Below are positions 1 to 64,000 of a stretch of DNA of 64,000 nucleotides, in pieces; position 1 is the stretch's first letter, and each line of letters begins with the position of its first letter. This DNA is from Nitrospira sp. GTDB lineage: Bacteria > Nitrospirota > Nitrospiria > Nitrospirales > Nitrospiraceae. The stretch spans positions 806,001-870,000 of the forward strand of contig BQWY01000001.1 of NCBI GenBank assembly GCA_036984305.1, read 5' to 3'. The translations under genes were made by a program, and so were the position numbers. Under the pieces are notes generated by a model. That model did no database searches. It was given only the letters and a program-made list of their open reading frames with translations, and was not told the origin of the DNA.

Positions 1-1
1 C

Positions 2-76
2 GAGGGCAGCATCGGTGAGGGTGGCGGGAACCCGCGCGACGATCTAGAGGACGACCGTTCTGTTCTTGGCAACTGA
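2..76 (+). CDS. possible C-terminal fragment of an upstream gene
   Basis: One frame is open from the window edge to a TGA at 74-76. It encodes about 24 Gly/Asp/Glu-rich residues ending D-R-S-V-L-G-N. That composition resembles the acidic, glycine-rich tails of the small secreted proteins further along this strand, so it may be the end of another member of the locus. It is too short to prove. The remaining bases to 245 contain no gene I can support. Confidence 0.2.
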   Translation, partial: EGSIGEGGGNPRDDLEDDRSVLGN

Positions 77-245
77 CCAAGCCTGGGAGCGGGCCTGAGC
101 AGCGGTAGAGGGATGCACAGTAGGCCAGGGACCGTTCGGACTTTACCGAGTGAACTTGTGCGCCGATGCGACGACACACTGAGCGTCATGCATGGAAGAT
201 GGATTAGGTTGACGTTGCTGAAAAGGCGCTAATGAGGACCATACT

Positions 246-1460
246 ATGGAACAGAAGCTTTCATGCGCAAAAGAGTTTGCCGTAAGAATCTCCTTGGCAG
301 CAACGTGCGGACTAGTACTTGCCTTTTTCGCGATGTCCATTGGATTCGCCGATGACTCGCCTCCTACCGATATCATCAATCCAATAGCGGAGAACACGGC
401 TCCCTCGCAAAGTTCCGACCAGCCGCAGGCTGAAGACGTGCAAGAGCGAGGTGTTGTTCCAAACATCGTCAGACCTGGCCTGACCCCGCAAGTGCTCACG
501 CCATTGCAATCGGCGCCGCTCTCTATCAGCGCATTACCTGGCAATGTTGCGATTCAGACATTTAGCGGGAAGTATCTCACGGCTGTCGGAGGAGGCGGAC
601 GCATCACCGACGTGTTCCACACCGATGCGGCGGCGATCGGAGCATGGGAAACGTACAGGCTATTCCTTGTGCTGGGCGGGGGCGTTCCCCCAAAGTTCGC
701 CATCCAGACGGCCAGTTCTAACTACATCACGGCCGTTGGCGGCGGAGGACGAAGCTCGGACGTCCTCCACACGGATGCAAAACAAGTACAGGCGTGGGAA
801 ACATTCAGCTTTGGTCTCGACCAATACGGTTGGAGACATGCCATCCAGACCGTCAACGGGCATTACCTCACTGCGGTGGGCGCAGGAGGCAAGACGACGG
901 ACGCCATCCACACCGATGCCGTGAAGGCTGATAACTGGGAGTCCTTCTACATTTGGAAGTGCGGCGATCTGGGAAGCGGCCGTCAATACACGCTCTCCTC
1001 TACCTCCGATCCATATGGATTTGTGTTCGCGTATGGCGGAGGCGGACGAGTCAATACTCGCGATGGCAATTTTATTTTTGGCGCGATCGGTGTGCTGAGC
1101 GACTACCAGAAGCGGCCAGCCTCGTTCGACAATAGCTGGCAGCGATTTCTGTTCATGCGGCAAAACGACGGCTCGTATGCGCTTCGGACTTCCAATGGAG
1201 TGAACTATCTCACCGCGATTCAAGGCGGAGGTCTCCCGGCGGGAGGAATCACCACGGACAATCTGGTCACCGATCGTACGCAGGTGCAGGCCTGGGAGAA
1301 ATTCCGCTTTATTGAGCACGGGAGCTGCACCTATGTCATTCAGACGTCGAGCGGCCATTATCTCGGGAAAAAGACGGCGACGACGGGTATCGGCAAATAT
1401 GCGACGAATATCAGCGACCTTAACCAAGCGACGAAGTTCCGGCTTGGCGTGCTGTTCTGA
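246..1460 (+). CDS. secreted protein with six fascin-like beta-trefoil repeats (copy 1)
   Basis: 404 aa. An N-terminal signal peptide (hydrophobic stretch about residues 14-36) is followed by an acidic, Pro-rich linker containing V-Q-E-R-G-V. Six repeats follow of the form A-I-Q-T-x-x-G-x-Y-L-T-A-V-G-G-G-G ... H-T-D-A ... W-E-x-F. A K-C-G-D-L-G-S-G linker separates repeats 3 and 4, so the protein probably folds as two beta-trefoils of the fascin/ricin-like type. Such domains usually bind carbohydrate or protein; the ligand here is unknown. GAGGA sits 7 bases before the ATG. It is followed by lnt copy 1 and an A-B fusion gene, the same order as the copy at 11.9-16.3 kb. Unlike copies 2 and 3 it has no convincing lipobox. 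Confidence 0.85.
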   Translation: MEQKLSCAKEFAVRISLAATCGLVLAFFAMSIGFADDSPPTDIINPIAENTAPSQSSDQPQAEDVQERGVVPNIVRPGLTPQVLTPLQSAPLSISALPGNVAIQTFSGKYLTAVGGGGRITDVFHTDAAAIGAWETYRLFLVLGGGVPPKFAIQTASSNYITAVGGGGRSSDVLHTDAKQVQAWETFSFGLDQYGWRHAIQTVNGHYLTAVGAGGKTTDAIHTDAVKADNWESFYIWKCGDLGSGRQYTLSSTSDPYGFVFAYGGGGRVNTRDGNFIFGAIGVLSDYQKRPASFDNSWQRFLFMRQNDGSYALRTSNGVNYLTAIQGGGLPAGGITTDNLVTDRTQVQAWEKFRFIEHGSCTYVIQTSSGHYLGKKTATTGIGKYATNISDLNQATKFRLGVLF

Positions 1461-1656
1461 AGGGTCGACCCTAGGAGAAACAAAGGGGGTCTGCCCCATA
1501 AGCTCTGTCTTCAAGGGTGAGGTCGAGGGCAGCTGGTCCTGGGACAGGTGAGGTGAAGACCGAAGTCGCTGGTGAATGTCGGTTCTCATTCGATCCCTAT
1601 GGACCGTCCATGAATGAGTACCAGCGACGGCTGTCTCAGATGCAAGGACAGATTGG

Positions 1657-3270
1657 ATGAGCATGAGTGAGAAAGATCTGTATTCATGGCGAAGCACGGC
1701 GCTCGCCCGCATTCTCCTGTCCCTTGCCACGGCGATCCTGTTGATCTGTTCGCTCCCCGCGCCGGATCTAGGATGGCTTGCCTGGGTAGCACTGGTGCCG
1801 CTCATCGTAGCCTGCCATGGAGTCGGCTCTGGACCTGCCACCGGTCTCGGGCTCTTGAGCGGGGTGGTCGCGAGCTTCGGCATTTATGGATGGTTGTTCG
1901 AAGTACCAAGTTTCGATCTGCGGCACGCCGTCATTTTGGCACTCTATGTCGCGCTCTACCCAGCCCTGTGGTGTGCAGCGCTGGCCGTTATGCAGCGTCG
2001 TAGCAGTCTGCTGCTGTGTGTCCCAATCCTCTGGGTGGCGGTCGATTATCTACGGGCTCATGCCGGGTTCCTGTCGCTTCCCTGGGGTACGCTCGCCCAA
2101 ACGCAGCATCACAATCTCCCACTTCTTCAAGTTGCCAGCCTGGGGGGTGAATATGCCGTGACGTTCCTTGTGGCACTTGGGAATGCGACGGTCGCCAGCG
2201 TGCTTCTTGCCTCCGCACGTCGGAAGAGCCTGATCGCAGCCGTGGGGGTTCTAACCCTCGCTCATCTGTGGGGCGTCTCTGTGTTGATGGCTTCTCCGCG
2301 GGGAACACCGATGAGGATCGCGGTCGTGCAGCCGAATATTCAGATTGCCGAGCGCACGTCGGAAGTGGGTCGCCGAACGAATCTCGATCGCCTGGAGCGA
2401 CTCACGCGTATCGCTTCAAACGATCATCCCGACCTGGTCGTCTGGCCGGAAAGCGCCCTTCTCGTAGACCTACCAGCAGATAAGACCGTTCTGTCGCGCG
2501 TGCAGTCGTTGAGCGACCAAATTCGGGTATCACTGATCGTCGGCACCGCCCAGGGAGAAAAATTCGTCAATGGCGACGCGGCCGTCACCATCGGTCGACA
2601 GTTCTTCAATGCCGCGTATTTCATTCAGCCCGGGGCTCCCTTGGCCGAGCCATACAAAAAGCGGGTATTAGTCCCCTTTGCGGAGTATCTGCCTCACGCC
2701 GATGTTATTCCGTGGCCATCCTGGCTGGCGCCGCATGTGGTCGATACGACGCCAGGCGATCACGCGGAAATATTCAGCCTGAACTTCCCGGTAGCGATTG
2801 GGACGCTCATTTGTTGGGAGAATCTCTTTCCGCACTTGGCGCGTGAATCTGTCACCAGGGGTGCCCAGCTACTCGTACAGCTTACGAACGATGTCTGGTT
2901 CGGGCGCAGTGCCGCATCGCGCCAACATAACCTGATGTCGGTTCTACGGGCGGTGGAGAATCACACCCCGATCGTGATTGCGTCTAATTCAGGTCCTTCA
3001 CAAATTATCGACGGGTACGGCCGAGTGCTGGTGCAGGTCCCTGAGCTATTCACCGAGGGTCTCGCGACACACGAAGTTCGACCCGGAACACACGGCACAG
3101 TGTACACCGTCATGGGCGATTGGCTGCCGATCGGTACACTCATCTGGGTGGGGGTGGTTAGCGTGTGGCCGTGGGTCAGGCAAACAAGAGTTCGCAGGCA
3201 GCCGTCTCTCGCATGGGGCCGGGAAGGCGCTCGGCCCATCCTTGCACCAAAGTCGGAGTCAGGAGCTTAG
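1657..3270 (+). CDS. lnt: apolipoprotein N-acyltransferase paralogue 1
   Basis: 537 aa. The N-terminal ~215 residues are hydrophobic transmembrane segments, followed by a nitrilase-type (CN hydrolase) periplasmic domain and a last transmembrane helix near 490-505. The expected catalytic triad is present: Glu265 in W-P-E-S, Lys335 in Y-K-K-R-V-L-V-P-F, and Cys386 in L-I-C-W-E. Lnt adds the third acyl chain to the N-terminal cysteine of lipoproteins at the inner membrane. It sits between a beta-trefoil gene and the A-B fusion gene and is 9 bases from the latter, so it is probably co-transcribed. A second full-length copy of identical length lies at 13.3-14.9 kb, suggesting at least one is dedicated to this locus. 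An ATG at 1663 is an equally possible start. Confidence 0.92.
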   Translation: MSMSEKDLYSWRSTALARILLSLATAILLICSLPAPDLGWLAWVALVPLIVACHGVGSGPATGLGLLSGVVASFGIYGWLFEVPSFDLRHAVILALYVALYPALWCAALAVMQRRSSLLLCVPILWVAVDYLRAHAGFLSLPWGTLAQTQHHNLPLLQVASLGGEYAVTFLVALGNATVASVLLASARRKSLIAAVGVLTLAHLWGVSVLMASPRGTPMRIAVVQPNIQIAERTSEVGRRTNLDRLERLTRIASNDHPDLVVWPESALLVDLPADKTVLSRVQSLSDQIRVSLIVGTAQGEKFVNGDAAVTIGRQFFNAAYFIQPGAPLAEPYKKRVLVPFAEYLPHADVIPWPSWLAPHVVDTTPGDHAEIFSLNFPVAIGTLICWENLFPHLARESVTRGAQLLVQLTNDVWFGRSAASRQHNLMSVLRAVENHTPIVIASNSGPSQIIDGYGRVLVQVPELFTEGLATHEVRPGTHGTVYTVMGDWLPIGTLIWVGVVSVWPWVRQTRVRRQPSLAWGREGARPILAPKSESGA

Positions 3271-3279
3271 GAGGATGTC

Positions 3280-4677
3280 ATGAAGGTAATCCAGGATGTA
3301 ATCAAATGTCGGCGTGTGGCGCGCTGGTGCCTGTCTACGTGGCATGCCGGGAGAGCGTCGAGCGTAGCCACTGGCCTAGCGCTCTCGCTCATTCTTCCCG
3401 GTACGGAAATCATCGGGGAGGCAGGGACGCCGTTTGGCACGACGCCCAGCAGCGTGATTCACGTGAATTGTCCGCCGGCTGTCATGACGAAGGCGCCCAC
3501 ATTCTCGAGCAATCCGAAAGGGGCAGCGAGCTATCCATTTGAAATGCAGTGCACCAATTTGAATGGCCCCGGCGTCCTCTACCTGTACTTCGAAGGGAGG
3601 TGGAATCCCTCGGAGACAAGGCAGGACATGCCCAATGCCGTCGAAACGCTCTTCATCGACAATTACGCGCGCAACTTCATTTCAGGACGTCAGCAACGGG
3701 GCACGGGAGACAGCAGGATTTTTGTCTATTGGACAGCCCGCTGCACGGCGGACCCCTGGATTCAGGGGGGGACCTGCCGTCGCTACGGCGAGTACGTGCC
3801 GGACGATGTGAGGGCTGCCATTCCCGACATTGGCCTCCGGCCTTTCCCTTTGACGGAAAAGTCCATCTCTTCGGCGAAGAAGCAACAACTGCTCCAGCAA
3901 TATCTCGCGACAAACTCCTCGGTGTCGATGCAACAGCGTCAGCAGGTACAGGCTATGGTCGTCCAACCGCAGCAGTCCCAGATGGTCACACAATCACAGC
4001 AGGCACAAGCATTGACGGTTCAACCTCCGACGGCACTCTCGAAACCGTCCCCTGCTATTAGCAGCATCCCTCGATCCGGAATCCTCTCCCGAGGAGTAGA
4101 GAGTCCAGAAGTGGCGACGTCAGGTCAGGAGGCCGCTACGCCGGGAGATGTAGAAACTTCAGAGGCAGCGAAATTGGAAGAGGGGGCAGTGGAGCTTGCG
4201 GAGCCGATTGCGATTGTGCTCGATCGCCCGATTCACGTTCGGACGGCCAAAGGAGACGACGCGGTGCTTGAGTCGGGGGCGTACGAGGTTCGATCTGTCA
4301 TGGATGTTCAACTTGGGCTCGCGAAGGAAGGGCGAGCTACAATACTCCTGCACGCCCAGCGAAGCGCGCATCAGGAGTCGCTGGATCGTCCCCTCGCGCT
4401 GGTCATCGCCGGACCGTCGGACTCTGTGCATTTGGTGTTGCTGATGCCGGACGGGAGGCGGTTTGATGCACGGGGCTCAGCCTCCGGCGTGGTGTCTCGT
4501 GGGACGGCCGAGCAGTCTGCGTCACCTGAGCCACCGGTGCATGACGCGGTCAAGACTGCCTTAGCGACCGCACCATCCAATGCTCCACCTTGCCAAGCCA
4601 ATCCTGCGGAGACTGGCCCTCGCTGGATCCCGGTGCCTTGCAGCATGACGCCGCCGGCTGCCGGTAGTAAGCCGTAA
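3280..4677 (+). CDS. exported A-B fusion protein of unknown function
   Basis: 465 aa, ATG preceded by TAGGAGG. No known family recognised. An N-terminal hydrophobic segment (about 26-48) is followed by an A-like region with C-T-N-L and C-T-A-D-P-W (Cys155). Then come a Gln-rich stretch (about 195-245), an L-S-R-G-V-E-S motif, and a B-like region (about 305-405) with R-P-I-H-V-R-T, D-R-P-L-A-L-V-I and V-L-L-M-P-D-G-R-R. The A part matches the separate 208-aa gene at 14898 (C-A-A-D-P-W); the B part matches the separate 253-aa gene at 15534 (R-P-L-Y-V-R-T, L-L-L-P-D-G-R-A). One copy therefore fuses what the other splits. It lacks the PAN/Apple tail of the separate B protein. It directly follows lnt copy 1, as A and B follow lnt copy 2. 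Confidence 0.8.
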   Translation: MKVIQDVIKCRRVARWCLSTWHAGRASSVATGLALSLILPGTEIIGEAGTPFGTTPSSVIHVNCPPAVMTKAPTFSSNPKGAASYPFEMQCTNLNGPGVLYLYFEGRWNPSETRQDMPNAVETLFIDNYARNFISGRQQRGTGDSRIFVYWTARCTADPWIQGGTCRRYGEYVPDDVRAAIPDIGLRPFPLTEKSISSAKKQQLLQQYLATNSSVSMQQRQQVQAMVVQPQQSQMVTQSQQAQALTVQPPTALSKPSPAISSIPRSGILSRGVESPEVATSGQEAATPGDVETSEAAKLEEGAVELAEPIAIVLDRPIHVRTAKGDDAVLESGAYEVRSVMDVQLGLAKEGRATILLHAQRSAHQESLDRPLALVIAGPSDSVHLVLLMPDGRRFDARGSASGVVSRGTAEQSASPEPPVHDAVKTALATAPSNAPPCQANPAETGPRWIPVPCSMTPPAAGSKP

Positions 4678-5307
4678 AGGAGGCACGTTTGCGAAGATGG
4701 GCGCTCCATTGCCGGCCGTCGCACCAAGCAATCTTTTCATCCGTCTTCGTGACGTGGAAAAACAGAAGGCCGATAACTCGTCAGAAGCATCAGCCGAAAC
4801 AGCATCGAATTCGTGACCCAGTGGAAGTGAATGCCAAATCCAGACCTTGGGACGAAAAGCATAGAAACGAGTGTGGTCCGACAACGTGGAGTACATGAGG
4901 AGGGGGAATCCTCTGAGGAGAACAGCTCGGAAAGGCTTCAGCACAAGCCATGAGTCGGACTGAGTATACATCTATTCGGGCCGGAATGAGTTGACCTGTC
5001 CCTCTATTGTTTCGTATGCTCTGGCCCCTCAAATGACCGGCCTGTGCGGGCCTGCGTCGTGCGCTACGTGATTGCCAAGGGGGTGGGTCCGTGCGTCCAT
5101 GCCGGCCGTCAATCCGATCCCTCCCTTCGGCATGTCTCCTCCCATCCTACCTGAACCTTTTGAATATCCGCTTCGACCGACTGAACGACACGCGCTGGGT
5201 TTTGTGGGTACCGATCGGGACCGGCCAATGTTCTGAGACTGGTCCTGGATGTATGGCCGGGTCTGCTACACCTAACCCAGTGACAGCGGGAATAGCGTGA
5301 GGGAGAT
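4678..5307 (+). other. 630-base stretch without a convincing gene
   Basis: A good Shine-Dalgarno (AAAGGAGG, about 4676-4683) precedes a TTG at 4689 that opens only a 69-codon frame with no signal peptide and no recognisable motif. Other frames are short and broken. It looks like decayed coding DNA or spacer at the end of the first trefoil-lnt-AB module. I see no tRNA, repeat or terminator in it. Confidence 0.4.
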
Positions 5308-5625
5308 ATGAGCAGAAAGTTTGGGTTCGCGGTTCTCCTGTGGTGCGCAGCGGGCGCAGAAACAGCACTCGCGTCGGTTGCCGATCCCCCAAGCAAACCA
5401 GTGGATGTAGGTGAGCGGTCCTCTGTCGCGGTCGACAACCGTCGTACGTCACTGATTCGGACCGATTCCACGGAATGTGACAGGAAGTCCGGCGAACCTG
5501 GTGCGCTGACCAAGCTGCTCCATCGAGCGATGGGAGCGGACCGAGATCCACATGGCGTTCAATGTCCCTTGCCCGATCGTGAGGAGGAACAGGCGGGAGA
5601 GCGATCGGACGAGGTTAACCCATGA
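5308..5625 (+). CDS. small predicted exported protein
   Basis: 105 aa. GAGGGAG precedes the ATG. The first ~22 residues form a good signal peptide (hydrophobic F-A-V-L-L-W-C-A-A-G-A, cleavage after A-L-A). The mature part is short, charged and has two cysteines. Shortly after the cleavage site there is V-D-V-G-E-R-S-S-V, which resembles the V-Q-E-R-G-V box found at the same place in neighbouring exported proteins. No family recognised. The C-terminus is acidic and low in hydrophobic residues, so the product may be a truncated or decaying member of the locus. Confidence 0.45.
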   Translation: MSRKFGFAVLLWCAAGAETALASVADPPSKPVDVGERSSVAVDNRRTSLIRTDSTECDRKSGEPGALTKLLHRAMGADRDPHGVQCPLPDREEEQAGERSDEVNP

Positions 5626-5703
5626 ACGCTTCCCCGCCGCTGAAGGACCCAGGCATGGAACCGTGAAGTGGGTCCCCATGTTCACCGTGAAGACGGAGGA
5701 GAT

Positions 5704-6468
5704 GTGAAGAGATCTGCAATAGCGCAAAACAGTTCTGTGCTAACAGTCGCGATACTTTTGACGGGGCTGGTGGTCAGACCTGTCGGAGCCGATGAGCCGG
5801 CCATCGATCCGACTGCGCGAGGATCGATGGAGTTAGTGATCGAGCAATATATCAGAGCCCATCCCGAAGTTATCGAGGAGTCGCTGCTCGCGCTCGAGGC
5901 CAGGCGGGAGGAGGAAGCGAAAGCGCGACAGAAGGCGGCGCTCGCCACCAAGCAACAGGAATTGCTGAACGATCCATCATCGCCTATCAGCGGCAATCCA
6001 AAGGGAGAGATCACGCTGATCGAATTTTTCGACTACCGCTGCGGCTACTGCAAACGCGCGGCGGGCGCGGTGACCGAATTGCAAAAACAGGATGCGCGCG
6101 TGCGTGTCGTCTATAAGGATTTCCCGATTCTGGGTGAAGCGTCCGAACTCGCCGCCAAAGCTGCACTGGCCTCTCGGCTTCAAGGTAAGCACCAAGTGTT
6201 CCATGAGGCGATCCTTAACAGCAAGAGCGAGATCTCCAAGGATGAACTCATGCGGATTGCCGCGGCTGTGGGGCTCGATTCCAAGCGGCTCGAACATGAT
6301 ATGGCGAATCCCGAATGGCAGGCGATCATCGATAAGAACCGCACACTCGCACGCGAACTAGGCATCACCGGCACGCCTGGATTTATCGTGGGCACGGAAT
6401 TGGTCCCGGGTGCCTTAGACCTGAAGGGACTGAAAGAACTCATCGCGCGAGGCCGAGGCAATCCGTAA
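5704..6468 (+). CDS. DsbA/Com1-like periplasmic thiol-disulfide oxidoreductase
   Basis: 254 aa from a GTG at 5704 with GGAGGA just upstream; an earlier GTG at 5668 would add 12 residues. It has a signal peptide of about 29 residues, a charged helical region (about 40-90, typical of the Com1/BdbD-like N-terminal extension), then a thioredoxin fold. The active site is C113-G-Y-C116 and the cis-proline loop is T-G-T-P-G-F. It should oxidise or isomerise disulfides in exported proteins. It stands immediately before a run of small secreted proteins rich in paired cysteines (6773-11829), which are plausible substrates. Confidence 0.85.
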   Translation: MKRSAIAQNSSVLTVAILLTGLVVRPVGADEPAIDPTARGSMELVIEQYIRAHPEVIEESLLALEARREEEAKARQKAALATKQQELLNDPSSPISGNPKGEITLIEFFDYRCGYCKRAAGAVTELQKQDARVRVVYKDFPILGEASELAAKAALASRLQGKHQVFHEAILNSKSEISKDELMRIAAAVGLDSKRLEHDMANPEWQAIIDKNRTLARELGITGTPGFIVGTELVPGALDLKGLKELIARGRGNP

Positions 6469-6772
6469 TGGGGCGCAGGGGGGATCTGCTCCAACGTGCT
6501 CGGCATGCTCATGGAGTCTGTGGCTACGAGGAGGAAGAGATGAAAGAGGACGGAGGCCTGATTGAAAGCGCATGAGGGCGAAAAGCCCGTTCGCAACCGT
6601 AAGGGGCATGTCGTCCTTCGGTGTCCGCCTACGTGGCAGTGGTGCTGAGCACCGGCAAACCGTGGTTGACAGTATAAGAGGCTGAGGCGTTTGGCGGTAT
6701 CAGCGGTGAGGAAACAGCGGGCAACGATCACGGTACAATCTTTAACTGGTCGAAGGTGAAAAGGAGGTTCAC
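6469..6772 (+). other. 304-base intergenic stretch
   Basis: No open frame with a start and a ribosome site is visible here. The last bases carry AAGGAGG, which serves the gene starting at 6773. A promoter is possible but I cannot identify boxes with confidence. Confidence 0.4.
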
Positions 6773-7216
6773 ATGCGGCTCTCCATGACGTTTGTGATGT
6801 GCGCGATGATGGCCTTCATGGCGGAAATCACCGAGCCGTCGGGTGCGTTGGCAAAACCCAAAAAGATCGTTTCCAACGGTTGTACGGTGGAGCAGCTCCA
6901 ATCGAATTTCGGCGAATCCTGTGGCAGGCAGATGGAGCAAGACCTCATCAATAACAGATCCTACACGCATGTGATGTTCTGCAACGGAGGCCAAATGACG
7001 TGCTGCACGGTGAGCAACTCGAACAACCAAGTACTCAACTGCCGACGGCCGGCGGGAAGCGCTTTGCAATTGCCTTTATCCGGCACTTCGATGACGGGTT
7101 CCGTCATGGCGCGCGGAGTGGAGGGAGCTGAGGATCCCGGTGAAGAGGTATCCGCTCCGGACTGGATCACCGAGAAGGTGGTCAAAGACGCCTTAGCTAA
7201 CGCGGAGGCCAAGTAA
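6773..7216 (+). CDS. small secreted cysteine protein, GCTV-CCTVS family (copy 1)
   Basis: 147 aa, strong AAGGAGG upstream. A signal peptide (about 1-27, ending A-L-A) leads to a domain with G-C-T-V, S-C, a Cys-Gly-Gly-Gln segment, C-C-T-V-S and L-N-C-R-R-P-A-G-S-A-L. An M-A-R-G-V-E-G-A box and an acidic tail follow. The protein at 10747 is a clear paralogue with the same cysteine pattern and the same box, L-S-R-G-T-E-G-A. Six mature cysteines are visible, suggesting three disulfides, and the preceding gene encodes a DsbA-like enzyme. Function unknown. Confidence 0.8.
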   Translation: MRLSMTFVMCAMMAFMAEITEPSGALAKPKKIVSNGCTVEQLQSNFGESCGRQMEQDLINNRSYTHVMFCNGGQMTCCTVSNSNNQVLNCRRPAGSALQLPLSGTSMTGSVMARGVEGAEDPGEEVSAPDWITEKVVKDALANAEAK

Positions 7217-7339
7217 TCTATGCTACTGCTGCACCGCCACTGAGCCGCCAAGTGACATGGTCTTGTGGCATCGGAAGGCCAAGGGTGCACTGTTGTGAAA
7301 TCCATAATGGAATGAGTCTACGGCGCAAGGAGGGGTGCG

Positions 7340-8578
7340 ATGAGAGCCAGGGTCTGGAAGACACTACTGTTGTCGAATGTGTGCCTGTTTGTTGTCGCAT
7401 GTACCTCAAGTGATCGACCTCCCATAGACCACGGTCCCGTAGTGGCGTCGGAAATGGAGGTGCAGGTTATTCCTGATGAGACGGCGCGTGCGCAACAACC
7501 GGTACAGGCGGAAACGCCCGGTGAGGTGCAGGAACGCGGTGTGAGTCGACTGGCGCCGGGTGTGCTCGGAGGAGCTGTGCTCGGCACCCTCTCACCCGGT
7601 CTGAGCAGTACGTACCCTGGCGAGTTTGCCTTCAGAACGACCAGAGGTTTTTACCTCACCGCGGTCAATGGAGGCGGCCGATCGGGTGACCCGACCGTGA
7701 TCACTGGTGCCACCGCGGCCGGTGCTTGGGAGAAGTTTCGACTGGCGATTGCGAGTCCCCCTTCACCGTACGACAAAACCTTTCAAACAGCGACCGGGAA
7801 TTATGTCACTGCCGTGAATGGAGGCGGGATGACGGCCAACGTGCTGCACACGGATGCGACGCAACCCAAAGACTGGGAACGCTTCCGATTGAACTACTTG
7901 GGCATCGGGGTGCCTGCCGCACCCACCTACTATGCGATTCAGACGATCAAGGGCAATTACGTGACGGCAGTGGCTGCTGGGGGGCGCTACCAGGATGCGC
8001 TTCATACGGATGCCACGCAGGTCAAGGAGTGGGAGCGGTTTCGCGTTGTGAAATGCGGGGACCTGGGATCGGGCTATGAGTACGGGATCATGGCCGCCGA
8101 CGGCGAGTTTCTGGCCTCGGAGACCTATCAGGGGAAAACCTGGTTCGGCCTGAATAACTATCCAAGTGAAGCAGAAATGAAACTGAAGCTGATCCGCCAA
8201 GGCGATGGGACCTATGCCTTGCAATTGACGACCGGACGTTATGTGACGGCTCTGGGAGGCGGGGGGCAGGTAGAGAAGTACGACAGAAAATACTGGACGC
8301 CGGATTGTGGAGGCCTTTTTGGCGGGCCTTGCGTGGGTGGTGCCGCACCGATTTTCCATATTGATGCCACCCAAATCCAGGCATGGGAGAAATTTCGCCT
8401 CGTCGACCAGGGGAATTGCACGTATGCCATTCAGACCACGAGTGGGTTCTTCGCTGGCATTTTCAAGGATGCATCGGGGGTTACCCTGCTGACCACACGC
8501 CGGGATGGCGCGCCGACGCAGAACGAGAAATTCCAGTTGGTGGTGTTCGGTTTGGGATCGCCGGCGATCATTCAATAG
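7340..8578 (+). CDS. lipoprotein with six fascin-like beta-trefoil repeats (copy 2)
   Basis: 412 aa, ATG preceded by AGGAGGGG. The lipobox L-F-V-V-A-C puts the lipidated cysteine at residue 21. An acidic linker with V-Q-E-R-G-V follows, then six fascin-like repeats (Y-L/V-T-A-V-x-G-G-G, H-T-D-A-T-Q, W-E-R/K-F) split by K-C-G-D-L-G-S-G between repeats 3 and 4. It is a paralogue of the proteins at 246 and 11876. It differs from them in repeat 5, which carries an insertion containing C-G-G-L-F-G-G-P-C. No lnt gene follows this copy. Confidence 0.85.
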   Translation: MRARVWKTLLLSNVCLFVVACTSSDRPPIDHGPVVASEMEVQVIPDETARAQQPVQAETPGEVQERGVSRLAPGVLGGAVLGTLSPGLSSTYPGEFAFRTTRGFYLTAVNGGGRSGDPTVITGATAAGAWEKFRLAIASPPSPYDKTFQTATGNYVTAVNGGGMTANVLHTDATQPKDWERFRLNYLGIGVPAAPTYYAIQTIKGNYVTAVAAGGRYQDALHTDATQVKEWERFRVVKCGDLGSGYEYGIMAADGEFLASETYQGKTWFGLNNYPSEAEMKLKLIRQGDGTYALQLTTGRYVTALGGGGQVEKYDRKYWTPDCGGLFGGPCVGGAAPIFHIDATQIQAWEKFRLVDQGNCTYAIQTTSGFFAGIFKDASGVTLLTTRRDGAPTQNEKFQLVVFGLGSPAIIQ

Positions 8579-8609
8579 TGCGTATCATTGCCGCGAAGGG
8601 AATGCTTTC

Positions 8610-9140
8610 ATGAAAGCGAGTCGTCGGCGCTACCCTCCCGCCATCCTGGCCTTGGTGGCATGGTGCGTTCTGACCGTTGGAACCATTGGACTTGCCGTGT
8701 CGGAGGAGTCTCCCTCTGCCGATCCGCCGGAGCCTATTCAGGAGCGCGGCGTGACGCCGGGCAACTTTGGGCAACTCAACAGGCAGTATCAGCGGAAGCA
8801 ACCGCTCCCGCCTCCGGCCGGTCCACCGGCCAACCTGTGTCACGCGCAGACGATCATGATGACGCAATGCAAGTGTTTCAATCTGGCGGAATGCCAACAA
8901 CTAACGGCGCTCTTTCCCAATTCGTGCCCAACGGGGAGTGCCCATTGTGAATTTACGCCGATGAGCCGAGGTCCCATGCCGCCCCTGCCGCCGAATCTCT
9001 GCGGGTATCAAGTGCCGCTCACCATCACAGAGTGTACGTGCAGTAATGCGGCTGAGTGCCAATTGCTGTCACCGTTCTGCCCAGGCGCCTGCCCGACGGG
9101 AAGTCAGAGTTGTACATGCAGGCCGCTCCAGAGGCGATAG
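8610..9140 (+). CDS. secreted protein with two tandem cysteine-rich repeats
   Basis: 176 aa from the ATG at 8610. A signal peptide or anchor (about 1-31) is followed by I-Q-E-R-G-V and a Pro-rich linker. Two imperfect ~43-residue repeats then follow, each starting L-C and continuing x8-C-x-C-x5-C and C-P-T-G-S-x2-C. Twelve cysteines in two equal sets suggest two disulfide-bonded knots. No family recognised; the arrangement recalls small extracellular cysteine-knot or EGF-like modules only in general form. Confidence 0.75.
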   Translation: MKASRRRYPPAILALVAWCVLTVGTIGLAVSEESPSADPPEPIQERGVTPGNFGQLNRQYQRKQPLPPPAGPPANLCHAQTIMMTQCKCFNLAECQQLTALFPNSCPTGSAHCEFTPMSRGPMPPLPPNLCGYQVPLTITECTCSNAAECQLLSPFCPGACPTGSQSCTCRPLQRR

Positions 9141-9177
9141 CGATGTGTGCATGGAATCGGCGGGAAGGAGATCGTCC

Positions 9178-9603
9178 ATGATAGGTCCGCGGCACACAGT
9201 CAGGGTCAGCCTGTTCATCTTGCTATTCATATCAATGGTGCCAATCGCGCACAGCGCACCGAAGCGGCCGGGTCTTGGGTGGAACGCATGCTCCCCCAGT
9301 GGCGACCAGCTGAATCGATTGCAGAGTGCCAATCCGGGCGCAATGGACTCCTGCAGGAATATGGCCCAGCAAGCCCAGGCGCAAGGGCGCTCGTTTTCGT
9401 TCATGTGTGACGCGAACGGCAATGTCGCCTGCTGCAACGATTCAACTTGTGTCCAAGTCGGATCGATGGCGTTCAAACCGAAATTGCCTGGGGTTAGGCC
9501 CGAACAGATTCCTGGAACGATGCAACAAGTACCACCTCCTCCCGGCGGGAAATCCGGTGTCGTGCCAGCTCCGGGCAGCACAGGGGTACCACAAGTCAAG
9601 TAA
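9178..9603 (+). CDS. small secreted cysteine protein
   Basis: 141 aa from the ATG at 9178, with GGAAGGAG upstream. The signal peptide ends A-H-S-A. The mature part has W-N-A-C-S-P-S-G, S-C-R-N-M-A-Q-Q-A-Q-A-Q-G, F-M-C-D-A-N-G-N-V-A-C-C and a Pro/Gly-rich tail. The C-x-x-x-G-x-x-x-C-C arrangement resembles its neighbours at 10247 and 11401 (D-Y/W-M-C-C), but this one lacks the R-G-V-E box. Function unknown. Confidence 0.72.
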   Translation: MIGPRHTVRVSLFILLFISMVPIAHSAPKRPGLGWNACSPSGDQLNRLQSANPGAMDSCRNMAQQAQAQGRSFSFMCDANGNVACCNDSTCVQVGSMAFKPKLPGVRPEQIPGTMQQVPPPPGGKSGVVPAPGSTGVPQVK

Positions 9604-9645
9604 GGTCGAGGCCGCAACGGCCTTCCCAAAGTAAGGAGACTGTCC

Positions 9646-10086
9646 ATGAGCCACCTTTGCTCACTGCCATCGAAATTCGGTTTCATTCCTGTCGTCCTGG
9701 TCACGCTCGGCCTGAGTATGGATCCCGTCGCCTTCTCGGCGCCGATCCAGCACGGAACCAATGCTGAAACTACCTGCGAGGTGGTGAGCGCCGGTCAATA
9801 TTACTGCACCATCGACGGTAAGGGGTACTACTGCGACACCAAGACCAACCCGGACCCGAACAAGAACTGCCGACCGGCGAAGATGGTTCCCTCGGGCCCC
9901 AAGGGGACCATCGATCAAGGCACGCTCAAGAATGCCCCGATCATGCGTCGCGGAATCGAGGGCGAGCCAACAGGTGAAGCGGAGCAGGTGGAAAAAGGCT
10001 TTCCCGGAGACATACAGGAGCGAGCGGTCAAGAAGCCAAAACCGGGACCGGTCCCCCCCGGGACGCCGCCGACATTTCCCAAATAG
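9646..10086 (+). CDS. small secreted protein with both forms of the RG box
   Basis: 146 aa. The signal peptide runs to about residue 32 (A-F-S-A). The mature domain contains C-E-V-V-S-A-G-Q-Y-Y-C-T, Y-Y-C-D and N-C-R-P-A, four cysteines in all. The C-terminal third carries I-M-R-R-G-I-E-G-E and, some 25 residues later, I-Q-E-R-A-V followed by a Lys/Pro-rich tail. It is the only protein in the locus that has both forms of the motif, which argues that they are related signals. Ribosome site AAGGAG upstream. Confidence 0.75.
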   Translation: MSHLCSLPSKFGFIPVVLVTLGLSMDPVAFSAPIQHGTNAETTCEVVSAGQYYCTIDGKGYYCDTKTNPDPNKNCRPAKMVPSGPKGTIDQGTLKNAPIMRRGIEGEPTGEAEQVEKGFPGDIQERAVKKPKPGPVPPGTPPTFPK

Positions 10087-10246
10087 ATGAACCTTGGACC
10101 CGGAGCAGACGACTTATTTGAGGGTTCGGGCTCATGTCAATATCGTCATCAGCCCGACAGGAGGAGGAAAGCTCCTTATCCAGTAGCATTGAACGGAACC
10201 GTATGTGCTGTTCCGGAATTACCTGGACAGCGAGAGGAGGTCTGCC

Positions 10247-10693
10247 ATGAAGTTCCCCCTGATCCGAATGAGCGGTACTGTCTTGGCTCTTGGGCTCATA
10301 GGTTACATGGTCGATCCCGCATCGGCCGTGCCCATAAAAAATCCCGAAAATTGCCAGGGGCCGGTGACTATCGGTGTGGCAACCTGTTCGGACAAGCCCG
10401 GCCATTGGGTTGAATGTATTCCGAGCGGCGACTACATGTGCTGCGTGCAGAATGCGCAAGGAGGAAAAGACTGCGAACAGATCGAGGCCAAACATAGTCC
10501 CATTGGTGGGATGCGGGCGCCGTTGGGCAACAAGCTAGAGGTTGCACCGGGAACAACGACCCCCCCCACGCGGTTTCCGAAAGCGGGTATGACGGCACCT
10601 ATCATGCGGCGGGGCGTCGAAGGCGAACAGGGTGACGAGCAACCGTCCGAATCCGGTAGCGGCGGAGCAATGGGGGCCGATCAGGGTAAGTGA
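10247..10693 (+). CDS. small secreted cysteine protein with MRRGVEG box
   Basis: 148 aa from the ATG at 10247, preceded by GAGAGGAGG. The signal peptide ends P-A-S-A. The mature domain has N-C-Q-G, A-T-C-S, W-V-E-C-I-P-S-G-D-Y-M-C-C and D-C-E-Q, then a Pro/Thr linker and I-M-R-R-G-V-E-G-E in an acidic tail. The G-D-Y-M-C-C ... C-E core aligns with G-D-W-M-C-C ... C-E in the gene at 11401. Function unknown. Confidence 0.75.
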   Translation: MKFPLIRMSGTVLALGLIGYMVDPASAVPIKNPENCQGPVTIGVATCSDKPGHWVECIPSGDYMCCVQNAQGGKDCEQIEAKHSPIGGMRAPLGNKLEVAPGTTTPPTRFPKAGMTAPIMRRGVEGEQGDEQPSESGSGGAMGADQGK

Positions 10694-10746
10694 CAATAAC
10701 ACGTCCGAGTGGTTTGTCTACAGGTGTGCATAGATAGGAGGCCAGC

Positions 10747-11175
10747 ATGCGACACACATCTGCCATCACGGTTTTGATCCTGAGTCTTACCATGTGGCTA
10801 TTAGGGATGCCACTCGACAGTCATGCCAAGCCCAAGTCGAGGAGCTTTGGATGCACCGTGAGCGATCTCCAAACCAATTTCGCCAGCTCCTGCATCCATC
10901 AGGCTGATCAGGACATTATGCAAGGCCACTCCTACATTCATGTCGTGGTCTGCGAGGGGGGGCAACAGAAGTGCTGCACGGTCAGTGACTCGGGTCAGAT
11001 CCTCAATTGTCGCAGGCCGGCTGGATCCGCGCTCATGCAAGGCACGCTCAATCAAGCGCCTGTGCTTAGTCGTGGGACGGAGGGAGCAGATGAGACGGAT
11101 GAGTCGACGCCGATCCCGTCATGGCTGACCAAAGAATGGATTGAAGAACACGACGGCAAGGAGCCCGCAGAGTAA
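10747..11175 (+). CDS. small secreted cysteine protein, GCTV-CCTVS family (copy 2)
   Basis: 142 aa, ATG preceded by TAGGAGG. The signal peptide ends D-S-H-A. It shares G-C-T-V, N-F-x-x-S-C, the C-x-G-G-Q stretch, C-C-T-V-S and L-N-C-R-R-P-A-G-S-A-L with the protein at 6773, then carries L-S-R-G-T-E-G-A and an acidic C-terminus. Both paralogues also have a Trp-containing amphipathic ending (W-I/L-T-x-x). Function unknown; the conserved cysteines probably pair in the periplasm or outside the cell. Confidence 0.78.
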   Translation: MRHTSAITVLILSLTMWLLGMPLDSHAKPKSRSFGCTVSDLQTNFASSCIHQADQDIMQGHSYIHVVVCEGGQQKCCTVSDSGQILNCRRPAGSALMQGTLNQAPVLSRGTEGADETDESTPIPSWLTKEWIEEHDGKEPAE

Positions 11176-11400
11176 GCCGACCGGAGATTGCACGATGAGA
11201 CTTGGCTCGGGGGCGGTGGGCCTCGAAGAATCCATCAGCTAGTGCCCAAAAGTTGCCTGCCCCATGGTCATGCTACGAATCGAGAGGCGTGGTGTGCAGA
11301 GCCGTCTGGTACAGGAAATCCGGGCGGAGAGATCGATGAGCAGCCGACTCCGATCTTTGGTGGTGAAGACAAAAATTTACCGCGCAGGAGGGAAGAACCG

Positions 11401-11829
11401 ATGTCACGATCATTCATCATAGTTGCGACCGCGCTGTGGCTCGTGGCCATGACCGTCTCAGTGGAAGCCCTGATCATCAGAGATCAGTGCAACCAGACAT
11501 CCGGCGATGGACAAGGGCACAGCTGCCCGCCCGGCGACTACTTGCTGATACGCCCACAGTACCCGAGCGGCGTCTGCGGCGACTGGATGTGTTGTCCCGC
11601 CAATGGGGACGGCAGCTACAACTGCGAGAAGGCGGTGAATCCAACAAGCAGCGTGATCAGTGGACATTTGAAGAATCTCTTAGGGCCGCGCGCGACTGTC
11701 CTGAGTCCGGGGAGCTTCGGAACGGGTAAACAACCGACGTTTCAGACTCCCGGTGGCACCATTCAGCGTCGGGGAATAGACGAGGAGTCTCCTGTTCGGA
11801 ACGAGACGACGCCGGGGGAAGTCAAGTAG
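11401..11829 (+). CDS. small secreted cysteine protein, DWMCC type
   Basis: 142 aa from the ATG at 11401, with AGGAGGGAAG upstream. Signal peptide of about 22 residues. The mature part has D-Q-C-N, S-C-P-P-G-D-Y-L-L-I, V-C-G-D-W-M-C-C and Y-N-C-E-K, then a low-complexity linker and I-Q-R-R-G-I-D-E-E before the C-terminus. It is related to the 148-aa protein at 10247. The 225 bases upstream of it (11176-11400) have no intact gene but include a short frame with R-R-G-V that could be a remnant of another member. Confidence 0.72.
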   Translation: MSRSFIIVATALWLVAMTVSVEALIIRDQCNQTSGDGQGHSCPPGDYLLIRPQYPSGVCGDWMCCPANGDGSYNCEKAVNPTSSVISGHLKNLLGPRATVLSPGSFGTGKQPTFQTPGGTIQRRGIDEESPVRNETTPGEVK

Positions 11830-11875
11830 GAGTGCCAGATACCTGTTCATGGACTGTGAGAGGGAGGTAGATGAC

Positions 11876-13057
11876 ATGAAGATCGGCATGTGGGTGGCCA
11901 CAGTGTTCTGTGGGATGTGCCTCACTGTGTTCGGTTGCGCTCGCGAAAAGCCGCCGGTAGATGGTGCCGCCGGCGCAATAGCAGCTTCCACTGACACATC
12001 GGCGCCTGCACAGGTGGAGCCGAAGCCAGGAGAATCACCTGGCGAGCCCGTTCAAGAGCGCGGGCTAACCTTGTCCTCGAGCGGCCTCACGACGCCTCTC
12101 ATGCTCACGCCTGTTCCCACGGTCGTGCCGAACCCCCCAGCCTTTGGGACGCTGCCGGGAGAGTTTGCCATACGTTCATACCTTCAAAACACGCCGTGGA
12201 CCGCTCGCGATGGAGGCCATCACAGTATCGACGCCGTCATTACAGTGCCGTCGGTAATCGGACCGAACCAACGGTTCAAGCTCGCGTCGGTGCAGCCGGA
12301 TTTCACGACGATCCAAACCAGCGGCGGGTACTACGTAAGCGCCGTCGATGGACTTGGCGGGCCGCCAAATGTGACGCAACCGGTTCAAACGGAACTGCGA
12401 ACGCCGCAAAACGATATCGCTCTCTTCAGGGTGGATGGTCCGAGTGCGGCGGGAACCTTTACAGTCAAGAGCTACGGCGGACATTTTCTTACGGCGCTAG
12501 GGGGAGGAGGCAAAGCGAACGATGCCTTCCATACCGACGCCACCAAAGCGCAGAGCTGGGAGATGTATTACTTTCTGAAATGCGGCGACCTCGGGACGGG
12601 CTATCAGTACGCGATCAGACCGACTGGAACCGGCAACATTCCCGGGAAGGGTGACTTCGTAAGCTTCCTTACAGCACAGGGCGGCGGAGGGCGGACGACT
12701 CAGGCTATGACGGCTTATAGTGGTTATCAGGCGGCCTCCCGGTTCAAGCTCATCAGGCAATCTAATGGATCATATGCACTGCAGACATCCAACGGCGTGA
12801 ACTATCTGACAGCCGTCAACGGCGGTGGTCTTGCGAGCGGGGACAACCTTCAAACCAACCGCACGCAGGTCCAGGCCTGGGAAACCTTCAAAATCGTGGA
12901 ACAGTCCAATTGTTCCTATACCATTCAGACCGTGAGTGGATTTTACCTGGCGGTTGGGCCGGGATCGTCGACGATCTCGACGCGGATCAGCGATCCCAAT
13001 GCAGCGCCGACGATTGGCTATAACGCCAAGTTCGAATTGATCATGGTGGGCCTCTGA
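11876..13057 (+). CDS. lipoprotein with six fascin-like beta-trefoil repeats (copy 3)
   Basis: 393 aa from the ATG at 11876, chosen for GAGGGAGG upstream; an in-frame ATG at 11849 would place nine extra residues before the signal. Lipobox L-T-V-F-G-C, modified Cys21. The acidic linker contains V-Q-E-R-G-L. Six trefoil repeats follow, with repeat 1 the most divergent and repeats 3 and 5 keeping Y/F-L-T-A-L/V-x-G-G-G and W-E-x-F. K-C-G-D-L-G-T-G marks the middle. It begins the second trefoil-lnt-A-B module. Confidence 0.85.
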   Translation: MKIGMWVATVFCGMCLTVFGCAREKPPVDGAAGAIAASTDTSAPAQVEPKPGESPGEPVQERGLTLSSSGLTTPLMLTPVPTVVPNPPAFGTLPGEFAIRSYLQNTPWTARDGGHHSIDAVITVPSVIGPNQRFKLASVQPDFTTIQTSGGYYVSAVDGLGGPPNVTQPVQTELRTPQNDIALFRVDGPSAAGTFTVKSYGGHFLTALGGGGKANDAFHTDATKAQSWEMYYFLKCGDLGTGYQYAIRPTGTGNIPGKGDFVSFLTAQGGGGRTTQAMTAYSGYQAASRFKLIRQSNGSYALQTSNGVNYLTAVNGGGLASGDNLQTNRTQVQAWETFKIVEQSNCSYTIQTVSGFYLAVGPGSSTISTRISDPNAAPTIGYNAKFELIMVGL

Positions 13058-13271
13058 GGGGCGGTGATGCGATGACGGATTTCTTCGGACTGATCCACTC
13101 GTGGCGGGGGCAATGTGCATCACGTCTGCGACGCGTCGCCGCATGGTGTGCTGTCGTAGTTGCCAGAGTTAAACCGAACCGATCTGTGATGACCTCTCGC
13201 ATCGTAGGGTGAAAGGCCCCCTCGCGTGGGGCCTACGTGATCAGGAAGCGATTTCACTGGGAGAAGCAGCG

Positions 13272-14885
13272 ATGCTGTCCCCTTTATACGCGGTCCCCTC
13301 CGGCCCGGCAGTTCGTCGATCCCCACCCGCCGCTCAGAACATGGCCAAACTCGGTCTGGCGCTATTGACGTCCGTATTGTTGACATGTTCCTTGCCACCG
13401 TTCGATTGGGGATGGATTGCTTGGGTTGCTCTAGTGCCGCTGCTGGTAGCCTGCCATGGCTCCACTGCCGCCCAGGCGACGGGACTAGGCTTTCTGAGCG
13501 GCTTCGGAGCGGTGTGCGGCGCCTTGAGTTGGATCTTCGAGGTGCCGGCATTTGGCATCCACCATTTCCTGTTGTTGGGGGGCTACCTTGCGCTCTATCC
13601 CGCCCTCTGGTGTCTGGGACTCGCTTATTTAAAGCGGTTCGACATCGTGACCGCCATTCCACCGGCTGCGTTGTGGGTGATCCTCGACTATGTGCGTGCG
13701 CACGCCGGATTTCTGGCCTTCCCTTGGGGAACCCTCGCTCATACGCAACACGATCATCTCGCGGTGCTGCAGGTGGCGACCGTGACCGGCGAATATGGGG
13801 TCACGTTTTTGGTGGTGCTTGGCAGCACCGCGATTGCTGGGATCATCACTCGGCGAGCCCGGGTCAGCGCAATTGTCGCCCTGCTCCTCATCGGGCTTGT
13901 TCATTCAACGGGCATCCTCGCGCTAAACACCGGGCATGCCGAACGAACGCTCCGAGTGGCCGCCGTCCAGCCGAGTATTCCGGTCGGGGGGCACGCGACA
14001 GGAGCAGATCGCCTTGTCAACTTCCGTCTCCTCGAACGGCTGACCGTTGCCGCAGCCGTTTCACACCCATCACTGATTGCCTGGCCGGAGACAGCCATTG
14101 CCGGAAACCTGCGGGCAGACCCGTTGCTGGCGTCTGACCTGCAGGCGATTGTTCAGGAGCTTGGGGTGCCGCTCGTTCTCGGAGTCTCAGAGGTCGAAAA
14201 GTTCGCTGCACGCGACCACCTCGGCGAGATTCGACGACGGGCCTATAATTCTGCCTATTTCTTCTCACCGAATGCAGCGCTGTCCGCTCCTTACCATAAG
14301 CGGTACCTTCTCCCGTTTGGTGAGTATGCACCCTTTGAGGGTATGGTGACTTGGCCAGCTTGGGTCGGCGGACGTGGCTATGACCGAGTTGCGGGCGAGG
14401 GGCCGCGAGTATTTGCGCTGCCCGATGGCACTCCGTTCTCGACACTGATCTGTTGGGAAAGCTTGTTCAGCGATCTGAGCCGAGAATCGGTGATGGCAGG
14501 CGCTCGTTTGCTCGTGCAATTGAACAACCCCGCCTGGTTTGGCCATAGCGCAGCCGGCGCCCAGCAAAATCTTTCGTCCGTGCTTCGGGCCGTCGAAAAC
14601 CGCGTGCCTATTGTGGTTGCCTCTAATACGGGTCCGTCGCAAGTCATTGATCCGCATGGCCGAATCGTGGCGAGCAGTTCGAGCATTTTTACCGTCGACA
14701 TGGTCGCAGGACAGGTGCCGCTCGGCGAGAGTGGGACCGTTTACACAAGGATGGGCGATGTGTTCGTGTGGGGCCTGGTCGCCTTGGTCAGCCTGGCGGC
14801 TTGGCCTGGTTTGGCTTGGAATCGGATGACTCTATGGGCCCTCAAATGGCATCGTCAGCGTTCTTTGGAACAGCCGCTAAATTGA
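13272..14885 (+). CDS. lnt: apolipoprotein N-acyltransferase paralogue 2
   Basis: 537 aa from the ATG at 13272 (GGGAGAAG upstream), exactly the length of copy 1; upstream in-frame starts reach 13209. Transmembrane N-terminal half, nitrilase-type domain, and the triad motifs A-W-P-E-T, Y-H-K-R-Y-L-L-P-F-G-E and L-I-C-W-E-S are all intact. The opening L-L-T-C-S-L-P-P ... G-W-I-A-W-V-A-L-V-P-L is closely similar to copy 1. It follows a beta-trefoil lipoprotein and abuts gene A. Both copies look active, so this is unlikely to be a decaying duplicate. Confidence 0.92.
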   Translation: MLSPLYAVPSGPAVRRSPPAAQNMAKLGLALLTSVLLTCSLPPFDWGWIAWVALVPLLVACHGSTAAQATGLGFLSGFGAVCGALSWIFEVPAFGIHHFLLLGGYLALYPALWCLGLAYLKRFDIVTAIPPAALWVILDYVRAHAGFLAFPWGTLAHTQHDHLAVLQVATVTGEYGVTFLVVLGSTAIAGIITRRARVSAIVALLLIGLVHSTGILALNTGHAERTLRVAAVQPSIPVGGHATGADRLVNFRLLERLTVAAAVSHPSLIAWPETAIAGNLRADPLLASDLQAIVQELGVPLVLGVSEVEKFAARDHLGEIRRRAYNSAYFFSPNAALSAPYHKRYLLPFGEYAPFEGMVTWPAWVGGRGYDRVAGEGPRVFALPDGTPFSTLICWESLFSDLSRESVMAGARLLVQLNNPAWFGHSAAGAQQNLSSVLRAVENRVPIVVASNTGPSQVIDPHGRIVASSSSIFTVDMVAGQVPLGESGTVYTRMGDVFVWGLVALVSLAAWPGLAWNRMTLWALKWHRQRSLEQPLN

Positions 14886-14897
14886 ATGGAGGTTGCC

Positions 14898-15524
14898 ATG
14901 CGACACCATTTGTCCGCAGTAGTGGTGCTGGCCGGGCTCATCGTCACGGCTGTGTCGCCGTCCTCCGTATTAGCATCGGGCATTCTCCTGCCTCCAACGG
15001 ATCCGTGCTTGAACAAGGCACCTCAAAACGTGAATTTCTCGAAAGTGCCGCGCACCTATATATTTACTGGCACCTGCAACCTCATGCAGACGCGTCTGGC
15101 CGTGAATGTCGATGTGCCTTGGACTGGCGTCGGCACCTATGACCCTGCGACTGGCAAGGCGGCGGAAGACATCATTGTGCCGCCGCCCACCATTTCTCAG
15201 CCATCCCGGCCATACGGGCGCTTCCTCGCCACGATGCACTGTGCGGCCGATCCCTGGTTAGATGCGAATGTAAAATGCGACCAGGTGGTCGCGTCGTCGA
15301 ATCCTCCAGCCAATGCCTATCCCCCCAATGCGTACGGGCGCTATGCCGCCGGCGTCGTGACTCAAGTGATTGCCGCGATCTCGTCGGCTAGGCGGCCGTA
15401 TACGGCACAAATGAATGACAGTAACCGACAGCAAATCATGGCGCAGTACCAGTCTTTCCGCATTCAAGAAGGCATGAGAAATGCGGAACGCTCAAAGCAG
15501 CTTCGCCCCGCCTTCAAGCCATGA
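14898..15524 (+). CDS. exported protein A of the trefoil-lnt-A-B module
   Basis: 208 aa from the ATG at 14898, with AATGGAGG upstream; an ATG at 14886 is also possible. The signal peptide ends V-L-A-S. Features shared with the A part of the fusion at 3280 are a G-T-C-N-L segment, a P-W before the linker and M-H-C-A-A-D-P-W. The C-terminal region is helical and Gln/Arg-rich (R-Q-Q-I-M-A-Q-Y), matching Q-Q-L-L-Q-Q-Y-L in the fusion. No known family recognised. It starts 13 bases after lnt copy 2 ends. Confidence 0.75.
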   Translation: MRHHLSAVVVLAGLIVTAVSPSSVLASGILLPPTDPCLNKAPQNVNFSKVPRTYIFTGTCNLMQTRLAVNVDVPWTGVGTYDPATGKAAEDIIVPPPTISQPSRPYGRFLATMHCAADPWLDANVKCDQVVASSNPPANAYPPNAYGRYAAGVVTQVIAAISSARRPYTAQMNDSNRQQIMAQYQSFRIQEGMRNAERSKQLRPAFKP

Positions 15525-15533
15525 AGGTTTCCG

Positions 15534-16295
15534 ATGATCAGGATGCGGTTCAGACAGAGATCCTCTCAGAGAATGCCGCTTGATTTGACTCTAGGAAGGG
15601 GCGTAGCGCGGACTGGCTGTTACTGGCTTGTTGCTCTATGGCCGGTGGTCTTTGCCTTCAGCAGCATGGCGATGGATGCGGGAAATCAGGAAAGTGTGAT
15701 GACCGCGGTCCAGTTGAATCGGCCGCTCTATGTGCGAACGGGCTCAGATGAGCCGGTGCTGCTGCCACGGGGCTCCTATGCCGTCATGTTCCACGACGAT
15801 CGCCACCTCCGGGTCGTGACGCAGGGAGCGGAGTCGGTGATCGTGGACGCTGTGGTCGCTCGCCACGATCAGGACCTCGAACACCCATTCGCGCTGGCCA
15901 TGGAGGATCCACAGACCCACGATCTGACTCACATCCTGTTGCTCTTGCCTGACGGGCGCGCTCTCGAAGCGACGGGGAGTGCCACTGGCGCGTTCCCGCG
16001 CGAAATTCCGGTGCACATCTTTGCAGCCCTCGCCAAGCAATGGGCAGCAGGCTCGCCGGTTAAGGAAGGCCTTCGCGTTGAAACCAAAACCATTCGCGCA
16101 GGACAGGATTACGACGTGGTGGTTTTGCCGTCGGGAATCTGCGCCGTTCTGTGCGAACGTGACGACCGGTGCCGGGCCTTTTCATGGCGACCACGGGTGA
16201 CTAAACCGACGACCGGAGCCTGTCATTTGCTAGAGACGGTGCCGCCGAAACAGTCCGACGAGTGCTGTGTGTCGGGAATGAAAGTAAGGCATTGA
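15534..16295 (+). CDS. exported protein B with a C-terminal PAN/Apple-like domain
   Basis: 253 aa. An N-terminal Arg-rich stretch and a hydrophobic segment (about 28-47) are followed by the B domain (about 55-160) with R-P-L-Y-V-R-T, H-P-F-A-L-A-M and L-L-L-P-D-G-R-A, paralogous to the C-terminal part of the fusion at 3280. The last ~70 residues carry I-C-A-V-L-C, D-D-R-C-R-A-F-S-W, A-C-H-L-L and C-C-V-S-G-M-K. This is the spacing of a PAN_4/Apple domain, which usually mediates protein or carbohydrate binding outside the cell. It begins 9 bases after gene A. The PAN domain is absent from the fusion copy. Confidence 0.78.
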   Translation: MIRMRFRQRSSQRMPLDLTLGRGVARTGCYWLVALWPVVFAFSSMAMDAGNQESVMTAVQLNRPLYVRTGSDEPVLLPRGSYAVMFHDDRHLRVVTQGAESVIVDAVVARHDQDLEHPFALAMEDPQTHDLTHILLLLPDGRALEATGSATGAFPREIPVHIFAALAKQWAAGSPVKEGLRVETKTIRAGQDYDVVVLPSGICAVLCERDDRCRAFSWRPRVTKPTTGACHLLETVPPKQSDECCVSGMKVRH

Positions 16296-16775
16296 GGTCG
16301 AGCGAAATGTTATCCCGTGCGCGGTTGACGGCGGGCAGCGACCCTGTCAATAGCCAAGCCGTACACCGCGCGCCGTCCCTTGTTGGCGTGTTCTGCTGCA
16401 TAGCAGCCGCTCGCTCCAGGAGGATCCGTGCCGATTCCCGATCCGATTATTCCGAGGTGCAGATTGGATTGGATCAAGCATCCGTTCTTCGACCTTCCCA
16501 ACTGGGTGGGCCCTGTCCGGGTAGTCTACGCGGAGCAGTGGTCGATCAGACGCTGTCTCGCGCCCCACGTGTGGGTGATGACGGTGACAGGTCATGACAG
16601 CGACGTGGTCTCGAGTCATCGACACGGGTCAGGTTCTAATCGGACTTGTGTCGCCGCAGATCTCATGTGCCGATGAGTTCGAGGGAACGTGCGATGACCG
16701 CGCGTCAGGCTATGGGGGCCCTATGCGGTCGTGGGTTTGGTTCCTTGTCGCCACGCCACAGAGAGGAGCAGACAT
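16296..16775 (+). other. 480-base stretch without a convincing gene
   Basis: A ribosome-site-like AGGAGG near 16420 precedes a GTG opening an 82-codon frame that ends at 16676. The frame has no signal peptide, no recognisable domain and an odd residue mix, so I do not call it. GAGAGGAGC near 16761 is the ribosome site of the next gene. Confidence 0.4.
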
Positions 16776-17399
16776 ATGACGTCCAGTCCGGCGGTATTGG
16801 GGATGATGCTCGTCCTGTTCGTCACTCCATTGTTGCGGGCCGACGAGGTGACGGAGCGCGCGGTACCCCCGAACCTCCCTGGAGCGCCAAGCGGTCTGGC
16901 AGGTTATGCATCACTTGAACAACAGGTGGCTGCTCTCCAACAACAGGTCGTGGCCCTTCAGACGCAACTGGCAACCTTGCAGTCGGCCATTCAAGTCACC
17001 CAGGGTGGTGTGACGATTCAAGGATCGACTCTCTCACTGAACGGTCACACGGTGAACGTGCAGGGCCAACAAGGCATCGCCCTGACGTCCGGCGGCCAGC
17101 TTTCCGTGCAGGCGGGGAACGATTTATCCACGTCCGTGGGACGGAGCGCCACCATTCAGATTGGCACGAATGGTGTTGTTCGCACGGGAGCGGCATTCTC
17201 CTTGACGAGCGGAACCACTCTCACCGTGGCGGCAGGAGCGGACATGACGTTGCAGGCCAGCAATCGGCTCACTGCACAGGGAGGAAACGAGACTATCATG
17301 AAAGCCGGCCACCATCTGGACCTTTCGTCGTCCGGAACCTTGGCTGTGCGGTCCTCCGGCAACCTGACGTTAAAAGGCCCAAAAATCCTTAACAACTGA
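16776..17399 (+). CDS. secreted coiled-coil plus beta-helix spike-like protein (copy 1)
   Basis: 207 aa from the ATG at 16776 (GAGAGGAGCA upstream). A signal peptide is followed by V-T-E-R-A-V, a variant of the RG box. Next is a heptad-patterned coiled coil (about 45-85: V-A-A-L-Q-Q-Q-V-V-A-L-Q-T-Q-L) and then about 120 residues of short Gly/Ser/Thr/Val repeats (V-T-I-Q-G, L-S-V-Q-A-G-N, L-T-V-A-A-G-A, L-T-L-K-G). This layout is typical of a trimeric coiled coil capped by a gp5/VgrG-like or left-handed beta-helical stalk. Fold and trimerisation are inferences. The protein at 18087 has the same plan. Confidence 0.72.
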   Translation: MTSSPAVLGMMLVLFVTPLLRADEVTERAVPPNLPGAPSGLAGYASLEQQVAALQQQVVALQTQLATLQSAIQVTQGGVTIQGSTLSLNGHTVNVQGQQGIALTSGGQLSVQAGNDLSTSVGRSATIQIGTNGVVRTGAAFSLTSGTTLTVAAGADMTLQASNRLTAQGGNETIMKAGHHLDLSSSGTLAVRSSGNLTLKGPKILNN

Positions 17400-18086
17400 T
17401 CAGAACACTCGAGGTGAGCACCAGTCTGAGAGAAGTTCACCGATGATTCGCATTGTACTTGGGCCGATTGTCCCATTCTCTACTCGGCCGCGCTTGGTGT
17501 GGCATCCACTGGGATGGTCCCGACATTGAGTCGCGGGGCAGGCAGGCTTGTCCCGCTGGGCTCTCTCTGTACGAAGCGGAGCGAGAAGTGTTCCCGGCCG
17601 AATCGGGGTCAACGAAACGGGCTCGATCCAGTAGGTCAGCCTTGCGCTCTTCCTGTAAAATCCTAAATTGACGATCAGTGGGGCCTGTGGCATAAGTAGT
17701 GGCCGCTACCAGCCATGGAGGCAGGGGCCGATGATCTCTCGCGTGTACGTGGGTCTCATGTGGGCTCGTTTAGGCCTCCTTCCGACTATCTTCTGCGAAC
17801 TGCACAGTGTCGATCCCCCTCGGGAAACAACTCCCTCATTGACGTTTCAATCTGGTATCCATCGCCCTCAGTACCGCTGAACTTTTTTGACAGTTCCACC
17901 GACCCACAGGACACATGCCAGTCGGAATGTGTGGGGGTATGAAAACAACGGATGCGCGATACCCGTATATTCGAGATCACATCGGGAAGAACAAAGCATT
18001 CTAACGCGAACGGGTCGAGGCCAGACGCCGAGTCGGCCATGGTGCAATCGACACTTGGCCTCTTTCGATTCCAAAACGGAGCCCTT
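17400..18086 (+). other. 687-base stretch without a convincing gene
   Basis: This is the longest gap in the locus. An ATG at 17731 has GGAGG-like sequence upstream and opens 49 codons with a short hydrophobic start, but no family or RG box is visible. Other frames are short. The stretch separates two paralogous spike-like genes and may hold remnants of a third member. No repeats or terminator stem of note. Confidence 0.4.
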
Positions 18087-18614
18087 ATGAATCATGTGAA
18101 GGCAGTGATTGTCGCAGCCCTGGTTGCATCGTGTACTGCCGCACTTGCGGCTGACGGAGTTACAGACCGCGCAGCGCCGGGCCCGGCACAGCCCATGGTT
18201 CCAATACCAGGAGCCCAGGTTCTCCCCTTGACGGTCGAGCAGAGGCTGTCGGCGTTACAGCAGCAGGTGCAAGTGCTCCAAACCCAGGTTGCCGCGCTGC
18301 AATCTGTGCTGAAGGTGACTTCCACCTCGACTACGCTGCAAGGTCCCACTCTGTTCTTGATGAGCACTTCGGGGACGACGATCCAATCTGGCGCCGGGAT
18401 CAACATCAGCTCGGGAGGCAATCTGGCCATTCAGAGTCAGGCGAATGCGTCTCTGAGGGCGGGTGCCGCAGCCGCATTCGAAACGTCAGGGCAATTGGAT
18501 CTGAAGGGAGCCGTCGTGAAACTCAATGGCGGCGGGAAGCCCGTGGCCACTGTTGGCAGTGCGGTTGCGAATGGGAAAATCCTGACGGGAAGCGCGACCA
18601 TTTTGGGAAACTAG
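18087..18614 (+). CDS. secreted coiled-coil plus beta-helix spike-like protein (copy 2)
   Basis: 175 aa from the ATG at 18087. The signal region contains L-V-A-S-C, which could be a lipobox (Cys16), but cleavage after A-L-A is also possible. V-T-D-R-A-A follows at the RG-box position. A coiled coil with L-S-A-L-Q-Q-Q-V-Q-V-L-Q-T-Q-V is followed by Thr/Ser/Gly-rich beta repeats (T-T-L-Q-G, I-N-I-S-S-G-G-N, L-D-L-K-G-A) and an I-L-T-G-S-A-T-I-L-G-N end similar to the P-K-I-L-N-N end of the 16776 protein. It is shorter by about 30 residues in the beta region. Confidence 0.7.
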   Translation: MNHVKAVIVAALVASCTAALAADGVTDRAAPGPAQPMVPIPGAQVLPLTVEQRLSALQQQVQVLQTQVAALQSVLKVTSTSTTLQGPTLFLMSTSGTTIQSGAGINISSGGNLAIQSQANASLRAGAAAAFETSGQLDLKGAVVKLNGGGKPVATVGSAVANGKILTGSATILGN

Positions 18615-18704
18615 ACCTGTGACACTTCGTAATGCCGCTGCCCAGGGTGGATAAAGTCATGACGATAACGACGTGCGCTTCCTGGGTCGTCCGAAGGAGG
18701 GTAT

Positions 18705-19739
18705 ATGGCACCCACATTGGTTCGACTGGTCATAGTCGTGGCACTTCTTGCCGCCGTGTCTGTGGCGCGCGTTTTCTCCGAACAAACGGAGGGAGAGGTG
18801 GGATCCAGAGGGTTCGGCCTTCCTCCGGTTCCGCCGCCGGCCATGTACCAACTCACCATCCATGTGAGCGGAGATGGGAATGGATCGGTGCCCTTGCCGC
18901 CGGCCGTCCTGTGCCCGCCTGCGTGTACCAGACAGTATCCTGTTGGAACCCCGATCGTGCTCGCGCCGGTTCCTTCCCCAGGCTCCGTATTCGCCGGATG
19001 GGCTGGCGATTGCCAGGGGAACGGACCCTGTACACTGACCATGACCGGCTCCCGAACCATCGAGGTGAAGTTCACGAAGCTTCCGGTCCCGGGTGCAACC
19101 GGACCGTCACAATGGTCGACGTGGAGTCAGGCTGCTGCAGCCGCTGCCCGACAGGAAGCGGTCAAATGGTTGGCAGGCAGCTATGTGGATGGGGCGATGT
19201 GCAAGGTCACTGGAGCCATTACGACGGCCCCCGGGGGAGTGCTCAAGAGTCGGTATGCCTTTGCGGGGTTGGTGAGATCGGCGTTGGTACAAGCCGGTGC
19301 TCCTGTCACGATCGCGCAAAACTGGGATCTCGCATTCAAGAGTGCATGGGACATCTGGGCTACGCACACGACGATCCCCGGGTTGCCGTGGTATCCGGCG
19401 CTTGGGGCATGGCCGGGAGCCGTGGCTCCCCCGACGGCGAATACACCGTCTCCGTTGTCCACACTTGTTTCGGGTGGAATTGCGGCGATGTCTCCCGGAT
19501 CTCTGGCCACGGCAATACAGACAAAAGTGGGGTCACAGGCAACGAGTCCCGGCGCCGCAGCCGCGATCAACGGTTTTGCGAATGAGTTGGCGGCCCGTTT
19601 CGCGCAATGCCAGGCAACGTGCCAGGTGCTCAATGTGATGGCGACCGGCAAGGTGCCCAACTATGCTCCCCCCCGGGTGCCTGCTGGTGCGGTGATCGGT
19701 ACTTGCTCGGGGGGCGTCGTGGCGGTGAGCGGATTCTAG
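18705..19739 (+). CDS. exported protein with an InlB-type bacterial repeat
   Basis: 344 aa, ATG preceded by AAGGAGGG. Signal peptide about 1-25, then S-R-G-F near a Pro-rich linker. Residues about 48-128 match the divergent InlB/bacterial-repeat pattern: G-D-G-N-G-S-V, C-P-P-A-C, Y-P-V-G-T, A-P-V-P-S-P-G-S-V-F-A-G-W-A-G-D-C, a G-P-C-T-L-T-M-T turn, and V-K-F closing the strand. The remaining ~215 residues are Ala/Gly/Pro-rich with W-S-T-W-S-Q and a C-Q-A-T-C pair, and I recognise no family there. A surface or envelope role is likely. Confidence 0.7.
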   Translation: MAPTLVRLVIVVALLAAVSVARVFSEQTEGEVGSRGFGLPPVPPPAMYQLTIHVSGDGNGSVPLPPAVLCPPACTRQYPVGTPIVLAPVPSPGSVFAGWAGDCQGNGPCTLTMTGSRTIEVKFTKLPVPGATGPSQWSTWSQAAAAAARQEAVKWLAGSYVDGAMCKVTGAITTAPGGVLKSRYAFAGLVRSALVQAGAPVTIAQNWDLAFKSAWDIWATHTTIPGLPWYPALGAWPGAVAPPTANTPSPLSTLVSGGIAAMSPGSLATAIQTKVGSQATSPGAAAAINGFANELAARFAQCQATCQVLNVMATGKVPNYAPPRVPAGAVIGTCSGGVVAVSGF

Positions 19740-19824
19740 GATCCGCCCACCGCGGACCACGCCGAGTGGACCGTGACTGCGCTCACCTTGCTCGATCGGG
19801 GGCTGTTGATAGGGAGGTATCTCC

Positions 19825-20511
19825 ATGCCAATTCGGGCGACTGGTGTGTTCAAGACCTGGACACAGCTGCTTTTTACCGTAGCACTGTTGTGTCTGCATG
19901 AAAGGCCTAACCCTGCCCTGGCTGCAGAATTTACTACGCCGACTTTTGGGGGAGGGGGTGGGACTCAGGCCTACAATTTGGATTGTGGCTCTGGAGCCGT
20001 CATGGTTGGAGTGATGTCCAAGAGCGGGTTCTGGCTGGACGCGGTTGGCATCATCTGCCAGAGCGTGAATGCCCAGAATGGAACTCTCGGAGAGACTTTT
20101 ACCAGAGGGACGGTCGGAGGTTCCGGGGGCCAGGCCAAATCCACACAATGCATCCCTGGCGGAGTGATTCAGAGGATCGTTGTCGGGGCGGGGCAGTATG
20201 TCGAATTAGGAACCATCTTTTGCCGAGAATGGCTGTCTCTTCAGAAGAAACCTCGGTTTTCGACCGATAGATGCCAGGCTGGCACGTGCACGAGTTTTGG
20301 TAATCTCAATTCGATGGCGCAAAGGAAGGCCCGTTCTTCTGCCCGGATGGGAAAGCCGGGAAGGCCTTTCGAGGAAGACACGGGGTCTATATCGATTCGC
20401 TTCGATTCGTCTGTGACGATTGGAGCAAGTAAGTCCATGGATTACTCGTTGGACCGGTTTCAAACTCTGATCGCTGGGACCTACGGTTTTATAGCGATGT
20501 TGCCGCGTTGA
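19825..20511 (+). CDS. exported jacalin-like (GGSGG) protein
   Basis: 228 aa. Signal peptide about 1-33 (A-L-A-A). The mature region has F-G-G-G-G-G-T, L-D-C-G-S-G-A-V-M-V-G-V, S-G-F-W-L-D-A-V-G-I-I-C, V-G-G-S-G-G-Q, C-I-P-G-G-V-I and G-Q-Y-V-E-L-G-T-I-F-C. Alternating glycine turns and W-L-D-A are typical of jacalin-like lectin domains in bacterial secreted proteins. The last ~80 residues are Arg/Ser-rich and unassigned. Sugar binding is inferred. The stop overlaps the region just upstream of the next gene. Confidence 0.65.
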   Translation: MPIRATGVFKTWTQLLFTVALLCLHERPNPALAAEFTTPTFGGGGGTQAYNLDCGSGAVMVGVMSKSGFWLDAVGIICQSVNAQNGTLGETFTRGTVGGSGGQAKSTQCIPGGVIQRIVVGAGQYVELGTIFCREWLSLQKKPRFSTDRCQAGTCTSFGNLNSMAQRKARSSARMGKPGRPFEEDTGSISIRFDSSVTIGASKSMDYSLDRFQTLIAGTYGFIAMLPR

Positions 20512-20582
20512 AGGACAGCAGGACGCGGATTCATCTCGTACGTCTGGATTGGAAACGAACGCCTGAAGGAGGGGCGTATCTG

Positions 20583-21302
20583 TTGTTTGGTCAAATCAAT
20601 CCAACGAAGGCCCTCTCGTTGTTGTATCCACTGCTGGCGGTTGGCACCGTGGTGGTAGCCGCCTGTGTCGAGCCGAGGTCAAGTCATGAATTGACGGCTG
20701 GAGCGAAAACTCACTCTGGCCCCGTCTCGCTCGAAGCGGCGGGGGCCTCAGAATGCACACACGACGATACACGCCCTGCGTGCCACGTCCAATCAAGAGG
20801 ATTGGGTTTTACCATCCGGCCCTCGGACCCGAATCTGAACCCGTATATGTGCCTCACCCCGAAGCTCGCGGGCACGAAAGGTGCCGAGTATGAACGAGTG
20901 ATGCTCACACCTTGTACAATCAACTCCGATTGGATCTACGACCTCGTGACCCCATCCGGCGCTGAGAATGCTCAATTTTCTATCAGGCATCTCAAGAGTG
21001 GGAGGTGTCTGTACGTGGAGGGAGGGGAGCTGCGCCTTCGCCCCTGTACGAGGGATCGGCAGACGTTTTGGGGCGACCAGCCGGTATACGAATTTCCTGG
21101 GGCCTACCAAGACAAGCATTTCATTCAGGTGGTTCCAAAGATGTTTGGTCCACAATACCGCCGATATTGTATCGGGCGTGAGGTGAGCCCTCTGCCCAAT
21201 TCGAATCCTGAGATTCCAAGCTACGGTGTCAAGGTCGCCGTACAGTGCCCGATGAAGGCGGAGGAGATGTGGCCGTTTCTGTGGGCGTATAAGATCAACT
21301 GA
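20583..21302 (+). CDS. lipoprotein with a ricin-like beta-trefoil region
   Basis: 239 aa from a TTG at 20583, chosen because AAGGAGG lies 10 bases upstream and the lipobox V-V-V-A-A-C then falls at residue 28. An upstream TTG at 20508 would overlap the preceding stop. The mature protein has paired cysteines and repeats like Y-M-C-L-T-P, F-S-I-R-H-L-K-S-G-R-C-L-Y-V-E-G-G and L-R-L-R-P-C. These resemble the Q-x-W / C-L-x-V-x-G units of ricin-type beta-trefoils, with K-S-G-R-C-L-Y-V the clearest. The assignment is approximate. Confidence 0.65.
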   Translation: MFGQINPTKALSLLYPLLAVGTVVVAACVEPRSSHELTAGAKTHSGPVSLEAAGASECTHDDTRPACHVQSRGLGFTIRPSDPNLNPYMCLTPKLAGTKGAEYERVMLTPCTINSDWIYDLVTPSGAENAQFSIRHLKSGRCLYVEGGELRLRPCTRDRQTFWGDQPVYEFPGAYQDKHFIQVVPKMFGPQYRRYCIGREVSPLPNSNPEIPSYGVKVAVQCPMKAEEMWPFLWAYKIN

Positions 21303-21395
21303 CGGTTCATGGCTGTGGCTCTTATGACGCAGAGGGGCGAATCGCCAGTGCGACGCTGGCCGAGACAGGTCATTCAATCCGCAGGAGGCAAAACG

Positions 21396-21914
21396 ATGAA
21401 GGTTCTCCCGGCAGTCGTATTCGTCTTTGGGATGGCTCTGCTTGCGCAAGGTGGGATAGCAGGGAATGAGGACAATGGGTCATTGGGTAGCGCGCGGTTC
21501 CCGAGCTCGATGCTCGTAGCGGGAAACGCGGTACAGCCAGGTGGGAGAAGTCTGGGTATGACTCCTCCTCCAGGCCAAAGTCAGCCGTTGACTCCAAGCG
21601 ATCCGGCTCCATGGCTCGAAGGGCCAAAGACGGCGTTGGAAAAGTGGCTTCTGTTGGAGGTTCAACGACTGTCGAACGCCGTGACTCAACTCCAAGCCCA
21701 ACAGAACTCGCTGCAGGCCTCACATGTCAACCATCAACACCCGTACATCGATACGAATCTCGTATTCGGTCAATTATTCACAGTCGCCGGCTTTCGCGCC
21801 TATCTCGAAAACAATCAGCACAATTTTGATCAGTACCAGTTCTTTGTCTACCAGCCAAATACTATTAGTACGATTGGGAGCACTCATAACAAGGTTACTG
21901 ACAAACCCAAATAA
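21396..21914 (+). CDS. small exported protein, unknown
   Basis: 172 aa from the ATG at 21396 with CAGGAGG upstream. Signal peptide about 1-21. A Pro/Gly-rich linker is followed by a helical segment about 78-105 (W-L-L-L-E-V-Q-R-L-S-N-A-V-T-Q-L-Q-A-Q-Q) likely to form a short coiled coil, then an Asn/His/Gln-rich end with H-V-N-H-Q-H-P and Y-Q-F-F-V-Y-Q. No family recognised and no RG box. The C-terminal third has lower GC and more Asn and Gln than its neighbours. Confidence 0.6.
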   Translation: MKVLPAVVFVFGMALLAQGGIAGNEDNGSLGSARFPSSMLVAGNAVQPGGRSLGMTPPPGQSQPLTPSDPAPWLEGPKTALEKWLLLEVQRLSNAVTQLQAQQNSLQASHVNHQHPYIDTNLVFGQLFTVAGFRAYLENNQHNFDQYQFFVYQPNTISTIGSTHNKVTDKPK

Positions 21915-22023
21915 GGACAACTTGACATGTTGCGCAGATGATGACGTCGGATGCTGACCTCCGATCATACCTACTGCCGAAATGAGCGATACAACAACTC
22001 TGGATAGTAGGGAGGTGAACATA

Positions 22024-22653
22024 ATGCCGGTATTTTTTAGGAACCAACGGGTGAGAGTGCCATCGAATGTGCGGCGCGTTTCTTCTCAAGCTTCGAGACA
22101 ACCCATTCCGGTGTTCCGGGCGCAGGGGACCGCTTTGCAACCAGCCGTCTCGAACCGGCTACCCGTGATTCAAGGTATGGGATCGGCAGCCAGGGCAGCC
22201 TTGCTCAAACAGGCGCTGAACTATGACGGCGCCGGCCAGCCCTATGCCGTCTTGACTCCCGGTAATCCTGTCACGTCCAACAAAGGCTCCCTGGTATTCG
22301 TCGGGGCGGAGGTGATCGATAGTGGGATCAAGCTGGCACGATACCCAGGGAGTCAAAACGGAACAGGCCGACAGATGCTGTGGATCAGAGCGGACGCCAA
22401 CAGGCAGTATCTGGTGGACTGCATCGTTGGCACGTACTACGTGCCTTCGAACTTTAGAATCGAGGGACCGGGTGTCGCGCAAACGGTCTATTCCTCGTTT
22501 GCGGATGATATGGGAAACAAACAACTCAACGGCATCGCGACGGACCACGCGCAGTTCGTCCTTCAAGCGGTCAATTCGGCCTGGTATGGGTTTGCCGTGT
22601 GGAATACCAGCGTCACATGGTTTTTCTTTTCCTGTGAAGTGACGCAACTATAG
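22024..22653 (+). CDS. unknown protein without obvious signal peptide
   Basis: 209 aa from the ATG at 22024 (GGGAGGTG upstream). The N-terminus is Arg/Gln/Pro-rich and not hydrophobic, unlike nearly all neighbours. The C-terminal ~120 residues form a beta-rich domain with Y-A-V-L-T-P-G-N-P, S-L-V-F-V-G-A, Y-L-V-D-C-I-V-G-T-Y-Y-V and a W-F-F-F-S-C end. Family not recognised. It may be a partner exported by another route or a cytosolic component. Confidence 0.6.
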   Translation: MPVFFRNQRVRVPSNVRRVSSQASRQPIPVFRAQGTALQPAVSNRLPVIQGMGSAARAALLKQALNYDGAGQPYAVLTPGNPVTSNKGSLVFVGAEVIDSGIKLARYPGSQNGTGRQMLWIRADANRQYLVDCIVGTYYVPSNFRIEGPGVAQTVYSSFADDMGNKQLNGIATDHAQFVLQAVNSAWYGFAVWNTSVTWFFFSCEVTQL

Positions 22654-22708
22654 TCATGTTGGGACTCTTGGTGGACTATCGCCCGAAACGGTTTTTGAGG
22701 GGGAGACT

Positions 22709-23881
22709 ATGATCGCTGGCAATGAAGGTCGTGGGAGGATCGTCCTCTTGGCGGTGTGTCTGTGGGCCACAAGTGTCCTGGCTCAAACAGTCGATGCCGC
22801 TCTAGCGGAGAGGCGCAGTCAGTCGATGATCGTCCCAGGTCAGGAAGGTGGGGAGGTGTTTTCCATGCCGGCTCTAACGTCGTCGAAACAAAGCGGAGGC
22901 GAGCCGCATTCCACACATGGACTGTTCGCAGCACAAAGGGTTGCTCCCAACCAACCTACCCCCTCGTCTCCATTGTCTGTTTCCGAGCTGACTCCAGAAA
23001 GAGTTCGCGAACTGGAACAGCAAAGGGATCAGATCCGAAGAGGTGCTCCGTCGCAACGTATCGAAGACTTGCGGAATCAGCTTCTCTCCCAAGAGAAGAT
23101 GAACTTGCAACAGAACAATGCACTCTTGATGAATGCCGCAAATTTGCTTAAGTCGATCCAGATTTCTCCCGTGCCGGATCCATGCCAGAAGCCTCAGGTC
23201 TCATCTACAGCGGTCACGCTACCCATCGAGCCGCACGAGGAAGTCATACTCAATGGTTGCGGGTTCGGAGACCAGCGTGGAGAACTTCGATTGGAAGGCA
23301 ATGCTTTTCCTTCAGGACATGTGAAATTGGAGATCATCACATGGACACGAAAAGCGATTCATGCTCGCGTGCCTGCACTGAAAGGTGTCTCCAATGTACC
23401 TAATTCTATAATGCGTATTGTGCGAAAGGACCTGGTTTTCGGAGATCCGTTCAACATGCCGTTTAAGGCCACAGTCGACTGTCAGTTGATTCCTCCCCAT
23501 CGGGTCAATGTGGTCTGTGCCGAGCCCGGGGCGTGCGTAAAGGCGGAAGACCTTTCGAAAAAGTACTTCGATGGACCCAAAAAGCACTTTACCGATGCCA
23601 GTTTTGGCGCATGGCACAATCGCGCGCAAATCTACACCTTCGGGGCGGATAAGGCCATGGTGAACTTAGGAAATGGATGGGTCTTGCAGGGCATGGATTA
23701 TGGCTGGGAGGACGGTGGGCCGACGCCAGGCGCTACGAATGTGATCGTAGGCCTTCCCGGCGGGTTTCAGATGCATGCTACTTCGTTCACCATCACCATG
23801 CCGTGGAAGAGTTGGAATAAGGGCGAGGCGGTCTATGGGACCAAGCTTTTGGCTTGTGGACCGTGGGGTCTTCCGTTTTAG
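22709..23881 (+). CDS. exported protein with coiled coil and IPT/TIG-like domain
   Basis: 390 aa, GGGGGAG before the ATG. Signal peptide about 1-25 (V-L-A-Q). Residues about 92-145 form a charged coiled coil (R-V-R-E-L-E-Q-Q-R-D-Q-I). This leads into an IPT/TIG-like beta sandwich (about 165-225: P-H-E-E-V-I-L-N-G-C-G-F-G, L-R-L-E-G, W-T-R-K-A-I-H-A-R-V-P). The C-terminal ~140 residues have W-V-L-Q-G-M-D-Y-G-W-E-D and W-K-S-W, unassigned. An extracellular structural or binding role is likely. It is the last large exported protein before the radical SAM trio. Confidence 0.68.
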   Translation: MIAGNEGRGRIVLLAVCLWATSVLAQTVDAALAERRSQSMIVPGQEGGEVFSMPALTSSKQSGGEPHSTHGLFAAQRVAPNQPTPSSPLSVSELTPERVRELEQQRDQIRRGAPSQRIEDLRNQLLSQEKMNLQQNNALLMNAANLLKSIQISPVPDPCQKPQVSSTAVTLPIEPHEEVILNGCGFGDQRGELRLEGNAFPSGHVKLEIITWTRKAIHARVPALKGVSNVPNSIMRIVRKDLVFGDPFNMPFKATVDCQLIPPHRVNVVCAEPGACVKAEDLSKKYFDGPKKHFTDASFGAWHNRAQIYTFGADKAMVNLGNGWVLQGMDYGWEDGGPTPGATNVIVGLPGGFQMHATSFTITMPWKSWNKGEAVYGTKLLACGPWGLPF

Positions 23882-23960
23882 AAAGGAGCCGTCATTGTCG
23901 ACGACTGCGGTAGTGGGTTGGCGGCGTGCGATCCACATTTACGATGAGGAGGTACCTGTC

Positions 23961-24251
23961 ATGAGACACATTGTCGCGCTCGCGACTTCAGCTGCAGGTG
24001 GTTCTTCCGGTCCAGCGCCCCAGCAGTGGGAGCAACTCGACCATCTGCCGAATCGGCGCAAACTTGTAGCCCTACAAGATGGACGAATCCTCGAAATTGA
24101 AGGAAACACGGCCAGCCTGTTTCATATTGAACCGGCCCCCGACGGGGTCTACCACTTGGCGCGATCGGGTCAACTCGTCGTTACTCAGGGGCTGTTGAAG
24201 CAGATCCTCGGATCGCCAGTCTCCGACGTTGGTTTTTCCAACGTTCCGTAG
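23961..24251 (+). CDS. short polypeptide 1 upstream of radical SAM gene
   Basis: 96 aa from the ATG at 23961, preceded by GAGGAGG. The start is M-R-H-I-V-A-L-A-T-S-A-A-G-G; no clear signal peptide. Its C-terminal half aligns with the next small protein: L-V-A-L-Q-D-G-R-I-L-E-I, then A-P-D-G-V-Y-H-L-A-R-S-G-Q-L-V-V-T-Q-G. No family recognised. The position directly before a radical SAM/SPASM gene suggests a possible substrate, as in RiPP-type clusters, but there is no Cys, and a precursor role is inference only. Confidence 0.65.
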   Translation: MRHIVALATSAAGGSSGPAPQQWEQLDHLPNRRKLVALQDGRILEIEGNTASLFHIEPAPDGVYHLARSGQLVVTQGLLKQILGSPVSDVGFSNVP

Positions 24252-24265
24252 AGGAGGAAGCTGCC

Positions 24266-24544
24266 ATGAACGTGACACGCCGAACGATCATCAAGTCCGC
24301 CCTCGCTTCCGCACTGGCGGTTGCCACCACCGAGTCTCTCTTGAGCGCAGCGGAGCGGAGCGCTTCTCCCAATGAACGATACCTTCTGGTCGCGCTTCGG
24401 AATGGAAATTACCTTGCGATAGATCGGGTGGGACCGAAGAGAGCCTTTCTCCTGACCCGCGGGCCTGCTCAAGACGGCGAGTATCTGGTCGCGCCTTCGG
24501 GCCGAGTGAGGATCCAGCGGGGAGTTCCAGCGATATTCCCGTGA
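24266..24544 (+). CDS. short polypeptide 2 with Tat-like signal
   Basis: 92 aa, ATG preceded by GAGGAGGAAG. The N-terminus has V-T-R-R-T-I-I-K then an Ala/Leu-rich stretch, a twin-arginine type export signal (Arg5-Arg6). The rest, L-V-A-L-R-N-G-N-Y-L-A-I ... A-Q-D-G-E-Y-L-V-A-P-S-G-R-V-R-I-Q-R-G, is paralogous to polypeptide 1. The stop codon TGA overlaps a GTG (24541) in the radical SAM frame, so translation is probably coupled. A Tat signal on so small a protein suggests export after folding or modification in the cytoplasm. Confidence 0.7.
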   Translation: MNVTRRTIIKSALASALAVATTESLLSAAERSASPNERYLLVALRNGNYLAIDRVGPKRAFLLTRGPAQDGEYLVAPSGRVRIQRGVPAIFP

Positions 24545-24591
24545 AAGGGGGACGCTGTGGCGATCGTGTCGACAAGAGGCGAGGGGGATCT

Positions 24592-25761
24592 ATGTGGGGC
24601 ATGACCTGGACGGTGAAAGTATCAAAGCTCTGCAACCTTCGGTGCCGCTACTGTTACGAATGGAATGATCTCGACAATCCCATCCGTCTCACGTTTTCGG
24701 AATGGACGAAGGTATTGATCGCCATTGCAGAGCAACACAATCGACAAGCGTCTCGATTCGGAGAGCGGGGAAGGTCGTACATTGTCTGGCACGGAGGGGA
24801 ACCGTTGCTGTTGTCTCCCGGGTATTTTGAGGATGTGATCCGACTCCAGCGTGAGATCCTGCCGGCGGGGTGTCTGTGGCGTGGAGACATTCGCAACGTA
24901 CTGCAAACCAATCTGTACAAGCTGCAGGACGAGCATCTGGAGATGCTCGAGCGACAGCGATTCGAGATTGTGGTCTCGCTCGACGACGTCCCCGGAGTTC
25001 GCGTCACTGCGGCGGGCGTGGACTCCCAAGGGACCGTATTGGCCAATCTCGCGCGAGTGCTGGAACGGCAGATTCCCGTGACGGGGGCGGTGGTGCTGGC
25101 GAGTCATACGAAGGGGCGGCTCATGGACATCTACCGCCAGTTCAGACAGTGGAACGTTCCTTTTCGGGTCAACCCTATTACGCCGGCGCCTCCTTCTGCG
25201 CCGATCTCGGGGCTCATGCTATCGGAAGCCGAAATGACCGATGCGCTCGGTGAGCTGTTTGTGTATTGGTTAGATTCTGGCGCAGCGCTATGGGTCGAGC
25301 CGCTTTTCAGCGCCCTGCAGACAGTCCTGCTTCGCATGACCGGTCTGGAACGACGTCCTTATCGCCGGCGGCAGGACGGCGACAGCCGGATTATTGTCGA
25401 TACCGACGGCACGCTCTATGCGTCGTTGGATCGCTATGTGGTCGGCCACGCAATGGGCAACATCTTTACACAACCGCTGGTCGATATCATAGAGGGGAGC
25501 GCGTATGAAGCCTCGCTCCAGCGCGAAGAGCAGCGCGTACAGATACGCTGCGCGTCTTGTCATTATCAGGGCCCATGCAATAGCATTCCTCTCACTCAAT
25601 CGTCCTACGAGGCACGGCAGGAAGGTTGTGGCGTCTATGCGGGGCTCTGCCGGTTTATTGAATCCTTTCTGAGGGATGACGGCCTGGACGAAAGCGAGCT
25701 CGGGCATCTCATGCCAATTGGCGCGGAAGGCTGGTCGATCAACCCTCTAGTGGCATTGTAA
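24592..25761 (+). CDS. radical SAM enzyme with SPASM-like C-terminal cysteines
   Basis: 389 aa from the ATG at 24592 (GAGGGGG upstream); the frame is open from a GTG at 24541 that overlaps the previous stop. C14-x3-C18-x2-C21 (K-L-C-N-L-R-C-R-Y-C-Y-E) binds the radical SAM [4Fe-4S] cluster. H-G-G-E-P follows at the usual place. Near the C-terminus, G-H-A-M-G-N-I and C-A-S-C-x5-C ... G-C-x5-C resemble the SPASM auxiliary-cluster region of anaerobic sulfatase maturases and peptide-modifying enzymes. It probably modifies a peptide or protein. The two short polypeptides just upstream are the first candidates; the RG-box proteins are others. Confidence 0.85.
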   Translation: MWGMTWTVKVSKLCNLRCRYCYEWNDLDNPIRLTFSEWTKVLIAIAEQHNRQASRFGERGRSYIVWHGGEPLLLSPGYFEDVIRLQREILPAGCLWRGDIRNVLQTNLYKLQDEHLEMLERQRFEIVVSLDDVPGVRVTAAGVDSQGTVLANLARVLERQIPVTGAVVLASHTKGRLMDIYRQFRQWNVPFRVNPITPAPPSAPISGLMLSEAEMTDALGELFVYWLDSGAALWVEPLFSALQTVLLRMTGLERRPYRRRQDGDSRIIVDTDGTLYASLDRYVVGHAMGNIFTQPLVDIIEGSAYEASLQREEQRVQIRCASCHYQGPCNSIPLTQSSYEARQEGCGVYAGLCRFIESFLRDDGLDESELGHLMPIGAEGWSINPLVAL

Positions 25762-26141
25762 AGGCGCCAGGTTGCGAGCGGACATTGCGGATGAGTGTTT
25801 GGCTCGGACAATCTTATCCGTTGCGTGCATCGGCCAGCCAGGTCTGGAGAGGCCCGTGGGTATAAGAACCCAGAGAGGTAGCCCGGAGATGGGTGGAAAC
25901 GCCGCCCGGTAGGACAGAACGATTGCGTCGAGGGTGTAACCAATCCTGTCGAGGGTGAATATCTCCTATCCCCGCTCAACCCATTCACGTCAAGGGGCGG
26001 GGGAATCGGCATAGTGGACCGGTTGCGGACTCCAAGTGGGCCCTCAAGCGTAGGGGTCGATGGACAAGGGGGAGCCCAACCTTGTAGAAATGTGGGCTAC
26101 GAGATAGTTCGTCCTAGTGGACATAAATGGGGGAGGATGCC
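25762..26141 (+). other. 380-base intergenic stretch after the radical SAM gene
   Basis: No gene. A 10-base direct repeat, GTCGAGGGTG, occurs twice near 25927 and 25950. The region separates the secreted-protein locus from the beta-propeller genes and probably contains the promoter of the latter. I cannot identify a clear terminator stem. Confidence 0.4.
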
Positions 26142-27131
26142 ATGGCCTGGGCTCAGCTGCGTCACACCGTGAGTGCGCTCGTGTTGCTTGGATCCGTGGG
26201 GTGCGTCAGCGATTCGGACCCGCTTCCGCCCTTGTCACAGCGCATTTATGTGGCAAATGAAAGCGATAACTCCGTCAGCGTGATCGATGCCGAAACCTAT
26301 AAGGTCATCGGCACTATCGACGCCAAAAACTCGTCCACTCATGATCTGTCGCTGACGCGGGACGGCTCAAAACTATTCGCTACCAACCTTGCCTCGGGGC
26401 GGGTCTCCGTGATGGATACCCGGGCGATGGAAACCATTGCCTCGATCGACACAGGGAACCGAGCGCATGTCGTGACCTTGACGAACGACAACAAGCAGGC
26501 GTGGGTCGCGAACATCGGCGAAGACAATATTTCCATCGTGGATGCGACCACCTACCGTATTCTCGGTACGATCCCGGTCGGCCGAGGGCCGACGGGACTG
26601 GCCTTTTCTCACGACGGACGGTTCGCGTATGTCAGCAATCAGGGCGAGAAATCCATCAAAGTCATCGAGACCGCGTCTCATCAGATTATCAAGTCCATTC
26701 CGGTCGGTACCAACCCCCACTTCTTAATCGTCGATCGCCAGGGCCGCGTCTGGGGGACCAACTCCGGCGAAACGAGCATTTATGTGATCGATCCGGAAAC
26801 CAACGATATTGCGGGTACGTTGGAAGTCGGGGCAAAGCCGCAGCAGATTGCGTTCGGGTACAAAGGTACGAAGGGACCTCTTGCGTATGTGACAGTCGGC
26901 GGTATGGACAAAGTGGCGGTCGTCAATGCCGATCCCGACAATTTAAGAATCATCGAGGAAATTCCGGTGGGTAGCGGGCCCAACGGTATTTGGGCGAATC
27001 TGGAAGGAACTCGTCTCTTCGTCGGACATGACAAGGGAAATGAAGTGCGTATCATCGATACGGGGACCAGTTCGGTGATCAGTACGGTTCCGGTCGGACG
27101 GAAGCCGATTCGAGTTGTGGTGTCGCGATGA
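26142..27131 (+). CDS. YVTN-repeat beta-propeller lipoprotein
   Basis: 329 aa from the ATG at 26142 (GGGGAGGATG upstream). Lipobox L-G-S-V-G-C, lipidated Cys21. The mature part has about seven repeats of the YVTN/YncE type: I-Y-V-A-N-E-S-D-N-S-V-S-V-I-D, L-F-A-T-N-L-A-S-G-R-V-S-V-M-D, A-W-V-A-N-I-G-E-D-N-I-S-I-V-D and I-G-T/S-I-P-V-G. It predicts one seven-bladed propeller anchored to the envelope. Binding partner unknown. It is followed 20 bases later by a FecR-domain gene and probably forms an operon with it. Confidence 0.88.
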   Translation: MAWAQLRHTVSALVLLGSVGCVSDSDPLPPLSQRIYVANESDNSVSVIDAETYKVIGTIDAKNSSTHDLSLTRDGSKLFATNLASGRVSVMDTRAMETIASIDTGNRAHVVTLTNDNKQAWVANIGEDNISIVDATTYRILGTIPVGRGPTGLAFSHDGRFAYVSNQGEKSIKVIETASHQIIKSIPVGTNPHFLIVDRQGRVWGTNSGETSIYVIDPETNDIAGTLEVGAKPQQIAFGYKGTKGPLAYVTVGGMDKVAVVNADPDNLRIIEEIPVGSGPNGIWANLEGTRLFVGHDKGNEVRIIDTGTSSVISTVPVGRKPIRVVVSR

Positions 27132-27151
27132 GGCGCCTGGAGGAGAGGCAC

Positions 27152-27835
27152 ATGAATGCCCAACATCGACTGTGCGAGATGCCGAGACCGTGCACCATCA
27201 CGACAGGAATAGTCCGCGCAGGATTGGCCGGTATTGGTCTGGCCCTGGTTCTCGGATTCGCTCTGCCGATTCCAGTTCCAGCATCTGCCGAAACTGTGCG
27301 GGCGGGGTATGCGGACAGCGCCATCGGTACCTTGGTGATCGTGCGCATTGATGGAGTTCAGGAGCGTTTACAAGGTACCGGTCAAATTCCCCTCTACGAG
27401 GGAGACGTGCTTCGAACGGACGCCGGCAGCCAAGCCGTGGTGAAATTTAAGGAGGGAGTGAAGGTTGCCCTCAATGAGGACACGTCGCTCAAGATTTTGT
27501 CCCGTTGGGTCAAGGACCAACCGCTGACCCGTATCATCCGTATGAGCCGTGGCGAGGTGTGGGTGACCACTCTGGGAGAAGGTCCGTTTCAATTCGAAGT
27601 AGAAACGCCTGTTGCGACCGCAGCGATAGAAGGGACGGAGTTCGATCTCAAGGTTCAGGAGGACGGGCAGAGCATCCTCACCGTCGTGTCCGGTATTGTG
27701 AAGTTCGGCACCGCCTTCGGTACGTGTCCGATCAAGCCGGGGACCATCAGTTACGGTGTTCGCGGCAAGAAGTGCACGAAACCGGTTCCGACGGATGTCA
27801 TGAAATCTCTGGAATGGACCAAGGCCGTGAAATAG
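27152..27835 (+). CDS. exported FecR-domain protein
   Basis: 227 aa from the ATG at 27152 (GGAGGAGAGG upstream). Signal peptide about 17-46 (A-S-A-E). Core FecR-domain motifs are Y-E-G-D-V-L-R-T, V-K-F-K-E-G-V-K-V-A-L-N-E-D-T-S-L-K-I, G-E-V-W-V and V-A-T-A-A-I-E-G-T-E-F-D-L, followed by V-V-S-G-I-V-K-F. No sigma factor or TonB receptor is next to it, so it is unlikely to be a classical iron regulator. In such proteins the domain probably senses or binds envelope components. Confidence 0.85.
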   Translation: MNAQHRLCEMPRPCTITTGIVRAGLAGIGLALVLGFALPIPVPASAETVRAGYADSAIGTLVIVRIDGVQERLQGTGQIPLYEGDVLRTDAGSQAVVKFKEGVKVALNEDTSLKILSRWVKDQPLTRIIRMSRGEVWVTTLGEGPFQFEVETPVATAAIEGTEFDLKVQEDGQSILTVVSGIVKFGTAFGTCPIKPGTISYGVRGKKCTKPVPTDVMKSLEWTKAVK

Positions 27836-27880
27836 CCGAGAGGACTGAGTCGAAGAGAGATAGGTGTCGAGACGAGCCCG

Positions 27881-28576
27881 TCAGTGATGATGCTGGCAGC
27901 CGGGGCCGTGGGTATGTGGCTCGGGCTGTGTCTGTGGCGTCATTTGGCCTGGAATGATGATGCTTTTACGATCGGCGTGTTTTGTGAGATGTTCGGCGAT
28001 GTCCGGGTACATGGTTCGCACGTAGCCGATCAGAGCATTCAGAAAACGCTGCGATTGAAATCCTTCCCCTGAGAACTCAGTGACGAACTTGATCGCGCGC
28101 TCCAGCACCTCCGGGGTGCTCTGGAGTTCGACCAATTCCTTGGGCTGTTGTTTTTTGTACGTCTCGTATTCCTTCATCAAGTGCTCGGCGAACACCGGCA
28201 ACGGACCGGCTGGGACGTGCAGTGGGCTCAAGCTCCGGCGCAACGCCTGCAGGGCGGTCACGACCTCCGCGTCCTGTCCGTCCCGCCGGCCTTGAAAATA
28301 TCCAAATGCGACGACCTCGACCAAATTAAAGAGCGCCCCGGCCTGATCCCCGCCGAACTCCGCGATCTGCCGATAGAACTCTCGTCGGAGCGGTGCCAGT
28401 TGTTCGCCCAGTCTTCTTTGTTGGTAATCCCCGCCAGTTGCCAGGTACCGACAGTCTGGTGGACAGGCGATACGCACAACCCGATGCTCGCCGCAGCAGA
28501 CTGGGCAAATCAGTCCACCCAAGGCTGGACAGGGACGTTTCCCTTTCTTTTCATGGCAGTAGACGCATTTACTCAT
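27881..28576 (-). CDS. cytosolic Cys-rich zinc-binding protein with His-rich tail
   Basis: 231 aa. The N-terminus has C-V-Y-C, P-C-P, I-C-P-V-C-C-G-E and C-P-P-D-C-R-Y-L, eight or more cysteines likely binding two zinc ions. The middle is helical. The C-terminus ends H-T-H-G-P-G-C-Q-H-H-H, a possible metal-handling tail. No enzyme family recognised. Its ATG overlaps the stop of the NHL-propeller gene by four bases (ATGA), so the two are co-translated. Confidence 0.75.
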   Translation of the reverse strand: MSKCVYCHEKKGKRPCPALGGLICPVCCGEHRVVRIACPPDCRYLATGGDYQQRRLGEQLAPLRREFYRQIAEFGGDQAGALFNLVEVVAFGYFQGRRDGQDAEVVTALQALRRSLSPLHVPAGPLPVFAEHLMKEYETYKKQQPKELVELQSTPEVLERAIKFVTEFSGEGFQSQRFLNALIGYVRTMYPDIAEHLTKHADRKSIIIPGQMTPQTQPEPHTHGPGCQHHH

Positions 28577-29601
28577 TTTGCGCCGGAGTCCTTCCCGGAT
28601 GGCGGGGGGGCAAAACCATAGTCCGAGAGTGTGCGTTTCGTTCCGCCTTTCTTAATGGGCGATTCGAGCCCGTTGACTTCCGCCGCATTTCCATAGTGAT
28701 ACGGCACCAAAATGACGTGATTGGACCGATCAATAGCAATGTCGGCCGGACTGGGAAGATATTCGGCGATGACCTGAAACTTCTGATCGGGCTGCATCCG
28801 CCAGATCTTGCCACGGGTAAAATCCGACACGTACATGTTGCCCCACTGATCGAAATCTACGCCAGAGAGATTGCCGAAGCGCGAGCTGAAGAACCCATTG
28901 GACACCAGCTCGGTCAATGCGCCATCGAACCCGACTTCGACGATCTTGCCCTTATCCCAGCTGACGACGACCAGCCGGTCGCCTCTAGGGTGGAGTGCGA
29001 TACCGGCTGGACCGGCCAGACCCGGATTGTGGATCAATATCGATACCTGATGATTCTTGGCGATGGCGATTCGGTAGATTGTGTCCCGTGTTCGATCGGA
29101 CACGAAAAGGAGCCCATGGCCGTCGGTGACCACGTCCATGAGCTGGCTTGGGGGACCGGCCTGCGGGGCGGCCCCGGAACCGAGCGGAACCGTGACCAGA
29201 AGCTGACCGGTCGTTTTGTCGTAGCCTTTCAGTTGGTCGAGATCGACGACATAGAGGGTGCGGCCGACGATGGCAAGCCCCTTCGGTGCATGCAGCGTGT
29301 GTCCATTCTGCCCCCCGGCGATAAACTTGAGCTGGACGACGGTCCCGGCTTCGTCCATTTTGGTGATGAAGCCGTTGTTGTCACGCGCCGTTTCGTCGCC
29401 GTTCACACTGGAAATAAAGTATGCTTTGCTATCCGTGTCGACCACAAAACTGTACGGTTCCAGAAGCTCCAATACCTGTAGTGCCCCGACTTCGGTGGAC
29501 AGCGCGCACCAGCCGAGCACGAGAAGCAGACCGGTGGCGAGGCCGCGAGAACCGTGTCTCGTGCGAGACTGGCGGGAGGCATGCTTGTGATGAAACGTCA
29601 T
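28573..29601 (-). CDS. exported NHL-repeat beta-propeller protein
   Basis: 342 aa from the ATG at 29601; the frame is open further upstream but residues before this start do not look like protein. A charged N-region and hydrophobic core L-L-L-V-L-G-W-C-A-L-S form a signal peptide. Repeats such as G-L-A-I-V-G-R-T-L-Y-V-V-D, L-L-F-V-S-D-R-T-R-D-T-I-Y-R-I, G-I-A-L-H-P-R-G and G-N-M-Y-V-S-D fit NHL/SGL-type propeller blades. Ligand unknown. It overlaps the downstream zinc protein and runs opposite to folD. Confidence 0.78.
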   Translation of the reverse strand: MTFHHKHASRQSRTRHGSRGLATGLLLVLGWCALSTEVGALQVLELLEPYSFVVDTDSKAYFISSVNGDETARDNNGFITKMDEAGTVVQLKFIAGGQNGHTLHAPKGLAIVGRTLYVVDLDQLKGYDKTTGQLLVTVPLGSGAAPQAGPPSQLMDVVTDGHGLLFVSDRTRDTIYRIAIAKNHQVSILIHNPGLAGPAGIALHPRGDRLVVVSWDKGKIVEVGFDGALTELVSNGFFSSRFGNLSGVDFDQWGNMYVSDFTRGKIWRMQPDQKFQVIAEYLPSPADIAIDRSNHVILVPYHYGNAAEVNGLESPIKKGGTKRTLSDYGFAPPPSGKDSGAK

Positions 29602-29787
29602 GCGGAGGTGCCGTAAGGAGAGTGCTGCATCGTAGCGAACGCAAAAAGATGCTGTCAAGGAATCACGGGTGGCCTGCCGAAAGAGGGCAAGCGGTGCCGA
29701 TATCGTTGACTTGCCGCAGAAACCCCTGCTATCGTCCCTCGCCAATCCATCCCAGACCAGATCCAATCGTTATCCAGGAGGAACGTA

Positions 29788-30648
29788 GTGGCAGCCCAGA
29801 TTATCGACGGGAAGGCACTTGCCCAGCAGATCCGTGAACGAATTGCGAACGATTGCGCCGACCTCTTGGCCACGAAACATGTCCGGCCAGGGCTAGCAGC
29901 GATCCTGGTGGGTGACGATCCTGCTTCGCATATTTACGTGCGGAATAAAGAGAAAGCCTGCGAAGCTGCGGGGATCTACGTCGACGAGCACAAACTTCCT
30001 GCGTCGACCTCGCAAGCCGAGCTGCTGCGGCTGATCGACAAAATGAATGTTGACCCCAGGATACATGGTATTCTGGTGCAGTTGCCGTTGCCGAAGCAAA
30101 TCGACAGCAAAATCGTTCTTGAGGCCGTCTCGCCCCAGAAGGACGCCGATGGCTTCCACCCGTATAATTTCGGGCGACTCGTCGAGGGCAGTCCGACCGT
30201 CGAAGCCTGTACGCCCAAAGGCGTCATCAAAATGATCGAATCTACGGGCGTGGCGATCGAAGGGAAACGGGCGGTCGTGTTGGGACGCAGCAACATCGTC
30301 GGCAAACCGGTGGCGCTGATGTTGCTCCAGCGGAATGCGACCGTGACCGTCTGCCACTCGAAAACCAATGACTTGCCAGCCGTGTGTCGTGAGGCGGACA
30401 TCCTCGTCGTGGCCATCGGCAAAGCCAGGTTCGTGACCGCCGACATGGTGCGCGATGGCGCCATGGTCATCGACGTGGGGACCAACCGTTTGCCAGACGG
30501 AAAACTGGCCGGTGATGTGGACTACGAGCCGGTGAACCAAAAAGCGGGGTGGATCAGTCCGGTGCCGGGAGGGGTCGGACCGATGACGATCGCGATGCTG
30601 TTGGACAATACGCTGGAGTCGGCGCAGCGGGCGGCCGGAGTGAGGTAA
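29788..30648 (+). CDS. folD: bifunctional methylenetetrahydrofolate dehydrogenase/cyclohydrolase
   Basis: 286 aa, GTG start with CAGGAGG upstream. FolD interconverts 5,10-methylene-, methenyl- and 10-formyl-tetrahydrofolate with NADP. Family motifs are V-G-D-D-P-A-S-x-x-Y-V, the catalytic-lysine region R-N-K-E-K-A-C, Q-L-P-L-P, K-D-A-D-G-F-H-P, G-R-S-N-I-V-G-K-P and the C-terminal P-V-P-G-G-V-G-P-M-T. Length is typical. It is followed three bases later by metF, so the two form a one-carbon operon with panB. Confidence 0.97.
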   Translation: MAAQIIDGKALAQQIRERIANDCADLLATKHVRPGLAAILVGDDPASHIYVRNKEKACEAAGIYVDEHKLPASTSQAELLRLIDKMNVDPRIHGILVQLPLPKQIDSKIVLEAVSPQKDADGFHPYNFGRLVEGSPTVEACTPKGVIKMIESTGVAIEGKRAVVLGRSNIVGKPVALMLLQRNATVTVCHSKTNDLPAVCREADILVVAIGKARFVTADMVRDGAMVIDVGTNRLPDGKLAGDVDYEPVNQKAGWISPVPGGVGPMTIAMLLDNTLESAQRAAGVR

Positions 30649-30651
30649 GGG

Positions 30652-31554
30652 GTGACAGGGACGAGTGCACGGGAGCCACGACGTTTAGGGCACGTTCTCG
30701 ATCAGGGTCAGTTCGCGGTTACGATCGAGTACAACCCTCCGAAAGGCACCAACGTCGGTAAACTGCTGGAGAGCGCCAAAGAGCTGGTGGGCCGTGTGCA
30801 TGGCGTGAATGTGACCGACTGTACGGCCGCAGTGATGCGTGCCAGTTCGCTCTCTCTGTGCCGCTTGTTGTATGAACTCGGCCATGACCCGGTGATGCAG
30901 ATGACCTGCCGCGATCGCAATCGGATCGGCATCCAAGCCGATTTGCTGGGGGGACATCTGCTTGGTATTCGCAACATCCTCTGTTTGACTGGGGACTATC
31001 CCACCGTCGGCGATCACAAGGATGCGAAGCCTGTGTACGATTTCGACTCGGTTCAAATCATGCAAGCTGTGCAAGGGCTGAATGCGGGTCATGATTGGGC
31101 CGGGGGCAAGCTGGACGGTTCGACCCAGTTTCTCATCGGTGGAGCGGTGACGCCTGAGGCCGATCCACTCGGGCCGATGCTGGCCAAGTTTGAAACGAAG
31201 GTGAAGGCCGGCGCGCAGTTTTTTCAGACGCAAGCGATTTACCATCCCGATCAATTCGCCCGGTTCATGCAGGCCGTACGTCCCTTCAAGGTCAAGGTCT
31301 TGGCGGGCATCCTGCTTCTGCGTAATGCGAAGATGGCCGAGTTCATGAATGCCAATATCCCTGGGGTCTCGGTTCCGCAAGACATGATCGAAGAACTGAA
31401 GGCGGCGGGTGACAAGCATGCGATCGAGGCGGGTGTGGAGATCGCCGTCCGCACCATCAAGGCCGTGCGTCCGCACTGCGATGGGGTGCACATCATGGCG
31501 ATCAAGGCGACTGAGCGATTGCCCCAGATCATTGACAAGGCCGGATTGAGTTAG
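30652..31554 (+). CDS. metF: methylenetetrahydrofolate reductase (MetF family)
   Basis: 300 aa from a GTG at 30652. It reduces 5,10-methylene-THF to 5-methyl-THF on a flavin barrel. Visible motifs are F-A-V-T-I-E-Y-N-P-P-K-G, V-N-V-T-D, M-T-C-R-D-R-N-R-I-G-I, L-C-L-T-G-D-Y, I-G-G-A-V-T-P and F-F-Q-T-Q-A-I-Y. It lacks the zinc-binding C-terminal extension found in some MTHFRs. A separate small gene at 42823-43071 encodes just such a domain. It lies between folD and panB. Confidence 0.92.
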   Translation: MTGTSAREPRRLGHVLDQGQFAVTIEYNPPKGTNVGKLLESAKELVGRVHGVNVTDCTAAVMRASSLSLCRLLYELGHDPVMQMTCRDRNRIGIQADLLGGHLLGIRNILCLTGDYPTVGDHKDAKPVYDFDSVQIMQAVQGLNAGHDWAGGKLDGSTQFLIGGAVTPEADPLGPMLAKFETKVKAGAQFFQTQAIYHPDQFARFMQAVRPFKVKVLAGILLLRNAKMAEFMNANIPGVSVPQDMIEELKAAGDKHAIEAGVEIAVRTIKAVRPHCDGVHIMAIKATERLPQIIDKAGLS

Positions 31555-31562
31555 GCCATGCG

Positions 31563-32351
31563 ATGAACATTCCCGAGTTCCGAGTCTGTAAGCGGGACGG
31601 CAAGAAGATTCTGCTCGTGACAGCCTATGATGCCCTGTTTACGCGGATCATCGAGCAGGCTGGGATCGAGGCTATTCTGGTGGGGGATTCCCTCGGCGTG
31701 GTCGTGCAAGGGAGGCGCGACACACTGTCGGTGACGATGGACGACATGGGGTATCACACCAAGATAGTGGCCGGAGCCGCTGAGCGTGCCTGCGTCATTG
31801 CGGATATGCCTTTCATGAGTTATCAGGTGGGCGTTGAGGATGCCGTGCGCAACGCCGGCCGGTTGATTCAGGCCGGTGCGGCGGCAGTGAAGCTGGAAGG
31901 CGGTGCGGCGGTGGTCGATCGGGTGCAAACTCTCACGAGATTCGGCATCCCCGTAATGGGACACCTCGGCATGACGCCGCAGTCCGTGCATCAATACGGC
32001 GGTTACAAAGTACAGGGCAGGACCGCCGATCAAGCAGCGCAGCTGATTGAGGATGCGAAGGCGTTGGAAGAGGCCGGTGCCTTCTCAGTGGTCCTCGAGG
32101 CGATTCCGGTGGAGGTAGCCCGCCGCGTCACGGCGGCCTTGTCCATTCCCACGATCGGCATCGGAGCCGGTCCTCATTGCGATGGGCAGATTCTGGTCCT
32201 CTACGATTTGCTTGGATTGTTCGATGAGTTCGTGCCCAAATTCGTGAAACCGTACGCCCACCTCAAAGCCGATGCCCTGCAGGCACTCCGACGCTACAAG
32301 GAGGAAGTCGAGCAGGGGAAGTTCCCCTCCGACTCAGAGTCTTATTCCTAG
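31563..32351 (+). CDS. panB: 3-methyl-2-oxobutanoate hydroxymethyltransferase
   Basis: 262 aa. PanB transfers a hydroxymethyl group from 5,10-methylene-THF to ketoisovalerate, the first step to pantothenate. Motifs are V-T-A-Y-D-A-L-F, V-G-D-S-L-G-V-V-V-Q-G, A-D-M-P-F-M-S-Y-Q, V-K-L-E-G-G, P-V-M-G-H-L-G-M-T-P-Q-S and I-G-I-G-A-G-P-H-C-D-G-Q-I-L-V. Its folate co-substrate fits with folD-metF directly upstream. It starts eight bases after metF ends. Confidence 0.96.
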   Translation: MNIPEFRVCKRDGKKILLVTAYDALFTRIIEQAGIEAILVGDSLGVVVQGRRDTLSVTMDDMGYHTKIVAGAAERACVIADMPFMSYQVGVEDAVRNAGRLIQAGAAAVKLEGGAAVVDRVQTLTRFGIPVMGHLGMTPQSVHQYGGYKVQGRTADQAAQLIEDAKALEEAGAFSVVLEAIPVEVARRVTAALSIPTIGIGAGPHCDGQILVLYDLLGLFDEFVPKFVKPYAHLKADALQALRRYKEEVEQGKFPSDSESYS

Positions 32352-32427
32352 CGCCTCCCTCACGCGTGAACCGCCATTCTGGACAGGTTCCGAAGTCCTT
32401 GACCAATCACGAGCGACGAATTAGTGG

Positions 32428-33252
32428 TTATGACCGTCTCGGTGTGCGGCATTGCTCGCATCGCACTTGAAACACGGCGCGATCTTCTAGGCGCACGGCC
32501 GTGAGGGTGCGGCCCCAGACGCAGCCGCTGTCGAGACCGATCACGGTGCTTTCTAAAAGAAGGCCGAGTGCCGACCAGTGTCCGAAGACCACCGTTGCCT
32601 CTGCATGGCGCCGATTCGGCGCGTGGAACCACGGAAGATATCCAGCCGGAATGTCATTTAATTCGCCCTTGAAGTGATAGTTGATCCGGCCGTTCGTTGT
32701 ACACACGCGGAGGCGGGTCATGACGTCGATGATGGCCTTCAATCGAGGCACCCCGCGGAGAGCCTCGTCGTAGTCTTGCCGCTCCAGGACAAATAACTGC
32801 TCCATCAGCTCTCGGAAGTCCCGCCCCCTGAGCGCGTCCGCGACCTCTTGGCTGAGCATCCGGGCCTCCTGCAGGGACCACTGGGGAAGCAGTCCGGCAT
32901 GGACCATCACATAGGGAGGCTCTTCATACAGCAAGGGCTGTTCGCGAAGCCACTGGAGGAGTTCCCATCGATCCGTGGCATCGAGCACGTCTGTGAACGT
33001 GTCCTTGGCTCGTGGCTTCAGCAATCCCTCTCCGGCGGCCAGCAAATAGAGATCGTGATTGCCAAGTACCGTCCGGGCGCGATCGCCCAGGTTTCTGATG
33101 AGACGGAGCACTTCGGCGGATTCGGGACCGCGATTCACCAGGTCCCCGACGAACCAGAGTCGGTCACGTTGTGGATTCCAGGGGAGGCGATCGATCAGAT
33201 CTCTGAGCGCGGCGGCACAACCCTGGATATCGCCGATTGCGTAGGTGGCCAT
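32428..33252 (-). CDS. apaH: symmetrical bis(5'-nucleosyl)-tetraphosphatase
   Basis: 274 aa. ApaH hydrolyses Ap4A to two ADP. Metallophosphatase signatures are Y-A-I-G-D-I-Q-G-C, F-V-G-D-L-V-N-R-G-P, V-L-G-N-H-D and M-V-H-A-G-L-L-P-Q-W. Length matches the family. It is convergent with panB, with 76 bases between the stops and no obvious terminator hairpin. Confidence 0.95.
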   Translation of the reverse strand: MATYAIGDIQGCAAALRDLIDRLPWNPQRDRLWFVGDLVNRGPESAEVLRLIRNLGDRARTVLGNHDLYLLAAGEGLLKPRAKDTFTDVLDATDRWELLQWLREQPLLYEEPPYVMVHAGLLPQWSLQEARMLSQEVADALRGRDFRELMEQLFVLERQDYDEALRGVPRLKAIIDVMTRLRVCTTNGRINYHFKGELNDIPAGYLPWFHAPNRRHAEATVVFGHWSALGLLLESTVIGLDSGCVWGRTLTAVRLEDRAVFQVRCEQCRTPRRS

Positions 33253-33389
33253 AGAAGATGGAGGGATCGCGCGAAGCCTACCCGGTCTGGTGAGCTTTTA
33301 CAAGGACTCGGGCGTGGTCTCCTATGGCGGAGCAGCAGGATTGGGATATCGGCGAGAGAAATCGGGATGATGCACCGGTACGCGGCCTG

Positions 33390-35537
33390 TCAGGCGGCTG
33401 TCAGCCTTCGTGATCCTTGTGATTTGTTCGTCAGCATCTGGGCGATCCGTTCGGCGGGTTCCGCCGCACCGTACAGGTGGCCTTGGATATCGTCGCACCC
33501 GAGACTGCGAAGCACATCGAGTTGCTGTTGGGTCTCCACGTTCTTGGCCACCACCCGGCATCGGAGTCCATGGCCCAACCCAATCACCGCCGCCGTAATG
33601 CCGTTCTGGCTCGATGGGTGAACTGTGTGATGCACGAAGGACGGAGCAATCTTGATGGTGTCGATGGGAAGCCGGGAGAGTTCTCTGAGCGAAGACGAGC
33701 CGGCCCCGAAATCGTCCACGGCGATCCGGATGCCGAGAGACTTCAGGCGTTTGAGCAATTTCATCGAGTGGGCGAGATCGTGCATGATCGCACCTTCCGT
33801 GAGTTCCACTTCGAACAAGTCCGGCGTCGGTCCTATATCCTGTACGGCCAAACTGATGATCTCGACGAGGGTTTGTTGCCGAACGTGATAATCTGACAGG
33901 TTGACGGACACCCGAATCGCCGGGGTACCAGCCAAGCGCCAGGCTTTCTGTTGGGCGCACGCAGTGCGGATCACCCACTCACCAAGTGCAACTCCGAGTC
34001 CGGCTCCCTCGGCGAGGGGGACGAATTGGCTGGGCGGCACGATGCCACGCGTGGGATGATGCCATCGAACGAATGCCTCCACCGCGCTGATCGACCACCG
34101 TTTGATGTCCACCTGTGGTTGGTAGTGGAGAGCCAATTCACGGTGTTCCATCGCGTGACGCAGGTCCTGTTCCAGAGCTTGACGATCCTCGGCGGCCGCG
34201 TCCATTTCCTTCACGAAATATTCAAACCGGTCGCCACCCTTGGCCTTCGCTGATTGGAGGGCGGACTCCGCGTTCTTCACCAGCATGTCGATGTCGGATC
34301 CGTCCTGCGGGAACACCGTAATCCCGATGCTCGCCGTGATGACCATGTGGGTGTCTCCTTCGCCGATCGGTCGATGGAGGGCCGCCAACAACCGGCGGGC
34401 GACCTTGGCTGCATCACGCTCGGATGACATGTCCGACAGGCAGAGCGCGAACGTGTCGCCCACCAGCCGTGCCAACGTTGAGCCGGCTTGGATGGACACT
34501 CCGCTAGCGATAAGATCGTCTTTGCGCAGACATTCCTTCAATCGGTCGCTCATGAGTTTCAACACTTCGTCTCCTCGACTCATACCATGCACATCGTTGA
34601 TATGGCGAAATTGATCCATGTTCACCAGCAGGAGAGCTCCGATGGCCTGCCGTTCGAGCGCCTTCAAAACAGTCTTGCCAACCCGATCTTTGAAGAGCTG
34701 TTGATTGGGAAGATTGGTGAGCGTGTCATAGTACGTGGAGAGAAACAGTTGGGTCTCGGCCATGCGCCGGTCGGTAATGTCCTGGACGGTCCCATTGACC
34801 GCACACGTAAGCCCCTGCTCGTCGATCACGGGCTCCACATGTTCTGTCACGATTCGCTCGGATCCGTCGGGACGCCGAATCCGATAGTCGATCGAAGACG
34901 TGCGCTGCCCGTAGCGAGAGATGCCCATGCTCTGTCGTACAAGCTCTTCGTCCTCCGGATGGACCAAGGCCATGTACCCGTCCCACGTATTGGCGAATTC
35001 TCCGAGCGAGACGCCCAAGATTCGGTACATCTCCTCGGACAGGGTTAACTGATCGGTCGCCACCTTCCACGTCCAGGTGCCGAGCCCAGCCAGGTGCTGG
35101 GCACGTGCAAGGTTGGTTTGGCTCTCACGGAGAGCATTCATGATGCGAGCAGTACGCAACATGTATCGGACCCGATTGCTCAGTATCAGAACCTGCCACG
35201 GCTTCGAAATAAAATCGGTTGCTCCCATGTCGTATGCCTTCTCGATGGAATCCACGTCGTCGAGCCCGGTCATGATCAAAATCGGCACGTGGCTGCCGCC
35301 TGGCAGGTGCCGAAGAGCGTGACAGGTCTCGAATCCGTCCATGCCCGGCATCATCACGTCGAGGAGCACGATATCGGGCGCGAGCCGCTTGAAGATGGCC
35401 ACGGCCTCATCGCCGGAGCCGGCCTCTTCTACGAGCAGGCCGGCCTGCTCAAGCACCTGCCGGGTGAGCAGGCGTACGGTCAGATCGTCGTCGGCGACGA
35501 GGGCGATGGGCTGTGGTCGGGAAATGTGGCTTGTCAT
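33390..35537 (-). CDS. REC-PAS-GGDEF-EAL protein with degenerate active sites
   Basis: 715 aa. An N-terminal receiver keeps the phospho-acceptor (L-L-D-V-M-M-P-G-M-D-G) and acidic pocket (A-D-D-D). A PAS/PAC region (about 145-265), a GGDEF domain and an EAL domain follow. The cyclase signature is V-G-D-T-F instead of G-G-D-E-F. The EAL motif reads E-A-F, the K-I-D-R-S-F motif is K-I-A-P-S-F, and A-E-G-V-E-T is A-K-N-V-E-T. Both catalytic centres therefore probably lost activity, leaving a phosphorylation-controlled c-di-GMP sensor or scaffold. It lies just downstream of an intact paralogue. Confidence 0.9.
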   Translation of the reverse strand: MTSHISRPQPIALVADDDLTVRLLTRQVLEQAGLLVEEAGSGDEAVAIFKRLAPDIVLLDVMMPGMDGFETCHALRHLPGGSHVPILIMTGLDDVDSIEKAYDMGATDFISKPWQVLILSNRVRYMLRTARIMNALRESQTNLARAQHLAGLGTWTWKVATDQLTLSEEMYRILGVSLGEFANTWDGYMALVHPEDEELVRQSMGISRYGQRTSSIDYRIRRPDGSERIVTEHVEPVIDEQGLTCAVNGTVQDITDRRMAETQLFLSTYYDTLTNLPNQQLFKDRVGKTVLKALERQAIGALLLVNMDQFRHINDVHGMSRGDEVLKLMSDRLKECLRKDDLIASGVSIQAGSTLARLVGDTFALCLSDMSSERDAAKVARRLLAALHRPIGEGDTHMVITASIGITVFPQDGSDIDMLVKNAESALQSAKAKGGDRFEYFVKEMDAAAEDRQALEQDLRHAMEHRELALHYQPQVDIKRWSISAVEAFVRWHHPTRGIVPPSQFVPLAEGAGLGVALGEWVIRTACAQQKAWRLAGTPAIRVSVNLSDYHVRQQTLVEIISLAVQDIGPTPDLFEVELTEGAIMHDLAHSMKLLKRLKSLGIRIAVDDFGAGSSSLRELSRLPIDTIKIAPSFVHHTVHPSSQNGITAAVIGLGHGLRCRVVAKNVETQQQLDVLRSLGCDDIQGHLYGAAEPAERIAQMLTNKSQGSRRLTAA

Positions 35538-35618
35538 CGAGATCTCATCGGGTTGTGCGCGCGGAGCGCGCGGTGAAACGCACGGGACTTGTCATGGGCC
35601 CTCGTCATGCCACGAACA

Positions 35619-37748
35619 TCATGGTGACACCGATCGCCCCAGGAGCGCCGGGAACTGATCGGCCGAGACCGGTTTGCTGAACAGGTACCCCTGCGCCTCA
35701 TCGCATCCCAGCCGCTTCAGCAGACGAAGTTGCTCTGGAGACTCGATCCCCTCCGCCAGCACGTGCATGTGCCGGACGTGAGCCATCGAAATCATCGCCT
35801 CGGCAATGGCGGCGTCCTGCACGTTGGTGGCGACATCCACGATAAAGGAGCGGTCGATTTTGATCGTGTCGAACGGCAGGGTACGCAAGTGGCTGATCGA
35901 CGAAAAACCGGTGCCGAAATCGTCGAGCCCCAAGCGTAGTCCCATCCCCTTGAGCGATTTCAGGAGTTGGGCGGCTTCCTCGGCGTGCGGCATCACGATG
36001 GTTTCTGTCAACTCCAACTCTACTGATTCGGCCGCCGCGCCGGTGCTCCGGAGGATCTCGGCGAGCTCAGACAGGAGCGAAGGATCGCGAAACTGAGCGT
36101 TGGACACATTGATGGCCACCCGCAGAGGAGTCGGCCGCAGCCCCTGCCAGACCGTGATCTGGCGGCACGCCGTTTCCGTGACCCACTGACCCAGCCGTCG
36201 GCTCAGTCCCATGTCATCGATCACCGAGAGAAATTGGCCGGGAGCCAAAAGGCCTCGTACCGGATGCATCCACCGAATCAACGCCTCGGCCCCAACGACC
36301 TGTCCGGAATGAATGTTGACGAATGGTTGGTAGCAGAGACAAAACTCTTGTCGATCAAAGGCCCGACGAAGCTCATTCTCCAGGGCCAGTCTCTCGGCGG
36401 CCATCGCATTCATGTTGCGTGAGTAGCATTGGTAGTTGTCCCGCCCGGCGGATTTGGCCTGGTACATGGCCGTGTCCGCATTTTTCAGGAGTTCCTCGAG
36501 CGATTCGCCGTCCGTCGGGTAGACCGCAATGCCCAAACTGGCTGTCACGAATACCTCGCGCCCTTCAAGCGAGAACGGCCGGCTCAGGCCGGACAGAATG
36601 CGTCGCGCAACGATGCTGGCGTGCTCGGGCTGGCGCAAGTCGGTCAAGAGGAGAGTAAACTCGTCTCCACCAAGGCGTGCGACGGCCTGCTCCGGCACGT
36701 CCGCCGTGGGACGTCCCACCGAATCGCTGGATCGCGTCACCTCTATCAATCGTTCGGCCACTTGTTTGAGCAGCAGATCGCCCATCGTGTGTCCGAACGT
36801 ATCGTTGATGAACTTGAACCGGTCCAAATCCAGAAAGAGGATGGCCATCGCCGACTGCTGCCGAACAGACTGGACCATGGCTTGTTGCACCCGATCTCGA
36901 AAGAGCAGGCGGTTGGGCAGTCCGGTCAAGCTGTCGTAATACGCCAGGTGATGCACGTGTTCTTCCAGTTGTGTTCGCTCCGTGATGTCCTGGACCGTGG
37001 CGACAATCGTCGTGGTCGTGCGGCCATCGTTCGCGAGCACGGCACGTGCCTGCAGCTGGACGATTCGATCCGATCCGTCCTCGAGCGTAATACGATGGTC
37101 CCGACGGTAGGGCTCGATGACGATGCCTGGGTCGGCAAGGATTGCATGGATAAGGTGACTGACGCTCGGCGAGACGTGGGGCAGCAGCATCTGAAGCGTT
37201 CCTCGGAAGCTGTGCAGGGCCATCCCGAAAATTGAGCAGGCTTCATCGGAAAGACGCAAATGTCCCGTAGCCACATCCCATTCCAAGCTGCCGACATGGG
37301 CTAGCCGCTGCGCCGAGGCCAAATGCTCGCGACTGCTTGCGAGCTCGCGAATCGCAGCACTGGCGCGCAGCAGGTACCGGACGCGTTGGCTCAGCAGGAA
37401 TGGATTCAGCGGTTTGACGATGAAGTTCGTGGCTCCGGACTCATAGGCTGCGTGCATCGATTCCGTGTCGTCCAGGCCGGTCATGAACACAATGGGTGTG
37501 TGGACTGCCTGCGGAAGGTGCCGAAGCGCGGCGCAGGTGGCGAAACCATCCATCCCCGGCATTCTGATATCGAGCAATACCAGGTCTGGTTTCACGCGGG
37601 AACACTTTTCAACCGCCTCCGATCCGCTGAGCGCGGCTGCCACACCGAGGCCTGCTCTCTGGAGCGTCTTCTGCAAGAGGAACTGAACCGTCGGGTCGTC
37701 GTCGACAACGAGGGCGAGGGGACGTGAAGTGGATGAGGGATCGGTCAT
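35619..37748 (-). CDS. REC-PAS-GGDEF-EAL c-di-GMP response regulator, intact motifs
   Basis: 709 aa from the ATG at 37748, which overlaps the kinase stop by four bases. Receiver domain with D-D-D and [14 protein letters not shown]-like domain (about 135-255) ending in D-I-T-E-R. The GGDEF domain has A-R-L-G-G-D-E-F-T and the EAL domain has [22 protein letters not shown] and L-A-E-G-I-E-S, all canonical. It could make and/or hydrolyse c-di-GMP under control of the overlapping histidine kinase. Confidence 0.93.
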
Positions 37749-40700
37749 GACGTCCTTCTCCTGCGAATCTCGTCCTGAAAGCACTCACTGACGGCGACGA
37801 ATTCATCAACAAGTTGGGTAAATAGCGCCGAGGCAGTCGAGAGGTCGCTCGACCTGCCGCGTGCTTCGAGTTCCTTGCACAGGCTCGAGAGCTTGACGGC
37901 GCCCAGCACTCCGCTGCGGGACTTGAAGGCATGCGCCAATTCGAACACTCGTTTTGAGTCCTTTTTCGTGACTGCTTGACGAAGTTGTTCGACGACTTGA
38001 TCGGAATCCGTGAGGAACATCGAGAGCATGGTCACGAGTACGTCGGGTCGGCCGGGTTGCTGTAGTTTCAGAATGTCTTGCCAGACCTTGTGATCAATGA
38101 CGGCTCCACTCGTGGTTTCCTCGGTCGAAATCGGTTGCGAATGTGCCGGCTCCGAGGACGCGGGTCTAGGCGCCGAGTCGGCCTGGTCGACAGGGGGCTG
38201 GGACACAGCCGGATCGGCGGCGTGTCGCGTCACCCAGCGGTTAATGGTGGAGACCAGTTGCGCCTGGGTAAATGGTTTCGAGAGGTAATCGTCCATGCCG
38301 ACCGCGATACAGTGCTCACGATCACCTTCGATCGCGTGGGCGGTCAGCGCGACGATCGGGATATGGGGCGGCTCCGGCTGTTGGCGTTCATGTGCGCGAA
38401 TCGCATGGGTGGCCGCGAAGCCGTCCATTTCGGGCATTTGGCAGTCCATAAAAACCATGTCGAACGAGGAACGACGCACGGCCTCAACCGCTTGGCGACC
38501 GTTCCCGACAACGACGGTCTGGTGCCCCAATTGTTCGATCATGAGCCGTGCCAGTTCCTGATTGACCTCGTTGTCTTCCGCAATCAGGATGGTCATCCCC
38601 GTGGTCCCGGAGGGCAATGCCGGCCGGCCGAGCAGCGAGGTCCGCACAATGTCTCCTTCGTGGCTGGCGTCGAGAGCCGACGCCTCTCGCATGAGTTTGC
38701 CAAGGACATCACGGAGTGCGTCCGCCATCGCTGGCTTGCGCAACACGGCCGCGATCCCGGCCTGGTGCGCGGTATAAATGCCTTCGATCCAGGGCGGCCC
38801 AGACAGCACCATCAGCTTGGTTGCGGCAATCGTCGGCGTAGACTTGATTCTATGCGCCAATTGGCAGGTTTCCATTTCGTCCATACTGCCGTCGAGGATA
38901 GCCAAGTGAAACGGTGTGCCGTCGACCATGTCTCGTTGCATATGGGAGACGGCTTCGTCCCCAGACGATACCCCCACGGCGACGTGGCCCCACTCACTCA
39001 ACTGTCGCTGAAGGGCGTTTCGCGACGCCGAGTCCGGGTCGACCACCATGACCTTATGGCCGGTCGGCAAGGCCGCCGGAGTGGCGGTTGCTGTAGTCGG
39101 CGTGGCTGGTCGGTCGAATCGGACTGTGAAGATGAATCGGGACCCCTTGCCAGCTTCGCTCCGCACGTGGATTGCCCCGTGCATCAGTTCCACGAGTTGA
39201 CGAACGATTGAGAGGCCGAGCCCTGTTCCACCGTACTTGCGAGTGGAGGACGTATCCGCCTGTGAGAAGGCCTCAAAGATTTCCGCCTGAAATTCCGAGC
39301 GAATGCCTATGCCAGTATCGGACACGGTCCCTTCGAGCACCACATGTGAGGCCGTGATCTCAAGAGCGGCGAACTCCACACCGACCGACCCGTGATCCGT
39401 AAACTTCAGGCCGTTACCCAGGAGATTGATGAGGATTTGGCGAAGCCGGCCGGGGTCGCCCCGTAGCGTGCTCGGGAGTGAGGGAGGAATCGAACAAAAT
39501 AATGCAAGGTGCTTGCGTTGCGCTCGCTCCGTAAACATGTCGACCGTTTCTTCAACGATCTGGTGCAGATCGAAGTCAACCGTCTCTAACTTTAACTTTC
39601 CTGCCTCGATTTTGGAGAAATCGAGAATGTCGTTGATGATCTGGAGCAGGGCGGTGCCAGAACGATACGCTGATTCGGCCAAACGATGTTGACGATGCGT
39701 CAGCCCTGTGGCCAGCAGCAGCTCTGTCATGCCGAGGACGCCGTTCATGGGCGTCCGAATCTCGTGGCTCATATTCGCGAGAAAGTGAGATTTGAGCTGA
39801 CTCGCTTGGACTGCTTGATCACGGGCATTGGTCAACGCCTCATTGGTCCGGACCAATTCATCGCGCGACCGGCGTAGATCCTCAGTCATACGATTGAACG
39901 ACGTCGCCAGCGCGCCGACCTCGTTCCGAGTGTCCACGGCAATCGTTTGTGATAGATCGCCGGCGGCAATCCGGTTGGCCAGGTTCGTCAAGGTTTGAAT
40001 GGGGATGGAGATGCTGCGGGACATGCCGTAGGCCACGAGCACGACGAGCAACGTCGTGATGAGGAACAGGACCAGAAACTCGCGGCGGAGCATTTTGATT
40101 TGACCGAAGGCTTCAGTACTGTCCTGTACCACGAGGACTTTCCAATTGAGGCCTTCGTATGTCCGAAACCCGGATGAGGTGGCGTACCCGACCAAAATCC
40201 GCGAGTCAGCCGTCAAAAAGGCGCCCCGATCGGGCGTCCCTTCAAGGTGATTGGATTCGTACCCGGCATCCGTGACCGTGACGGAGGGAAAGCTCGGAGT
40301 GGGTGTTTCATCGATAAGGAATGCCGGACCGACAATCAAGCCGCCCTGTCCATTGACGACGACGACATGGGCCGTCTGGCTTTGACCGCCTTCATGGACT
40401 TTGATTTGCTGAATCATCTCCCGGAGTTCGCCATAAGAAACGTGGGCGACGAGGTACCCAATGACGAGTTGGTCGTCATGCGACGCCATGATCGGGACCA
40501 TCAAACGAACAGCGAGGCTCTTCGTCAACGGGTCATAGGCCAAGTCGTTCACCACCAACCCTGGAGACCTTGTCCCATTACGGAACCAGGACTCGCGCCC
40601 GACGTCGCGGTCGAGCAGGGACACGTCGTTAGACGCAACGATTCTGCCCAACTGGTTCAGACAGTAGATCGCCGTCTGGTGTCCATATTGGCTCCACAGG

Positions 40701-41011
40701 CGGACTAGGGTTAGAGTGATCCGGCCCTCCGGGTCGTCCGCAATGGCGTCCTGAAAGGCGTCCATCGTGACCCACGCCTGCATGTCTTGCGAGCGGGTGA
40801 AGATCAACCGATCGATCTTCTCGATTGCTTGCGCGGCTAGTTCCTCAAGCTTGGCACTGGCATTGGCTTTGAGGATGTCTTGGCTGGTCTGGTACGACAC
40901 AGTTGCGACGATTGCGAGAGGTACCAAGGCCAGGACCATGAGGGCGGTCATCAATCGTGTGCGGATGGATGCCTGCGGCCACCACTGCCGGAGTTCCCGA
41001 ATATGCCTCAC
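37745..41011 (-). CDS. membrane hybrid histidine kinase (dCache-HAMP-HisKA-HATPase-REC-REC-HPt)
   Basis: 1088 aa from a GTG at 41011 with AAGGAGCG upstream; the longer open frame upstream does not look like protein. TM1 about 20-40 and TM2 about 311-331 flank a periplasmic Cache-like sensor; HAMP about 332-385. HisKA has F-L-A-N-M-S-H416-E-I-R-T-P; HATPase has N-box, D-T-G-I-G-I and G-G-T-G-L-G-L. REC1 (about 653-770) keeps Asp707 and Lys759 but has D-P-D in place of the adjacent acidic pair; REC2 (about 806-925) is canonical with Asp856. HPt His1027 is in E-L-A-H-A-F-K-S. The downstream c-di-GMP regulator overlaps its stop, so it is the likely phospho-target. Confidence 0.93.
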
Positions 41012-41334
41012 GGTATCCGCTCCTTGTGTCGTAGCAGCCGAACATCGTTCCCAAGGTGGTCCGCAAGGTGGCAGGTCAGTGTGGTTGGATGACAAGGTGG
41101 CGTGGCGCAGTGATTCATGGCGAAATGGTCGACGGCTTTGGACAACATCTTGGCTTTTCGGATCACGTAGCGCTGGCCTTCCGCCGGTAGGACGACTTGT
41201 GCGGTCTCGGCGATCTCCTCTGTATCGCGATCGTTGGTGGGCGAGGGGTGGCCATTTCGGCAGACCAGATGGAGGAAACGCGGGTAGTCCTCTCCCACAT
41301 GTAAAGGTAGCAGGTCGTGGGGAGCAGTCAACAA
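41008..41334 (-). CDS. possible small gene upstream of, and overlapping, the kinase gene
   Basis: An open frame of 108 codons from a TTG at 41334 (or about 96 from an internal GTG) whose TGA overlaps the kinase GTG start as GTGA. The product has [22 protein letters not shown], a C-x5-C pair and C-H-L-A-D. No family recognised. The exact stop/start overlap is the only positive argument; codon use is not decisive. It could simply be leader sequence. Confidence 0.35.
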
Positions 41335-41469
41335 AAGTCAACGTTTTCGACCGTTTGTGAGTTTTTGAGCCAGCTGGCCGCAGATCCGGCCTTGGGTCGG
41401 ACGAGAAAGGATGCTGCCATGTCTGGGGGTCGCCAGTGCTGGACTTTCCACCGCACCGGCCAGCAGCGG

Positions 41470-42316
41470 TTACGGGGGATCAAGACCGCGCTTGGTAAGT
41501 TCGTCCTTGAAGATCCCACACACGGCTTGAAATTCCTCCTCCATTTGCGGGAAAAGGGCTTGAATCGGCTTGAGCGCCGAGTCAAATCCATGAGCTTCTA
41601 GACTCTTGCAATAGGCAGCAAGGCGCAGCGCCCCAAGGAGCGAGCTGACCGATTTCAATGAGTGCGCAAGCTTCCCCACGGTCGACGTGTTCCCTGCAGC
41701 AACGGCTTCACGAAGTTCGGCCATTTTTCGGGTGGTGTCCCGCAAAAAGATTTCCATGAAATGAGACAAGGAATTAGGCTGCCCGGGTTCGTCGAGTTGG
41801 TCAAAAATCTTCCACGCGCCGCGATCAACGGCCTCGCCTGAACGCTGTGCGCTTGTACTATCGGTTAGGATGGAGACCTCCTCGTCTGTGTTATGACCTC
41901 TCGATCCCTCTGATGATCCGATTCGGTAAGAGAGCCATTGTTCCACTGTGGCGTGCAAGTGTTCTTTCGTAAAAGGCTTCGGCAAGTGGTTGTTCATGCC
42001 GGCGGCGAGGAACTCCTGTCAGTCACCCTGGAACGCAGTGGCCGTCAAGGCGATGATGGGTACCGCCTCGGTGCCGTCCATGGTCTCCATGTTTCGGATG
42101 GCCCGAGACGCGGGGTAGCCGTCGATGCCAGGCATCTGACAATCCATGAAAGATCAGATCGTGAGGGTAGGCTGTGGCGAGCGCTCTAGGTTGATCCATG
42201 CACTCCGAGTGACCAAAGATCAGGGCAAGCGTCTGAGGACTATCGAGCGACCGGGCGCCAAGGCATCCGTATCTGTATTGAGAGAGATAGGGCTTGGAAA
42301 AACTGTCGATCTTCAT
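41470..42316 (-). pseudogene. decayed REC-HPt remnant of a hybrid histidine kinase
   Basis: Read on the minus strand, a receiver fragment runs D-L-I-F, then a one-base shift near 42148, then M-D-C-Q-M-P-G-I-D-G, I-I-A-L-T-A-T-A. An in-frame TGA follows at 42019-42021, then N-N-H-L-P-K-P-F-T. An HPt domain with K-L-A-H-S-L-K-S ends at 41470. The first half of the receiver and all kinase domains are missing. An internal ATG at 41997 could still yield a 175-aa HPt protein. The order REC-HPt matches the C-terminus of the intact kinase at 37745-41011, suggesting a tandem paralogue that decayed. Confidence 0.82.
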
Positions 42317-42427
42317 GGCAGACGTCTCTGAAGACGCTATCGGTCCTCCGTGAGTGAGACTTGAGATAGGAAAAAGCGAAAGCTAAAATAAAAAGTCGCT
42401 GGCTTGAAACGTGAATAGGTACGATCT

Positions 42428-42826
42428 TTAAGGGTAGCTCGCTTCGATCTTGCTTGAGAGGCCACCTCTAGCTGTGAAGTTACCGATCACCGTGGCGCGA
42501 ACGGGCCGGCATGCATCGACAAGGTCTCCCAGTATGCGGTTGACAGCATTTTCATAGAAGATTCCGATATTTCTGTACGCATGAATATACATTTTCAACG
42601 ACTTGAGTTCGACGCATTCCTTGTCGGGGGTGTAGGTGATTCGGATCATACCGAAGTCAGGTAAACCAGTTTTGGGACAAATCGCTGTGTATTCAGGTAC
42701 TTCGATCGTAATTTCATAACCCGTGAATTGATTAGGCCATGTTTCGAGGGGAGGAAGTCTCGCATCGATCCCGCTCTTGGCATGGCGGACATCGTAGTGC
42801 TGGGTAGTTTTTCTCTTTCGAGTCAT
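42428..42826 (-). CDS. queF: NADPH-dependent 7-cyano-7-deazaguanine reductase
   Basis: 132 aa from the ATG at 42826. QueF reduces preQ0 to preQ1 in queuosine synthesis. It is the short, single-domain (YkvM-type) form. Motifs: P-E-Y-T-A-I-C-P-K-T-G-L-P-D-F-G with the catalytic Cys and Asp, E-L-K-S-L-K-M-Y-I for substrate and NADPH contacts, and Y-R-N. The start overlaps the stop of the small zinc protein upstream (ATGA). No other queuosine genes are in the window. Confidence 0.95.
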   Translation of the reverse strand: MTRKRKTTQHYDVRHAKSGIDARLPPLETWPNQFTGYEITIEVPEYTAICPKTGLPDFGMIRITYTPDKECVELKSLKMYIHAYRNIGIFYENAVNRILGDLVDACRPVRATVIGNFTARGGLSSKIEASYP

Positions 42827-43071
42827 AACTGTGTCATCCACTCCGTGTGACCAAGCTCCTCGAGCTTGATGTAGAGCGCTACCCATGGACATCTCATCTC
42901 CGGATAGACCTCGCAGAATCCACCTTTTCGCACGCCCCCGCAGGGCCCATGGCTCATGAACTTCGGGCATTCCGATTTCGGTGAACCATCGGGCGCAGGG
43001 GGACGATTGTGGACCCCACCGGCTTGGTGTTCGCCGGACTCCTCGCCCGGGATAATGACGCGCAGTGGCAT
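42823..43071 (-). CDS. stand-alone MTHFR C-terminal-like zinc protein
   Basis: 82 aa from the ATG at 43071. The core C-P-K-F-M-S-H-G-P-C-G-G ... G-F-C-E-V-Y-P-E-M-R-C-P-W matches the methylene-THF reductase C-terminal family (MetV-like), in which four cysteines bind metal. The enzyme barrel is absent here. In the folate operon (30652) the barrel lacks this domain, so the two may act together in trans although they are 11 kb apart. It is translationally coupled to queF. Confidence 0.8.
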   Translation of the reverse strand: MPLRVIIPGEESGEHQAGGVHNRPPAPDGSPKSECPKFMSHGPCGGVRKGGFCEVYPEMRCPWVALYIKLEELGHTEWMTQL

Positions 43072-43513
43072 ATCGCGTAGTCTATACCGCAAGCTTCCTC
43101 GTCGGCAATTTGGAATGTGAATTCATGCAATATTTCTTGCCAGCTTATCTTCAGAGGTGCGCTGGTAGCATGCTAGGACCAATGGCCTATCCATACGTAG
43201 CCTGCCTAGGCCTTCTTTCGAAGACGGTGGGCCTTCTGAAAGATTGCAATGAAACCCAAGAAAATTATAGACTTCTGGGGTCTATCCTATGCTCGCCGCT
43301 TCGGCTGGTGCGGGTGGCAGATTTGATGGTGCCTTTGCTAGACTGCGATCGTGTTGCGAACGCAACTTTGTCGCTCCGCTCCGTAAGTTAAGTGAGAAAA
43401 GATTGGCATGCAGGATTAGGTTACCTTGTTAGGCTCCTGCCGTATTTTGTGGAACGCTAGTCAACTCGAGTGGTGTTCACGCACCAACGAAGAGATAACG
43501 AAGGAGGTTGCCG
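43072..43513 (+). promoter_or_regulatory. divergent intergenic region upstream of the oxidoreductase operon
   Basis: 442 bases between divergent transcription units. It should hold the promoters for the queF pair (minus) and the oxidoreductase operon (plus). It contains a perfect 6-2-6 inverted repeat at 43353-43366 and a GTTAGGC motif at 43428-43438 that is also found twice upstream of aclB. AAGGAGG at 43501-43507 serves the first gene of the operon. I cannot assign -35/-10 boxes confidently. Confidence 0.5.
43353..43366. promoter_or_regulatory. inverted repeat GTTGCG-AA-CGCAAC
   Basis: A perfect two-fold symmetric 14-base site about 150 bases before the oxidoreductase start codon, in gene-free DNA. 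Symmetry and position fit an operator for a dimeric regulator, but no second copy was noticed near the rTCA cluster. Confidence 0.4.
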
Positions 43514-44416
43514 ATGAGTCTCGATTACGTCAAGTTTTCAAACGGCTTTGAAAAGTTCATGCCGAAGGAATATCGGGACATGGTAGAGCATGGACCCTTC
43601 GGGAAAAAAGTTTCGGTCTCGCAGATGGGGTCGTTCAAGGAAGTGCTTGAGGAGCATCCCATGTGCGCAGGGTGTGCCATGACGCTTTTCATTCGCCTTG
43701 CCATGATTGCCTTTCCGAATCCTGAAGATACGATCACAGTGGGCACGGCCGGTTGTGGACGGTTGGCCATTTCTCAGGCTGCCATCCCGTTTGTGTACGG
43801 TAACTACGGTGACCAAAATGGAGTAGCCAGTGGACTCTCTCGCGGATTGCGCCTCCGATTCGGCGACAAACCGAAGGATGTGGTTGTGATGGCCGGAGAT
43901 GGTGGAACGGCGGATATCGGATTCCAGCAGGTTCTCCATTCGTGGTTTCGAAGAGAACGGTTTACCACAATTATGTTGGACAACGAGGTATACGGGAATA
44001 CGGGCGGTCAAGAGAGCGGCATGACCAACCGCGGGGCGGTTCTAAAGATGGCCCCGCTCGGGAAGAAATTCGAAAAGATGGATATGGTGCAAATGGCGAA
44101 GGTCGCCGGCTGCGCCTACGTGGCCACGGTAGTGCCGAATAACCCCCGTCGCGTCGAGAGTGTCATTAAAAAGGCGGTCTTGATCGCTCGTGAGGTTGGG
44201 TCCTCCTACATTCAAGCCTACACCTCTTGCAACATCGAGTACGCGATCCCGACAGATAAGGTCATGGAGGATGCGAAGACCGTTGAAAATGATCGGTATG
44301 CCTTCTCAGAGTACATTACCGACGAAGCGAAACAGTATCTGACGGAGCGCTATGGTTACAAGGAGTATCTCCCCAAACCAGGTGCACCGGCGGCCGCAAT
44401 CCCCGGAAAGGCTTAA
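43514..44416 (+). CDS. porB: 2-oxoacid:ferredoxin oxidoreductase beta subunit
   Basis: 300 aa from the ATG at 43514 (AAGGAGG upstream). The beta subunit binds thiamine diphosphate and one [4Fe-4S] cluster. Visible are C-A-G-C and G-T-A-G-C-G, the ThDP motif M-A-G-D-G-G-T-A-D-I-G ... L-D-N-E-V-Y-G-N-T-G-G-Q, and a distal Cys in Y-T-S-C-N-I-E-Y. The enzyme reductively carboxylates acetyl-CoA or succinyl-CoA with reduced ferredoxin. Which substrate cannot be told from sequence alone, so the por name is provisional (for/kor is possible). First gene of a five-gene operon. Confidence 0.9.
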   Translation: MSLDYVKFSNGFEKFMPKEYRDMVEHGPFGKKVSVSQMGSFKEVLEEHPMCAGCAMTLFIRLAMIAFPNPEDTITVGTAGCGRLAISQAAIPFVYGNYGDQNGVASGLSRGLRLRFGDKPKDVVVMAGDGGTADIGFQQVLHSWFRRERFTTIMLDNEVYGNTGGQESGMTNRGAVLKMAPLGKKFEKMDMVQMAKVAGCAYVATVVPNNPRRVESVIKKAVLIAREVGSSYIQAYTSCNIEYAIPTDKVMEDAKTVENDRYAFSEYITDEAKQYLTERYGYKEYLPKPGAPAAAIPGKA

Positions 44417-44447
44417 GCACGCGATCGCGAAGGAGGAGGGATCACTC

Positions 44448-45164
44448 ATGTCGAAACGTTTCAATATTCGTATGGCGGGAGTCGGCGGACAGGGTGTCGT
44501 GACTGGCTCGCATATCTTGAGCACGGCCGTCATCAACGCCGGTGGTGAAAGCACCATCGTACCCTTCTACGGGTCGGAGAAGCGGATGGCTCCAGTTGAG
44601 AGCTACGTGCGCGTTTCGGATGAGCCGATCTACGAGATCGGGGAAATTACCTTCCCTCACATCATCATCATCTTCCATCCACAGGTCATTACCCACGGAA
44701 AGTCGTATACGATGCCGTTTTACTTCGGTTTGAAGGAAGACGGGATCGCATTGATCAATAACGACGGCCCGATGAAGCTACATAGGGATCAGGCCCGTGA
44801 GTTGGAAGAACGCCGCGCCAAGCTGTACTACATCCCGGCGACGAAAATCTCGCTCGACGTGGCGGGGATGGACTTGGCCACAAATATGGCATTGATGGGG
44901 GCGATCGGCGCGATCACGGGTTTGACCACCATGGACGCACTCGAGCAAGCCGTAAAGGATCGGTTCCTCGGCAAGGGTTTTGTCGTCTCCGGCGGAACGG
45001 CGGCCCTCGACAGCGTCGTTGAGCGGAAGTTCAAGAAGAAACAGGAGCTGATTGAGAAGAACGTGGCTGTTATGCGGGCGGCATGGAATTATGCCGTCGA
45101 CAATGGTTGGGCCTCGAAGGATGTGAAGCGCGTCGAGGAGCCGGCCATTTCGACCCCCGCGTAA
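44448..45164 (+). CDS. porG: 2-oxoacid:ferredoxin oxidoreductase gamma subunit
   Basis: 238 aa from the ATG at 44448 with GGAGGAGG upstream. The opening F-N-I-R-M-A-G-V-G-G-Q-G-V-V-T-G-S-H-I is the hallmark of the gamma (catalytic accessory) subunit. P-F-Y-G-S-E-K-R and V-R-V-S-D-E-P-I-Y follow. It is longer than archaeal gamma subunits because of a helical C-terminal extension (K-K-Q-E-L-I-E-K). It interacts with the alpha and beta subunits. Confidence 0.9.
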   Translation: MSKRFNIRMAGVGGQGVVTGSHILSTAVINAGGESTIVPFYGSEKRMAPVESYVRVSDEPIYEIGEITFPHIIIIFHPQVITHGKSYTMPFYFGLKEDGIALINNDGPMKLHRDQARELEERRAKLYYIPATKISLDVAGMDLATNMALMGAIGAITGLTTMDALEQAVKDRFLGKGFVVSGGTAALDSVVERKFKKKQELIEKNVAVMRAAWNYAVDNGWASKDVKRVEEPAISTPA

Positions 45165-45192
45165 TGACCGCGAGCCACATGAAGGAGTCACT

Positions 45193-45516
45193 ATGTACCT
45201 CGTAGCTGATATTGACGTTGATATTTGTGCTGCTAAGAGCTGCAAGCTCTGCACCCAATACTGTCCCGAAGCCAATACCATTTTGTATAGCGATGAGATG
45301 GGTAAGGACAAAGGCTACAAATATGGGTCCGCCTACGTGGCGGTCGACCGGTGTAAGGGATGTGCCCAGTGTGTGTGGGTCTGCGACAACATGGCCAAGA
45401 ACAAGGCCATCAAAATGATCATGATCGACCAACTCCCGAAGGCGGCATTGACTGATAACGTCACCTACGGCGAGAAGAGTACCACGGCGGTATTGGCAAG
45501 CCCAGTTGTTGGGTAG
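45193..45516 (+). CDS. porD: 2-oxoacid:ferredoxin oxidoreductase delta (2[4Fe-4S] ferredoxin) subunit
   Basis: 107 aa. Two cluster motifs are present: C-x4-C-x2-C-x3-C-P (C-A-A-K-S-C-K-L-C) and C-K-G-C-A-Q-C-V-W-V-C. It passes electrons between soluble ferredoxin and the ThDP site in the beta subunit. The N-terminus has the acidic Y-L-V-A-D-I-D-V-D-I strand typical of fused delta-type subunits. The stop overlaps a possible upstream GTG of the next gene. Confidence 0.92.
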   Translation: MYLVADIDVDICAAKSCKLCTQYCPEANTILYSDEMGKDKGYKYGSAYVAVDRCKGCAQCVWVCDNMAKNKAIKMIMIDQLPKAALTDNVTYGEKSTTAVLASPVVG

Positions 45517-45536
45517 TGCAAGAAAGGGGAGTGGGC

Positions 45537-46301
45537 GTGGCGACGACACCTGATACGAGAGAAAAGATCATCGTTCCTGGTCCAGCAGGGTTCCATCCTC
45601 CATCCGCCGCGCAGCTGGGTGTGGCGTTACCTGATCCGGGAGAGGGGCTCTATTATGGGCTTCTCGAAAAGAACGAGGATAAGGTCATTGAGGAGATGGC
45701 GCGCAAGATGCTGACCAGCCCGAACGCCACCCTCTTCCCAGGCCCGTTGGTGCTGTGGGCGTGGAACGACCATGCGGTCGAGAAGGCCAAGGCCGTCTTG
45801 GAAATCGCCGCGCAAATTCCGGAAGTCATGATTATTCCAATGCCGGACTACCGGCCAAAGTATCCTAAGATCGATCCCGAAGAGGTCATTAATCCAAATC
45901 ACCCCAATCTCACCATTTGGGGGAACAAGATCGAAGCGTGCATCTTTGTCGGCGTTCACTGCCACTATGCCAATTTGACCTTGAAAATGATTCGTGCAGG
46001 GACAAATTGCTGCACCATGGCGATCTGCGCGGAACAAGGTCACGAGGACGCCATGCTGACCATTCGGGACTCGGACACCGAAAAGCTCAAAAAGACCGCT
46101 CGGATCTTCAAGCGGGTCCGAGAAGAAATGGGTATCAAGTTGCCGGAGAACGGCGAGAATGTACGATTTACGGGTACTCAATCGAAAGTGCATGATGGGA
46201 AAACTCACACCAACCCTCTCACATTTTCGCCCACTGCTGCCGGTCTGGCGAGCGCAGCCGCCTTCGGGCATTCGGCTGAGCAGATGAAGCGGGAAGGCTA
46301 G
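45537..46301 (+). CDS. additional subunit of five-subunit 2-oxoacid:ferredoxin oxidoreductase
   Basis: 254 aa from a GTG at 45537, chosen for AAGGGGAG upstream; a GTG at 45516 is also open. It has no Fe-S motifs but several conserved-looking patches: V-P-G-P-A-G-F-H-P-P, F-P-G-P-L-V-L-W-A-W-N-D-H, C-I-F-V-G-V-H-C-H-Y-A-N-L and N-C-C-T-M-A-I-C. Position fits the extra E subunit known in the five-subunit pyruvate and 2-oxoglutarate oxidoreductases of rTCA bacteria such as Hydrogenobacter. Its biochemical role there is poorly defined. Confidence 0.78.
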   Translation: MATTPDTREKIIVPGPAGFHPPSAAQLGVALPDPGEGLYYGLLEKNEDKVIEEMARKMLTSPNATLFPGPLVLWAWNDHAVEKAKAVLEIAAQIPEVMIIPMPDYRPKYPKIDPEEVINPNHPNLTIWGNKIEACIFVGVHCHYANLTLKMIRAGTNCCTMAICAEQGHEDAMLTIRDSDTEKLKKTARIFKRVREEMGIKLPENGENVRFTGTQSKVHDGKTHTNPLTFSPTAAGLASAAAFGHSAEQMKREG

Positions 46302-46337
46302 CGCAGGGGACGGGCGGGTCAGATAAGAGGTGTCAAT

Positions 46338-47681
46338 ATGAGTGAAGCGCTCGAATCTCAGCAAAAAACGAATCCTCAGGGTGATCCCATTACGAGTGTG
46401 GCGGCTCCCAAGTTGGATGGGAAGAAGGATCCCCATGCCGAGGCGAAGCAACAGAAAGTGGTGACGCCCGAGTACCTCTTCCACGAGGCTCCGCGGACCA
46501 AAGAATTTATCACCGGGAGTGAGGCGGCCAAGGAGGCAATTCGGCGCTCCAACGTGGACTTGGCTGTCGCGTATCCCATTACACCGCAGAGCGAAACCAT
46601 GCAGCTTGTCGGTGTGCTGTATGGGGAAGGCTACGTCAAAGAGTACTACCGCGGCGAGGAAGAAGTCGGTGTCATGGCAGCGATTGCAGGGGGATCGCGC
46701 GCCGGTGTTCGCTGCTTCACGGCGACCGCCGGTCCCGGCACATTGAGAGGGATGGAGGGGATCGCATCATGGCCCGGACATCGGTTGCCTGCGGTGGCGA
46801 TGTTCACCTGCCGCGTGGTCAACGCACCGCTAGCAATTCAACCTGACAATATCGAAATCGCATACTTACTGAACTGCGGTATGATCGTGTTCCATGCCGA
46901 GAACCAGCAGGATATGTTCGATTTCATCATGGCCGGTTTCACCATCAGCGAAAAGAACGACGTCACCCTGCCGGTCGGCGTCTGCTGCGACGGCTTCTTC
47001 GTGACGCACGCGCGCGGCTATGTTCGGATGCAGGACCGTGGGATTAAACTCCCCCCTCGCGAAGCATGGCGTGGGGCGGTGCCGGTTCTCGATGCGGAGA
47101 ATCCTCCCGCGCGCCTCTCGCGCGACGCGCCAGTCCAGAAGTCGAATTTTATGGCGTACAATATTCACGCGGTGTGGCAACAAGAAGTGTGGGCGGCGGT
47201 GGAGCGCTCCAGGAAGTACATCGATCGATATATCGGGGGATTGCTATCCGGAGAAAATGTCGAAGATGCCGAGGCCTTGATCATCGCATCGGGCAGCGCA
47301 GCAGCGCAGTCTCGGGAAGCGGTGCGCTTGTGCAAAGAAAAGGGCATCAAGGTTGGCTTGATCAAGATTCGGTCGCTGCGTCCGTTCCCCACGCTCGAAT
47401 TGCGAGCGCTCTGTAGTCGGGCCAAGCTGATCGTGGTACCGGAATTCAATTACGTCGGTTGGCTGGCCAAGGAAGTGGCTACAGCGATCTACGGGTACTC
47501 AAAGGCCAAGATCATCGGAGGTCCTCGAGTCTATGGCGGGCAATCGATGCCGGTCGAGTTGATCGTGGACGAAGTGGAGTCTGGGCTCACCGGAAAGAAG
47601 TCGACCAACGTGGCGTTTTCGTCCGTCATGGGTGGGAAAGTCGACCCGGAGGAAGTCGCGCATTTCATGCGGAGCATCTAG
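46338..47681 (+). CDS. porA: 2-oxoacid:ferredoxin oxidoreductase alpha subunit
   Basis: 447 aa, about 50 residues longer at the N-terminus than four-subunit alpha chains (a Lys/Glu-rich extension). Family motifs: G-S-E-A-A-K-E-A-I, A-Y-P-I-T-P-Q-S-E-T, E-E-E-V-G-V-M-A-A-I-A-G-G-S-R-A-G, F-T-A-T-A-G-P-G, and the C-terminal I-R-S-L-R-P-F-P with V-P-E-F-N-Y-V-G. It forms the 2-oxoacid/CoA site with the beta subunit. Last gene of the operon, followed by a strong hairpin. Confidence 0.92.
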   Translation: MSEALESQQKTNPQGDPITSVAAPKLDGKKDPHAEAKQQKVVTPEYLFHEAPRTKEFITGSEAAKEAIRRSNVDLAVAYPITPQSETMQLVGVLYGEGYVKEYYRGEEEVGVMAAIAGGSRAGVRCFTATAGPGTLRGMEGIASWPGHRLPAVAMFTCRVVNAPLAIQPDNIEIAYLLNCGMIVFHAENQQDMFDFIMAGFTISEKNDVTLPVGVCCDGFFVTHARGYVRMQDRGIKLPPREAWRGAVPVLDAENPPARLSRDAPVQKSNFMAYNIHAVWQQEVWAAVERSRKYIDRYIGGLLSGENVEDAEALIIASGSAAAQSREAVRLCKEKGIKVGLIKIRSLRPFPTLELRALCSRAKLIVVPEFNYVGWLAKEVATAIYGYSKAKIIGGPRVYGGQSMPVELIVDEVESGLTGKKSTNVAFSSVMGGKVDPEEVAHFMRSI

Positions 47682-47705
47682 CTAAATAGTGATGAGACTG
47701 AGACG

Positions 47706-47743
47706 CGAAGGGCCCGTCGGTATGAAGCCGAACGGGCCCTTCG
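47706..47743. terminator. hairpin between convergent genes
   Basis: CGAAGGGCCCGT (47706-47717) is perfectly complementary to ACGGGCCCTTCG (47732-47743), with further CGG/CCG pairing inside. It lies 25 bases after the porA stop, between porA and a minus-strand gene. The plus-strand flank is TAGTTTG rather than a long T-tract, so it may work in both directions or act mainly as an mRNA end-protecting stem. Confidence 0.8.
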
Positions 47744-47767
47744 TAGTTTGCGGCTGATGGGCTCGCA

Positions 47768-48016
47768 TTACGCCTGAATGTCGTCGCCGATCAAATCTTC
47801 GCTTTCCGGCATGCCGTACGCCACGAACTTGGCATACGATAGGTAAATCAGGCTGCTGTCACGCATGGCCCGGGCGCCTTGGCTCACGCGCTCGTATTTC
47901 GTGGGATCGGCCTTCTCGCTGTTCTGTTGCGCATTGACATAATCGGCCAAGAGCTTGTTGTATCGCTCCATGGCCCGTTCAACTTCCTGGTAGGCGCGCA
48001 AGATCTCGTTGGTCAT
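47768..48016 (-). CDS. small helical protein, unknown
   Basis: 82 aa from the ATG at 48016 with GAGGGAG upstream. Predicted all-helical: L-R-A-Y-Q-E-V-E-R-A-M-E-R-Y-N-K-L-L then R-A-M-R-D-S-S-L-I-Y-L-S-Y-A-K-F, with an acidic end (E-S-E-D-L-I-G-D-D). No cysteines, signal peptide or known family. Divergent from the methyltransferase gene beginning at 48079. Confidence 0.7.
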   Translation of the reverse strand: MTNEILRAYQEVERAMERYNKLLADYVNAQQNSEKADPTKYERVSQGARAMRDSSLIYLSYAKFVAYGMPESEDLIGDDIQA

Positions 48017-48078
48017 AACCACTCCCTCATAATGATGACTCACGATACTCTACCGAGTTTTCTACGGTCAACCAGGCG

Positions 48079-49266
48079 ATGAATCCGTTACGTCTTGTGT
48101 CGGACGTCGTGCTCCGGGCGGTCGAATCTGTGGGGCTCTTTCGCAACGCGAACGTCAGCGAGGAATTAGTTCATGGGCTACAGGATCTGTCGATACGCTT
48201 CACGCGAGAGCGGAACACGCTGACGGAGATCTATCTGGATCAGCCGCATTTGCTTACTGCCTATCTCCACTACTACCTTCCTGTCAACCTAGCCAAGATT
48301 CATGCGGTCCTCAGGGAGATCCCGCCATTCCGCGAAAGCGGAGACGACCCGAATGTGCTCAACGTCTTGGATGTCGGTGCCGGACCTGGGACGGCTTCAT
48401 TAGCGGTTCAGGAATGGCTGGAAAGCACCGGACAATCGATCCCACGGCTGACGGTCACGGCGGTGGACCGGTCGCGGAAGGCCCTCGCGCTGGCGTTTAT
48501 GCTGTGGAAGGCGGTGACGAGGGAGCGATGTTGGACTGGGGCTGCTCTGCACACGTACCGAGTGGACGTGGCACGGTTGGCCGAAGTTCAGCGCCTGACC
48601 GCTCGGGAGGGGGGACCGTTCGATCTCATCGTGATCGCGAATTTGCTCAATGAGTGTTTCTCGGGAGATCGGGATCCGGTTGGGCGGCGCTTGAAAATCG
48701 TTGCGCACTTGCTCAGTGTCTTAGATGACGAGGGATCTCTCCTTATCATCGAGCCGGCACTCCGCGAGCCCACCCGTGCGCTGCATCAATTGCGCGACCG
48801 TCTTGTCGAACAGGGACTTGCGACGATATATAGTCCCTGTCTCCATGACGCCCCGTGCCCGGCTTTGAGTCATCCTGACGATTGGTGCCATGAAGAGCGT
48901 CCGTGGCAAGCGCCCCCTCAAGTAGCGGAATTGGATCGAGCAGTCGGGTTCATGAAAGATGCTCTGAAGTTTTCCTATGCCGTATTGCGAAAAGATGGAA
49001 AGACGATCGTGCCGAGAGCTTCGGATCTTGTTCGCATTGTGAGCGAGCCGCGGCCCTTCAAAGGTGAGCTTCGGATGTTTGGATGCGGGGAGAGCGGCCG
49101 ACGGGATTTCGGCCGATTGGAGAAGGAACGCTCGGACTCCAATGCAGTCTGGGATGAATGCCAGCGTGGGACCATTGTGAGGATCGAGGGAAGTCAACGG
49201 AAGGACAGGGCCACTTTGGAGCGCATCCAATCGAAAGGAATTGTTGAGATTGTCAGGTCCATTTGA
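48079..49266 (+). CDS. Rsm22-like small-subunit ribosome-associated methyltransferase family protein
   Basis: 395 aa. Rossmann-type SAM site with V-L-D-V-G-A-G-P-G-T-A-S and a later D-L-I-V-I-A-N-L-L-N-E. The C-terminal half has C-L-H-D-A-P-C-P-A-L and D-D-W-C-H-E-E-R-P-W, the Cys/His signature of the Rsm22/METTL17 family. These residues hold an Fe-S cluster in characterised members, and the proteins act in ribosomal small-subunit assembly. Whether this bacterial member still methylates is unknown. The last ~60 residues are charged and variable. Confidence 0.8.
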   Translation: MNPLRLVSDVVLRAVESVGLFRNANVSEELVHGLQDLSIRFTRERNTLTEIYLDQPHLLTAYLHYYLPVNLAKIHAVLREIPPFRESGDDPNVLNVLDVGAGPGTASLAVQEWLESTGQSIPRLTVTAVDRSRKALALAFMLWKAVTRERCWTGAALHTYRVDVARLAEVQRLTAREGGPFDLIVIANLLNECFSGDRDPVGRRLKIVAHLLSVLDDEGSLLIIEPALREPTRALHQLRDRLVEQGLATIYSPCLHDAPCPALSHPDDWCHEERPWQAPPQVAELDRAVGFMKDALKFSYAVLRKDGKTIVPRASDLVRIVSEPRPFKGELRMFGCGESGRRDFGRLEKERSDSNAVWDECQRGTIVRIEGSQRKDRATLERIQSKGIVEIVRSI

Positions 49267-49550
49267 AAGCAACGAAAGACAGTCGGGCGACAGTCATCAC
49301 GATAGGCTACTCAACAGTGTCATGTTGCGTTCTGGGGATGGAAGGAGTGAGCAGAGCCGTGTCATAGACAGTTACCTCGGAGCGGGAGGTCTGATCAGAT
49401 CATTAGAAGGTAGAAGAAATCATCTGCTGATGCTCTCTTCTCCCCCAATTATGGAATTGGCTGCCTTGCTTTGAACGACACTCGGTGGGCGGTGCTCGGA
49501 AGCAACCAATGATGAGCCAATGTAGGGCCTGGAGCGCCCTATAAACTGAC

Positions 49551-49775
49551 CTAGTCCGCTTCTGGCTCCGATGATCCGTGCTGATGACTCACCCGATCTT
49601 CGTCGAATAGATCGGCCATTTCCTCGGCCATGAGTTGATCATCGTCCGGGATAGAAACCATGGGCAGGGTCTTCCTGGGCTTCTGCTGGTCGTCTTCTGC
49701 CCTTCCCGTCGCGGGCTTGGCCGACTGATCTGGGTGACTCTCCGGAAGCGGCTTGCCGGACTTGTCGTCGCTCAT
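49551..49775 (-). CDS. small acidic protein, unknown
   Basis: 74 aa from the ATG at 49775. Highly charged and probably disordered: S-D-D-K-S-G-K-P-L-P-E-S near the start and D-D-D-Q-L-M-A-E-E-M-A-D-L-F-D-E-D near the end. No family recognised. It lies 15 bases downstream of the zinc-ribbon gene and probably shares its transcript. The 284 bases between it and the Rsm22-like gene hold no gene I can support. Confidence 0.55.
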   Translation of the reverse strand: MSDDKSGKPLPESHPDQSAKPATGRAEDDQQKPRKTLPMVSIPDDDQLMAEEMADLFDEDRVSHQHGSSEPEAD

Positions 49776-49789
49776 GGGAACCTCGTCTG

Positions 49790-50149
49790 CTATTCGAATG
49801 CTTCCATCACGCTCCGCTCCGCGAAGGGATGCCGACAGGCGCGACAGGTGACAAAGTAGTGCGCCTCTCGCACCGACATCACGATCCGAAAGTCCAAGTC
49901 CACGCCGCGCGCATGACATTTTGGACATGGGATGGTGTTCATAAAATACGGAATGTCGGGCTGTGTGCGCTCGTAGAACTCCATGTCCGTATGGACGGGA
50001 AAATTATAGCGGCACTTAAGGCATATCGCCTTCCACTCGCCGTCCGGCTGCATAAACCGAGGATCGATCCCAAAGGAATTCCCTTTGCAGATCGCGCAAC
50101 GAACGTCGCTGAGTCGTGATTCGACTTCTTGAGCGGTGACTGTCGCCAT
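49790..50149 (-). CDS. small protein with two zinc-ribbon-like cysteine pairs
   Basis: 119 aa from the ATG at 50149. Four C-x2-C pairs: C-A-I-C, C-L-K-C, C-P-K-C and C-R-A-C, which make two zinc ribbons. No enzyme motif. Such proteins often bind nucleic acid or act as metallochaperones, but nothing here decides which. Head-to-head with the phosphatase gene. Confidence 0.75.
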   Translation of the reverse strand: MATVTAQEVESRLSDVRCAICKGNSFGIDPRFMQPDGEWKAICLKCRYNFPVHTDMEFYERTQPDIPYFMNTIPCPKCHARGVDLDFRIVMSVREAHYFVTCRACRHPFAERSVMEAFE

Positions 50150-50291
50150 GGGTGTGCCTGGACTCAATTCTACGCACTCGCAGTATAACGGTCGGGATTA
50201 CAGACAACAAGTGGCGAGGGCGGGCCTTAAACATTCGCCGCTGCACGGATTTGTTTTGGAGTCAAGAAGCCTCAAGACTATACTGCGAAAT

Positions 50292-50720
50292 ATGCACATG
50301 ATTACGTCCAGGGTGTCGGTCGGCAATCGCGAGGACGCGCGGGAGATCCCCCCCACGTTTAGCGCGCTGCTGCTTGTGGCCGAAGAGTTCGAGGTTCAGC
50401 CCGCCCCGTGGATCGAATATGCGAAGATTCCGCTCACGGAGTATGCGGCTGCCAACGTGGATGCGGTAGCGCGTGCGGTCGAATGGATTGAGCGGCGAAT
50501 CGAAACGAATCGAATCCTAGTGTGTTGTCGAGCCGGAATGGGACGATCCGTATCGATGGTTCTCGCGTATCTCTGCTGCGTCGAGGGGATGACCTATGCG
50601 GATGCGGAGCGCTTGGTGAAAGCGCGCCGGCCTGGAGCCTCTCCGTTGCCGGATATCGAGCGTGTCATCGAGTCCGTACAGGAACGACGACGCACGCGTA
50701 CTTGCCGTCCCCCTTCTTAA
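50292..50720 (+). CDS. dual-specificity-type protein phosphatase
   Basis: 142 aa from the ATG at 50292 (another at 50298); the frame is open further upstream without a better start. The P-loop is V-C-C-R-A-G-M-G-R-S, the C-x5-R signature of cysteine phosphatases, with Cys in place of the usual His before the catalytic Cys. An upstream D/E-Y segment and A-D-A-E-R-L-V-K-A-R-R-P (the C-terminal helix of DSP enzymes) support the fold. Substrate may be phosphotyrosine/serine or a nucleotide/lipid; unknown. Confidence 0.82.
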   Translation: MHMITSRVSVGNREDAREIPPTFSALLLVAEEFEVQPAPWIEYAKIPLTEYAAANVDAVARAVEWIERRIETNRILVCCRAGMGRSVSMVLAYLCCVEGMTYADAERLVKARRPGASPLPDIERVIESVQERRRTRTCRPPS

Positions 50721-50836
50721 TTGCACCGCTCCAATGCCTAACTAGGGCCCTCCAGTGGAGCTTGTACGGTTGCAGAGTGGTGTGCCATCATCACGCACGC
50801 CCTAGTCCGTCCTTCTCAAGACCTAGCGGTGCTGCC

Positions 50837-51664
50837 ATGCCCGAGCTTCCTGAAGCCGAAGTCGTCGCGCGCCAAGTTCGGGATCACTTGGTTGGTGCGT
50901 CCCTGGCCGACATGTGGATTGGCCGGGCCGACATCATCCGTGAAGGGCTTCCATCCTGGCAGTGGTACTTGCGATCAACGCTAACGGCTGTCGAGCGTCG
51001 AGGCAAGAGCGTCGTCCTCGCCTTCACGAAATTTGAAGAAACCCGTTTTCTGGTTGCCGAATTGGGGATGACCGGACTCCTGTTGTTCGAGTGGGCTCGT
51101 ACGGAATACCAAAAGCATACGCATCTACGTCTCCTATTCACCGGGGGTCGTCAGCCCGAGTTGTGCTATTGGAATCCGCGCCGATTCGGACGGGTCTCTT
51201 TACTCGATCAGGAGGGCTTGGAGGTCTACACGCGTCGACGATTTGGCTACGATCCGACCGCAATGACGTGGGAGCAGTTCTGGGACATACTGCGTGCACG
51301 TCGCGTGCGACTGAAAAATTTTCTGCTGCACCAACAACTCATCGCCGGCATCGGGAACATCTACGCCAATGAAGCGCTGTTCCGAGCTCGACTCCATCCG
51401 CATCGTGGAACGCATCGTGTCCCTCAAGCCCGTGCGCGCCTGCTGTATGAGGCAATCCGGGTTGTACTCGCCGAGGCGATCGAGCACGGGGGGTCCAGTA
51501 TTCGAGACTTTGTGGCTCCTGACGGCACGAGAGGACTCTATGCTGGGCATCATCTCGTGTACGGTCATGCAGAAGAATCCTGTCCGATGAAGTGCGGTGC
51601 CAGGATACGAGCGCTGAAGTCGGAGCGCACCTCCTTCTACTGCCCGAGATGCCAACGTGTGTGA
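50837..51664 (+). CDS. mutM: formamidopyrimidine-DNA glycosylase
   Basis: 275 aa from the ATG at 50837. Fpg removes 8-oxoguanine and formamidopyrimidines from DNA. The N-terminus M-P-E-L-P-E carries the catalytic Pro and Glu, G-K in R-R-G-K-S-V the beta-hairpin lysine, I-A-G-I-G-N-I-Y-A-N-E-A-L-F the H2TH motif, and C-P-M-K-C ... C-P-R-C the zinc finger. Length typical. The frame extends upstream to 50522, but that part overlaps the phosphatase and is not protein-like. Confidence 0.96.
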   Translation: MPELPEAEVVARQVRDHLVGASLADMWIGRADIIREGLPSWQWYLRSTLTAVERRGKSVVLAFTKFEETRFLVAELGMTGLLLFEWARTEYQKHTHLRLLFTGGRQPELCYWNPRRFGRVSLLDQEGLEVYTRRRFGYDPTAMTWEQFWDILRARRVRLKNFLLHQQLIAGIGNIYANEALFRARLHPHRGTHRVPQARARLLYEAIRVVLAEAIEHGGSSIRDFVAPDGTRGLYAGHHLVYGHAEESCPMKCGARIRALKSERTSFYCPRCQRV

Positions 51665-51720
51665 GGTGGTGCTGCACGCGCTCTGCTCACTGTGTATCCC
51701 TACCCATGCACAATTTTTCA

Positions 51721-51812
51721 AGGACTTAGAAAGACCCGTCTGTTAGGCCCTTCACGTGCTGCTTCTCACGCCCACGATGCTTAGGACTTCTGCTCAAAAA
51801 CGTTAGGCCCTT
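51721..51812 (+). promoter_or_regulatory. tandem motif AGGACTT-N12/14-GTTAGGCCCTT upstream of aclB
   Basis: AGGACTT occurs at 51721 and 51783, and GTTAGGCCCTT at 51742-51752 and 51802-51812, giving two composite copies about 60 bases apart, 80-170 bases before the aclB start. A 9-of-11 match, GTTAGGCTCCT, lies upstream of the oxidoreductase operon at 43428-43438. The arrangement suggests a shared regulator site for carbon fixation genes, not proven. Confidence 0.45.
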
Positions 51813-51890
51813 TGGGGGATTGAGGTGCCCGCCAAAATCCGCTAATCTTTCGCTCCCTTAACTGGCAAACCCGCAAAGGAGTCCGTCGTC

Positions 51891-53087
51891 ATGGCCAAGG
51901 TCCTCGAAGGTCCCGGGATGGGACTGATGAAGAAGTGGGGCATCCACGTGCCGAACTACGTTGTGGTGACGTCTGTCGATGAACTCACCAAGTTGGGACA
52001 AGCGAACGAGTGGCTGAAGAAGTCCAAACTCGTGGCGAAGGCGCACGAGGCACTCGGTTCCCGGTTCAAGCTGGGACTCGTGAAGGTGGACTTGGATTTC
52101 AAGGCTGCCGAAGCGGCGACCAAGGAAATGATCGGGCGCAGCGTCGGCAGCATTACTGTGTCGCAGGTCATTGTGTCGGAGATGGTACCGCATAAGGAAG
52201 AATACTATTGCGCCGTCAAATCGACTCGAGAGGGCGGCGAAATCTTGGTGGCCAATTGCGGCGGCATTGAAGTGGAGTCCAATTGGGAACGAGTCAAGCG
52301 CCTGTGTTTGGATGTCGGTCAAACCCCCTCGCCGGAAGAGTTGGAAAAGCTCGCAAAGAATGCCGGTTTCACGGGTGCCTTGGCCAAGAAAATGGCCGAG
52401 TTCGCAGGGAAGATGTTCGGGTGCTTCGATAATGAAGATGCGCAATATCTCGAGGTCAATCCGGTTGTACTGCGGGAAAGCGATGGGGAATTGGTCGCGC
52501 TCGACGCAGTCACGCTGCTGGACGGCGATGCCAAATTCCGCCATCCCGATTGGAATTTTTCCTTTGCGGCGGAATTCGGACGGGCCTATTCCAAGCAGGA
52601 ACTTGAAGTGATGTCGGTCGACTCCAAGATCAAAGGTTCGGTGAAGTTTATCGAGATCCCCGGCGGCGACACGGCTATGCTGCCAGCGGGCGGTGGGGCC
52701 AGCGTCTACTATTCCGATGCCGTGGTCGCGCGCGGCGGGAAATTGGCCAACTATGCCGAATATTCGGGCGATCCTCCTGATTGGGCGGTCGAAGTGCTGA
52801 CCGACAAGGTATGTTCCCTACCTGGAATCAGGAACATCATTGTCGGCGGGGCCATCGCAAACTTCACTGACGTCAAGAAGACGTTCGGCGGTATCATCAA
52901 CGGATTCCGCAAAGCCAAATCTGAGGGCAAATTGAACGGTGTAAAGATTTGGGTGCGCCGCGGGGGGCCGCGGGAAAAAGAAGGCTTGGATGCGATGCGT
53001 GCATTGAAGGACGAGGGCTTCGACATTAATGTCTTCGATCGCAATACACCGCTGACGGACATCGTCGACAAAGCGCTCCAGAAATAA
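51891..53087 (+). CDS. aclB: ATP-citrate lyase small (beta) subunit
   Basis: 398 aa, AAAGGAG upstream. It has the ATP-grasp/SucC-like fold: K-L-V-A-K-A-H near the start, V-S-E-M-V-P-H-K-E-E-Y-Y, Y-L-E-V-N-P-V-V, L-D-A-V-T-L-L-D, P-A-G-G-G-A-S-V-Y-Y-S-D, and W-V-R-R-G-G-P-R-E-K-E near the end. Length matches the Chlorobium small subunit. With AclA it cleaves citrate to acetyl-CoA and oxaloacetate using ATP, the defining step of the reductive TCA cycle. First gene of the rTCA cluster. Confidence 0.94.
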   Translation: MAKVLEGPGMGLMKKWGIHVPNYVVVTSVDELTKLGQANEWLKKSKLVAKAHEALGSRFKLGLVKVDLDFKAAEAATKEMIGRSVGSITVSQVIVSEMVPHKEEYYCAVKSTREGGEILVANCGGIEVESNWERVKRLCLDVGQTPSPEELEKLAKNAGFTGALAKKMAEFAGKMFGCFDNEDAQYLEVNPVVLRESDGELVALDAVTLLDGDAKFRHPDWNFSFAAEFGRAYSKQELEVMSVDSKIKGSVKFIEIPGGDTAMLPAGGGASVYYSDAVVARGGKLANYAEYSGDPPDWAVEVLTDKVCSLPGIRNIIVGGAIANFTDVKKTFGGIINGFRKAKSEGKLNGVKIWVRRGGPREKEGLDAMRALKDEGFDINVFDRNTPLTDIVDKALQK

Positions 53088-53099
53088 TCTACGCATCGA

Positions 53100-53155
53100 G
53101 TGCTGGGTTGGTAATGGCGAACGGTCCGGGCGGGCCGTTCCTCAGAACGCAGCAC
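53100..53155 (+). other. structured RNA element in the aclB-aclA gap
   Basis: In the 103-base gap, GAACGGTCC (53119-53127) pairs with GGGCCGTTC (53132-53140) around a four-base loop, with one G-U pair. An outer helix GTGCTG (53100-53105) pairs with CAGCAC (53150-53155). No T-tract follows, so it is more likely an mRNA processing or stability element than a terminator. Confidence 0.55.
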
Positions 53156-53190
53156 CGGGCATTCAGGATTGAACGAAGAGGGAGATTTCG

Positions 53191-55011
53191 ATGAGTATTC
53201 TGGCGAACAAGGACACGCGCGTCGTGATTCAGGGTGGCCAAGCAGGGGTCAACGCTGCGCGACGCATGGCCGAATTCTGCTATCTAATCAAACGCCCGCT
53301 CAACGTCGAGGCGTTTGTCTATCCGCCCGATGCCGGCAAGACGAACGAGATCCCCTATGGGAGCGGACTGATCGCGATCCCGGTGTATCGGACGATCGCC
53401 GAGGCCACCAAAAGCCATCCAGGCATCAACACGAGCTTGGTCTACATCGGTGCCGATCGAGCGATGAAGGGTGGCATGGAGGCACTCGACGATCCGCATA
53501 TCAAGGTGGTCTCTATGATCACAGAAGGCGTCCCCGAGAAAGACGCGAAACTGCTTGGTACACATGCTAGAAAACTCGGCAAGGTGTTCAATGGGCCGTC
53601 CTCCATCGGGGTCATCTCCGCCGGAGCGTGCAGGCTTGGTGTGATCGGTGGGGCGTTCGATAACTTGGTCCTCTCAAAGCTGTATCGAGAAGGTTCGTTT
53701 GGAGTCATCACCAAGTCGGGTGGCTTGTCCAACGAAATCATCTGGATCTGCTCGCAGTTCGCTGATGGTGTGACGACGGCGATCGGCATCGGCGGTGATG
53801 CGTACCCCGGCACTGACTACGTCTCCTATCTCGAGATGTTCGAGCAGGATCCGCAGACGAAGGCGGTGGTCATCGTCGGAGAGATGGGCGGTGACCTCGA
53901 AGAGCGCGCCGCCGAGTGGTACGGCGCGAAGAAGCGGCGCATTAAGCTTATCGCCGTGGTCTCCGGCTTTTGTCAGGAAAGCCTGCCCAAGGGCATGAAA
54001 TTCGGTCACGCTGGAGCGAAAGAGGGTATGAAGGGTGAAGGGTCGGCCCGTTCGAAGTCCGACGCGCTCAAAAAATCAGGGGCGATCGTCCCGCCGACGT
54101 TTGGGGCTCTAGGGCCCGCCATTAAGGAAACGTATCAAGAACTACTGAAGTCCGGTCAAGTCAAGGAAGTAGTCGAACCCTCGGTATTGCCGAAGCTCCC
54201 CAAGTCCGTGGAAGAAGCCATGAGGGCCGACGAGGTCATGGTAGCCCCGCTGATCCGGACTACCATCAGTGATGATCGCGGCGACGAGCCCTGTTACGAC
54301 GGATACCCTGCTTCGGAACTCATCAACAAAGGTTACGAGATCCCCCACATTATCGGCTTGTTGTGGGACAAACGCTTGATCTCGAAGCAGGAGGCTGAAA
54401 TCATCAAGCGCATTTTAATGTTATCGGCCGACCACGGTCCGTGCGTCAGTGGCGCCTACGCCACGATCCTGGCGGCCTGTGCCGGCATCGGCTTGTCGCA
54501 GGCTGTTGCGGCGGGCCTGATCATGATCGGACCGCGTTTTGGTGGAGCCGTAACGGATGCGGGTCGGTACTTCAAGTACGCGGTCGACAACAAGATGACG
54601 GTCGACGATTTCCTCGCCTACATGAAGAAAAACGTCGGCCCCGTGCCCGGCATCGGGCATCGTGTTAAAAGCCTCCGGAATCCTGACAAGCGTGTCAAAG
54701 AATTGGTTAGTTATGTAAAGAGCCTCAACATGAAGACCCCGTGCCTCGATTTTGCCCTATCGGTGGAGCAGATCACGGCCGCCAAGAAAGACAATCTGAT
54801 TTTAAACGTCGATGGCACGATGGCCGCGGTGCTGGTGGATATTGGCTTCCCGGTCGACAGCCTCAATGGCTTCTTTATTCTGGCGCGTACGATCGGGTTG
54901 ATTGGTCATTGGGTGGATCAAAAGCGACAGGACAGCCGCTTGATCAGGCTATTCGATTATTTGGTCAACTATGCCGCGCCGAAGCGGAGAGAGGTACCAC
55001 CTCTCAAATAG
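53191..55011 (+). CDS. aclA: ATP-citrate lyase large (alpha) subunit
   Basis: 606 aa. The N-terminal half is SucD-like: T-R-V-V-I-Q-G, I-T-E-G-V-P-E-K-D-A, and the phosphohistidine region around G-H-A-G-A. The C-terminal half is a citrate-synthase-like domain (A-D-H-G-P-C-V-S-G-A, V-P-G-I-G-H-R-V, A-L-S-V-E). It forms citryl-CoA and splits it. The start resembles the sucD start further downstream (M-S-I-L-x-N-K), reflecting common ancestry. Follows aclB after a structured gap. Confidence 0.95.
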   Translation: MSILANKDTRVVIQGGQAGVNAARRMAEFCYLIKRPLNVEAFVYPPDAGKTNEIPYGSGLIAIPVYRTIAEATKSHPGINTSLVYIGADRAMKGGMEALDDPHIKVVSMITEGVPEKDAKLLGTHARKLGKVFNGPSSIGVISAGACRLGVIGGAFDNLVLSKLYREGSFGVITKSGGLSNEIIWICSQFADGVTTAIGIGGDAYPGTDYVSYLEMFEQDPQTKAVVIVGEMGGDLEERAAEWYGAKKRRIKLIAVVSGFCQESLPKGMKFGHAGAKEGMKGEGSARSKSDALKKSGAIVPPTFGALGPAIKETYQELLKSGQVKEVVEPSVLPKLPKSVEEAMRADEVMVAPLIRTTISDDRGDEPCYDGYPASELINKGYEIPHIIGLLWDKRLISKQEAEIIKRILMLSADHGPCVSGAYATILAACAGIGLSQAVAAGLIMIGPRFGGAVTDAGRYFKYAVDNKMTVDDFLAYMKKNVGPVPGIGHRVKSLRNPDKRVKELVSYVKSLNMKTPCLDFALSVEQITAAKKDNLILNVDGTMAAVLVDIGFPVDSLNGFFILARTIGLIGHWVDQKRQDSRLIRLFDYLVNYAAPKRREVPPLK

Positions 55012-55019
55012 AGAGGTGG
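54997..55019 (+). other. hairpin over the aclA stop codon
   Basis: CCACCTCTC (54997-55005) and GAGAGGTGG (55011-55019) form a perfect 9-bp stem with loop AAATA; the TAG stop (55009-55011) is inside it. No T-run follows. It could limit read-through into the aconitase gene or protect the acl mRNA end. Confidence 0.65.
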
Positions 55020-55095
55020 GATCGCTCGTTACCACGGGGTGAGTGAATGGGAAGTTCACCGCCCAGCACCGAGAACTAAAGACGGGAGCTCAGCA

Positions 55096-57342
55096 ATGTC
55101 ACTCGAACTTGCAAAAAGTCTCTATAGCCGTATGCCGGGTATTTTTTCGAAAGCGCGGAAGAAGTTCGGCCGAGGCCTAACGCTGACGGAAAAGGTGTTG
55201 GTGTCCCACGCGGACAATTTCAATACCCAGGTGTGGGAACGTGGCAAGGCTATGCTGGCTCTTCGGCCAGATCGGGTTGCCATGCAAGACGCGACCGCGC
55301 AAATGGCCATGCTGCAGTTCATGCAAGCCAATAAAAAGAAGGCGGCGGTCCCCAGCACGATTCACTGCGATCACCTCATCCGGGCGGAAATGGGTTCGGA
55401 AAAAGATCTACTGCGCGCAATGGACGAGAACAAGGAAGTGTATAACTTTCTTGCGTCGGCCGCGAAGAAATACGGGATTGGGTTCTGGAAACCGGGCGCA
55501 GGGATTATTCACCAGGTGGTGCTGGAGAACTACGCCTTTCCTGGCGGCCTGATCATCGGTACCGATTCACATACGCCCAATGGCGGTGGGTTGGGTATGT
55601 TGGCGATCGGGGTGGGCGGCGCAGATGCCGGTGAAGTCATGGCGGGGTTACCCTGGGAGGTGCTCCATCCAAAGCTGATCGGTGTGCGGCTTACCGGGAA
55701 GTTGACCGGTTGGGCCTCGCCGAAGGACGTCATTCTCTACTTGTGCGGATTGTTGACGGTCAAGGGGGGGACCAACAAGATCGTCGAGTACTTCGGACCT
55801 GGTGCGGAAACCATCAGCGCAACCGGAAAGGGCACCATCTGTAATATGGGGGCCGAACTCGGGGCGACCACGTCGGTCTTCCCGTTCGACCAGAAGATGG
55901 TAGCCTATCTCAATATTACGGATCGTGCCGATCTCGCAAACTTGGCCACGTCGAACAGAGAGTTGTTGGTCGCCGACCCAGAAGTCTCTCAGTCGCCTGA
56001 GAAGTACTACGACCAGATCGTCGAAATCGATCTGTCCAAGTTGGAGCCGCATGTAGTGGGCCCGCATACCCCGGACCTGGCTCGGCCGATCTCCAAAATG
56101 GCGGCGGAGGCGAAGGAGAAGGGGTACCCGGTTGAGCTGAAGGCTGCGCTGATCGGGAGCTGCACTAATTCGTCGTATGAGGATATCAGCCGCTCGGCGC
56201 ACATCGCCAAGCAGGGACTGAAGGCCGGATTAAAGGCCAAGACCTCCTTCCTCATTTCACCAGGCTCAGAACGCATTTACCACACTATGAAGCGCGATGG
56301 ATTTCTCGAAACGTTCGAGCAGTTGGGGGGCACCGTGCTGTCAAACTCGTGCGGACCCTGTATCGGGCAATGGAAGCGAGCAGATGGGGTGAAGGGAAAG
56401 GCGGATTCGATTGTGAGTTCGTTCAACCGGAACTTTCCTGGTCGAAATGACGGCATCAGCGAGACGCTTTCGTTTCTCGCCAGTCCAGAAGTCGTCACGG
56501 CTTACGCGCTTGCCGGCGAACTCGGGTTCGATCCCGTTCACCAAACGCTCAAGGGTGCGGATGGCAATGAATTCAAGCTGGAAGCGCCACAAGGGGAGGA
56601 GTTGCCCGCAAAAGGCTTCGCCAAGGGTGAGGAGGGCTTTGTGGCACCCGCGGAGAATGGTGAGGGGCTCACCGTCGATATTCCGCCGACCAGCGAACGA
56701 TTACAGCTTCTCCAGCCATTTCCACGCTGGGACGGGAGGGACTTCGACAAGCTGCCGCTGTTGATTAAAACAAAGGGGAAGACCACAACGGACCATATCT
56801 CGCCGGCCGGACCCTGGCTTAAGTTCCGGGGGCACCTGGATAAGATCAGCGACAACATGTTCCTCGGCGCCAATAACGCTTTCTCGTCTGAGTCTGGGAA
56901 GGGAACTGATGTGCTGACCGGGGAGTCAGGTTTGACAATCGCACAGATCGCCCGTCGTTATAAGGCCAAGGGTGTCGGTGCGGCAGTCGTCGGTGATGAG
57001 AACTACGGCGAAGGCAGCAGCCGTGAACATGCAGCCATGTCACCGCGATTTCTGAACGTGAAAATCGTGTTGACGAAAAGCTTCGCCCGCATTCACGAGA
57101 CGAATCTGAAAAAGCAGGGAATCTTGGCATTGACCTTCGCGGACCCGAAGGACTATGAAAAAATTGAGCAGAAGGACCGCATTAGTGTGACGGGACTGAA
57201 TGCCGTGGCTCCCGGCAAGCCGGTACAAGTCACCATTCACAAGCCGGATGGCAAGGCGCTGACCATCCAGGCGAACCACAGCATGACTGAGCAGCAGCTT
57301 GCATGGTTTCGAGCGGGATCGGCGCTGAACGCATTGAACTAA
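55096..57342 (+). CDS. acn: aconitate hydratase (mitochondrial-type)
   Basis: 748 aa from the ATG at 55096 (GGGAGCTC upstream). Interconverts citrate and isocitrate. Substrate and cluster motifs: H-C-D-H-L-I, I-G-T-D-S-H-T-P-N-G-G-G, G-S-C-T-N-S-S-Y-E-D and S-N-S-C-G-P-C-I-G holding the [4Fe-4S] cysteines, plus the swivel domain G-D-E-N-Y-G-E-G-S-S-R-E-H-A. Third in the rTCA cluster, between citrate lyase and isocitrate dehydrogenase. Confidence 0.95.
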   Translation: MSLELAKSLYSRMPGIFSKARKKFGRGLTLTEKVLVSHADNFNTQVWERGKAMLALRPDRVAMQDATAQMAMLQFMQANKKKAAVPSTIHCDHLIRAEMGSEKDLLRAMDENKEVYNFLASAAKKYGIGFWKPGAGIIHQVVLENYAFPGGLIIGTDSHTPNGGGLGMLAIGVGGADAGEVMAGLPWEVLHPKLIGVRLTGKLTGWASPKDVILYLCGLLTVKGGTNKIVEYFGPGAETISATGKGTICNMGAELGATTSVFPFDQKMVAYLNITDRADLANLATSNRELLVADPEVSQSPEKYYDQIVEIDLSKLEPHVVGPHTPDLARPISKMAAEAKEKGYPVELKAALIGSCTNSSYEDISRSAHIAKQGLKAGLKAKTSFLISPGSERIYHTMKRDGFLETFEQLGGTVLSNSCGPCIGQWKRADGVKGKADSIVSSFNRNFPGRNDGISETLSFLASPEVVTAYALAGELGFDPVHQTLKGADGNEFKLEAPQGEELPAKGFAKGEEGFVAPAENGEGLTVDIPPTSERLQLLQPFPRWDGRDFDKLPLLIKTKGKTTTDHISPAGPWLKFRGHLDKISDNMFLGANNAFSSESGKGTDVLTGESGLTIAQIARRYKAKGVGAAVVGDENYGEGSSREHAAMSPRFLNVKIVLTKSFARIHETNLKKQGILALTFADPKDYEKIEQKDRISVTGLNAVAPGKPVQVTIHKPDGKALTIQANHSMTEQQLAWFRAGSALNALN

Positions 57343-59601
<2,259 letters not shown>

Positions 59602-59626
59602 GGAAGGCGCCCGGCATTGGAGCACC

Positions 59627-60346
59627 ATGGCAGACGACAACTTCGATACCCAAAACGTCATTGATCAGGAAGAGGTCTTGCGTCACCGGATGGTGACGAT
59701 TGAGATTGCCGGCAAGCAGTATGAGGTGCCGGAGGGGATCACAGTGATCAAGGCGCTGTGGTACACGGGGCAGGAGGTCGTGCGTGGCGCAGGATGTCTC
59801 GGCGGTTTTTGCGGGGCTTGCGCCACCTATTATCGAGTCAAGGACGATCCCAAGGTGCGTACCTGCTTGGCCTGTCAAACGGCGGTGCAGGACGGGATGT
59901 CGTTCTCGATTCAGGCGCCGTTTCCTGCTCGCAAGGCGGTCTACAATATTCAGGAACTCAAGGACCCGAAGCAGGACCTATTCAATTTATATCCAGAGGC
60001 GCCCCTGTGCCGGAATTGCAATGCCTGTACGGAGGCGTGCCCGCAGAAGATCAATGTGCGTGAAGGAGTTTGGAAGGCGGTCTTCGGGGACTTCAAGGGT
60101 GTCTCCGATATGTTCATGGATTGCGTCATGTGTGGCATGTGTACGCCGGTCTGCATTGCGGACATCGCTCCCAATCTTGTAGCGCTGTACGTGAGTCGCG
60201 CGCAAGGCGCGCATTTCACGGAGAAGCCGGAAGGGCTGGAGCGTCGAATCAAGGAAATTGCGGACGGTCAGTTCAATGACGACTGGACGCGCGTGATGGG
60301 GCTCAACGAAAAGGAATTGACGGACCTCTGCGCCAGTCTCAAGTAG
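59627..60346 (+). CDS. frdB: fumarate reductase/succinate dehydrogenase iron-sulfur subunit
   Basis: 239 aa from the ATG at 59627. The N-terminal plant-type [2Fe-2S] motif is G-C-L-G-G-F-C-G-A-C with distal C-L-A-C. The C-terminal part has C-R-N-C-N-A-C-T-E-A-C-P and C-V-M-C-G-M-C-T-P-V-C. It passes electrons to the flavoprotein encoded next. No cytochrome b or membrane-anchor gene follows directly, so the complex may be soluble or the anchor may be elsewhere. Confidence 0.88.
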   Translation: MADDNFDTQNVIDQEEVLRHRMVTIEIAGKQYEVPEGITVIKALWYTGQEVVRGAGCLGGFCGACATYYRVKDDPKVRTCLACQTAVQDGMSFSIQAPFPARKAVYNIQELKDPKQDLFNLYPEAPLCRNCNACTEACPQKINVREGVWKAVFGDFKGVSDMFMDCVMCGMCTPVCIADIAPNLVALYVSRAQGAHFTEKPEGLERRIKEIADGQFNDDWTRVMGLNEKELTDLCASLK

Positions 60347-60389
60347 ACCAGTGGGTGGTTTGCGCTGACCGCGAGGGACACACGCCGCA

Positions 60390-61976
60390 ATGGATATTCA
60401 CGTACTTCAACAAATCGTGCACAAGACCCGCGATGCGCGGCGTGAGCAGACGCTGCCGAAACTGTCCTTAGCCGAGCGGGATACGCTGATCAAAAAGTAT
60501 CATCCGGATTTTCGCGAAAGCGCGTATCGTCCCATCCGGTTCGGCCCCAATGCCGGTGACAAGACAGCGGTCGAGCTGGCGGCACTTCTGGAAGGAAGTA
60601 GCCAGCTTCCCGACGATCTCGATCTTACGGCCGCGTTTACCACGGATGTACTCGTGATCGGGGGCGGTGGGGCCGGGTGTGCGGCGGCCCTGCATGCCCA
60701 TGCGGCCGGTGCGAAGGTCATCCTGGCCACGAAGCTGCGACTCGGCGATTCGAATAGCGTTATGGCCCAAGGCGGGATGCAAATCTCGGTTGCCCCCGAG
60801 GATTCACCGGTTACGCACTTTCTGGATACCCTGAAGGGCGGGCTCATGAAAAACGATCATGCCCTTCTGAAGGTCATGGTGGAGGAGGGGCCTGCTATTG
60901 CCAAATGGCTCATCGAACTCGGTGTGTTGTTCGATCGAGACCCAGAGGGAAACCTGCACGTCAAGAAGGGAGGCGGCAGTTCCAAGCCCCGATTGCTGAC
61001 TTGTTCGGACTACACGGGCCTTGAAATCATGCGGGTGCTGAAGGACGAGGTGCTCAATCGGCAGATTCAGCTCCTGGAGTTTTGTGCAGCCGTCGAGTTG
61101 CTGAGCGACGAGCATGGCGCCTGCACGGGAGTCGTCCTGAAGGACCTGGACAACAAGCGATATCTCGTGGTCGCGGCGAAGACAGTCATCCTGGCGACTG
61201 GTGGAATCGGTCGCCTGCACATTCAAGGCTTCCCTACCAGCAACCATTACGGGGCAACCGGCGATGGGTTGTGCCTCGCGTATCGCATGGGGGCGAGGCT
61301 GGCCCACATCGATACGTTCCAGTACCATCCTTCGGGCGCCGTCTATCCTGAACAACTCGTGGGTGCATTGGTCACTGAAGGTATTCGTTCGGAAGGGGGC
61401 CATTTGGTCAATGCCAAGGGGGAGCGGTTCGTGAACGAACTCGATACCCGCGATGTAGTCTCCTCTTCGATCATCCGCGAATGCGAAGAAGGCCGCGGCA
61501 TTCGCACTATGGCCGGCCGCGTGGGTGTGTGGTTGGATACGCCGCTCCTCGATGCCGAACACGGATCCGGAACGGTAAACAAGCATTTCCCCGCGATGGT
61601 TCGTCAGTTTGAGCGGTTCGGTATCGATATCAGTAAAGATCCGGTGTTGATCTATCCGACGCTGCATTATCAAAACGGGGGCGTCAAGATCGACACTAAT
61701 GCCGAAACGGAGGTCACGAACCTCTTTGTGGCCGGCGAAGCCTCTGGCGGATTGCATGGACGCAACCGGCTGATGGGAAATTCCCTCTTGGATCTGATGG
61801 TGTATGGTAAGCGATCTGGGCTCGTCGCCGCCGGGCGTGCATCCTCGACCTCTCAGGGAAAGCTCACGCTCGACCATCTTCAACGATTTCGCGCTGAGGC
61901 GAAAAAGCACGGTGTGTCATCCAGCGAGCACGCCTCACCGATGATTCTCCCCGCATACACGAGAAAGACCGGATAA
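60390..61976 (+). CDS. frdA: fumarate reductase/succinate dehydrogenase flavoprotein subunit
   Basis: 528 aa. An extra ~85-residue N-terminal segment precedes the FAD site V-L-V-I-G-G-G-G-A-G-C-A-A-A. Further motifs: S-N-S-V-M-A-Q-G-G-M (flavin attachment region of the family), H-P-S-G-A-V-Y-P-E, R-S-E-G-G-H-L, D-T-R-D-V-V-S, and G-E-A-S-G-G-L-H-G-R-N-R-L-M-G-N-S. Catalyses fumarate to succinate in the reductive cycle. Direction is inferred from context. Confidence 0.88.
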   Translation: MDIHVLQQIVHKTRDARREQTLPKLSLAERDTLIKKYHPDFRESAYRPIRFGPNAGDKTAVELAALLEGSSQLPDDLDLTAAFTTDVLVIGGGGAGCAAALHAHAAGAKVILATKLRLGDSNSVMAQGGMQISVAPEDSPVTHFLDTLKGGLMKNDHALLKVMVEEGPAIAKWLIELGVLFDRDPEGNLHVKKGGGSSKPRLLTCSDYTGLEIMRVLKDEVLNRQIQLLEFCAAVELLSDEHGACTGVVLKDLDNKRYLVVAAKTVILATGGIGRLHIQGFPTSNHYGATGDGLCLAYRMGARLAHIDTFQYHPSGAVYPEQLVGALVTEGIRSEGGHLVNAKGERFVNELDTRDVVSSSIIRECEEGRGIRTMAGRVGVWLDTPLLDAEHGSGTVNKHFPAMVRQFERFGIDISKDPVLIYPTLHYQNGGVKIDTNAETEVTNLFVAGEASGGLHGRNRLMGNSLLDLMVYGKRSGLVAAGRASSTSQGKLTLDHLQRFRAEAKKHGVSSSEHASPMILPAYTRKTG

Positions 61977-62053
61977 GGGTCCAGGCGCGGGTAAGACCGA
62001 CCGGATGCGTCTCACGGGCCCGCCCGAGCCGGGCTTTCGCCGAAAGGATTCAA

Positions 62054-63232
62054 ATGAACGTTCACGAATTTCAAGCCAAGCAACTTTTCGCGCAGTTCGG
62101 GGTGCCCGTGCCTCGTGGCAGAGAGATTACGTCGCCTGATGCCGCGACGGCCTGGGCTAATGAGCTGAACACGCCCATCTTCGTCGTGAAGGCACAAATT
62201 CATGCCGGTGGCCGAGGGAAGGCCGGGGGTGTGAAGATCACCAAGGACAAAGGTGCGGTGGCGGGGTTGGCCAAGGAGTTGATCGGCAAGACACTCGTGA
62301 CTCATCAGACCGGGCCGAAGGGGCGTACCGTCCATCGATTGCTTCTGGAGGAAGGCGCCAACATCGCGAAGGAACTCTACTTGAGCCTCCTGGTCGATCG
62401 CGATACCGGATGGCCGACCTTTATTGCCAGTACAGAGGGTGGTATGGAGATCGAAGAGGTGGCGGCCAAGACTCCGGACAAAATCATCAAGGAGGCCGTC
62501 GATCCGGCGGTCGGATTCCAAGGCTACAACGGACGGAACGTGGCCTTTGCCCTAGGGCTTCAGAACATGGAACCGACGGTCATCAACTCCTTCGTCAAGC
62601 TGCTCGACAACCTCTATCGGCTCTTCATGGAGAAGAATGCTGCCCTCGTCGAAATCAATCCACTGATCATTACGAAGGAAAAGACGTTGATTGCCCTCGA
62701 TGGCAAGGTGTCATTCGACGATAACGGCATCTTCAAGCATCAGGATGTGCAGCAAATGCGGGATCTGAACGAAGAAGAGCCGCTCGAAATCGAGGCGACC
62801 GCGAATAATCTCAACTACGTGAAGTTGGATGGCAACATCGGTTGCATGGTGAATGGGGCGGGCCTGGCGATGGCCACCATGGACGTCATCAAGCTGGCCG
62901 GAAGCGAGCCGGCGAACTTCCTCGATGTCGGTGGCGGAGCCACAAAAGAGACGGTGGCTGCCGGTTTCCGCATCCTTCTCAAGGATCCGAACGTGAAGGG
63001 CATCTTCATCAATATCTTCGGAGGCATCGTTCGATGCGAACGTATCGCGCATGGCGTGATCGAGGCTGCCAAGGAGGTAAGAATCAACGTCCCCCTCGTT
63101 GTCCGCCTCCAGGGCACGAATGCGGAAGAAGGCAGGAAGCTTTTGGCCGAGTCGGATCTGAAGCTGGACGTCGCCAATGATCTGTGGGAAGCGGCACAAA
63201 AAATTGTACAGATGACGGGGAAAGCCGCCTAA
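62054..63232 (+). CDS. sucC: succinyl-CoA synthetase beta subunit
   Basis: 392 aa, AAAGGATT upstream. ATP-grasp subunit: [45 protein letters not shown] and [12 protein letters not shown]. Makes succinyl-CoA for reductive carboxylation by the ferredoxin-dependent oxidoreductase. Directly followed by sucD 11 bases later. Confidence 0.96.
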
Positions 63233-63243
63233 AGGAGACCACT

Positions 63244-64000
63244 GTGAGCATTCTCGTCAATAAGAACACGCGGGTCGTCGTCCAGGGCATTACGGGGAAG
63301 GAAGGGTCCTTCCACGCCACGCAGTGCAAGGCATACGGTACTCAGATAGTCGCGGGCGTCACGCCGGGTAAGGCCGGACAGGAGGTCGAGGGCATTCCGG
63401 TCTTCAATACGGTTCGGGAGGCGGTCACGAAGACCCAGTGTGATACCTCCCTGATATTCGTCCCGCCGCCCTTCTGTGCCGACGCCATTCTTGAGGCGGC
63501 AAATGCCGGTATCAGGTTGGTGATCTGTATCACCGAAGGAATTCCCGTCAACGATATGGTCCGAGTCAAGCGCGCACTGCGCGGGCGCGATGTCCGACTC
63601 ATCGGTCCCAACTGTCCTGGAGTGATTACCGTTGACGAAGCCAAGATTGGGATCATGCCGGGATTCATTCACAAGAAAGGGGTCGTAGGCGTCGTCTCTC
63701 GCAGCGGCACCCTTACGTATGAGGCAGTGCATCAGCTCTCGACGCTGGGCTTGGGCGAGACAACGTGCGTCGGCATCGGCGGCGATCCGGTCAACGGAAC
63801 AGGCTTTGTCGATGTTCTCCCGCTGTTTGAAAAAGATCCTGAGACTCAGGCGATTGTGATGATCGGCGAGATCGGCGGCGATGCCGAGGAAAAGGCCGCT
63901 GAGTTCATCAAAAAGAACGTCAAAAAACCCGTCATCAGCTTCATCGCGGGTATCACGGCACCGCCGGGGCGTCGAATGGGTCACGCTGGAGCGATTATCT
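63244..64000 (+). CDS. sucD: succinyl-CoA synthetase alpha subunit (cut by window edge)
   Basis: The first 252 codons, from a GTG at 63244 (AAAGGAG upstream). CoA-binding [38 protein letters not shown] and the start of the active-site His segment G-R-R-M-G-H-A-G-A are visible. The reading frame is open at the right edge, so about 40 residues are missing. Confidence 0.95.

Follow-up and report, generated by a model that had tools for sequence, protein, structure and literature searches.

Directly before a gene for a radical SAM/SPASM enzyme, the Nitrospira sp. genome carries two short genes, here called P1 and P2 (contig BQWY01000001.1; the 64,000 nucleotides analysed, positions 806,001 to 870,000, are referred to as the window). 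The question is whether this trio is a RiPP-type modification system and, if so, what the enzyme would do to the small proteins. We consider such a system likely. The genes, the paralogy of P1 and P2, the enzyme clade, the precursor-like neighbours of related enzymes and a common mini-domain are direct observations, and the last three support the RiPP-like interpretation that had been put forward from the sequence alone (the sequence-only reading). The features are collected in Table 1.

Table 1. Features of the trio, in window coordinates.
Feature	Position	Strand	Basis and remarks
P1, candidate precursor, 96 aa	23961..24251	+	ORF with strong ribosome-binding site; paralogue of P2; no clear signal peptide; no Cys
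P1 Trp23-Glu-Gln triad (aromatic-x-polar), before the domain	24027..24035	+	motif scan
P1 DGxY six-strand mini-domain, residues 33-84	24057..24212	+	profile match to cyanobacterial precursors; AlphaFold strands 34-84
P1 Phe92-Ser-Asn, candidate core triad in disordered C-terminal tail	24234..24242	+	motif scan; residues 86-96 pLDDT below 50
P2, paralogue of P1, 92 aa, Tat-type N-terminus	24266..24544	+	no Cys; no aromatic-x-polar triad
P2 Tat-type signal, TRRTIIKSALASALAVATTESLLSAA	24266..24352	+	Pfam TAT_signal below cut-off; hydropathy; two TatC genes in genome
P2 DGxY mini-domain, residues 37-87	24374..24526	+	alignment to P1 and cyanobacterial domains; hhalign weak for P2 alone
Radical SAM/SPASM maturase, 389 aa	24592..25761	+	Pfam domains; start set from relatives; open frame reaches back to GTG 24541
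CNLRCRYC radical SAM cluster motif (C14, C18, C21)	24631..24654	+	Cys invariant across clade
SPASM Cys C320, C323, C329, C346	25549..25629	+	invariant columns in relatives; alignment to 4k37

The sequence itself confirms P1, P2 and the enzyme frame (24541-25761) at the positions reported earlier. Both small genes start behind strong ribosome-binding sites (GAGGAGGTACCTGTC-ATG for P1, AGAGGAGGAAGCTGCC-ATG for P2). As had been noted, the stop codon of P2 is overlapped by a GTG at 24541, but this GTG is probably not used as the enzyme start, since relatives of the enzyme begin at the position equivalent to ATG 24592 or 24601 and GAGGGGGATCT precedes ATG 24592; P2 and the enzyme gene are probably separated by 47 bp and do not overlap. 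Upstream of the trio (window 7340-23881) lies a run of genes whose products are mostly exported; lectin-like (Ricin B, DUF7910), PAN and DUF2345-like parts occur among them, and several have no Pfam match. Downstream, 366 bp separate the enzyme gene from genes for a YncE-like beta-propeller and a FecR-domain protein (26127-27835).

The proposed paralogy of P1 and P2 is borne out by BLASTP (21 of 53 residues identical, 40%, E = 2e-6) and by a local alignment score of 66; shuffling whole P2 2000 times gave at most 54, and shuffling its mature part 5000 times at most 52. The motif earlier ascribed to both proteins holds for L-V-A-L, the following G, D-G-x-Y and S-G, to which a later G can be added, but the final Q residues fall in different columns. 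Further copies were found neither among the ORFs of the window nor elsewhere in the genome, and the phylum sample, plasmids and the genomes of enzyme relatives gave no credible homologues.

Membership of the enzyme in the radical SAM/SPASM proteins rests on the CxxxCxxC motif and the SPASM domain, both domains scoring above their Pfam cut-offs (Radical_SAM 50.8 bits against 29.5, E = 2.8e-13; SPASM 23.8 bits against 21.5, E = 5.4e-5). The nearest solved structure by sequence is the sulfatase maturase 4k37; on alignment its SPASM Cys other than the four kept by the enzyme (Table 1) have no counterpart, and the enzyme lacks the complete complement of SPASM Cys that two auxiliary clusters would need. 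Comparison with RiPP radical SAM profiles, a check suggested in the sequence-only reading, placed the enzyme below the cut-off of every NCBIfam model. The best match is the peptide maturase DynA (119 bits against 450), followed by the sulfatase maturase model TIGR03942 (92 against 349), DarW (91 against 650), DarE (75 against 650), YhhB (64 against 445), FxsB (59 against 370) and GrrM (47 against 310); DynA is also the best profile match of every clade member tested. Since all scores are below cut-off and DynA ranks first, the enzyme is, as judged by profile comparison, outside all named families yet among peptide maturases.

Within the family the enzyme occurs in one of 175 genomes, that of the window itself, and a phylum sample of 396 genomes contains only remote matches (identity ≤31%). 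A search for the same trio in other genomes, also suggested earlier, did not find it. The restriction of the enzyme, P1 and P2 to the window genome within the family and phylum sample suggests gain by horizontal transfer. A single-protein scan of genome contigs gave no match to the enzyme; among the matches listed from a profile/alignment scan of these contigs are L042 from an Akkermansia-labelled MAG (36%), L043, L045 and L051 from cyanobacteria (about 30%) and L044 from a Myxococcales MAG (29%). Viral contigs contributed L122 (34%) and L123 (30%), both from putatively viral IMG/VR records, and whole-genome cyanobacterial searches added L151-L162 and L164-L167. Verrucomicrobiota-type genomes around L042 yielded, besides L042, generic maturases only, and genomes around the myxobacterial L044 yielded L044 alone. 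On a Pseudomonas paraeruginosa plasmid (L041, NZ_CP029094.1) three tandem radical SAM/SPASM genes adjoin type II secretion/prepilin genes.

A maximum-likelihood tree places the enzyme in a clade of at least 20 rows (support 100/99), drawn from cyanobacteria, the myxobacterial MAG, the Akkermansia-labelled MAG and the two IMG/VR contigs. The window enzyme groups with L042 and L122 (100/99), and this group is sister to cyanobacterial L155-L159, L161 and L162 (92/87). A literature search on the enzyme clade, on radical SAM RiPPs that carry Tat signals and on ChlB found no direct description, and the clade appears to be a so far undescribed group of peptide-modifying radical SAM enzymes that borders on the dynobactin/darobactin and three-residue-cyclophane maturases. 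Membership of a known non-peptide family, which would have spoken against the RiPP-like reading, is not what we find: the enzyme is below every NCBIfam cut-off, its clade is supported and clade members adjoin Nif11 or signal-peptide precursors.

Homologues lacking the small genes were likewise looked for. As in the window, a small gene lies directly upstream of the enzyme at the inspected clade loci, except at L042, where the only upstream candidate is a doubtful 43-aa ORF, and L167, a second enzyme in tandem with L166. Precursors with a Nif11 leader are found at L044 and L045 (NCBIfam TIGR03798, 7e-13 and 2.3e-12), at L123 (Pfam PF07862, 2.6e-5) and, recognised by eye, at L151, L152 and L166; P1 and P2 match no Nif11 model (NCBIfam, Pfam). 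Small proteins with a signal-like N-terminus, assigned by hydropathy for most, are encoded at L043, L051, L122, L153-L162, L164 and L165. The precursors at L043, L045, L051, L154, L160 and L164-L166 have a common SAVDTFxSL-type C-terminal tail, which may be a second recognition element. At L043, L045, L051 and L123 the enzyme is followed by a further common gene, by eye a 2-oxoglutarate/iron oxygenase and with no Pfam match; the window has no counterpart of this putative oxygenase gene. One genome (G721) contains two precursor-enzyme units about 5 kb apart (L156 and L161); in one of their precursors the DGxY domain and the core are duplicated internally.

The signal-peptide precursors of the sister group (L155-L159, L161, L162) contain a P1-like segment; EPAPDGVYHLARSGQLVVTQGLLKQI in P1 resembles IAPDGQYKLSNNLIIEVAQGKVINQAI at L158. 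A profile of P1 and P2 matches the cyanobacterial precursor domain over about 37 columns (hhalign, 87.6%, E = 3.5e-6), a match carried mostly by P1 (79% alone, against 9.9% for P2 alone). Its score of 29.6 was reached by none of 300 column shuffles (best 15.2), and the reversed comparison scored 9.7. A first small profile of the cyanobacterial precursors missed P1 and P2; with a domain-restricted profile P1 was the top real non-family match among 17,671 ORFs, yet with E = 0.33. When P1, P2 and the cyanobacterial domains are aligned, the only columns without variation are the G and Y of DGxY. In AlphaFold models of modest confidence, P1 (residues 33-84) and a fragment of the L157 precursor (pLDDT about 70-80 for the L157 domain) have six strands arranged in a common order. 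Because the alignment behind each model included sequences of the other, the shared predicted fold supports the match but does not prove it independently. The P1 mini-domain is probably a recognition or leader domain. It is covered by no Pfam or NCBIfam model. As cyanobacterial precursors also contain it, P1 and P2 are less isolated than the sequence-only reading supposed.

Foldseek searches of the PDB gave nothing usable for the domain model of P1 or L157. Against viral models the L157 domain matched several uncharacterised phage proteins (probability near 1, E = 1.5e-3 and weaker). In viral contigs the P1/P2 pattern matched once, at EPAPDGEYMLENGSKIMVAAGIITEV, a stretch resembling the P1 domain in a phage ClpP-type (prohead protease-like) protein (L129:3950-4130, IMG/VR 3300032288_004565). 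Because phage proteins contain a similar domain, the mini-domain seems to be a small beta module of general occurrence that was adopted as a precursor domain, and it is therefore not RiPP-specific by itself.

The part that follows the domain is predicted to be disordered in both the P1 and L157 models. In P1 it ends in GFSNVP, which provides a Phe-x-Asn triad in a flexible tail, whereas a motif scan found no aromatic-x-polar triad in P2. The cyanobacterial precursor tails contain Trp triads such as WDQ, WTD, WKD and WSR. In a reduced set of 11 clade precursors, 21 of 24 Trp residues have D/N/Q/E/K/R at i+2 (background 0.357, p = 2e-7, an optimistic value as the precursors are partly related). 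Three-residue cyclophane links have been reported at W-x-N/D/R and F-x-N, the known 3-CyFE sites (PMC11002830), and the Trp-x-polar tails of the clade follow the pattern of such substrates. The enzyme does not reach the cut-off of any named cyclophane maturase model, and cyclophane formation on P1 is put forward tentatively, as somewhat short of an even chance. Thioether chemistry of the sactipeptide or ranthipeptide kind was rejected, because P1 and P2 contain no Cys.

The Tat-type N-terminus described earlier for P2 is present: R5-R6 lie within T-R-R-T-I-I-K and a hydrophobic stretch follows (MNVTRRTIIKSALASALAVATTESLLSAAER). The match to Pfam TAT_signal (E = 0.007, 16.7 bits) is below the 22.7-bit cut-off, and the host genome has two TatC genes. 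The corresponding region of P1 (RHIVALATSAAGG) aligns to the P2 signal but has neither RR nor a long hydrophobic core. Export of P2 through Tat is somewhat more likely than not. A Tat signal would suit such a system well, since the Tat pathway transports proteins that are already folded and complete. Some GrrM-type precursors have signal-like N-termini. Among MNIO RiPPs, signal-peptide precursors are known (PMC12452194).

We propose that the radical SAM/SPASM enzyme would modify P1 and/or P2, the presumed substrates, in the cytoplasm, the DGxY mini-domain acting as the leader that presents the flexible tail. The likeliest chemistry would be a C-C cross-link from aromatic ring to beta-carbon at P1 Phe92-Ser-Asn94 and possibly at Trp23-Glu-Gln25, after which P2, or a P1-P2 pair, would leave through Tat. 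Several observations count against this scheme: the protein with the signal (P2) has no triad and the one with the triads (P1) no clear signal; no genome but that of the window is known to have the trio; the domain match covers about 37 columns and is due mostly to P1; and phage proteins contain a similar domain.

The absence of an aromatic-x-polar triad from P2 also bears on a rather unlikely alternative in which P1 and P2 are the substrates of a different chemistry, such as epimerisation, a change at the C-terminus or in the backbone, or a reaction at the DGxY Tyr of both proteins. The invariance of G and Y in DGxY alone would fit, as would the fact that no clade enzyme reaches a model of named chemistry. 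However, the Tyr is inside a predicted folded domain, DG-x-Y also occurs in the phage protein, where the 8 kb examined showed no enzyme of this kind, and the excess of Trp-x-polar triads among clade precursors suggests the tails as the modified part. P1 and P2 could instead be exported or regulatory partners of an enzyme that acts on another exported protein of the locus, for example one encoded at 20508-23881; the missing P2 triads and the several exported proteins of unknown function in the upstream run would fit this. We regard this as improbable, as the gene directly upstream in the relatives encodes a RiPP precursor, which in one subclade has the P1/P2 domain.

Very improbable is a role of the enzyme in anaerobic sulfatase maturation, with its place beside P1 and P2 an accident. 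TIGR03942 is its second-best NCBIfam model and 4k37 its best solved structure, but the score is far under the cut-off, only four SPASM Cys are left, P1 and P2 have neither Cys nor the C/S-x-P/A-x-R motif, and precursors accompany the clade. The Cys content, the model cut-offs and the missing target motif led us to reject sulfatase maturation. Scarcely credible, too, is that P1 and P2 are gene remnants or ORFs that arose by chance. Their occurrence in a single genome would agree with this; their strong ribosome-binding sites, a paralogy beyond that of shuffles and the match of the domain to precursors argue against it.

Returning to the RiPP-type system, it is possible, although unlikely, that the trio represents a new RiPP class with a folded six-strand DGxY leader and a Tat-exported small-protein product, P1 and P2 being modified partner and exported carrier. 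If true, this would be the first Tat-exported radical SAM-modified RiPP, with a leader domain also found in phage proteins. Independently of this possibility, the trio defines an undescribed maturase clade in which precursors with a Nif11 leader, a Sec-like signal or a Tat-like signal can stand in for one another, and a precursor mini-domain that lies outside Pfam and NCBIfam models.

Among known systems, the anaerobic sulfatase-maturating enzyme 4k37 is the closest solved structure by sequence, whereas the window enzyme is without about half of its SPASM Cys and has no sulfatase partner. Bufferins and other MNIO RiPPs similarly combine a small precursor bearing an export signal with a cytoplasmic modifying enzyme (PMC12452194), but that enzyme is an MNIO and not a radical SAM protein, the chemistry is mostly Cys-based and the signal is Sec, not Tat. 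The dynobactin and darobactin maturases (DynA, DarE, DarW) include the best profile match of the window enzyme and of the clade members tested; unlike those systems, which the enzyme matches far below cut-off, the trio has no matching precursor and no adjoining darobactin-type ABC transporter genes. Triceptide systems (XncB, OscB/GrrM, FxsB, YhhB, XyeB) also have a SPASM-type radical SAM enzyme adjoining a small precursor with aromatic-x-polar triads in its tail, Phe-x-Asn included (PMC11002830); the window enzyme differs in being under all model cut-offs, and its putative precursors in having a beta mini-domain that lacks a family model and, for P2, a Tat-type signal. Although P1 and P2 do not match Nif11, other members of the window enzyme's own clade follow Nif11-leader precursors, as in the Nif11-leader RiPPs of cyanobacteria and myxobacteria.
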